Assembly: GCA_003232385.1 (NCBI GenBank)
Contig: QIJE01000039.1
Location: 1 to 34,365 of the forward strand
Source: a bacterium
GTDB lineage: Bacteria; SZUA-79; Acidulodesulfobacterales; Acidulodesulfobacteraceae
Reading direction: 5' to 3'
DNA: 34,365 nucleotides
Part shown: piece by piece, positions 1 to 34,365 of the stretch
Position numbering within the stretch: position 1 is the stretch's first letter
Layout: every line of letters begins with the position of its first letter
The notes under the pieces: model-generated
Told to the model about the DNA's origin: nothing
What the model saw: the letters and a program-made list of their open reading frames with translations, nothing else
Database searches by the model: none
Position numbers and translations under genes: made by a program

Positions 1-1
1 C

Positions 2-1513
2 GAAAAAGATAAAATACTCTTAAATAAGATCAATGATGCGATCCAAAATAATAAAGATAAGATATTAGGCGATCTTATTAGTTTCGTAAAAGACATGGAT
101 CTCTCAGTTGTAAAAAAAAGCGGGACAGAAATGGCAGTGCGGGATGGAGGGGTAATTACGCTGACATTTATGAAAGATAATATAGAGTTGTATGTTGGTG
201 ATCTCGATGCTTTTAAGCAAACACTTTTAAAGAATGCATACTGTGGTTATTATTCTAAATATAACGTAGAAAGTAAAAGCGATGAAAAACAATGTTATTT
301 ATGTCACAAAACAACTACAGTTTTGGGTTTTGTCGATACATATAAATTTTACACAGTTCACAAGAAAGGGATGGTTACCGGAGGATTTGAGCAAAAAAAG
401 GCGTGGAAAAATTATCCTGTTTGTCTTGATTGCGCTATTGTTCTTGAGCGAGGCAGAGAATATATTAAAAAATATCTAAATTTTGATAAATTCTGCGGGT
501 TTACATATTTGATTATCCCACAGCTTGTTTATCCTGATGAAGATATATTGCAGCAACTTCTTAAAAGGATGAATAATTATGCCGATTTCTCATTAAAGCA
601 AACTAACTCGGCGCGTATAGAAACAACTGAAGAAAGAATATTAAAGGAACTTTCAAGAGAAGGAAATATTGTAAACTTTAATTTTATATTTTACAAAGTT
701 GTCAATAGTGCATTTAACATTCTGCTTCGCATTGAAGAGATTGCTCCTACAAGATTAAACTACCTAATAGAAGCCAAATATAATATAGATAAAAGGAAGG
801 TTGATATATTCAAAGAAATTCCAACAAAGAATGGAGCGATAAAGTTTGATTTTTCATTTAAATTCATCCGAAATTTTTTTGGTAATAGCAAAATAGAAGG
901 TAATTATGATAAGGATTTCCTTTTAATATTAAGCAATATCTTTACGGGTAGGGAAATATCCCTTGAGTTTCTATTAAATAGAATGATGTCTAAGATAAGA
1001 AAAGATTTTTTAAATGGAGAAGAATTTAGTTTTAATGTAGATGCACTAAAAGCATACAAAATTATTTTGTATATAAAAGAAATAAAGTTACTAAAAGGAG
1101 GGATGTTTAAGATGAATACAAAGAATGGTCAATATGAAGAATTTTTTAGTGAGAATGGTATATTTGATCATGATACTAAAAAAGCCTTATTTTTAGAGGG
1201 AGTTTTGGCCGGAAAATTATTGAATATACAATTTTCAGACAAACAGGCTAAGCCGTTTCAATCAAGATTAAACGGATTAAAAATTGATGAGAGGGTGGCA
1301 AAGCGGCTGCTTCCGGAGATAATAAATAAACTCGAAGAATATAAGAAAAATTATTACAGAAAGATGGAAGAGTCGATAGGACTATATTTCATAAACAGTG
1401 ATTTCGCAAAATTTTCTATCAATGAGCTGAGTTTCTATTTTACGCTTGGCTTAACATTAACCGGACAATTTAACAAAGAAGAAAAAGAAAATGAGGAGGT
1501 AGGAAATGAGTGA
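2..1513 (+). CDS. cas8b: Type I-B Cascade large subunit Cas8b/Csh1 (5' partial)
   Basis: The reading frame is open to the first bases of the window, so the gene begins upstream. The first internal ATG (95) is not a convincing start, because the frame before it encodes charged helical sequence and no Shine-Dalgarno precedes it. About 503 codons are visible. A zinc-finger-like pair, CYLC and CLDC (about residues 67-70 and 110-113 counted from the ATG at 95), is typical of Csh1/TM1802-type Cas8b. The family is the PAM-recognising large subunit of the type I-B Cascade. The identity rests on that motif, on size, and above all on the downstream order csh2-cas5-cas3-cas4. The stop overlaps the cas7 start by 8 nt. 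Cas6 would be expected further left, outside the window. Confidence 0.85.
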   Translation, partial: EKDKILLNKINDAIQNNKDKILGDLISFVKDMDLSVVKKSGTEMAVRDGGVITLTFMKDNIELYVGDLDAFKQTLLKNAYCGYYSKYNVESKSDEKQCYLCHKTTTVLGFVDTYKFYTVHKKGMVTGGFEQKKAWKNYPVCLDCAIVLERGREYIKKYLNFDKFCGFTYLIIPQLVYPDEDILQQLLKRMNNYADFSLKQTNSARIETTEERILKELSREGNIVNFNFIFYKVVNSAFNILLRIEEIAPTRLNYLIEAKYNIDKRKVDIFKEIPTKNGAIKFDFSFKFIRNFFGNSKIEGNYDKDFLLILSNIFTGREISLEFLLNRMMSKIRKDFLNGEEFSFNVDALKAYKIILYIKEIKLLKGGMFKMNTKNGQYEEFFSENGIFDHDTKKALFLEGVLAGKLLNIQFSDKQAKPFQSRLNGLKIDERVAKRLLPEIINKLEEYKKNYYRKMEESIGLYFINSDFAKFSINELSFYFTLGLTLTGQFNKEEKENEEVGNE

Positions 1514-2408
1514 TATTATTAGTAAGAGAAGTGAACTTTTATTTTGTTATGATGTGACTGACGCTAATCCAAATGGAGATCCGTTAGACAATAATAGGCC
1601 GAGGATTGATGAAGAAACTGGAATAAATATTGTTACGGATGTTCGATTGAAAAGAACTGTAAGAGATTATTTACATGATTATAAAGACTACAATGGTAAA
1701 GATAGCAAAGATATTTTTGTCAGAGAAATAGTTTACGATGAAGAGAAAGGTTTTGTGCAGGATGGAAAAATGAGGGCAAAAGATTTTCAAGAAAATGCGA
1801 AAAACATAGTAGAAAAATGCATTGATATAAGACTTTTCGGTGGTGTTATTCCGATGAATAAAGATTCTATAACCTATACGGGTCCCGTTCAGTTCAAGAT
1901 AGGCAGATCGCTACATCAGGTTGAGATAAAACATATTAAAGGAACAGGCGCATTTGCTTCAAAAGAAGGTTCGAAGCAGAAGACATTCCGGGAAGAATAT
2001 ATTTTGCCATATTCATTCATAGTATTCCATGGTATTGTTAATGAAACAGCTGCCGGTACTACTAAGCTTACGGAAGATGACGTAGATGAACTGATTGAAG
2101 CTTTGTGGGATGGAACAAAAAATCTAATAAGCCGCTCAAAGTTTGGACAAATGCCCCGCCTGCTGATAAAAGTAACTTATAAAAATAAAGGATTTTTTAT
2201 CGGCGATCTTGATAAAAAGATCAAGATGACAGGCTTTGAGAATCCCCTAAAGGTGAGAAGTGAAAACGATTTTATAATAGATATTTCAGAACTGCTGAAC
2301 TCTTTCGATACCAATAAAAACGAGATTAATGGCGTAGAATACAAAATAGATGATAATCTTAGATTAGAACAGCAGATTCCCGATGGTTGGAAAAAGTTTT
2401 TACAATAG
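1506..2408 (+). CDS. cas7: Type I-B Cas7 backbone subunit (Csh2 family)
   Basis: 300 aa. The N-terminus shows the Cas7/Csh2 signature: FCYDVTDANPNGDP at about residues 13-26, followed by a DVRLKRTVRDY segment. This is the subunit that polymerises along the crRNA spacer in Cascade. A strong AGGAGGT lies 6 nt before the ATG, inside the end of cas8b, so the two genes are translationally coupled. Length fits the family (about 280-320 aa). No disrupted motif is seen. Confidence 0.95.
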   Translation: MSDIISKRSELLFCYDVTDANPNGDPLDNNRPRIDEETGINIVTDVRLKRTVRDYLHDYKDYNGKDSKDIFVREIVYDEEKGFVQDGKMRAKDFQENAKNIVEKCIDIRLFGGVIPMNKDSITYTGPVQFKIGRSLHQVEIKHIKGTGAFASKEGSKQKTFREEYILPYSFIVFHGIVNETAAGTTKLTEDDVDELIEALWDGTKNLISRSKFGQMPRLLIKVTYKNKGFFIGDLDKKIKMTGFENPLKVRSENDFIIDISELLNSFDTNKNEINGVEYKIDDNLRLEQQIPDGWKKFLQ

Positions 2409-2422
2409 AATAAGGAGCTAAA

Positions 2423-3160
2423 ATGAGAATATTGGTTTTTGATTTATTTGCTCCATATGGACATTTTAGGGTGCCATATACCACAACATCACCGCTTACA
2501 TTGCCTGTTCCTTCTAAAACTGCTTTATATGGAATTTTTGGTGCTATTTTAGGTTTGGATAAATCGGATTACCTGAATTATTTTCAGGATGGTGCGTGTA
2601 AACTATCTATTAGTATCAGAAAACCGTTAAAAAAAACTCAAATCTCTGAAAATCTGATCAACACTACAAAAGTTCAAATGTTTGCAATAATGGACAGTAG
2701 GAAAGAGGCACCTCACACGCAGATAAGGTATGAACTTTTAAAAGACTCAGAATACAGGATTTATGTTCATATGAATGATGACAAACTTTTCAACAGTTTG
2801 GAACAGTGTCTATCGCTGCATAGATCAGCCTATTCCATCTCTTTCGGATTATCTGAATTATTAGCAAACTATAGTTTTATAGGCTCTTTTGATGCGGACT
2901 TGGTAGAAAATATTGATGATTTTACAGAGTTCTCCTCTATAATACCATTAGATAAGATATCGTCAAGCGGTGCTCTCTCATTGATTGGAGATGGTAATAA
3001 AAAATATATAAGATTTCATATGACGCTTGAAATGAAGCCTGACAGAGAGATTGCTAAAACAGGTGATTTTATATCCGAGGTCAGTGGTGAAAAAATAAAA
3101 GCTAAAATCAGTAAATATCATGCCGTGGATACCCTCAATGAAAATATAGTATTGTTTTAA
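2423..3160 (+). CDS. cas5: Type I-B Cas5 (Cas5h-type RAMP)
   Basis: 245 aa. The start MRILVFDLFAPYGHFRVPYT followed by SPLTLPVPSKTALYGIFGAILG is the classical Cas5 N-terminal RRM strand plus the P-S-K-T glycine-rich helix. Cas5 caps the 5' handle of the crRNA and contacts Cas8b. The gene starts 14 nt after cas7 with AAGGAGC as Shine-Dalgarno. The size is normal for Cas5h. Confidence 0.93.
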   Translation: MRILVFDLFAPYGHFRVPYTTTSPLTLPVPSKTALYGIFGAILGLDKSDYLNYFQDGACKLSISIRKPLKKTQISENLINTTKVQMFAIMDSRKEAPHTQIRYELLKDSEYRIYVHMNDDKLFNSLEQCLSLHRSAYSISFGLSELLANYSFIGSFDADLVENIDDFTEFSSIIPLDKISSSGALSLIGDGNKKYIRFHMTLEMKPDREIAKTGDFISEVSGEKIKAKISKYHAVDTLNENIVLF

Positions 3161-3162
3161 AA

Positions 3163-5493
3163 ATGGAATATTTCTCGCATCCCGATAGGCTGCTTATAGA
3201 TCATCTTGAAAGCGTTATGCATATAGGTAACGGCATATATAATGCTAAGAGCGGTCTTTGCCTGCCTTTTCCTGAAGATGATATAAAGTTGGCTTTGTCT
3301 AACATGCTTTTTTATCACGATATAGGAAAAAGTACTAAATTTTTTCAGGATTATCTCTCGGCGTCCATAAACGGTGCACCATGTAAAGGTGAAAGCGAAC
3401 TAAAGAATCATGCATTGATTTCTGCGGTTTATGCAGCATATAAAACGGCTGACGATCTTGGATTAACCGATGGTAAGAATGGTGCAGACTCTAAAAATAT
3501 TCTGCCGGTGATAGTTTTTTGCGCCATACGGAAGCATCATGGAAATTTTGAAAATATACGGGATATGCTTGCGATCGGCAGCCCTAAGTGGGACAATCTC
3601 AGTGTGCAATGGAACAATCTGCAGTTTCATTGTATTAATGAAACCAACAGCCTGAATTTTGAGGACGCAAAAGATTATGTTAGAAATATGATATTTGATA
3701 TGGACGATATTAACGACGATATCGGAAACTATTTTTTATTAAATTTTCTTTTTTCAATCCTCGCATATTCAGACAAAAATGATGCAAGGTTTCATAGGCA
3801 GATTAAATTTGCTAAACTTCCGGAGAATGCGCATGAATGGATTGATCAATATAGGGCTGTAAAATTCGGAAAAGTAAAATCGCCCACATCACTGAATATT
3901 ATAAGAAATGAAATTTATAATTTGTGTGCAGCAAATATTAGCGATAATCATAATATTTTCTCTATAAATGTTCCGACCGGCAGTGGAAAGACATTAGCCG
4001 GAATTAATGCCGCCCTTAAGATTACCGAACAGAATAAAACTATAAAGAAGATCATTTACGCATTGCCATTTACCTCAATAGTAGAACAAACTTATCAGGA
4101 GTTTTGTGATATTATAAAATGCAATAAATTGGTCCCGACCGATTATATCGCGAAGCATCATCATCTTGCCGAAGTAGAAATAGAAAATGACGAAAATTAT
4201 TACAGCGGCACGGATGCGCAGTTTCTTATAGAAAATTGGGATAAGTCTATAATTTTAACTACATTTTGGCAGTTTTTCAATACTATAATTTCTAAACAAA
4301 ATAAAATAATCAAAAAATTTCACAATATTGCAAACAGCGTTATTATACTTGATGAGATCCAAACCATGCCCATGGAATATTGGAAACTGATTAATAATAT
4401 ATTGATCAAATTAACCAACTTCCTTAATTGCAAAATTATCTTTATGACTGCTACTATGCCATCGATTTTTTCAGAAGCAAAAAATGAAATTTTTCCACTC
4501 ATAAATAAAGATAAAACTTTGAATTATTTCTGCATGTTTTCCAGATATAAAGTAAATACCATAAATAATTTGGACTCTATAACGATAGATGAACTCTTCT
4601 ATATTGCATCTAAGCATATTGCCCAAGAGCCGAAAGATAGCTTTTTGTTTGTCTTTAACACAATTGGAAGTAGTTTGGAATTTTATAAAAAACTCAAGGA
4701 AAGTATTAATGTCCGGATTATTTATTTGTCTGGAAATATAATTCCTAAAGATAGATTGACACGAATTAATCAAATCAAGGAGCAATCAGGACGAAAGATA
4801 GTAATATCAACCCAACTTATAGAAGCCGGAGTAGACATAGATATGGATGTGATTTACAGAGATTTTGCGCCTTTTGACTCAATCGTTCAGACAGCCGGAA
4901 GATGCAACAGGAACAACAAACTTGATAAATTAGGAAGTATTTATCTCCTAAAATTAATAGATTCAAGGAACAGCAGAAAATATTATAATTATATCTATAA
5001 ACCTGTTGCTATAAGTCTAACCGATGATCTATTGAAAAACCGTAAAGTGATTGCAGAAAATGACTTACTTAAAATGATCAGATCATCATACTATAATAAA
5101 ATTAATGCTATCTCATCAAGTGACGAATCGGAAAAAATTATATCCGGAATAAAAAAACTCAATTATACCGATATTTCAGATGAATTTAATCTTATAAAAA
5201 ATGTGCCGAACATTTTAGTATTTGTTGAAAAAGATGAGAAATCAAGTGACATTTTGAAAAAATTCAAAAAAATATTGACGCTTGATGATATGGTTATAAA
5301 AAAGAATGAATTTTTGAATATAAAAAAGGATTTTTATGATTATGTTCTGTCTGTAAATATTAATAAAAACACCATTGATAATATTAAAAATTTTGAAGAT
5401 ATAGGTAATTTTAGGGTTATAACGAAAGATATGGTCCGTACTTTTTATAATAATGATGTCGGTTTCACTTATGAGTTTGACAATTTTATATAA
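3163..5493 (+). CDS. cas3: Cas3 HD nuclease-helicase
   Basis: 776 aa with both activities in one chain. The N-terminal HD nuclease has H-D at residues 52-53 (FYHDIGK), a conserved NHALISAVYA helix and RKHHGNF. The SF2 helicase has Walker A VPTGSGKT near residue 269, Walker B LDEIQTMP near 395, MTATMP, and motif VI QTAGRCNRN near 575. Cas3 is recruited by Cascade to a bound target and degrades it from the displaced strand. It starts 2 nt after cas5 with no Shine-Dalgarno, suggesting reinitiation by ribosomes finishing cas5. All catalytic motifs I looked for are present. Confidence 0.96.
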   Translation: MEYFSHPDRLLIDHLESVMHIGNGIYNAKSGLCLPFPEDDIKLALSNMLFYHDIGKSTKFFQDYLSASINGAPCKGESELKNHALISAVYAAYKTADDLGLTDGKNGADSKNILPVIVFCAIRKHHGNFENIRDMLAIGSPKWDNLSVQWNNLQFHCINETNSLNFEDAKDYVRNMIFDMDDINDDIGNYFLLNFLFSILAYSDKNDARFHRQIKFAKLPENAHEWIDQYRAVKFGKVKSPTSLNIIRNEIYNLCAANISDNHNIFSINVPTGSGKTLAGINAALKITEQNKTIKKIIYALPFTSIVEQTYQEFCDIIKCNKLVPTDYIAKHHHLAEVEIENDENYYSGTDAQFLIENWDKSIILTTFWQFFNTIISKQNKIIKKFHNIANSVIILDEIQTMPMEYWKLINNILIKLTNFLNCKIIFMTATMPSIFSEAKNEIFPLINKDKTLNYFCMFSRYKVNTINNLDSITIDELFYIASKHIAQEPKDSFLFVFNTIGSSLEFYKKLKESINVRIIYLSGNIIPKDRLTRINQIKEQSGRKIVISTQLIEAGVDIDMDVIYRDFAPFDSIVQTAGRCNRNNKLDKLGSIYLLKLIDSRNSRKYYNYIYKPVAISLTDDLLKNRKVIAENDLLKMIRSSYYNKINAISSSDESEKIISGIKKLNYTDISDEFNLIKNVPNILVFVEKDEKSSDILKKFKKILTLDDMVIKKNEFLNIKKDFYDYVLSVNINKNTIDNIKNFEDIGNFRVITKDMVRTFYNNDVGFTYEFDNFI

Positions 5494-5496
5494 TCC

Positions 5497-6006
5497 ATGG
5501 AATATATAAACGTTGCTCCATCCATTTTTAGTGCTTATAATATTTGTCCTCGTCAAGCGTGGCTTATGTCAAGGCAGATGTCCTCAAATCAGAACGACTC
5601 TTTCCTTGAGATAGGACGCCTAATTGATCAAACTACATTTAAGCGCGAAAAGAAAAAGATATACCTTGCGGAGTTTGCTGCAGAGATTGATTTTATAACC
5701 CTTAAAAATGGCAGTCTATTTGTAGCGGAAATAAAAAAATCCTCCCGTACAATGGCAAACGGCATAAAACAGCTAAAATATTATCTCTATCTGCTCAGCA
5801 AAAAAGGTATTCAGTGCAAGGGAATAATCAAGATTCCAAAAGAAAAAATATCCATCAATATAGAGCTCGAAAAGAATGATGAAGTGTTGATAAAAGATGA
5901 AGTAGATGAAATTGAGGCTTTCTTGTCATCGAATGATGATGCTCCGGCTCCCAAAAAGATTCCGTTTTGCGGGAAATGCTCATATTTTGAATTTTGCTGG
6001 AGTTAA
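5497..6006 (+). CDS. cas4: Cas4 Fe-S exonuclease
   Basis: 169 aa, the usual Cas4 size. It has a RecB/Dna2-like nuclease core with EID (EIDFI), the E-x-K of FVAEIKKSS and a following Q-x3-YY helix. The four Fe-S cysteines are present: C17 (NICPRQ) and C158, C161, C167 (CGKCSYFEFC). Cas4 trims prespacers and defines PAM and orientation, normally with Cas1-Cas2. It starts 3 nt after the cas3 stop without a Shine-Dalgarno, again suggesting coupling. Unusually, cas1 and cas2 do not follow. The next gene belongs to the type III module. Confidence 0.95.
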   Translation: MEYINVAPSIFSAYNICPRQAWLMSRQMSSNQNDSFLEIGRLIDQTTFKREKKKIYLAEFAAEIDFITLKNGSLFVAEIKKSSRTMANGIKQLKYYLYLLSKKGIQCKGIIKIPKEKISINIELEKNDEVLIKDEVDEIEAFLSSNDDAPAPKKIPFCGKCSYFEFCWS

Positions 6007-6034
6007 GGACGCAGACATAAAAAAAGGTGTTTTT

Positions 6035-7369
6035 ATGAATTTAGATTTTACGGATCTTGTTTTGTTAATCGGCACAAGCCCGTTGCCTGATTATGTTGCC
6101 GTAAAGTATTTTACAGAAAAAAATTCAAAACTAAATAGAATTTGGATGGTTTGTTCTGCAGAATCAGACAACCAAGCATCAACAGAAAAATACGCTGAAT
6201 TGCTGAAAGATTTGTTGAAAGATAGCAAACTTAAATTTCAGGAACTGATATATATAAAGGATATAGATTCTAAAGAGGACATTGAATCCAAATTAGAAAA
6301 AATGATTAATAAATCTGAGAAAGTTCATCTCTTTTTTACCGGCGGAACAAAAGCTATGGCGGTATATTCATATTCATACCTAAAAGATAAGAAAAAAGGG
6401 GATTTTTCTGCATCTTATTTGTCCGCTCGCAGTTTTAAGATAGAATTTGATGATGAAGTTACGAGCGATGATCTCAAAGATGTAGTAAAGATTACGTTTA
6501 ATAGACTTCTCAAACTTCATTTATTTGAAGAAAAAAAAGATAAAACCGACGAATATACATGTTTTAACAGTGTTGACAGTAAATTTGAAGGATTGATCGA
6601 TGACAATAAGATAGATAATTTCTATTCAAAAGATGGTGGTTTCCAGAGGGAGATTTTCAAAATAGAGGGGAAGGATTTTAAAATATTTAAAAATTTGTCG
6701 GATCCCGGGTCTGATATGCGAAAGTCGGTTGATTGCGAAACGTTTTTTCAAACTAAACTTGATGAATTAAGAGATAGAGAAGCAGATAATTTTAAGCTAA
6801 GGGTGAATATTTTTAAAAAGATTTCAGAATATAAACCTAATGATGTATTTCAGGGTATTATTAACGCTTTTCCGGAAGGATTCAGGCTTCGTGAAAACGG
6901 GAAATTTAACACGGATATAATGTGGCATAATTATAAGAATGCTGTTGATTTTATAGATGGTTTTTGGTTTGAAAGATATATTAAAAAACTGATTCAAAAT
7001 AACTTTAAAAATGACTTTGACGAAATACTGTTCAATAAAGAATTGTCCAAAAAAGATAACAATAAGGATAAATTCGAGTTGGATTTAATCTTAATGAAGG
7101 GCTATCAGCTTATCGGCATCAGCTGCACAACATCAAAAGAAAAGCACATATGCAAAGAAAAAGGTTTTGAGATTGTTCTAAGAACAAGACAGATTGGCGG
7201 CGAAGAAGCAAAGGCTATTTTAATAACACGTGCCGAAACCGTGTCGGATCTTCAATCTGAACTCATATTAAGTACCGGCACAAACAATAAAAATATCCTT
7301 GTTTTGGGTATAGACGATTGGCCGGAGAACAAATTTGTGAAAAAAATGAAAGGTTATTTCTCTAATTAA
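6035..7369 (+). CDS. CARF-domain protein with DUF1887/PD-(D/E)XK-like C-terminus (Card1/Can2-like)
   Basis: I place the start at ATG 6035, after AAAGGTG (444 aa). A longer upstream reading frame would run 101 nt into cas4. The N-terminal half looks like a CARF ligand-binding domain: LLIGTSPLPDYVA near residue 10 and FFTGGTKAMAV at 100-110, the loop that contacts cyclic oligoadenylate in Can2/Card1. The C-terminal half (about 300-444) follows the DUF1887 nuclease layout: GFWFERYI, FELDLIL (348-353), then LIGISCTTS (359-367) and TRQIGGEEAKAILIT. Known Card1/Can2 enzymes have E-x-K where this protein has S-C-T, so catalysis may be altered or lost. Its position between cas4 and cas10 marks it as an ancillary effector of the type III module. 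Confidence 0.75.
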   Translation: MNLDFTDLVLLIGTSPLPDYVAVKYFTEKNSKLNRIWMVCSAESDNQASTEKYAELLKDLLKDSKLKFQELIYIKDIDSKEDIESKLEKMINKSEKVHLFFTGGTKAMAVYSYSYLKDKKKGDFSASYLSARSFKIEFDDEVTSDDLKDVVKITFNRLLKLHLFEEKKDKTDEYTCFNSVDSKFEGLIDDNKIDNFYSKDGGFQREIFKIEGKDFKIFKNLSDPGSDMRKSVDCETFFQTKLDELRDREADNFKLRVNIFKKISEYKPNDVFQGIINAFPEGFRLRENGKFNTDIMWHNYKNAVDFIDGFWFERYIKKLIQNNFKNDFDEILFNKELSKKDNNKDKFELDLILMKGYQLIGISCTTSKEKHICKEKGFEIVLRTRQIGGEEAKAILITRAETVSDLQSELILSTGTNNKNILVLGIDDWPENKFVKKMKGYFSN

Positions 7370-7379
7370 CGGAGGTAAT

Positions 7380-8804
7380 ATGGGTAAAACGGCAGTATTT
7401 ATCGGGATGACATCGATACAAAAATATATCTTTGCATCGAACAAGCTCAAAGAAAATATAGGGGCATCCTATAAAGTGAAAGATATTTTTGATAAACTGC
7501 GTAATAAATTTGATTGTAGCTATATTGGCGGAGGAAATGCGCTTATTTACTTTAATTCATTAGAGAATGCAGAAGACGCAATGAAAGATTGGAGTCGTAC
7601 CTTGCTACAGTCAGCTCCGGGTATTATTCCCAATATCACTATAGATGATAAATTTGATGATAGCAATTACTCCGAATCGCGAGCAAAACTTATAAGAAAG
7701 GCAAAAATGCAAGAGAATAGATCGATACCGCAAACAGAGCTTAGTTCATTAGGGATAACGACGGATTGTCCAAGAAGCGGATTGTCTGCTGAAATATGGG
7801 GATATAAACCGAAAAATGAAGAAGGTTATATTTCTTCAATAAATTATACAAAAATTTTAGCATCAGAAGAATCTAAAGCTGAGCTCGAAAAAGATTTCAG
7901 TTCTGTTATAAACGATTTTGAATTTACCGATGAAATAGATAAATTGGGCGGTTCAGTGGGTGAGAATAATCATATTGCAATTGTTCATATTGATGGCAAC
8001 GATCTTGGAGAAAAGTTCAAGGAAGAAGCAGATGAGAAAGGGGTGCAGGCATTTTCAACGAAATTAAAAGAGGCGGTAAAAAATGCTTTTGGACAAACAT
8101 TGGAAAAATTGATTCTCTTGAAAGAAGAAGAAGAAATTTCATTTACAGAAAAATACTTGCCTGTTCGCCCGATAGTCATCGGCGGAGATGATGTGACATT
8201 TGTCTGCGATGCCAGAGTGGGCATGTTTCTTACCGTAGAATTTATCAAAGCCTTTGAGGAACAGGGTATCTGTAAAGACAAAAACATAACGGCATGTGCG
8301 GGTATTTCCATTGTAAAAACCAAATATCCTTTTTATAGGGCTTATAAGATGGCGGAAGCCCTCTGCGGAAATGCAAAGAGAGAAAGGAAGTTAAGGAAAA
8401 AGGAGGATAGTTCATTCATAGATTTCCATATTTCATTCGGCGGATTGGGTGGAAGCATTGAAGAGATTAGAGATACTGATTATAGGAGTGCCGATAATAA
8501 AATTCTTTATATGAGGCCATACTCAATCGATGATATATCGAACTTATTAAGATGCTTAACAAGCTTATCCGAACTTCCCCAATCAAACATAAAAAAACTG
8601 AGAGAGGTGTTGTATGTCGGAGAAGCTGCTACGACCGGATTTATTAAAGAGTTGAAATATAGGGATAAAATATTGCCCTGTTTTAGCAATTCCGATGAAT
8701 CTGAAACAGGGTTCTCAAATAATAAGAGCCCGTACATGGACATGATCGAACTGATTGATTTTTATCCAAAAACACTTCTAAATCTAAAACGGGAGGGGAT
8801 CTAA
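7380..8804 (+). CDS. cas10: Cas10 (HD-less, GGDD-containing) type III large subunit
   Basis: 474 aa, short for Cas10. The protein begins directly in the first palm domain (TSIQKYIFASNKLKENIGAS, residues 11-30). No N-terminal HD nuclease is present. The second palm has IVHIDGNDLGE (201-211) and the intact cyclase motif GGDD at 268-271 (RPIVIGGDDVTFV). Cas10 with GGDD makes cyclic oligoadenylates when the complex binds target RNA. The missing HD predicts no ssDNase. Interference would therefore depend on CARF effectors, and two are encoded in this operon. GGAGGT lies just before the ATG. The stop shares one base with the next start (TAATG). Confidence 0.9.
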   Translation: MGKTAVFIGMTSIQKYIFASNKLKENIGASYKVKDIFDKLRNKFDCSYIGGGNALIYFNSLENAEDAMKDWSRTLLQSAPGIIPNITIDDKFDDSNYSESRAKLIRKAKMQENRSIPQTELSSLGITTDCPRSGLSAEIWGYKPKNEEGYISSINYTKILASEESKAELEKDFSSVINDFEFTDEIDKLGGSVGENNHIAIVHIDGNDLGEKFKEEADEKGVQAFSTKLKEAVKNAFGQTLEKLILLKEEEEISFTEKYLPVRPIVIGGDDVTFVCDARVGMFLTVEFIKAFEEQGICKDKNITACAGISIVKTKYPFYRAYKMAEALCGNAKRERKLRKKEDSSFIDFHISFGGLGGSIEEIRDTDYRSADNKILYMRPYSIDDISNLLRCLTSLSELPQSNIKKLREVLYVGEAATTGFIKELKYRDKILPCFSNSDESETGFSNNKSPYMDMIELIDFYPKTLLNLKREGI

Positions 8805-9460
8805 TGAATAAATATAAGATAAAAATAGATCTTAAATCAGATGTGCTCGCCGGAATAGGGGAGGGTTACGGCACAATTGTGGACTCGGATGTCGTGCTCG
8901 ATGAAGTTGGGTTGCCATACATTCCATCAAAACGAATAAAGGGCATTATGCGCGAGTCGGCCGAAGAGGTCAATGAAATGCTAGAATCTTTTGATAAGAA
9001 TATTATTGATATTGATAAAATATTCGGGACTGCGGGGGCAGCGGAGGGGGTGCTTCATCTCTCAAACTTTTTTTTAACGGAGTATGAAGATTGCAAGGCA
9101 TGGTTTAAATATCTTACAAACACGCGGAACATCATCAATAAGCAAAACATTACCGATCAGCTCACATCGTTAAGATATTCAACCGCCATTGACATAAAAA
9201 CCGGATGTGCCAAGGAGCATTCCCTAAGGACAGAACGAGTGATTGACAAGGGTAATACCTTCATTGCGCATGCGGATCTCTATGAAAGTTGTGAGATTGA
9301 TCTGGCTCTGATATGTCAAAACATCCGTAGAATGGGTACTAAACGGACTAGAGGTTTAGGTGAAATAAATGTTGTCCTGATGAAAAACGAAAAATCTCTC
9401 AACGATAATGCCATAGAAGTTCTTGAAAAGGAGGCGATTTGTGAAAGCAATAAGGTATAA
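8804..9460 (+). CDS. Type III Cas7-like RAMP (Csm3-like)
   Basis: 218 aa. Single RAMP/Cas7 fold: N-terminal strand KIKIDLKSDVLAGIG, the LPYIPSKRIKGIMRES segment at 37-52 equivalent to the P-G-S-S-x-K-G-x-x-R motif, and a C-terminal glycine-rich loop RMGTKRTRGLGEINV (176-190). Aspartates at 27, 29 and 33 lie where Csm3/Cmr4 carry the target-RNA-cleaving Asp, so slicing activity is plausible. It probably forms part of the backbone along the crRNA. A GGGAGGGG Shine-Dalgarno lies inside the end of cas10. Confidence 0.85.
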   Translation: MNKYKIKIDLKSDVLAGIGEGYGTIVDSDVVLDEVGLPYIPSKRIKGIMRESAEEVNEMLESFDKNIIDIDKIFGTAGAAEGVLHLSNFFLTEYEDCKAWFKYLTNTRNIINKQNITDQLTSLRYSTAIDIKTGCAKEHSLRTERVIDKGNTFIAHADLYESCEIDLALICQNIRRMGTKRTRGLGEINVVLMKNEKSLNDNAIEVLEKEAICESNKV

Positions 9461-10913
9461 AATAAAAACTGTAAATCCGGTCATTATCAGCTCTAAAAGG
9501 GGTGATGCCAATATGGTGAATACCAAATCTTATATCCCGGGCAATACCGTCTTAGGCGTATTTACATCTTTATATATCAAAAAGAAAGAATTAAAGGATG
9601 CTCATAAGGACGGTATATTTTACAACTGGTTTTTAAAGGGCGATTTGACATTCACAGATGCTCACGCATCAGATGACGCAAGAAGGTATTTTCCAAATCC
9701 CTATTCGATAAAAGAAGAAAAATACAAAGGCTGTTCCGCCTATGATCTCATGTTTGAGGGTGATTCTTTTAATGAACCCACAAGATCGGGAGAAGCATTT
9801 ATCAATATCGAAGGTTCAACTATTTACAATAAACCTGTCAAGAAATCTATTTCCTTTCATCACTCCAAAGAGGATAATGCAGACAATAAAATATTTAACT
9901 ATGAATCGATTAATGCCAATCAGATTTTTGAGGGTAAAATTATCGGCAGCGAAGAGCAAATTTCTGCATTCAAAGAATATTTTCCTCAGAAAATTACGGT
10001 ATATATGGGTTTGTCAAAAAACTCTCAATATGGAAGGGTTGTAATTGAATTGACAGATGTGTCGGATTACGATCGGGAGATAAAAACCGACACAGAATCG
10101 GATGATGAGGATATTGTGATGACACTTTTATCTGATACGGTCATATATAATGATAATGGGTTTTCTACTGCCGATACGGATAACCTCGAGAAATTACTGG
10201 GTGTAAAAATAAAAAATTCCTTTATCAGAAAAGATGTGATAGAGCAATTTGTCGGAGTGTGGAAATTTAAAAACCAAAGTGAAACGGTTTTTAAGGCGGG
10301 AAGTTGTTTTAAGTGCGATAGATTGCCGGACAATTATGAAAAACTTCAGATAAAAGGCATTGGCGAAAAAATACATGAAGGGTTTGGAAGGGTTATTTTT
10401 GGATGGCAAGTTAAACAAGATGAATACTCAAAAAAATCGGAAGCGGAAACCTTTAATAAGCCGCCGGGCATCCCGCCGGATTTTGTAAAAAAGATTGTAA
10501 CTCGGATTATACAAAACAGGATCAAAGATCAAGTTATTTTAAAAGCCATGTTGGATGAGGACTCATTCGGAAATCTTCCGACAAAATCATTATGCGGAAA
10601 AATGCAATCTATTGCGATGAATATTAATACATTTTACAAGAACTTTGACGAGATTGCAAAAAATAAGATTGCGCTAACGCAACTTGAAAAATGTAACAAT
10701 AAAACTACAAATCTTTTAAATCATATTCAGGGTGATAAGGCTATTGTTGATACTGATGGTTTCTTAAACAAGATATATAATTTGGACGAGTTTACCAAAC
10801 TCTTAAAAAACAAAGATGACTTTTCAAATGAGATGAAAAAAGTTTACCTGAAAACATTCTTTAATTTTATGCGGAAAGAAAGAAGGGGGGTAAATAATGA
10901 GCAAGAATCATAA
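9441..10913 (+). CDS. csx10: Csx10-like Cas5-family RAMP (subtype III-D marker)
   Basis: I choose GTG 9441 because AAGGAGG ends 6 nt upstream. An in-frame ATG at 9423 has no ribosome site. This gives 490 aa. Features matching Csx10 are TKSYIPGNTVLGVFTSLYI near residues 28-46, a LSKNSQYGRVVIEL loop at 191-204 like the R-x-x-Q-Y-G-R of the family, and a C-terminal glycine loop GEKIHEGFGRVIFGW (308-322). Csx10 is the Cas5-type subunit of III-D complexes that holds the crRNA 5' handle. The last ~150 residues are helical and less typical, and could supply a Cas11-like function (speculative). It overlaps the genes on both sides by about 20 nt. Confidence 0.75.
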   Translation: MKAIRYKIKTVNPVIISSKRGDANMVNTKSYIPGNTVLGVFTSLYIKKKELKDAHKDGIFYNWFLKGDLTFTDAHASDDARRYFPNPYSIKEEKYKGCSAYDLMFEGDSFNEPTRSGEAFINIEGSTIYNKPVKKSISFHHSKEDNADNKIFNYESINANQIFEGKIIGSEEQISAFKEYFPQKITVYMGLSKNSQYGRVVIELTDVSDYDREIKTDTESDDEDIVMTLLSDTVIYNDNGFSTADTDNLEKLLGVKIKNSFIRKDVIEQFVGVWKFKNQSETVFKAGSCFKCDRLPDNYEKLQIKGIGEKIHEGFGRVIFGWQVKQDEYSKKSEAETFNKPPGIPPDFVKKIVTRIIQNRIKDQVILKAMLDEDSFGNLPTKSLCGKMQSIAMNINTFYKNFDEIAKNKIALTQLEKCNNKTTNLLNHIQGDKAIVDTDGFLNKIYNLDEFTKLLKNKDDFSNEMKKVYLKTFFNFMRKERRGVNNEQES

Positions 10914-12242
10914 ATTTGACAGGTATAAAATAATATTGAATGGCATTATAAGAAATATATCGCCGCTTCTTGTCGGCGGAGGAGGGGACGAAGAGACCGA
11001 CAGTGATATTTTGCGGGATAAAAACGGCAAACCCTTTATTCCGGGGGCTTCACTTGCGGGGGTTTTGCGGCATCATTTATACAAACATTATAAAGAATTC
11101 AGGAGTAATGATGCAAATAATTTGGAATTAACCCTTCTCGAAAGCTATTTTGGTTCTGCAAATTCTGATAACGGAAATAGCAGCAAGATTATATTTAGCG
11201 ATTTAGTATTAGCGAATGATGCACATGTCCAAATTAGAGACGGAATTCGTATCGATAATAAAACAGGAATCACATCCGATAAGGCAAAATTTGATTATGA
11301 GGTGATAGAACAGGGCGCCGAATTTAAATTTACAATTGAAATCGGCGGAGATAACAAGGATGAACTCTTAGGCTTTATCTCAATATTAGAAGATGATATC
11401 AAGGGAGATAGAATAATAATAGGCGCTAAAACAAGCCTTGGATTCGGCAGGATTGCGTTAAAGAATAGCAGCCTCAGTTTTTATGATCTAAAAGACAGAG
11501 GCGATATAATCAAATGGATGAAAAAAGAGGATAACCCCTTTGTCGGCAATTCGTCAAGGCAGTATAAATATCAATCGGATAGTTTTAGAATGGAATTTGA
11601 TTTTGTTATCAAGGATTCATTAATCGTAAGGCACTATTCAGATGATGCCGCCGCATCCGATTCATCTCACATTAAATCTTCAGGACATAATATTATACCT
11701 GGAACATCCATAAAAGGCGCAATACGAGCAAGGGCCGAAAGGATTTTTAACACACTAAAAATAGCAAACGGAAGTGAACTGTTGGATTGTCTTTTCGGCA
11801 ACTCTTCAAGTCTGAGCAAGGTAAGAATTAATGAGGTTGTTGTTGCCCAGAATGTTGTAAACGGTATTCAGCAACGCATTAAAATTGATAGATAGACGGT
11901 GCTCTTTTTGACAGTATGCCTATATTCGCTAAAGACACTAAGGATACCAACAAATTGATAATAGAGCTGGACAATCCAAAAGATGCAGAGATTGGATTGC
12001 TGCTTTTAATATTAAAAGATTTATGGACAGGGGATTTGCTGATCGGGGGTGAGAAAAATATCGGAAGAGGCGCTTTTGAGGGCAAGAGTGTAAAGATTTC
12101 ACATAAAGATTTTAATGCGACGATAGATAAGATAGATTCTATTCCTGAATCACACAAAAAAATACTTCAGGATTATGTTAATGAATTTAACAGTTTTGTT
12201 ATAGATGAGAACGATTTGTCACAGGAAGGAGGCCGTAAATGA
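10897..12242 (+). pseudogene. Two-domain Cas7-like RAMP gene split by a frameshift
   Basis: Two consecutive frames together make one Cas7-Cas7 protein. The first frame (10897-11895, 332 aa) has a full Cas7 domain (GKPFIPGASLAGVLRHHL at 44-61; AKTSLGFGRIAL) and then the start of a second (NIIPGTSIKGAIRAR), ending at TAG 11893 after QQRIKIDR. The second frame, open from 11892, encodes DGALFDSMPIF and ends with the missing glycine loop LLIGGEKNIGRGAFEG (stop 12240-12242). The I-D-R...G-A-L-F segment is normally continuous in Csm3-like proteins, so a loss of 1 nt (or 4 nt) near 11890-11897 explains the break. It could be a real mutation, an assembly error or recoding. I see no canonical slippery heptamer. 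An ATG at 11916 could start only a fragment. Confidence 0.8.
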
Positions 12243-12796
12243 ATATAATTGAAAATGGTTTGAAATTGATGAGTATCAAAAGCAGCACTAAAACCAACTT
12301 GATATTGGAGGATCTTAAAAAGATAAAGGATTATATAAAAAAAGAATCCAATGTCGTTGTATATCTTGATAATGAGGTATTAATCGGCAAGTATAATAGC
12401 GATTTTAGTTTTCAGGAAGACAAACGGATAGAAAAACAATTTGTCAGGAGACTGCGCATATTCAATCAAGATGAAGAACTGCATCTATGGCGTTCCAACG
12501 GCGGATTACATGGACGATACAGATCTGATAGTGAAGGCGAAGAAACTGATTTTATTGAAGCGAACCAGGTTATCTTTGGAACTAAAGCAGAGATTTACAA
12601 CGAATATACCATTTTAACCGAGCAAAGGGGAACAGAAATAGCAATTCCGGGAAAATGGAAAACGGATAACAAAAAAATGAGGGTGGCAATCAAAACGAGG
12701 CACTATATAGGTTATAAAAATGGTTACCGGGCTGCATATGTAGATGTAAGGTTTGTAAAATTTGTGCAATTGCCACTTATGGAGGGAGAACGATGA
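12239..12796 (+). CDS. csx19: Csx19-like protein (TIGR03984-like, subtype III-D)
   Basis: 185 aa. The middle of the protein reads like the Csx19 family: RRLRIFNQDEELHLWRSNGG, then HGRYRSD, a FGT turn and EQRGTEIAIP near residues 127-136. Csx19 is a small accessory subunit found next to csx10 in III-D loci; its exact role is not established. AAGGAGG ends 6 nt before the ATG, which overlaps the previous stop as ATGA, so expression is coupled to the broken cas7-cas7 gene and could suffer if ribosomes stop at 11895. The assignment is from memory of family features, so moderate confidence. Confidence 0.7.
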   Translation: MNIIENGLKLMSIKSSTKTNLILEDLKKIKDYIKKESNVVVYLDNEVLIGKYNSDFSFQEDKRIEKQFVRRLRIFNQDEELHLWRSNGGLHGRYRSDSEGEETDFIEANQVIFGTKAEIYNEYTILTEQRGTEIAIPGKWKTDNKKMRVAIKTRHYIGYKNGYRAAYVDVRFVKFVQLPLMEGER

Positions 12797-14946
12797 TGGA
12801 GAAAGCAACTTTACTAGCAAGAAAATCTAAAAAGGGTAAACTCATTGTAGAAATAGATTTTGAAGATAAGCCGCCGATGGCTATTCAAGAAATGTTTGTT
12901 GTTGATATAGATATGAATGACGAAAAATGCGAGTTTGAAAGAGTTAATGGATTAATTACAAGAGTTTTAATTAAAGGTAAAGAGTTGGAATTAAAGGCGA
13001 AGAAGAATAAAACTAATGTTTCCGGTAAAACTAATGTTTCCGGTAAAACTAATGTTTCCGGTAAGGCTAATGTTTTCGGTAAGGCTAATGTTTTCGGTAA
13101 GGCTAATGTTTCCGGTAAGGCTAATGTTTCCGGTAAGGCTAATGTTTCCACAGCAACTGCCCCATATAACTTTGTGCCATTGAATAAACAAGCAGTTACG
13201 CTGGATAAACCTGATTCGTTTGATAAATACTACGGAAACACAGGATATATAGATGTGGAAATTAAGACAAAAACGCCGATATATATCAGAAGATCCGGAA
13301 AAGAAGGCGAAGCGGGCAACTCAGATTTCTACCGGCAGGCGGGCAAATATCGTATCCCGGGAAGTTCCCTGCGGGGAATGATTCGAACGATGATTGAAAT
13401 AGCAAGTTGGAGCAGGTTTGGTTATTCAATAGCCGGGGATAACGAAGATAAAGGGATAAGATACTTTTATCGTACATTTGAGTCGAAGTATGTAAAAAAT
13501 GATTATAGTCAATGTATCATTGGAGGGGATAAGACAAGCGGTTTTTACAGTAAAGTAAAGGCAGGTTATTTTTACAAGAAGGGGCTTAACAGCTACGAAA
13601 TAAGGCCGGCAAGTATTATCGGTACAAATCAAATTTTTAGAGTAGAAGATGATTTGGTTGCAGGACAAGGGCTAAACGAAAGGATTTCTGTTGAAGATCC
13701 TAAAAGTAATAGATTCAAATTAAATAGGGATCATTATAAAGAAAAGTCTGAGCATGTTTATTTCGAGTATGACGAAGAGGCAGTCCATAAGCATACGGTA
13801 CTTATGAAATATGCTAAGGTTACGTCAATCAGACGATATGACGGAAATCCAAAGACGGATGAAGAATTTGAAGGATACTTAATCTGTTCCGGATATATGC
13901 CGAGCAATAAAAAGGGAAAACATCTGCATTGGGTTATTTTTCATGAAGATATAAATGCTAAAATACTGGAAATTAGCAAGGACTTAATGGATAGTTATAA
14001 AGATGATTATGATAGAATAAAATCTGCAAAAGGCAATAAGGAATCAATAATAAAAAGGAATGCAACCCCGTGTTTTTATTTGACGGATAAGCGAGGGGAT
14101 ATTGAGAGTTTTGGTTTTACAGGTCATTTTAGAATCCCTTACAAAAAGAGAATAACGGATTTTTTGCCTAAATATACACAAGACGGTGTTGATATTGCTG
14201 AATCTATTTTCGGAGTCAAAAATAACTTTATGACGCGTGTGTTTTTTGAAGATGCCCTTTTAGCCGAAAATTCCGCTGATAAAGTGACTACAAGTTGTAA
14301 AATACCTAAAATACTTTCAGGGCCAAAACCGACATCATTTCAATTATATTTGGAACAAAGTGCAAATGGCATGAAAAACTACAACGATCAAACTCAGATT
14401 AGGGGCAATAAACTCTATTGGCATCAAGATGGAAACAATTGGGAGGAAGATAAAAGTATAATAAAAAAGTCTGACACACAGCATACCGAAATTAAGCCGA
14501 TTAATGCGGGTGCTGAATTTCAAGGCAGAATAAGATTTGAAAATCTGAGTGATGTTGAAATTGGAGCACTTTTATTTGTGCTTGACCTGCCGGAAGGTTT
14601 GGCGCATAAAATCGGAATGGCAAAGCCGTTAGGCTTGGGATCCATTAGAATAAATGTAAAGCTGTATCTTTCCGACAGGGGTAATAGATATAAAAATCTT
14701 TTTGCCGAATGGAACGGTTTGAGGGAGAAAAGCGGAAAGGTGAATCAATTTAAGCAGGAGTTCGAAAAATATATTATTAATAAGATCGGAGAGCATAAAA
14801 GCAGTTTATGGGAAACAGATCGTCTTAAAGAGTTGAAAAGGATGCTTTATTTTGTGCCTAAACCTTATGCCGATGATATTAAGTACATGGATTTGAAACA
14901 ATTTAAAAAAAGAGATATTTTGCCATCTCCGACGGGTGTCAAATAA
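12793..14946 (+). CDS. Large RAMP protein, TIGR03986-like, with tandem-repeat linker
   Basis: 717 aa. Three parts are visible: an N-terminal strand-rich region of about 70 residues, a low-complexity linker of nearly eight K-[TA]-N-V-[SF]-G hexapeptides (73-119), and a large Cas7-like region. The latter contains KYRIPGSSLRGMIRTMIEIA (185-204), an extended insert, and the C-terminal glycine loop AHKIGMAKPLGLGSIRINV. This architecture fits the TIGR03986 RAMP family common in III-D loci. It probably contributes further Cas7 units to the effector. The start ATGATGG overlaps the csx19 stop by 4 nt, and ATG 12796 is equally possible. Confidence 0.75.
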   Translation: MMEKATLLARKSKKGKLIVEIDFEDKPPMAIQEMFVVDIDMNDEKCEFERVNGLITRVLIKGKELELKAKKNKTNVSGKTNVSGKTNVSGKANVFGKANVFGKANVSGKANVSGKANVSTATAPYNFVPLNKQAVTLDKPDSFDKYYGNTGYIDVEIKTKTPIYIRRSGKEGEAGNSDFYRQAGKYRIPGSSLRGMIRTMIEIASWSRFGYSIAGDNEDKGIRYFYRTFESKYVKNDYSQCIIGGDKTSGFYSKVKAGYFYKKGLNSYEIRPASIIGTNQIFRVEDDLVAGQGLNERISVEDPKSNRFKLNRDHYKEKSEHVYFEYDEEAVHKHTVLMKYAKVTSIRRYDGNPKTDEEFEGYLICSGYMPSNKKGKHLHWVIFHEDINAKILEISKDLMDSYKDDYDRIKSAKGNKESIIKRNATPCFYLTDKRGDIESFGFTGHFRIPYKKRITDFLPKYTQDGVDIAESIFGVKNNFMTRVFFEDALLAENSADKVTTSCKIPKILSGPKPTSFQLYLEQSANGMKNYNDQTQIRGNKLYWHQDGNNWEEDKSIIKKSDTQHTEIKPINAGAEFQGRIRFENLSDVEIGALLFVLDLPEGLAHKIGMAKPLGLGSIRINVKLYLSDRGNRYKNLFAEWNGLREKSGKVNQFKQEFEKYIINKIGEHKSSLWETDRLKELKRMLYFVPKPYADDIKYMDLKQFKKRDILPSPTGVK
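13009..13149 (+). repeat. 18-bp in-frame minisatellite, about 7.8 copies
   Basis: Units of 18 bp (first unit AAAACTAATGTTTCCGGT) run head to tail and encode K-T-N-V-S-G or K-A-N-V-F/S-G. Variants cluster: units 1-3 are AAAACT, 4-8 are AAGGCT, and units 4-5 carry TTC in place of TCC. This patterning indicates expansion by duplication of neighbouring units. Unit length is a multiple of three, so copy-number change preserves the frame. Confidence 0.97.
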
Positions 14947-16185
14947 ATGTCTAAAATTCTTATTACATCCATCGGTACGGGCATAAAAAAAGATGGCGGG
15001 TACAGGTCTGCCGAATATGAGATTGAAGGCAAGCGCTACAAGGAAAAGATCATTGCCAAAGCTCTTTATAATCATGTCAGGTTTGACAAAATCTTTATGC
15101 TTGGGACATCCAAATCTATGTGGGATGCGGTTTATGAGGCATTCGGCGGCAAAGATGAGAATATGTGGTGCAAATTATCGGGAAATCAAGAAACGGGTAA
15201 GATAGAGGAAAGAGATCTGTTGCCAATTACTGCATTATGGATGGATGATTTTAACATGGCCGGCTCAAAAACATTTATCGTTAATTACGGATTGGATGAC
15301 AGTCAGTTATGGGGTAATTTCGAGACCTATCTCAAAATAGCGGAATATATCGAAGATGGTGATGAGATATATCTGGACATAACCCATTCATTCCGCTCTC
15401 TTTCGCTAATGTCCTATATCATGCTTGATTTTGTCAAGTCTATGAGACAGAAAGAATTTACAGTGGAAGCAATATTTTATGGAATGTTTGAATATATCTA
15501 TGAGCCCTCTAATGTTGGAAAGATTACGCCTGTGGTAAATCTGAAGATTTTATTTGAAATAAACGAGTGGATAAAGGCAATTTCAGCGTTCAAGAATTAT
15601 GGCAGAGCCGAGTTGATAGTCGAAAATTTAGATAAGAGATTCGGAAAAGGTGATGAAAAGACAAAATATTTCAGCAGGTTTTCCGAAAATATTTCTATCG
15701 CAAATCTTTCCGCAATCAAAGCTTATGTGGATAGAGTGAAAGATAAATTGTCCCTCTTTGACGAAACGGGCTTTCCAATCATGAAGCTGGTTTCAAAAGA
15801 TTTAATCGACTTTATAAAAAGAATGGACAAAAAATATTTATCTGATTTTCAGCTTGAAGTGGCTGCATGGTTTTGCGAAAATAAAAATTACGCTGTAAGT
15901 TATATAGCTTTGACAGAATCGGTTGTTTCCAAAATATGCGAGATGGAGGGTATCGGCATGGAATCGGAGAAGGATAGAAAGGAAGCAAAAAAGAGGCTTC
16001 ATAGTGAGATGAAATATGCATCTCTTTCTAAAAAATATAAGACACTGAATCAAGTGAGAAACAGCGTCGCTCATCAGCTGTCCGATAGGCGTGGCAGTAT
16101 AATAAGTGATATTAAGAATTTAAAGAAAAGCATAGACAATATCGAGAAAGAGTTTAAAAAACTTGATAAATCAGGTCATAGTTAA
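14947..16185 (+). CDS. csx1: Csx1-like CARF-HEPN ribonuclease (TM1812/TIGR02221-like)
   Basis: 412 aa. The N-terminal CARF domain begins KILITSIGTGIKKDGGY and has DKIFMLGTSKSMWDA (47-61), a signature of TM1812-type Csx1. DITHSFRSLSLMSYI follows near residue 140. The C-terminal HEPN domain has the catalytic R-x4-H motif RNSVAH at 371-376. Cyclic oligoadenylate made by Cas10 would bind CARF and switch on non-specific RNA cleavage. The ATG follows the previous stop directly, and it is the last gene of the island. The active-site residues are intact, unlike the CARF protein at the head of the module. Confidence 0.9.
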   Translation: MSKILITSIGTGIKKDGGYRSAEYEIEGKRYKEKIIAKALYNHVRFDKIFMLGTSKSMWDAVYEAFGGKDENMWCKLSGNQETGKIEERDLLPITALWMDDFNMAGSKTFIVNYGLDDSQLWGNFETYLKIAEYIEDGDEIYLDITHSFRSLSLMSYIMLDFVKSMRQKEFTVEAIFYGMFEYIYEPSNVGKITPVVNLKILFEINEWIKAISAFKNYGRAELIVENLDKRFGKGDEKTKYFSRFSENISIANLSAIKAYVDRVKDKLSLFDETGFPIMKLVSKDLIDFIKRMDKKYLSDFQLEVAAWFCENKNYAVSYIALTESVVSKICEMEGIGMESEKDRKEAKKRLHSEMKYASLSKKYKTLNQVRNSVAHQLSDRRGSIISDIKNLKKSIDNIEKEFKKLDKSGHS

Positions 16186-16210
16186 AAATCAATCCATATC
16201 TTGCCTATCG

Positions 16211-16303
16211 GTTTTGATTTTATCCGTAGTAAATTGAAACCTCGTTACGACATTTCAAGTCTCATAACTCAAATACCCAACCTTACCTATAAGAAATTAT
16301 AAC
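16211..16303 (+). CRISPR. Possible relict CRISPR mini-array (two degenerate repeats, one 33-nt spacer-like gap)
   Basis: Bases 16211-16240 are a 30-mer beginning GTTTTGATTT and ending AAATTGAAAC, the form of 30-nt repeats common with type I-B/III systems. After a 33-nt gap, 16274-16303 ends TTACCTATAAGAAATTATAAC, close to the repeat 3' halves I remember ending ACCTATAAGGAATTGAAAC. The two copies agree at only about 16 of 30 positions, mostly in the 3' half. This would be a decayed array, not an active one, and the position just after the cas genes supports it. Chance in AT-rich DNA is a real alternative. Confidence 0.3.
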
Positions 16304-16382
16304 CGTAATAGAAATACCCGATAGATCATTAATCAAATATATATTTTCTAAAAACATAGCATAATTTCTATTGAAAATTTAC

Positions 16383-16411
16383 TTGACAATTTATAATCAT
16401 AGAAGTATTAT
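16383..16411 (+). promoter_or_regulatory. Sigma70-type promoter upstream of nosZ
   Basis: TTGACA (16383-16388), a 17-bp spacer, and TATTAT (16406-16411). It is a near-consensus match, giving an untranslated leader of roughly 230 nt before nosZ. Confidence 0.6.
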
Positions 16412-16457
16412 TTAAACAAGAACAATGTTAAAAGTTAACGAGTTGATTTTAACGGTA

Positions 16458-16473
16458 AACGATTATAATCGTT
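16458..16473. promoter_or_regulatory. Perfect 16-bp palindrome, candidate operator
   Basis: AACGATTATAATCGTT is fully self-complementary. It lies about 40 bp downstream of the predicted transcription start and 177 bp before nosZ. It does not match the FNR/NNR TTGAT-N4-ATCAA pattern. Similar half-site fragments (TTAACG) occur at 16435-16440 and 16449-16454. Confidence 0.45.
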
Positions 16474-16649
16474 GAATAATAAAGAAAATAGTTAGTTGAG
16501 ATTGTTAAAACTTTGTAATTTTTTTAATTATATATAGCTTTCGTAGCATTATAGATTTCTTATAATTAATATAATTTTTTGCATGTGTTTTTGTAATTTA
16601 AATTAATTTTTTTATTTTATCGTTAACACCCTATTAAGGAGGGGTTTTT

Positions 16650-18680
16650 ATGAAAAAGAGTAAAAAAGATCTGTCTCAAGAAGAAGATTCGCAGGTTCAG
16701 GTAGAGGGAACCACAAGACGCGGTTTTTTATCTACAATGGGTAAAATAGCAGCGGCAGCGGGACTTTTAGGAAGCGGGGTGGGAATGGAAGCATTATCCG
16801 GTTGCGCAAAAGAGCCGACAACATCATCGAAGTCGCGTATATCCGCCGCCGCTGCAAAAATGATGGTTCCTCCCGGCAAATGGGATAAGTATTATGGACT
16901 ATGGAGTGGCGGACCGACGGGAGAACTCAGGATATTGGGGCTTCCGTCAATGAGGGAACTGCTAAGAATACCTGTTTTTAATACCAATACCGGAATAGGT
17001 TACGGACCGACGGGTGATTCGCATTCGGCGAAAATGCTCGAAGAGGCCGGAGGCTATGGTCTTGGTGATGTGCATCATCCCCATTTTTCTTTCACAAAGG
17101 GAGATTTTGACGGGAGATATGCTTATGCTCACGATAAAGCTAACGGAAGAATTGCGAGGATAAGGTTGGATTATTTTATGACTGATGCAATCACCTCCAT
17201 TCCTAATGTTCCTGCCATTCACGGTCTGTACCCGCAGCGCTATCCCAAAACCGGTTATGTTTTTGGCGCTTCCGAGTTTGAAACTCCTATGCCTAACGAT
17301 GGCAGAGACATTGTACCTACGGGAAACAATGCGGCTCAGACTAAAAATTATTGGACACTTATTACCGCGGTCGACGGAGAAACAATGAGGGTTAAATGGC
17401 AGGTAATAGTAGACGGTAATCAGGATAACATGGATACCGATTATAAGGGGCTATACTGTATGGCTACATGTTACAATTCCAGCAAGGGGTGGAATGTTCC
17501 TACGATGACTAAACCTCCTGTTATGTGGGCGGTTTTCGTCAATATTCGCAGAGTGGAAGCCGCAGTAAAAGCCGGAAAATATAAAACAATAGGGGATTCT
17601 ACCGTACCGGTTTTAGACGGGAGGCACGGTTCCGACCTAACTACTTACATACCGGTAGAAAAGGATCCGCATGGTATAAGCTGTACCCCGGACGGCAAGT
17701 ATGCCGTTGCCAACGGAAAACTTGCACCTAAAGTAACTGTCATAGATCTCGAAAAAGTAGGTGATGTTTTTGAAGGTAGAGCGAAACCTAAAGACGCCGT
17801 TGCAGCTATTTTAACGGTAGGCGTCGGCCCTTTGCATACCGTGTATGACGGCAGGGGCAACGGTTATACTACACTTTTTGTAGATTCTCAGATGGTTAAA
17901 TGGAATATTGAGGAGGCCGTTAAGGCATATAAAGGCGACAAAAAGATCAAGCCTATAAAGCAAAAACTTGACGTTCAATATCAGCCTGGTCACGCCGCCG
18001 CAACGCAAGAAAATACGATACATCCCACGGGAGAATGGCTCGTCAGTCTTAACAAGTTTTCAAAAGACAGGTTCCTTCCTGTCGGACCGAGATTTCCCGA
18101 AAACGATCAGTTAATAGACATATCCGGTGAAAAGATGATTCTTGCGTACGATAACCCGGTATACATAGAGCCGCATCAGGCAGATATAGCGCTTGTCGAC
18201 AGATTAAAATATATTAAACAAATTTTTAATCCGAAATATTTTGCAAATCATGTCGAGTCCGGAACAGAAAACGTGAAACGAGTCGGTCCGCACAAGGTTA
18301 TCGTCAGGCTGACGGGGGTAGCGCCTATTCTGACCCCTGTTTATTTTCATTGTAAAGAGGGAGATCTTATAACCATTATTTATTCAAATAATGATACGGT
18401 AGAAAATCTTTCTCACGGTTTTTTGATGACGCTTCATAACGTAAATCTAAATATAAATCCAGGAGAAACGAAAGAGGTAACCTTTCTTGCCGATAGAGCG
18501 GGTGTTCACTGGTATTACTGCACGATATTCTGTCATGCCCTTCATCTTGAAATGCGCGGCAGAATGATAGTTGAAAGGGTTCCGGGTTATAAATCCAGGC
18601 CGATTCATTCGAATCGTCTTAAGGGAGAACCGTCATGGAATGAGTTGTTTAAGGATTTTCCGGTAGTAGGAAAGGCGTAA
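16650..18680 (+). CDS. nosZ: Nitrous-oxide reductase NosZ
   Basis: 676 aa. It reduces N2O to N2 in the periplasm using the CuZ and CuA copper centres. The CuA domain at the C-terminus shows NLSHGFLM and CTIFCHALHLEMRGRM, with C624, C628, H632 and M635. The CuZ-type His residues appear in DVHHPHFSF, DPHGISCTPDG, GPLHTVYDG, YQPGHAA and EPHQADI. The leader has a twin-arginine motif (TTRRGFLS, R23-R24), an Ala/Gly-rich core, and then LSGC at 49-52, which resembles a lipobox, so the enzyme may be a Tat-exported lipoprotein. AAGGAGG lies 7 nt before the ATG. Length is normal. It is the first gene of the nos operon. Confidence 0.97.
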   Translation: MKKSKKDLSQEEDSQVQVEGTTRRGFLSTMGKIAAAAGLLGSGVGMEALSGCAKEPTTSSKSRISAAAAKMMVPPGKWDKYYGLWSGGPTGELRILGLPSMRELLRIPVFNTNTGIGYGPTGDSHSAKMLEEAGGYGLGDVHHPHFSFTKGDFDGRYAYAHDKANGRIARIRLDYFMTDAITSIPNVPAIHGLYPQRYPKTGYVFGASEFETPMPNDGRDIVPTGNNAAQTKNYWTLITAVDGETMRVKWQVIVDGNQDNMDTDYKGLYCMATCYNSSKGWNVPTMTKPPVMWAVFVNIRRVEAAVKAGKYKTIGDSTVPVLDGRHGSDLTTYIPVEKDPHGISCTPDGKYAVANGKLAPKVTVIDLEKVGDVFEGRAKPKDAVAAILTVGVGPLHTVYDGRGNGYTTLFVDSQMVKWNIEEAVKAYKGDKKIKPIKQKLDVQYQPGHAAATQENTIHPTGEWLVSLNKFSKDRFLPVGPRFPENDQLIDISGEKMILAYDNPVYIEPHQADIALVDRLKYIKQIFNPKYFANHVESGTENVKRVGPHKVIVRLTGVAPILTPVYFHCKEGDLITIIYSNNDTVENLSHGFLMTLHNVNLNINPGETKEVTFLADRAGVHWYYCTIFCHALHLEMRGRMIVERVPGYKSRPIHSNRLKGEPSWNELFKDFPVVGKA

Positions 18681-18742
18681 TAGTGTAATATAATCGTTCT
18701 ATTCAGGGGGCTGGATAGAATACGAATACCGTAGACTTCTTT

Positions 18743-18780
18743 CACCCTCCCCCCTTTTGATTTTTTCAGGGGGGAGGGTG
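18743..18780 (+). terminator. Strong GC hairpin between nosZ and nosL (no U-tract)
   Basis: CACCCTCCCCCC (18743-18754) is perfectly complementary to GGGGGGAGGGTG (18769-18780), with a 14-nt loop rich in T. No run of T follows on either strand. It could be an mRNA 3'-end stabiliser for nosZ, a partial attenuator, or a processing site; a classical intrinsic terminator is less likely. Confidence 0.5.
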
Positions 18781-18826
18781 TCTGTTGTCGGGGGTATAAA
18801 AAAGTAAGGTAGATATGGAGGGCATA

Positions 18827-19399
18827 ATGGGAATGTTTAATAAAAAAGTATTTCTTTCCGTCTTAATTCTTATATCTTTATCTCTATCCGTTTCGTTAGC
18901 CGGATGTTCGTCGAATAAAGCCAAGTTGCCGTTGCCAAGAAAGGTGTTTTCCTCTACTACTTCGCAGTTATGCGGAATGTTTCTGAAACAGTATCCGGGT
19001 CCGGAGGCTCAAATAGTTTATAAGAACGGCCGGACATATTTTTTCTGTGATACGGTGGAATTATTTCAGTGGTTGCACTTAAAGGGTATAGCAGATAGGG
19101 GTACTCCGCTCGTTATGTATGTTCAGGATATGACAAATAATTCATGGAAACACCCCGAGGGTCATTTTGTAGATGCCAAAAAGGCTTATTATGTTGTAGG
19201 TTCCAAAAGAACAGGCTGCATGGGTGTAACATTCGCTTCATTTTTAAGCAAAAAAGCAGCCGATAAATTTATTACAAAATATGGCGGAAAAATATATAAG
19301 TTTGACGAAATCACCGTGAAAATGATAGATAAAGCGGCAAATTCCGCCAATATGAAAATAATGAAAATGAAAAAGGCGAAGCTTAAGAATTTGGGATAG
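18827..19399 (+). CDS. nosL: NosL copper-chaperone lipoprotein
   Basis: 190 aa from ATG 18827, chosen because GGAGGG sits 4 nt upstream; an ATG at 18815 overlaps that ribosome site. A hydrophobic signal ends in a lipobox, LAGC, then SQLCGMFLKQYPGPEAQIVY, which carries the conserved Cys-Gly-Met of NosL, and YFFCDTVELFQWL. NosL binds Cu(I) in the periplasm and hands it to the NosDFY assembly machinery for CuZ. The C-terminus is a Lys/Met-rich tail. It lies directly after nosZ instead of at the end of the cluster as in classical nosRZDFYLX. Confidence 0.85.
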   Translation: MGMFNKKVFLSVLILISLSLSVSLAGCSSNKAKLPLPRKVFSSTTSQLCGMFLKQYPGPEAQIVYKNGRTYFFCDTVELFQWLHLKGIADRGTPLVMYVQDMTNNSWKHPEGHFVDAKKAYYVVGSKRTGCMGVTFASFLSKKAADKFITKYGGKIYKFDEITVKMIDKAANSANMKIMKMKKAKLKNLG

Positions 19400-19518
19400 T
19401 CAGGCAGATGAAACGAGGTTAATACCATTTTCTAAACAATAAAATTGATGTAATATATGTATTTATATATATATATTGATGTATATATTATTAATAGGAG
19501 GGATGTACTATTTAAATT

Positions 19519-21603
19519 ATGAGAAAACATAAAATTATTTATATATTTTGTATTTTTGCGGTAGCTTTAATCATGTCTTTTATATTTAACTCCGCTTTCG
19601 CATTCGGGAATACAAAGATCACATTAGCGAACTCTTCCAATTACTACCATGACGCACTAAGGGGGGCTTCCGTATTTAAACGCGGAGAGATAAAGGGAAC
19701 CCCCGTCGTGTACGGTTATAACAAAAAAGGCAAATTTCTCGGTTACATATTTCTTTCCACTAATTTAGTCAATATAGAGAGTTATTCGGGTTTACCCTTA
19801 ACATCACTGATATCAATAAATAAAAAAGGAATAATACAAGGTGTAAGGGTTGTGCATTGTGACGACCCTATATTTCTGATAGGAATTCCTATCTCTAAGC
19901 TTTATTCATTCACCGACCAGTATATCGGGAAAGATATAAGGAGTAATATCTATATAGGCGGCAAAGGGAAAGACCATGTATCCGCCATAGCAAGCGCAAG
20001 CGTCACTACCGTGGCGATGGACCAGACCATTCTCATGGCAGCCAGAAAATTTGCCTCAAAATTGGGCATTATGAAGTCTATCGTTAAAGTAAAATATAAA
20101 TTAAAAAATATTTACAGCCCTGCGAATTGGAATGAGCTAAGAAGGGACGGCAGTATTAGAAAATTTACCATATCATGTTCACAGATGGGCGTAAAAAACT
20201 GCAGCGGAGAATATGAGACCGTATATTACGGTATTTTAAGTATTCCTAATGTAGGAAAGAATATTCTCGGCAGTTATAAGTATGGGTACTTGTCGAAAAG
20301 GTGGAAAGAAAAAAATCAGGCCGCTATTTTTATTATTGCGAACGGAGTATCGTCCTTTTTAGGCTCCGGTTTCGCAAGGGGAGGCGCATTCGAAAGATTT
20401 CATTTGGAACAGGGGTATAGTTCTATAATGTTTAGAGACGTAGATTTTAGTTATATTTCTTCTCTCGGAATAAAAGGGGTTCCGTATTTTAAGGAGGGAG
20501 GAATATTTACTATTCCGCTTTCTATATTTAATCCGATACTTCCTTTTAATGTAGTATTTACCTTTCATAAACATGTTTCTCATGCTTCTATGCTAAATAA
20601 GGAAACCTTTCACACCTTTTACTCGAATTATCATCTACCCAGCAAATATTACGTTTCAAGTTACCGGTATGTTAAAAAGATGAATCAGTACCAGATTGCA
20701 TGGATAAAATACCTTAAATATGTTATTCCGCTTGTATTATTTTTAATTATTCTAACTATTATTTTTGTAATAAAAGACAAAATCATAACGAAAAAATTGC
20801 CTCGAAACGGTAGAAAATGGATAAGGCCGCTCTATTATTCGGTACTATTCTTATTTTTGATACTGATCGGTTTTATTAAACCTTCTCAGCCGTCCGTTAC
20901 GCATCTTTATACAATTTATGATAGTTTATTCGTAAGCTATCATCCGGCACTTTTTTTGCTTGACCCGCTGATTTTTATTCTTTTTGCATTCATGTTCATA
21001 ACAGCGGTTATCTGGGGAAGGGGCGTGTTTTGCGGATGGATTTGTCCTTTCGGAACGATACAGGAATATATCTATAGGATAAAGGAAAAGATACTGCCAG
21101 AGAAACTTGCGAAAAAAATCTCGTTTGAATTTAATAACAAGTTTCATTTTAAGTTAATTTATTTAAAATATGCTATATTTATAATATTAATGGCTACAGC
21201 TACTATATCGATCGCTTGGGGCGAGAGGCTTGCCGAGGTTGAGCCGTTCAAAACTGTTTTTTACCTGCATTTTGAAAGGCAGTGGTATTTTACGGCTTAC
21301 GCTATTCTTCTAATCGGTCTATCCGTCCTATCCTACCGATTTTTTTGCAAGTATATGTGCCCGTTAGGAGCATCATTAGGCTTGTTGTCTAAAATAAAGA
21401 TATTTAACATAAAAAGATACGGGGAGTGCAAAAGCTGTAAAATTTGTGCCAGGTCTTGCAATATTAAGGCGATAGACGATAAAGGGACAATCAATAGGTC
21501 GGAATGCTTTTACTGCTTAGAATGTCAGATTAATTATAACGATGACAAACTTTGTCCCCATTTATTAAAACTCAAAAAAGCAAAAATAGGAAATATTAGA
21601 TAA
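19519..21603 (+). CDS. nosR: NosR-type membrane flavo-iron-sulfur protein
   Basis: 694 aa. An N-terminal signal helix and periplasmic FMN-binding domain come first. The flavinylation segment reads IASASVTT (157-164); the usual S-G-A-[ST]-x-T is here A-S-A-S-V-T with T163 as likely acceptor. Transmembrane helices follow from about residue 400, with two cytoplasmic cysteine motifs (FCGWICPFG and CKYMCPLG). The C-terminal ferredoxin-like clusters are CKSCKICARSCN and CFYCLECQ. NosR transfers quinol-derived electrons to NosZ. An ApbE flavin transferase is encoded at the end of the same operon. AGGAGGG is 15 nt upstream of the ATG, a long spacing. Upstream is a TA-rich 120-base gap. Confidence 0.9.
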   Translation: MRKHKIIYIFCIFAVALIMSFIFNSAFAFGNTKITLANSSNYYHDALRGASVFKRGEIKGTPVVYGYNKKGKFLGYIFLSTNLVNIESYSGLPLTSLISINKKGIIQGVRVVHCDDPIFLIGIPISKLYSFTDQYIGKDIRSNIYIGGKGKDHVSAIASASVTTVAMDQTILMAARKFASKLGIMKSIVKVKYKLKNIYSPANWNELRRDGSIRKFTISCSQMGVKNCSGEYETVYYGILSIPNVGKNILGSYKYGYLSKRWKEKNQAAIFIIANGVSSFLGSGFARGGAFERFHLEQGYSSIMFRDVDFSYISSLGIKGVPYFKEGGIFTIPLSIFNPILPFNVVFTFHKHVSHASMLNKETFHTFYSNYHLPSKYYVSSYRYVKKMNQYQIAWIKYLKYVIPLVLFLIILTIIFVIKDKIITKKLPRNGRKWIRPLYYSVLFLFLILIGFIKPSQPSVTHLYTIYDSLFVSYHPALFLLDPLIFILFAFMFITAVIWGRGVFCGWICPFGTIQEYIYRIKEKILPEKLAKKISFEFNNKFHFKLIYLKYAIFIILMATATISIAWGERLAEVEPFKTVFYLHFERQWYFTAYAILLIGLSVLSYRFFCKYMCPLGASLGLLSKIKIFNIKRYGECKSCKICARSCNIKAIDDKGTINRSECFYCLECQINYNDDKLCPHLLKLKKAKIGNIR

Positions 21604-21611
21604 CAGGTCTC

Positions 21612-22976
21612 ATGATGTTTAAAAAACATAAAATTTTAGCAATCGGATTATTATTTTCGCCGGTTATTCTGTGCATTTTTTTGATGATGCCTGTGGCTTC
21701 TCATGCTAAAACGATTTATGTCGGGAAAAATAAGGCGTTTCATTCTATACAGAATGCCGTAAGGTCTGCAAATGACGGAGATACTGTTATAGTCGAAAAG
21801 GGACGGTATTCAGGAAACATATTCATAAACAAGCCGCTGACCTTAATCGGAGTGAACGGTCCGATAATAGATGCGCTCCTAAAGGGAAGCGGTATTGTTG
21901 TTAACGCGAAACATGTAATAGTTGAAGGGTTCAAGATAATAAACGACGGAGATGATCTTGGAAAAATGGACGCAGGGATACTTTTAAGGCAGAAGGCCGA
22001 TTTTGCGATTATCAAAGATAATTACATATTAAGTTCCAACGCTAACGGGATATATGTGGATGGCGCATTTTACGCTACCGTCAAGGATAATTTTATGTCG
22101 TCCTCCAGAAAAATCCCTTGGGGAGCGCGAGGGTACGGGTTTTACCTGTGGAATGCCCAGTACGACGTATTAGAGGGGAATGTCATTAAGTATTTCGTAG
22201 GTGGATTTTATGTTATATCGTCCCCAAATTCCTATCTTTTAAAAAATATCATATTGGACGATTATTACGGTACCCACTATATGTATTCAGACTACGACAT
22301 CGTTGCCGGAAATTTAGTGAAAAATACCATAGTCGGTTTGGCGCTTATGTATTCTAACTATGTAACGGCGGATTTTAACACGATAATTAATGCGAAACAT
22401 AAGGGTTTTCTGTTTAATCAGGCATTTTACGATACGGTAATGAGCAATGTGGTCATAAGATGCGGTAAAGGAATGGATTTATACGATACCGTTCATAATA
22501 AAATAATTCATAATCTCATTATTAATAACAATATAGGGATGCATGTCTGGGGCGGGTCGTTTCATAATAAAGTGTATAATAATTCTTTTATAAACAATAG
22601 ATTTCAAGTTAAATTTCTTGCCCATGATAATATTTACTGGGATTATAAAGGCAAAGGCAACTTCTGGTCCGATTATAACGGTTTTAGTACTAAAAAAAAC
22701 AATGTGGGGTCGCTGCCGTACAGAGCCAACTCTATCGTAAGTCTTATTTACTGGAAGTTTCCTTTAGCCAAGTTATTGCTGAGCGGTTCGCCCATTATTC
22801 GTACGTTAGAGTTTATAGCGGACAGTTTTCCTATTTTTACGGTAGCGGGTATTGTCGATAGATATCCTTATTTAAATCCGACTTTTCCAAAAAAAATAAT
22901 AAAAAATTCAGTAAAGGATGGCTTTTCTTATGTTAAAATTAAAAGAAGAATCGAATTCAGACAAGATGAAAGATAA
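21612..22976 (+). CDS. nosD: NosD periplasmic beta-helix copper-centre assembly protein
   Basis: 454 aa. A cleavable signal peptide ends near SHAK (residues 30-33). Then come repeating right-handed beta-helix turns (for example FAIIKDNYILSSNANGIYV and HNLIINNNIGMHVWGG) and the CASH/NosD-type start IYVGKNKAFHSIQNAV. NosD works with the NosFY ABC transporter and NosL in building CuZ. It begins 8 nt after nosR. The end overlaps the proposed nosF start by up to 59 nt. Confidence 0.93.
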   Translation: MMFKKHKILAIGLLFSPVILCIFLMMPVASHAKTIYVGKNKAFHSIQNAVRSANDGDTVIVEKGRYSGNIFINKPLTLIGVNGPIIDALLKGSGIVVNAKHVIVEGFKIINDGDDLGKMDAGILLRQKADFAIIKDNYILSSNANGIYVDGAFYATVKDNFMSSSRKIPWGARGYGFYLWNAQYDVLEGNVIKYFVGGFYVISSPNSYLLKNIILDDYYGTHYMYSDYDIVAGNLVKNTIVGLALMYSNYVTADFNTIINAKHKGFLFNQAFYDTVMSNVVIRCGKGMDLYDTVHNKIIHNLIINNNIGMHVWGGSFHNKVYNNSFINNRFQVKFLAHDNIYWDYKGKGNFWSDYNGFSTKKNNVGSLPYRANSIVSLIYWKFPLAKLLLSGSPIIRTLEFIADSFPIFTVAGIVDRYPYLNPTFPKKIIKNSVKDGFSYVKIKRRIEFRQDER

Positions 22977-23940
22977 TAAGCTGCCTATAATGGAACTAAA
23001 TAATATTAATAAAGAATATAAACTTGGAGGCGGATATGTATTTAAAGCACTGGCGGATATTAACTTTTCGGTGAAAGAAGGGGAGGTGTTGACTATTCTC
23101 GGTCATAACGGCGCCGGTAAATCTACGCTTATAAAAATTATTATGGGTTTTACAAAGCCTACAACCGGCTCTATAAAAATATTCGGCACCGATACGTCTA
23201 AAATGCTCCCTAAACACGTAAAAGCCAAAATAGGCTATATTCCGGAGGTTGTCCATTTTTACGGAAATCTATCGGGGATAGAAACCATGGAATTTTTTGG
23301 AAAACTCAATAATCTTTATAATAAAAAACTTTTTGAAGAGCTGTTGGATAAGGTCGGCATATCCGGTGCCGCAAATAAAAAAGTGGTTTCTTATTCAAAA
23401 GGAATGAAACAGAGATTGGCATTTGCCGTGTCGCGTATTAAAGATCCTGATATCTACATATTCGACGAACCGACGAGCGGAATGGATCCATCTGCTGTCA
23501 ACGACTTTATTTCTCTCGTCAGGCTTATAAACGACAATGGGAAAACCATATTAATGACAGCGCATATTCTTCCCGAGATAGAAGATATTTCAAATAGGAT
23601 TTGCGTGATATTGAACGGAAAAATCACGGCTCTGGGCGGGATACCCGAATTATTAGAAGGATTAGGCCTGCCTACGACAATCAACCTAAGGTTTAAAAAC
23701 GGTTTCAAGTTTGAAGAAAGTTGGTTTGAAAATATAAAGAATTTTAAACTAATTACGGATTATAAATTTAACGACAAAATTTTGTCCGCAAACATTAAAT
23801 TTATCGAAACAAAGAGGATAAAATTAATCAACGAGATTATCAGTAAATATCACGATGACCTTGCGGATATGAGTATAAAGAAGCCGGGTCTTTTTGAAAT
23901 TTTCAGTCATTTCTCTAATAAGAAGGTGTACAATGATTAA
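22918..23940 (+). CDS. nosF: NosF ABC-transporter ATPase
   Basis: 340 aa at most. Walker A is GHNGAGKST (in VLTILGHNGAGKSTLIKII), the signature is SYSKGMKQRLAFA, and Walker B is DIYIFDEPTSGMDP with a following H-loop (TAHILPEIE). It powers NosY and, with NosD, assembly of the NosZ copper site. The start is uncertain: ATG 22918, 22930 and 22966 are in frame, and 22966 would reduce the nosD overlap to 11 nt; homology begins near PIMELNNINKEY. The stop overlaps nosY. Confidence 0.92.
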   Translation: MAFLMLKLKEESNSDKMKDNKLPIMELNNINKEYKLGGGYVFKALADINFSVKEGEVLTILGHNGAGKSTLIKIIMGFTKPTTGSIKIFGTDTSKMLPKHVKAKIGYIPEVVHFYGNLSGIETMEFFGKLNNLYNKKLFEELLDKVGISGAANKKVVSYSKGMKQRLAFAVSRIKDPDIYIFDEPTSGMDPSAVNDFISLVRLINDNGKTILMTAHILPEIEDISNRICVILNGKITALGGIPELLEGLGLPTTINLRFKNGFKFEESWFENIKNFKLITDYKFNDKILSANIKFIETKRIKLINEIISKYHDDLADMSIKKPGLFEIFSHFSNKKVYND

Positions 23941-24772
23941 TTTAAGGGTAGTTTTAACAATCTCGAAAAAGGAATTTATAGGCAGAATTAAGAATATTTC
24001 ACTTTTTATCTTAATTTTTATTCTTGCCGTATTGTCTTTTGCAATCTCCTATTTCGGAACAAGTCCGTCCGGCTTGACCGGTTTTCACGGGGTAAACGTT
24101 ACTATAGCCTCTCTTATGAGTTTGTCTATTTATTTAATTCCGTTGATAGCCTTTATCTTGAGTTATGATTCTATTACCGGAGAGGAGGAGGACGGGACGA
24201 TGCCTTTGCTTTTATCGTCGTCCGCCTCCAGAAGCGAGATATACCTCGGCAAGCTTATAGGGCTTATAATTGTTATATCTATCGCAATTTTTGTAGGATA
24301 CGGCATATCGGGCATCACTATTTTATCAAGAGGAAATGTTGGAAGCATAATCTCCTACTTTACCTTTATATTTGCCTCTATTTTACTCGGCGTATCTTTT
24401 CTGTCCATTGGTTTGTTAGTCTCCAGTTTTACGAGGTCGAGAACATCTTCCATAACTATTTCCGTATTTTTGTGGTTTTTTTATGTTTTTATCTACGACC
24501 TGTTGTTGATAGGGATTCTTGTCGCGACAAAGGGGCAAGCCATGTTTATCAACAACACGGTGATAGGCGCTTCTATGCTGCTTAATCCTACCGATGTGTA
24601 TAGGCTTTTTACTATTTCTTTCATACATGGCCTTAAGGGATATTACGGTTTGACGAGTATTTTAACGGGAAGATTCGTACTGGATCACTTTCTTTTAATT
24701 GTTACATATATTATGTGGATTTTTCTGCCCATGTTCATGGGTGCGTTCATATTTCATAAAAAAAGATACTAA
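23933..24772 (+). CDS. nosY: NosY ABC-transporter permease
   Basis: 279 aa from ATG 23933, which overlaps the nosF stop by 8 nt and has AAGAAGGTG upstream; the frame opens earlier, but that would intrude 47 nt into nosF. There are about six hydrophobic segments, with the ABC-2 type EEEDGTMPLLLSSSASRSEIYLGK loop between helices 2 and 3. It is the membrane partner of NosF in copper-centre biogenesis. Shine-Dalgarno and coupling place it in the same operon. Confidence 0.9.
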   Translation: MINLRVVLTISKKEFIGRIKNISLFILIFILAVLSFAISYFGTSPSGLTGFHGVNVTIASLMSLSIYLIPLIAFILSYDSITGEEEDGTMPLLLSSSASRSEIYLGKLIGLIIVISIAIFVGYGISGITILSRGNVGSIISYFTFIFASILLGVSFLSIGLLVSSFTRSRTSSITISVFLWFFYVFIYDLLLIGILVATKGQAMFINNTVIGASMLLNPTDVYRLFTISFIHGLKGYYGLTSILTGRFVLDHFLLIVTYIMWIFLPMFMGAFIFHKKRY

Positions 24773-24794
24773 TTGCTTAAGGAGGATTGATAGT

Positions 24795-25061
24795 ATGAGT
24801 GATATTTTTAGCGGCATTGATGATGTTTCTGCAAAAAAAGAGCTTGCAGATATGATTCGCGAGATAACGTTAATGAAGGTTGCGATAGATAATATTAAAA
24901 ACAGTTATGACGTCAGCGACGAGAATGCGTTACTAAGAAAGATAAAGAAGGGTTTGGTTCCGGAACACCCTGCCTACGAGGGTTATCTTTCAATACTTCA
25001 TATTAGGGATTACATTGCGCATTATAGGCTTAAAATACAGAATTTCATGAATGAATTATAA
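24795..25061 (+). CDS. Small helical protein of unknown function in the nos operon
   Basis: 88 aa from ATG 24795, with AAGGAGG 9 nt upstream; an earlier in-frame ATG lies within nosY and lacks a ribosome site. The sequence (MSDIFSGIDDVSAKKELADM...) is acidic, amphipathic and probably all-helical, with no Cys, no membrane segment and no motif I recognise. It stands between nosY and a DUF6516-like gene, with 22 nt and 15 nt gaps, so it is co-transcribed with the nos genes. Possible roles are a cytosolic partner of the next protein or a regulator; neither is shown. Confidence 0.75.
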   Translation: MSDIFSGIDDVSAKKELADMIREITLMKVAIDNIKNSYDVSDENALLRKIKKGLVPEHPAYEGYLSILHIRDYIAHYRLKIQNFMNEL

Positions 25062-25076
25062 AAAAGGGGACTTACG

Positions 25077-25457
25077 ATGGATAAATACGATTTTCTGGAA
25101 AACAAAAAGATTAACGAAGAGTTTGCAATAAAAATAGCCGACGACGTAAATGTTACATTTAAGAATATATTAAAAGCCCCGGCAGAGGTAAAAAGCGATG
25201 GTTTACTGCTGAAATTTAAAGACGACTCCCGGCTTGAATTGCGTTATCCTTCGAAAAAAAAATATTCTTTTAATTTTTTTAGGAACGAAAAATTATTTAT
25301 AATAGATACCGCTCCCGTTCATAGCGAGCTTGAAACATATCCTAATCATATTCATGATTTCGAGGGAAAATTAATGAAAGACAATATAACGGATGTTAAT
25401 AATGACCCTATTAAAAATATCGAAAACTTTTTACGTTTTTTTAAATATACTTTATAA
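25077..25457 (+). CDS. Small protein resembling DUF6516/TumE
   Basis: 126 aa, preceded by AAAGGGG. The second half reads YSFNFFRNEKLFIIDTAPVH followed by a PNHIHD motif and an IKNIENFLRFF helix. This resembles the beta-sheet plus P-x-H-x-H layout of DUF6516 proteins, some of which are annotated as TumE toxins. Whether this one is a toxin is unknown. The 88-aa neighbour is not an obvious DNA-binding antitoxin. Placed inside a nos operon, a metabolic or regulatory role is as likely. The stop is followed 1 nt later by the ApbE start. Confidence 0.55.
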   Translation: MDKYDFLENKKINEEFAIKIADDVNVTFKNILKAPAEVKSDGLLLKFKDDSRLELRYPSKKKYSFNFFRNEKLFIIDTAPVHSELETYPNHIHDFEGKLMKDNITDVNNDPIKNIENFLRFFKYTL

Positions 25458-25458
25458 G

Positions 25459-26508
25459 ATGAATAAACATATCAAACTGATTACTCTTATCGTATTTTTA
25501 TGTACTTTTTCCCTTATTTTGAGTTCCTGCGCCAAAAAAAAAGGGGGGGCTATTTCTAAAAAGATAGAAATCAAAAAAACTTTTTATTCCATGGGAACTT
25601 TCTGGGAGATAAAGGTTATCTCCACAAATAAAAATAGGTTAAAGGATTTAAAAACGGTCGACCTCGCAATAAAAAGGGTAGAAAAATTAGACGATGTATT
25701 AAGTGATTTCAAGGTATCCAGTAATGTATCGCTAATCAATAGGTACTCAGGGATAAAGCCTGTTAAGGCGGACGCCGGCCTTTTAGCACTTTTAAAAATG
25801 AGCCTTAAATTTTACAAATTAACGTACAATGTTTTTGACGTGGCGATCGGTCCCACGATGAAGATATGGGGATTTTACGATAAACATTATACTATACCGA
25901 GCAAAAAGGCGATTAATCATGCAGTCTACCTTGATAACCCTCTATTTATAAAAATAAGAGGGGAAACGGTTTTTCTCGAAAAAAAAGGTATGATGCTTGA
26001 CTTTGGAGGAGATGGTGAGGGTTACGGCATTGATGAAGCACTTGATACTTTGAAAAGCCACGGGATTAAAAATGCACTTGTCAACGGCGGGGGGCAGATA
26101 ACCGCCATAGGTAAGGATGTAAATGGAAGAGGATGGAAAGTAGGGTTACTGGACCCGTTGGACAGGAATAAAATAATCAAGGTCATTAGGTTGACTAATG
26201 CCTCCGTTGAGACCTCTGCAAACTACGAGAACCATTTTTTTTACAAGGGTAAATATTACGGACATATAATGAACCCTGCAACGGGAATGCCCGCCGAAAC
26301 AGATACACTGAGCGATACCATTATAGTTAAAAACAAGGATTTCAAGTTCCCTTCGACTGTCGCCGATGCGCTTTCCTGCTCTTTTTTTATCTTGAACAAA
26401 AAGCAAATATCGAATGTTATAAATAGATTCAAGAAACCGATCGAAGTTATACTCATAAAAAAACTCAATGGGCATTTAAAGATATATAATTTAGTGTCTA
26501 ACAGTTAA
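25459..26508 (+). CDS. apbE: ApbE/NosX-like FAD:protein FMN transferase (lipoprotein)
   Basis: 349 aa from ATG 25459, one base after the previous stop; the frame extends upstream but would overlap the preceding gene by 65 nt. The signal ends with lipobox LSSC. ApbE landmarks are MGTFWEI, VFDVAIGPTMKIWGF, LDFGGDGEGYGID, ALVNGGGQITAIG, SVETSANYENHFF, GHIMNPATG and STVADALSCSFFIL. It attaches FMN to a Thr or Ser, here presumably of NosR. The usual GG-I-A-K-G-Y is GGDGEGYG, and HI-I-D-P is HIMNP, so the active site is divergent. NosX is the nos-cluster version of this enzyme. Confidence 0.87.
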   Translation: MNKHIKLITLIVFLCTFSLILSSCAKKKGGAISKKIEIKKTFYSMGTFWEIKVISTNKNRLKDLKTVDLAIKRVEKLDDVLSDFKVSSNVSLINRYSGIKPVKADAGLLALLKMSLKFYKLTYNVFDVAIGPTMKIWGFYDKHYTIPSKKAINHAVYLDNPLFIKIRGETVFLEKKGMMLDFGGDGEGYGIDEALDTLKSHGIKNALVNGGGQITAIGKDVNGRGWKVGLLDPLDRNKIIKVIRLTNASVETSANYENHFFYKGKYYGHIMNPATGMPAETDTLSDTIIVKNKDFKFPSTVADALSCSFFILNKKQISNVINRFKKPIEVILIKKLNGHLKIYNLVSNS

Positions 26509-26559
26509 ATATTTAGAGTGAAACATAGTTTGTCTGTCGAGTCTTTCAGATCGTCAAAG

Positions 26560-26604
26560 CGAAGACGGCGGAAGATTAAGACGTTCTGCCGTCTTCGTAA
26601 TCTT
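26560..26604 (+). repeat. Inverted repeats forming two mutually exclusive hairpins
   Basis: Helix A pairs CGAAGACGGC (26560-26569) with GCCGTCTTCG (26588-26597). Helix B pairs AAGATTAAGACG (26572-26583) with CGTCT (26590-26594) and TAATCTT (26598-26604), leaving a 3-nt bulge. Both use 26590-26594, so only one can form. There is no T-run, so a simple terminator is doubtful. It lies 52 nt after the nos operon. Confidence 0.5.
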
Positions 26605-26843
26605 ACCCTATTTCGTTAAAAGTGATGCGTTGTCGGCATAATTCCGGATTGTAATACTTGCTCTAAAACCGGCTTTATTCGCCCCCTTATGCGTTTGGCA
26701 CTTCTATATCGACAGTGAAAAACGAAAAGAATTATTAATCGAGATTTAAAACGGTTACATAATTTATCCCTTTAAAGCTCTGATAAGACGATGCTCCGGC
26801 GCGGTATTAAAAGGATATATTGACGGATGGAACGGTTTATTTC

Positions 26844-26872
26844 TTGACGAATTCATGATAATTGTGTATCAT
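26844..26872 (+). promoter_or_regulatory. Sigma70-type promoter for smpB
   Basis: TTGACG (26844-26849), 17-bp spacer, TATCAT (26867-26872). Transcription would start near 26879, giving a leader of about 18 nt with no Shine-Dalgarno before the smpB ATG. Two TATAAT hexamers at 26877 and 26886 have no matching -35. Confidence 0.5.
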
Positions 26873-26897
26873 TTCATATAATCTATATAATACGATA

Positions 26898-27371
26898 ATG
26901 TCTATTACAATACGTAAACAAGGTATAAAAATAGTAGCGGACAACAGAAAGGCATCGTTTCTTTATGAAATCATAGAGAAATACGAAGCCGGAATTTCGC
27001 TTTACGGTCCGGAAATAAAATCAATAAAATCCGGCAAGATGAACCTCTCTGACGGATATGTAATAATAAAAGACAGCGAAGCGTTTCTTCTTAATGTCCA
27101 TATAAGTCCTTATGAAAAGGCAACGAGGGAAAATAAAGATCCGTTAAGAACCAGGGTTTTATTGTTGCATAAAAGTGAAATTTTAAGGCTTTACGGGAAG
27201 ACAAAAGAAAAGAATCTCACCATAGTCCCGTTAAAAGTATATTTAAAAAGAGGTATGGCCAAGGTTGAAATTGCGCTTGTAAAAGGGAAAAAGATTTACG
27301 ATAAGAGGGCGTCTATAAAAGAAAGAGAGTGCAAGAGAGAGATGGAAAGGGTAATTAAAAGCAGGAGATGA
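26898..27371 (+). CDS. smpB: SmpB, tmRNA-binding protein
   Basis: 157 aa from ATG 26898; the frame opens at 26862, but homology begins at IRKQGIKIVADNRKASFLYE, and the upstream residues overlap the predicted -10 box. Landmarks are YEAGISLYGPEIKSIKSGKMNLSDGY, FLLNVHISPYEKATRE, and the basic C-terminal tail KIYDKRASIKERECKREMER that enters the ribosome. SmpB with tmRNA rescues stalled ribosomes. Length is normal. No Shine-Dalgarno is visible. Confidence 0.95.
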   Translation: MSITIRKQGIKIVADNRKASFLYEIIEKYEAGISLYGPEIKSIKSGKMNLSDGYVIIKDSEAFLLNVHISPYEKATRENKDPLRTRVLLLHKSEILRLYGKTKEKNLTIVPLKVYLKRGMAKVEIALVKGKKIYDKRASIKERECKREMERVIKSRR

Positions 27372-27434
27372 AAGCTAGTAATAACAATATTATAAATGAA
27401 AGAGAAAAATTTATAGATAAAAGGTGGGGGTAAA

Positions 27435-27992
27435 ATGTTTAAAGCGGCTGATATCGAATCTCGCAAAATTAAAGTATTTGTCTTTACGGTTTTATTACTT
27501 GCCGTTGCCTTTATTTTTGTAAATTTTATTAGCATCTCGAATGCAAACGCCGGGGTTAGGCTCAAGAAGGCACCGAATTTCAATCTTAAAGTGCTTAATG
27601 TTTTGTCGTCCGGATATACTAATTTTTCATTAGAAAAATATAGAGGGCATGTTATAATCATTAACTTTTGGGCAACATGGTGTCCGCCGTGCAGGCATGA
27701 AACACCGATGTTGGAAAAATTTTATAAAACAGAAACGGCTAAGGGCGTCATTGTTGTAGGAATAAACGTTAACGACAATCTCTCGGGAGTCAGGTCTTTT
27801 ATTAAGCTGTACGGCGTTACGTATCCGGTTGTATATGCAGATTCCGGAGTAATAGACAGCTATGGAGGTATAGACGAAATACCGCAAACATTCTTTATAT
27901 CGAAAAGCGGTAAAATTATGTTTCACTGGGTCGGGGAAATTTTTAAGAGGGCATTATACGGGATTACGAATAAACTTTTAAACTTAAAATGA
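27435..27992 (+). CDS. TlpA/ResA-like membrane-anchored thioredoxin
   Basis: 185 aa. One N-terminal hydrophobic segment (about 13-38) is an anchor or uncleaved signal. A periplasmic thioredoxin fold follows with INFWATWCPPCRHE, active-site C83-P-P-C86, and the cis-proline segment EIPQTFFI. Such proteins reduce disulfides, often for cytochrome c or copper-protein maturation. This fits a cell making copper enzymes, but the gene is not clearly in the nos operon. AAGGTGGGGG lies before the ATG. Its 3' end overlaps the convergent GGDEF gene by 9 nt. Confidence 0.9.
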   Translation: MFKAADIESRKIKVFVFTVLLLAVAFIFVNFISISNANAGVRLKKAPNFNLKVLNVLSSGYTNFSLEKYRGHVIIINFWATWCPPCRHETPMLEKFYKTETAKGVIVVGINVNDNLSGVRSFIKLYGVTYPVVYADSGVIDSYGGIDEIPQTFFISKSGKIMFHWVGEIFKRALYGITNKLLNLK

Positions 27993-28964
27993 AATTTTAG
28001 TGTTTTCTTTTAAATCATGTTTTGCCGCATACATTGCTTTATCGGCTTCGACGATAAGTTCATTTGCCGATTTACCTTTTTTATACTGGCTTACGCCTAT
28101 GGAAAGCCCTATCGCTTTAAAGTCTTTATTGTCGTCGTCTAATATAATATTTTCTAAACATAAATCGCAGGAAGTATCGGACATTAGTAATTTTAGGTCT
28201 TTCTTTAAATTGTTTTTGAAATTCGATAAAATCCTATCGGCAACTATCGCGGCTCGTTTTGCCGGAGTATTGGGTAAAATTACCGTAAATTCGTCCCCGC
28301 CGTATCGATACACCGTGTCAATATTTTTCCTCACGGAATCGATAAGTGCCTTGCTTAAAAGCTTTATGGCCTCGTTGCCGGCCTTATGCCCTAAATTATC
28401 GTTAAAGAATTTAAAGTTATTTATATCTATAAACAAAATGGATAAGTCATATCCGTATCGAGAGCACCTAGACAATTCCTTTTCTAATTCTTCATAGAAC
28501 GATCTCAAGTTATAAAGTCCGGAAAGGCCGTCGACCTTAACCTCCACCGATAAGAGCATTTCGACATTGATTTCTTTCGTTATATCCCTGATCAAGTATA
28601 ACACGCCCTTATTTTTGCCGGTCTCATCATAGATGTCTACCCTTTCATGTTCAAAATAATGATCTTTTCCGCTCATTTCATGGATATGCGATACTTTATA
28701 GCCTGTCGGGAGGTCTTTGATTTTGATTGGCACCTTGCATTTTTTTAACAAATTTTCAAAATAGGAAACCGTTTCGATATGTTTGTGTAAAAAATTTTCA
28801 AGATCGACCATCAGCATTATCGACGCTATATTATTGTAGAAAATTATTTTATTTGTATTATCGGTAACGATAGCCGCTTCTTCGTCAAGCGAATTGAGGA
28901 GGTCTTTTATTTCGATGTTTTGAAACAAGTCTTCTTGTAAATTATTTAAATTTTCTAATACCAT
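27984..28964 (-). CDS. PAS-GGDEF diguanylate cyclase
   Basis: 326 aa on the minus strand. A PAS-like sensor region covers about 20-130 (AIVTDNTNKIIFYNNIA ... GVLYLIRDITKE). The GGDEF domain starts at VDGLSGLYNLRSF and has the intact active site RYGGDEF (G222-F226). The inhibitory I-site Arg is absent (KNID where RxxD is usual), so product inhibition may be weak. An insertion near 260-285 with SCDLC interrupts the domain before the SIGVSQY strand. It makes cyclic di-GMP. It converges with the TlpA gene, sharing 9 nt. Confidence 0.92.
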   Translation of the reverse strand: MVLENLNNLQEDLFQNIEIKDLLNSLDEEAAIVTDNTNKIIFYNNIASIMLMVDLENFLHKHIETVSYFENLLKKCKVPIKIKDLPTGYKVSHIHEMSGKDHYFEHERVDIYDETGKNKGVLYLIRDITKEINVEMLLSVEVKVDGLSGLYNLRSFYEELEKELSRCSRYGYDLSILFIDINNFKFFNDNLGHKAGNEAIKLLSKALIDSVRKNIDTVYRYGGDEFTVILPNTPAKRAAIVADRILSNFKNNLKKDLKLLMSDTSCDLCLENIILDDDNKDFKAIGLSIGVSQYKKGKSANELIVEADKAMYAAKHDLKENTKISF

Positions 28965-29110
28965 GCAAGATTTTGTTAATAATCAATCAAATCTAATTAA
29001 GTAAAGATAAGATATAACATGAAATGATTATAGTTTAGGATTGCATAACATAGTAGATTATACCTACCTTATAATATTAATTTTAATATTGCAAGAGAAA
29101 TATTTTTTTA

Positions 29111-29139
29111 TTGTTTTTTTATAGAAATTAGTGTATAAA
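29111..29139 (+). promoter_or_regulatory. Possible promoter for the CheZ-like gene
   Basis: TTGTTT (29111-29116), 17-bp spacer, TATAAA (29134-29139), about 28 bp before the Shine-Dalgarno (AAGGAGTAGG). The -35 is weak and the area is AT-rich. Confidence 0.35.
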
Positions 29140-29173
29140 AGTTAGTGTTGATAAAATTTAAGGAGTAGGTAGT

Positions 29174-29740
29174 ATGGCGATAGACGATATGGTAACGGAG
29201 CTTAGGAAACTTGCTAAAGTTGTGGATGATGCCACAAAAAAAATAGGTGAATTAAAAGAGCCGGTTAAAGAAAGTTCTGAAAGCATTCCTATTGCTCAGG
29301 ACGGAATTTCGGATATTATAAAAGAGACGGAAAAAGCCGCAAATAACATAATGAATCTGTTAGACGATATAAACGAAAATTCGAGTGTTATAGATAAAAA
29401 TTTACGTAATCTTATAGGTTTTAATCCGGTTAAGAAGATCAAGGAAAGCTTGCTTAATCTTAAAGAGCTTAATCAAAAAAATATAAGTAAAATTTTGGAC
29501 GTATTGTCTATTCTCTCTTTTCAGGATATTACCGGGCAGAAACTTTATAAAATACAAAATACTTTAAACGAAGCGAAGGTCAAGCTCTTAAGGGTTCTGG
29601 TAGATTCCGAGGTAGAGGCCAAAGAGCTTCCGGTTGAGAAGAAACAAGAAATATACGGTAAATTTAACGATTTGGTTTCCGATAATCAAAAGATGGAACA
29701 AAACGATGTTAACTCGATATTAAGCGAACTCGGATTTTAA
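29174..29740 (+). CDS. CheZ-like response-regulator phosphatase
   Basis: 188 aa, helical coiled-coil protein. The catalytic segment LSFQDITGQKL has D118 and Q122, matching the CheZ D-x3-Q pair (FQDLTGQ). The extreme C-terminus VNSILSELGF matches the CheY-binding tail of CheZ (VDDLLDSLGF). It would dephosphorylate CheY or a similar receiver. Length is slightly below E. coli CheZ (214 aa). AAGGAGTAGG precedes the start. No other chemotaxis gene is nearby, but putative Roadblock/DUF4388 signalling genes follow after a tRNA. Confidence 0.8.
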   Translation: MAIDDMVTELRKLAKVVDDATKKIGELKEPVKESSESIPIAQDGISDIIKETEKAANNIMNLLDDINENSSVIDKNLRNLIGFNPVKKIKESLLNLKELNQKNISKILDVLSILSFQDITGQKLYKIQNTLNEAKVKLLRVLVDSEVEAKELPVEKKQEIYGKFNDLVSDNQKMEQNDVNSILSELGF

Positions 29741-29803
29741 GCGTTTTCCCTTGCTTTTTTTATATCAATATATTACAATAAATAACTTATACTAAAAATT
29801 ATA

Positions 29804-29879
29804 AAGTCCCCATCGTCTAGCTGGCCCAGGACACTGCCCTTTCACGGCGGCAACACGGGTTCGAATCCCATTGGGGACG
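29804..29879 (+). tRNA. tRNA-Glu (TTC)
   Basis: The acceptor stem GTCCCCA (29804-29810) pairs with TGGGGAC (29872-29878). The anticodon loop CTTTCAC has TTC at 29841-29843. The T-arm contains GGGTTCGAATCCC. Discriminator G is at 29879, followed by an encoded CCA (29880-29882). Confidence 0.97.
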
Positions 29880-30041
29880 CCATTTTCTATAATTTATAGT
29901 TATTATATTTAGTTGTCGATATATTTTAATAATTTTATTTCAAGTTGACAACCTATAAAATAAAGATATAGAATAATATTGTGTCTCTATGAGAGATATT
30001 TTTTTGATACTATGTTAATGATATTTTTATTATGATAACGT

Positions 30042-30725
30042 ATGGTAATAGAGGATATAAAATACCAATTAGAGCAGTTCTGCAGTTTTGATAATATAAG
30101 ATTATCCTTTGAGATCTTAGATAAGCAGGGCTTTATATATTTTACTAACGGCAAGATAACAAGCGCCGTCTTGGGGTCTGTGCGAGATATCGACGTATTT
30201 AAAGAATTGAAAGATGTCGATGCACATGTTAATATCCAGGTAAGCATAGGAGAATATGCTCCGGAAGATACCCTTAATAAATCCTTTGACGAAATTTTAG
30301 GAATTCTTTACGATCAAAACGACGATAAGCTTGCAGCAGGTTTAAATAAGGAAGATTCGGTCATTGAGAATAATGATGCAGAAAATAGTCCGGTATTGGT
30401 GGCTAAAATCGCCGAGGGTCTTGCAAATATTACAGGCGTAGAATCTGTTCTTGCTGTAAGCCCTGAAGGGGAACTTTTATATTCAAAAGGCGTCGGGGAC
30501 GATGCGGAATTTGAATCCGCCGATACGATATTTCTGTATAATCAGTCTAAAGAATTAGGGGATATATTAAATTTTGAGGCTTTAAGGAGTACTATATGTG
30601 AAGCTAATAATTATAAAAAAGTAATTATTAATGATAAAAACATACTATATAGTATCAAGCTGTCTTCGGGAACCCAGCCTCTTAAGGCGAGGACGGAAGC
30701 GGTTAAGCTACTGCAAGATATATAA
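30042..30725 (+). CDS. DUF4388 (PATAN)-like / Roadblock-like protein
   Basis: 227 aa. The N-terminal ~90 residues (IRLSFEILDKQGFIYFTNGKITSAVLGSVRDI) have the core of DUF4388, a module that sits next to signalling and motility proteins. An acidic linker follows (about 95-118), then a Roadblock/LC7-like domain (VAKIAEGLANITGVESVLAVSPEGELLYSKG). Such proteins usually partner with small GTPases or act in polarity control, but none is seen here. No strong Shine-Dalgarno precedes the ATG. It is 159 bases after tRNA-Glu. Confidence 0.65.
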   Translation: MVIEDIKYQLEQFCSFDNIRLSFEILDKQGFIYFTNGKITSAVLGSVRDIDVFKELKDVDAHVNIQVSIGEYAPEDTLNKSFDEILGILYDQNDDKLAAGLNKEDSVIENNDAENSPVLVAKIAEGLANITGVESVLAVSPEGELLYSKGVGDDAEFESADTIFLYNQSKELGDILNFEALRSTICEANNYKKVIINDKNILYSIKLSSGTQPLKARTEAVKLLQDI

Positions 30726-30769
30726 AATAAATAAATGTTCAGCCCTTAATATTTTAGATTTACGACCCC

Positions 30770-31321
30770 ATGGATAATAAAGATAAGAGTATAATAGATA
30801 AAATACTCAAGATTGCAGGCGTAAATGCCTGTGCAGTGTCTTCTTTGGACGGCGAAGTCTTGAGATATGAAACTAAAGACGGCGGAATACCCCCTAATTT
30901 AATAAATAAGGTTTCTTCTGAAATAAGCAAGCTATTTGCTTCCTATTCCATTTCTTCCATAGACATATCATCTCTTTACCTTAATTTCGAAGATATGAAT
31001 ATAATCATAAACGGTTTCGGAAGCGGTTTTATTTTTATCGTCAGCCAAAAAAATTCCAATGTAAATCTTCTTAAAATGGAGACGTCTTATTTAGAAAGCG
31101 AGTTTGTCAAAATTGTCAACGAATCTCTTATGGGTATTACATCGAAGCCTTTTGCCGAGGGGATAGACTCGGGTGAACAAAATTTTATGCAAAAAAAAGA
31201 CGAAGACGTGTTTAATTCTTTGCTCGGGGAAAAATCCGGAGGCACGATTAAGGCTCATGAAATAATTTCTAAAATTAAATTGGATTCCGTTAAGGGAATT
31301 ATCTTCAATGCTTTTCGATGA
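30770..31321 (+). CDS. Roadblock/LC7-like small protein
   Basis: 183 aa. The start (IIDKILKIAGVNACAVSSLDGEVL...) and the strand-rich centre (IDISSLYLNFEDMNIIINGFGSGFIFIVSQ) have the pattern of Roadblock/LC7 proteins: helix, two strands, helix, strands. The C-terminal ~50 residues form a separate tail of unknown role. It is 44 nt after the previous gene, so the two are probably one operon. No enzymatic motif is seen. Confidence 0.6.
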   Translation: MDNKDKSIIDKILKIAGVNACAVSSLDGEVLRYETKDGGIPPNLINKVSSEISKLFASYSISSIDISSLYLNFEDMNIIINGFGSGFIFIVSQKNSNVNLLKMETSYLESEFVKIVNESLMGITSKPFAEGIDSGEQNFMQKKDEDVFNSLLGEKSGGTIKAHEIISKIKLDSVKGIIFNAFR

Positions 31322-31466
31322 AAAGATTAAAGAATTAAATGAGGATGTCAATAATTTTAATGTCAAAAATATCAAAGATTTAATAAACAGTCTATCGGAA
31401 GAAATAGAGGACGGAAAAGATAGACTGAATTTTGTCAAAAGTGCAAGAAACATTGTAAATTATTAA
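31308..31466 (+). CDS. Short 52-aa gene overlapping the Roadblock-like gene
   Basis: ATG 31308 opens 53 codons to TAA 31464-31466, overlapping the preceding gene by 14 nt. AAGGGA ends about 10 nt upstream. The product (MLFDEKIKELNEDVNNF...) is acidic and helical with no known motif. Coupling by overlap, the ribosome site and a helix-compatible composition support it, but it is small enough to be chance. Confidence 0.5.
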   Translation: MLFDEKIKELNEDVNNFNVKNIKDLINSLSEEIEDGKDRLNFVKSARNIVNY

Positions 31467-31516
31467 AGCCGCTTACGCCTTTTTTGTCTGCGTAGGTAGA
31501 TATTTTCATCTTTATT

Positions 31517-31588
31517 GCCGGCGTGGCTCAGAGGTAGAGCAGCTGATTCGTAATCAGCAGGTCGGGAGTTCGATTCTCCCCGCCGGCT
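31517..31588 (+). tRNA. tRNA-Thr (CGT)
   Basis: The acceptor GCCGGCG (31517-31523) pairs with CGCCGGC (31581-31587). The anticodon stem GCTGA/TCAGC encloses loop TTCGTAA with CGT at 31549-31551. The T-arm GGGAGTTCGATTCTCCC is present. Discriminator is T 31588, followed by an encoded CCA (31589-31591). Confidence 0.97.
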
Positions 31589-31682
31589 CCAGAAAGTATT
31601 CTTATGTGTCAATCAAGTTAATATCAAATTCCTAATATTAAACAGTTTAATGTTGATGTAAAAAAGGAATTTAATGTTTCTG

Positions 31683-31940
31683 TTAATGCTTCTTTGTTAT
31701 TATGAGACCGCTGCTTTGAACTTCTTTGGCATTTAACGATTTAAACCCACTCAAATTTAACCCGGCTTTATAGATATCATCGTGCGTTGCAATAATATTC
31801 TCAATTGCAGAACTGTCCTTCGCTTCTTGAAGTCTCAATGTATTGATTAGTATAATTTCATTCGGTATTGTGGACACTATTCCTTTCAATTCTGCCAATA
31901 CTCGGTGAGCGGATGTAAGTTTTTTTAAAACTTTCTTGAT
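31683..31940 (-). pseudogene. Decayed N-terminal remnant of a Fic-family protein
   Basis: The minus-strand frame, open from 31940, reads KKLTSAHRVLAELKG and then continues through STIPNEIILINTL, LQEAKDSSAIENI and IATHDDIYKA. This is recognisably the N-terminal helical module before Fic/DOC domains (A-E-L-K-G, I-P-N, E-A-x-x-S-S-x-I-E). There is no ATG; only TTG 31898 lies inside the conserved part, and a stop precedes the frame. After NAKEVQ the sequence jumps to SGLIITKKH and a stop. In intact relatives about 15 residues separate such segments, so an internal deletion is likely. The HPFx(D/E)GNGRxxR catalytic motif is absent. Confidence 0.7.
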
Positions 31941-32126
31941 TTATGTAAACTTTTTCTAATTTTCTTTACAAAATGAAATACTGAAAGTAGCTGAAAAAAA
32001 ATACAATACTTGAAAAACAAAAATGTTAAACAAGGTATGCTTAGTCTCAAAAAAAAACTCTGCAATATCAGGTATTATTATTGGGTTATGAACTATAAAA
32101 AATAAACACTGCAGGAAAAAACAAGA

Positions 32127-32537
32127 TTATTTGCGGCAATCCGGGCAAATTCCATAGCAATAAATGGCAGGACTCGTCGTTTCATAACCCTTGCTCTTTA
32201 TCTGTCCGACAAGATCTTTAGTATCGATATAAATATCGGATATTCTTCCGCAAACCGCACAGACATGATGAGCATGAGGACTTTTTTTTATTTCGTATAT
32301 CTTTTTCTTGCCGGCAATATGAATTTCTTTTATAATTTCGTTATGAAGGAATATACCGATAATTTTATAAATAGTGGTAAGAGAAATTGCAGGAAATCCA
32401 TCTTTCATACTCTTATATATCTGCTCAACGGAGGCATGTCCTGCTTTAGATGTCGTATCTATCAGTGCAATCCTTTGAGGAGTCACTTTAAATCCCTTTG
32501 ATCTCAGTATATCTATAATCCAATTTTCTTTCATCAT
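32127..32537 (-). CDS. Fur-family regulator, PerR-like
   Basis: 136 aa. A winged-helix N-terminus (KGFKVTPQRIALIDTTSKAGHASVEQIY) is followed by ISLTTIYKIIGIF, the recognition helix region. The C-terminal metal domain has HAHHVCAVCGRI and YGICPDCRK, two CxxC pairs for structural zinc. Pairing with a divergently transcribed rubrerythrin is the classic arrangement for a peroxide sensor PerR; Fur itself cannot be excluded. Two adjacent ATGs (32537, 32534) are possible starts. Confidence 0.88.
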   Translation of the reverse strand: MMKENWIIDILRSKGFKVTPQRIALIDTTSKAGHASVEQIYKSMKDGFPAISLTTIYKIIGIFLHNEIIKEIHIAGKKKIYEIKKSPHAHHVCAVCGRISDIYIDTKDLVGQIKSKGYETTSPAIYCYGICPDCRK

Positions 32538-32590
32538 GCCGATAAGTGTAATATAAATTACTTAAAATAGCAAATAATAATTTTTTTCCT

Positions 32591-32618
32591 TTGACAATTT
32601 GTAAATTTATGATATATT
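32591..32618 (+). promoter_or_regulatory. Rubrerythrin promoter
   Basis: TTGACA (32591-32596), 16-bp spacer, TATATT (32613-32618). The AT-rich TTATAACATAA just downstream contains TTAT-N3-ATAA and could be part of a regulator site, but it does not match a full PerR box. Confidence 0.6.
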
Positions 32619-32645
32619 TATAACATAATAAATCAGGAGGGTATC

Positions 32646-33230
32646 ATGGGTAAAACGATTGAAAATTTAGTTAAGGCATTTGTGGGTGAATCCCAGGCAA
32701 GAAATAGGTACACGATGTATTCTAGCATTGCAAGAAAAGAGGGTTATGAGCAGATATCTGCTATTTTTGCTGAAACGGCGGACAATGAGACGGAACACGC
32801 CGAGTGGTTTTTCAGGATGGCAAATGAGCTGAACAAAGCATCGACTGAAAAATTGAATGAGATGAATGTGGAAGCTGCCGCACCTTTAATTTCGGGAGAT
32901 ACGGCTGAAAATCTAAAAGCCGCTGTCGCAGGTGAGCATTTTGAGGCTTCGGTTTTGTATCCTGAGTTTGCGGATATTGCAGAAAGTGAGGGGCATAAAG
33001 AAATGTCCGTCAGAATCAGGGCAATATCCGTTTCAGAAGCTCATCACGAAGCAAGATACAAGGAACTTCTTCAAAATGTGGAACAGAGCAGTGTCTTTAA
33101 GAAAGGACAGAAGGTTTATTGGATTTGCAGAAAATGCGGTTATGTCTATGAAGGCACAGAGCCCCCGGCATCATGTCCGTCGTGTGGTCATGCTGAAAGT
33201 TATTTTCAGGTCTTGGTTGAAAAATATTAG
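32646..33230 (+). CDS. rbr: Rubrerythrin
   Basis: 194 aa, the standard size. The ferritin-like four-helix di-iron domain supplies E-x2-x-R-N-R-Y (GESQARNRYTMY), ETADNETEHAEWF, GEHFEASVLYPEF and SVSEAHHEARY. The C-terminal rubredoxin domain has CRKCGYVYEG and CPSCGHAES. It reduces hydrogen peroxide to water in anaerobes. AGGAGGG lies 6 nt before the ATG. It is probably controlled by the divergent PerR-like gene. Confidence 0.97.
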   Translation: MGKTIENLVKAFVGESQARNRYTMYSSIARKEGYEQISAIFAETADNETEHAEWFFRMANELNKASTEKLNEMNVEAAAPLISGDTAENLKAAVAGEHFEASVLYPEFADIAESEGHKEMSVRIRAISVSEAHHEARYKELLQNVEQSSVFKKGQKVYWICRKCGYVYEGTEPPASCPSCGHAESYFQVLVEKY

Positions 33231-33580
33231 TATCTTACCCCTAGATGGTGTCAGTATTAAATCCGAACGCCATTTAGGGATGTAAATTGCTTTCGCCGGG
33301 GCAGTTGCAGATAAAGATGGAACTGTTGCAGGCTTGTAGCGTAGAAGATACTTTGGTTCAAGTGGGCACTTCTCTATCGTGCTCGCATTGACCGTCTTTA
33401 TGAATAACAGGTATAGATGATTTTTATAGCGTATTTAGTATGGAAATAAGGAATATCATGCAGCGGTGTGTCCATTATTAAAAAACATAACTACTTACTC
33501 TATTGCCGGCCGATGTCGGTAGGCAATAGAGATCTTATGACGACGCACGGAAAATCAAATGTCAAAAATAGCAGGTTATA
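33231..33580. other. Gene-free stretch between rubrerythrin and parvulin genes
   Basis: No supported coding frame. The only structure I see is the long inverted repeat at 33498-33531. Frames here lack ribosome sites and recognisable content. Confidence 0.6.
33498..33531. repeat. Inverted repeat, possible bidirectional terminator or mobile-element scar
   Basis: CTCTATTGCC (33498-33507) pairs with GGCAATAGAG (33522-33531). Inside, CCGA and TCGG pair after a 2-nt internal mismatch. On the minus strand a T-run (TTTTTT) follows only after about 12 nt, so termination for ppiC is possible but not textbook. Confidence 0.5.
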
Positions 33581-33862
33581 TTATTTTTTATCGAGGCTTG
33601 TTACCTCAATAAGATGATAGCCGAACTGTGTTTTAACGGGTCCCGTCAGCTTGCCTACCTCACCCTCAAATACGGCTTTATCGAACTCCCTTACCATTTG
33701 CCCCGGATTAAATTCACCCAAGTCTCCTCCCTGCCGGCCTGATGGGCATGTGGAATATTCTTTAGCCATTTGGGCAAAATCGCTCCCATCTTCAATCTTT
33801 TTTTTAATTTCCATGCACTTTTCTTCACTGTTAACTAAAATATGTCTTGCTGTGGCTTTCAT
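33581..33862 (-). CDS. Parvulin-type peptidyl-prolyl isomerase (PpiC-like)
   Basis: 93 aa, a single minimal parvulin domain without signal peptide, so cytoplasmic. Landmarks are KATARHILVNSEE, FAQMAKEYSTCPSGRQGGDLGEF, FDKAVFEGEVGKLTGPVKTQFGYHLIEV; the active-site His pair and Cys (C39 region) are in the expected places. It catalyses cis-trans isomerisation of prolyl bonds in protein folding. The size matches E. coli PpiC (93 aa). GGGGGTATTTTAATG gives an uncertain ribosome site. Confidence 0.95.
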   Translation of the reverse strand: MKATARHILVNSEEKCMEIKKKIEDGSDFAQMAKEYSTCPSGRQGGDLGEFNPGQMVREFDKAVFEGEVGKLTGPVKTQFGYHLIEVTSLDKK

Positions 33863-33922
33863 TAAAATACCCCCGTAATAATTTTTAAGTTATATGATAC
33901 ATGTTTACGGCTTAAAAAACAA

Positions 33923-33961
33923 CCCATGTCATTGCAAAACAGCATTTTGCGATGACATGGG
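33923..33961 (-). terminator. Intrinsic terminator on the minus strand
   Basis: A 17-bp stem, CCCATGTCATTGCAAAA (33923-33939) with TTTTGCGATGACATGGG (33945-33961), has one G-T type mismatch and a 5-nt loop. Read on the minus strand, it is followed by TTGTTTTTT. It would stop leftward transcription before ppiC, but no gene to its right on that strand is supported within the window. Confidence 0.65.
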
Positions 33962-34218
33962 TGCGAATGAATAGGGTTAAAATATAACCCGAATATTGCA
34001 TGGACAAGAATTAAATTGCGAGGATATCTTGTTTTCTCCGTCGGTAACAAACGAAGCGGTGGTTTTTTCTAAAATAGGAGGAATCCGGGTGACTATTAAA
34101 GATATTCGCAGATTTGAAGTCCCTTAGGATAAAAAGCACCAAGATTGATGATATTCGGGAGATTATTAAACGGCACAATACCAAACACAAATCCTTTAGC
34201 GATTCATAAACAAAACGC

Positions 34219-34298
34219 TAAAAGTGACATAAGACAATTTATATTTTACTTTAGGAGTTAAAAGTAAAATAAGAAAAAGTATATTTTACTTTAGGAGT
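34219..34298 (+). repeat. 40-bp tandem duplication with internal inverted repeat, upstream of Fic gene
   Basis: Unit 1 (34219-34258) and unit 2 (34259-34298) both begin TAAAAGT and end TATTTTACTTTAGGAGT (17 identical bases). Across the unit boundary, TATTTTACTTT (34242-34252) is complementary to AAAGTAAAATA (34261-34271). The second AGGAGT acts as the Shine-Dalgarno. The repeat could be an operator set for autoregulation. Confidence 0.75.
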
Positions 34299-34302
34299 AC
34301 TT

Positions 34303-34365
34303 ATGGATATTAAAGAATTCAAAGCAGGTTCATATATAAAAGGATATAAATACCGCTACTTCTTA
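34303..34365 (+). CDS. Fic-family protein, N-terminus only (runs off window)
   Basis: ATG 34303 follows AGGAG by 5 nt and stays open to the end of the window. The 21 visible residues start MDIKEFKAGSYIKGYKY, a form common at the N-terminus of Fic-family proteins (M-x-x-x-x-F-K-A-G-x-Y-x-x-x-Y-x-Y-x-x-F). Fic enzymes AMPylate target proteins. The evidence is thin because so little is visible. A second Fic remnant lies 2.4 kb to the left. Confidence 0.5.
   Translation, partial: MDIKEFKAGSYIKGYKYRYFL

What the first reader, a model, noticed from the sequence alone, without database searches (positions are those of the whole stretch)
24795..25457. 88-aa helical gene plus DUF6516/TumE-like gene embedded in a respiratory operon
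DUF6516 proteins are sometimes toxins with small partners. Here the pair is tightly coupled between nosY and apbE. It may be a co-opted toxin-antitoxin pair or unrecognised NosZ maturation/regulation factors.
Basis: inference. Interest (0 to 1): 0.5.

Follow-up and report, generated by a model that had tools for sequence, protein, structure and literature searches.

The report
Toxin–antitoxin-like pair inside nos operon
Two small genes related to a recently discovered bacterial toxin and its antidote sit as fixed members of the gene set for breathing nitrous oxide in a group of bacteria, which suggests that a toxin–antidote pair has been put to work in, or made to guard, this climate-relevant pathway.

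Summary
An 88-aa gene (24795-25061) and a 126-aa gene (25077-25457) lie between nosY and apbE. The second passes the Pfam TumE (ex-DUF6516) cut-off. The first hits no family, but a model built only from the partners of TumE genes in three other lineages finds it at 28.3 bits (best of 2000 shuffles: 12.0). So both halves are homologous to a TumA–TumE pair, antitoxin first.

The pair is part of a nine-gene block, nosZLRDFY-tumAE-apbE. Of the 30 genomes held for the phylum, 4 have nosZ and the same 4 have the pair, each time between nosY and apbE, although flanks differ and the nosZ carriers are scattered on an RpoB tree. Both genes are under purifying selection. No match in 35 nos loci from other lineages. 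The nos TumE clade has one origin, a long stem and short tips. It keeps the HxH pair but lost the usual YxxH histidine and RxD arginine; the partner lacks an N-terminal part that may bind DNA in relatives.

I read it as a domesticated, probably regulatory pair. A working toxin that keeps the operon in place is not excluded. NosZ maturation has no support. New variant of a known kind.

The parts
16383..16411 (+). promoter-like site ahead of nosZ (TTGACA-17-TATTAT), the best-scoring of 45 sites listed in 16000-27000
   Evidence: consensus scan, 11 of 12 matches; 45 sites found against 37.2 +/- 6.9 in shuffles, so not evidence of function by itself
16650..18680 (+). nosZ, Tat-type nitrous-oxide reductase
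   Evidence: TIGR04244 762 bits, cut-off 625; Pfam nos_propeller
18830..19399 (+). nosL (start chosen by me; the listed ORF begins at 18815)
   Evidence: PF05573, 136 bits
19519..21603 (+). nosR-like
   Evidence: NF046105 477 bits, below its cut-off of 1000; PF12801
21612..22976 (+). nosD
   Evidence: TIGR04247 316 bits, cut-off 300
22963..23940 (+). nosF-like ABC ATPase
   Evidence: PF00005 and position
23933..24772 (+). nosY-like ABC-2 permease
   Evidence: PF12679 134 bits and position
24780..24785 (+). Shine-Dalgarno-like AGGAGG of the 88-aa gene
   Evidence: sequence
24795..25061 (+). 88-aa protein, TumA-type antitoxin partner without the N-terminal part of its relatives (tumA)
   Evidence: profile of three independent TumE partners finds it at 28.3 bits, E 1.6e-7; best of 2000 shuffles 12.0; four copies of 88 aa align without gaps
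25077..25457 (+). 126-aa TumE (DUF6516) homologue (tumE)
   Evidence: PF20126 31.7 bits, cut-off 23.4; alignment and tree
25459..26508 (+). apbE, FMN transferase, last gene of the block
   Evidence: PF02424 221 bits; conserved in the block

Best explanation
The two genes are a divergent TumA–TumE pair that has become a fixed part of a nine-gene nos operon (nosZ-L-R-D-F-Y-tumA-tumE-apbE). Shown here: homology of both halves to TumE and its antitoxin partners; fixed place; retention and sequence constraint. Inferred: the 88-aa protein binds and holds the TumE protein; TumE acts on RNA, as proposed but not proven for the family; the pair is made only when the nos operon is transcribed, because no evident promoter of its own was seen and its partner lacks the N-terminal segment that may bind DNA in related antitoxins. 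The most likely use is regulatory (for example cutting or silencing mRNA, or slowing translation, when nos expression and respiration get out of step), by a TumE with a changed active site and perhaps reduced toxicity.
For: TumE HMM over its cut-off. Partner homology (six-row profile; P0001 against the G202 partner E 2e-8; P0002 against the G202 TumE E 7e-17). Antitoxin-first order, as in 15 TumE loci by eye (10 others there have the toxin first). In 30 genomes of the phylum: nosZ in 4, tumE in the same 4 (also by profile), strong tumA hits in the same 4; among the 19 genomes at least 90% complete and at most 5% contaminated also 4. Same place in all four, though the flanks of the window share nothing with those of G008/G011 at E 1e-8. 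The three nosZ carriers with an RpoB in the tree are scattered: at least 3 changes forced by well-supported branches. dN/dS 0.05-0.14 for tumA (4 of 6 pairs defined) and 0.06-0.16 for tumE (6 of 6), in the range of the nos genes. One origin of the nos TumE clade (100/100), stem 2.39 and tips 0.01-0.09 changes per column: a burst of change, then constraint. YxxH histidine replaced by N and RxD arginine by I (a gap in one alignment), HxH kept. P0001 is shorter at the N-terminus than related partners; in one of these (L029) residues 7-35 resemble RHH_1, below cut-off (15.7 against 20.5 bits).
Against: No toxicity, binding, RNA or expression data for this pair. The closest free-standing relative (G202) also has a partner without the extra N-terminal part, so that loss preceded or is independent of joining nos. 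Both signature residues are also missing in 3 of the 23 other TumE rows that cover both positions, so their loss does not show loss of activity. The long stem may shrink with better sampling (24 sequences). The DNA-binding reading of the missing part rests on a sub-threshold match in one partner. The lack of an own promoter rests on a consensus scan that does no better than shuffles, and weak terminator-like sites lie at 24726-24743 and 24967-24983, also at chance level.
Confidence: 0.5

Rival explanations
1. A fully working type II toxin-antitoxin module captured by the nos operon, which by killing or arresting cells that lose it keeps a mobile or dispensable nos operon in place.
For: nosZ with the pair is patchy on the RpoB tree. 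G029 carries a block close to that of G008 (tumE 97.6%, tumA 96.6, nosR 95.1, nosZ 94.7, nosY 92.5, nosF 91.0, apbE 85.0) although RpoB is 77.0% identical, as after a transfer. The HxH pair and the D are kept. The TumE paper reports that toxins from six gammaproteobacteria stopped E. coli growth and were neutralised by their partners, with translation inhibition measured for one (PMC10584680, passages).
Against: No own promoter seen (a weak test); the partner lacks an N-terminal segment of its relatives; expression would be tied to nos, which suits addiction poorly; altered signature residues and long stem. 26 of 30 genomes of the phylum lack nosZ and tumE alike. The G029 transfer may be a binning error: its nos contigs are 5.2 and 4.9 kb and their tetranucleotides are nearer to G008/G011 than to G029.
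Confidence: 0.3
2. The two proteins are dedicated accessory factors of nitrous-oxide reductase (for example a cytoplasmic chaperone of NosZ before export, or a partner of NosF or ApbE), with the TA ancestry only history.
For: Fixed place among nos maturation genes and constraint like theirs; stem burst then constraint.
Against: No membrane-like segment, while copper loading is periplasmic (established knowledge). No match in 35 nos loci of other lineages.
Confidence: 0.13
3. A chance passenger: a TA pair that landed in the operon and is drifting.
For: Other TumE genes are scattered in the same phylum.
Against: dN/dS far below 1, identity to the window copy near that of NosZ, NosR and NosY and above NosF and ApbE, same place in four species.
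Confidence: 0.05

Closest known systems
TumE-TumA toxin-antitoxin superfamily (PF20126, ex-DUF6516; Nature 2023, PMC10584680, passages read)
   Same: TumE HMM over the cut-off; two adjacent genes, partner first; partner homologous to partners of other TumE genes; strand-rich core with flanking helices in the model
   Different: Lies inside a nos operon; YxxH histidine and RxD arginine of most sampled members replaced; partner short at the N-terminus; toxicity untested
   Same: Nearest relative found of both genes (35% over 100 aa; 31% over 51 aa); partner also short; shares the TAPxH...YPxHxH...ITDVN pattern
   Different: Not in a nos operon: its neighbours look like mnmG and queG (names by eye); keeps the YxxH histidine and the R
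NtrPR (VapBC4) of Sinorhizobium meliloti (passages of PMC10945364)
   Different: Another protein family (VapBC); its gene neighbourhood was not checked

Membership tests
TumE (PF20126) | Passes the curated Pfam cut-off | tested here: met
   31.7 bits, cut-off 23.4; the other three nos copies 27.6 to 31.0 bits, also over the cut-off
TumE (PF20126) | Conserved HxH pair and aspartate | tested here: met
   present in 3 of 3 nos rows examined, the fourth copy dropped as a near-duplicate; in other rows the HxH positions are H in 23 of 23 and 22 of 22, the D in 20 of 23 that cover the site
TumE (PF20126) | YxxH histidine and RxD arginine seen in most members of my sample | tested here: not met
   N and I/gap in nos rows; among other rows H in 18 of 23 and R in 21 of 24 that cover the site; a common trait of my sample, not a published defining feature
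TumE (PF20126) | alpha+beta fold, two helices on an antiparallel sheet of seven strands (as in PMC10584680) | tested here: inconclusive
   model has helix 14-27, six strands of 3 or more residues, helix 111-121; pLDDT 74 from 3 sequences; not compared with a TumE model
TumA-TumE toxin-antitoxin system | Two-gene arrangement, partner upstream | tested here: met
TumA-TumE toxin-antitoxin system | Partner homologous to partners of other TumE genes | tested here: met
   28.3 bits, E 1.6e-7, best of 2000 shuffles 12.0
TumA-TumE toxin-antitoxin system | DNA-binding part in the antitoxin (usual in type II, not required in the TumA paper) | tested here: inconclusive
   N-terminal segment of related partners absent; only a sub-threshold RHH_1 match in L029
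TumA-TumE toxin-antitoxin system | Toxin inhibits translation, partner neutralises it | not testable with these tools
   needs expression tests
nos maturation factor | Found with nos genes across lineages | tested here: not met
   0 of 35 nos loci outside the phylum; some are cut short by contig ends (L142 is 3.3 kb, L133 ends in nosZ)
nos maturation factor | Export signal or membrane anchor (for a periplasmic role) | tested here: not met
   best 19-residue hydropathy 0.56 and 0.54; a simple test, not a signal-peptide predictor

The most novel reading that the evidence does not exclude
A toxin-antitoxin pair has been domesticated as a built-in control device of a respiratory operon: TumE has traded general toxicity for a dedicated RNA-targeting role in nitrous-oxide respiration, held in check by a neutraliser that no longer binds DNA, and the whole nine-gene set is inherited or passed on as one unit.
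Probability: 0.35. Interest if true: 0.68.

Novelty: new variant of a known kind. Interest (0 to 1): 0.5.

Why it matters
TumE-TumA is a young toxin family whose mechanism is not settled (its paper calls RNase activity yet unproven). A member kept inside the operon for the main known biological N2O sink would show that such pairs can become part of core metabolism, and it gives a natural variant with a changed active site for testing which residues make TumE toxic. It also points to a possible unrecognised layer of control of N2O reduction in bacteria that I guess, without a test, to be acid-mine dwellers.

Tried and rejected
Rejected: (1) 'TumE relation is chance': HMM over the cut-off and family alignment. 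(2) 'The 88-aa gene is unrelated filler': profile test with shuffles. (3) 'Drifting passenger': dN/dS and conservation. (4) 'General nos factor': 0 of 35 outside loci. None of the 35 gave an apbE match to the window's gene at E 1e-4 either; in the two of the three loci with the nearest NosZ (45-46%: L130, L131, L136) where I read the ORFs (L131, L136), nosY is followed by other genes.

Led nowhere: NCBIfam and PADLOC gave no family for either protein; PHROGs gave only a weak unknown family for P0001, E 0.02. Sub-threshold Pfam matches of P0001 (best E 0.034) were not used; one, DUF7342, also shows up below cut-off in the partners of L029 and L067, a lead not followed. PDB sequence search: two and one hits at E 0.016 to 0.028, taken as chance. 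Foldseek against PDB: 0 matches at E <= 0.001. VIA-align second look: best Z 8.5, rmsd 3.2, 93 residues (6khi_V), next 7.1 and 7.0, within what the tool calls common for such models, so not used; absence of a family there shows nothing. Plasmid tblastn with P0002: no match; with the L029 TumE one weak hit each in phages and plasmids. Two viral scans found no relative. The one genome-contig scan used N-terminal, family-specific patterns and returned two loci that are the G029 and G011 copies. The phylum of G202 gave 2 of 17 genomes, G202 itself and G055, both known. The phylum of the nearest outside NosZ held 5 genomes, no match, and the tool says that such an empty answer shows nothing.

Limits: (386 genomes) missed TumE genes that one search had found in G001, G004 and G011:C1, so its absences are soft; the 35 nos loci were therefore re-read in six frames with filters off, where TumE controls rang but no TumA control was included. 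P0001 also gave weak hits in 8 further genomes (E 0.004 to 0.083, frames of 96 to 571 aa, not examined); a weak P0002 hit in G029:C80 has three stops and was not counted. dS is saturated or undefined for several window pairs, and between G008 and G029 it varies from 0.13 (tumA) to 0.87 (nosZ), so the block is not uniformly recent there. I could not tell transfer from misbinning in G029. RpoB was not found in G011, so it is not in the tree. In one search one nos copy was dropped as a near-duplicate, and of the other TumE rows two are fragments. The read-through model of both proteins has mean pLDDT 65 and no interface score, so I draw no complex from it. Papers: DUF6516 is held in one paper only; SZUA-79 with nosZ in none; searches for TumE with toxin, nosZ/nos operon with toxin-antitoxin, and nosY/apbE with antitoxin listed none that I recognised as describing this pair (listings only).

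Full report
What is there. Gaps of 22, 15 and 1 bases join nosY, the 88-aa gene, the 126-aa gene and apbE; in G008 they are 21, 30 and 6 bases, in G011 21, 9 and an overlap of 4 (coordinates). The 126-aa protein passes the Pfam TumE cut-off (31.7 bits, cut-off 23.4). The 88-aa protein reaches no family's cut-off.

The 88-aa protein is an antitoxin-type partner. Of the TumE loci shown (L026-L030, L041, L045-L051, L054, L055) have a small gene just upstream and 10 (L031-L036, L052, L053, L057, L060) a gene downstream instead, both by eye. A profile of the upstream partners of three (G055, G048, G114; P0001 not included) scored P0001 at 28.3 bits, E 1.6e-7, against 12.0 for the best of 2000 shuffles; a profile of 11 other partners did not list P0001 among the hits shown. 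The best-matching stretch is IKKGLVPEHPAYEGY in the window and IENGNIPEHPAWEDL in G114. A profile of six such proteins, P0001 included, rang in 12 of 386 genomes: the 4 of this phylum and 8 others. Of the 10 places in those 8 genomes, 8 lie beside a TumE gene; in 2 (G202:C259, G070:C13) none was seen. P0001 lacks part of the N-terminus of these partners; in one of them (L029) that part resembles a ribbon-helix-helix domain below cut-off. The nearest free-standing relative, G202, has a short partner too, so shortness is not special to nos.

The pair belongs to the nos operon. The phylum is held as 30 genomes of one family. NosZ is in 4 of 30, the TumE protein in the same 4, strong P0001 hits in the same 4. 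The shared block is nosZ-L-R-D-F-Y-tumA-tumE-apbE in the window, G008 and G011, and no other gene of the window matched their 20-kb regions at E 1e-8; in G029 the block is split over two small contigs. On an RpoB tree of the 21 genomes with a full RpoB, the three nosZ carriers that are in it need at least 3 gains or losses; one of them is G029, whose nos contigs might be misbinned. Pair and operon thus go together across a patchy distribution. Among 386 genomes, 39 have NosZ and 31 TumE. Regions around the 35 NosZ genes outside the phylum, 3.3 to 20 kb each, were read in six frames without filters: no TumE or TumA match. The best non-control hit was E 0.0066, in the nosD frame of L140; the TumE controls rang with every TumE profile (weakest E 0.0011 with the nos-only profile); there was no TumA control.

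Constraint and change. Window against the other three: tumA 77-78%, tumE 75%, nosZ 80%, nosR 77-79%, nosY 81-83%, nosF 66-71%, apbE 68-73%. dN/dS where defined: tumA 0.05-0.14, tumE 0.06-0.16, nosZ 0.04-0.09, nosF 0.16-0.19. In a tree of 24 TumE proteins the nos clade is one group (100/100) with G202 beside it (83/82), a stem of 2.39 and tips of 0.01-0.09 changes per column. In the family alignment the HxH pair is kept in nos rows; the YxxH histidine is N and the RxD arginine is lost. Of the other rows that cover the sites, 18 of 23 have the H and 21 of 24 the R; 3 of 23 lack both (L051, L061, L057). So the change is unusual but not unique.

Regulation. The best promoter-like site listed for 16000-27000 lies before nosZ (16383-16411, 11 of 12); plus-strand sites near the pair score 9 of 12, and the number of sites is not beyond shuffles. 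Co-transcription with nos is therefore likely but inferred.

Structure. The TumE model (pLDDT 74) has a helix, a strand-rich core and a C-terminal helix. The read-through chain of both proteins gave three helices for the 88-aa part (11-37, 43-52, 59-87) at low confidence.

How it most likely works. Steps shown: both genes are homologous to a TumA-TumE pair, fixed in the nos operon, under selection. Steps inferred: binding of the two; RNA or translation as the target (the TumE paper, passages read, shows inhibition of protein synthesis for one tested toxin and proposes RNase activity as yet unproven); a regulatory use. I give 0.5 to a domesticated regulatory pair, 0.3 to a working TA module that keeps the operon, 0.13 to a Nos accessory role, 0.05 to a passenger.

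Known context. Tan et al. 2019 (PMC6776010, one passage) report expression of norB and nosZ in one member (AP3) of Ca. Acidulodesulfobacterales. That the window comes from that order is my guess from recall and from the record titles of two relatives, not a test. NtrPR of S. meliloti is a precedent for a TA pair that affects metabolism under low oxygen (passages).

Noticed in passing
window 95-7369: CRISPR genes: Cas_TM1802, Cas7, Cas5, Cas3-type helicase and a Card1-like CARF gene by Pfam.
   Followed up: partly
window 7380-16185: Type III CRISPR-like genes (Cas10 palm, RAMP proteins) upstream of the nos operon; the 412-aa gene at 14947-16185 has no Pfam match at E 0.001. The genes at 9423-12796 were not searched.
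   Followed up: partly
L031-L036, L052, L053, L057, L060: Another TumE class with a KGxHxH-type motif, followed by a gene of 115-137 aa, so toxin first; L031-L036 come from 6 genomes of this phylum.
   Followed up: no
L074, L075 (G029:C9, G029:C8): nos block 95-98% identical to G008 in nosZ, nosR, tumA and tumE (85% in apbE) although RpoB is 77% identical: recent transfer or misbinned contigs.
   Followed up: partly
window 24795-25457 and the same genes in L020, L021: tumA and tumE lie in the same reading frame in the window and in both named relatives, so that reading TAA as a residue gives one chain; probably chance.
   Followed up: no
L050:1396-1728: TumE gene of G289 with an internal TGA stop beside an intact-looking partner.
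   Followed up: no
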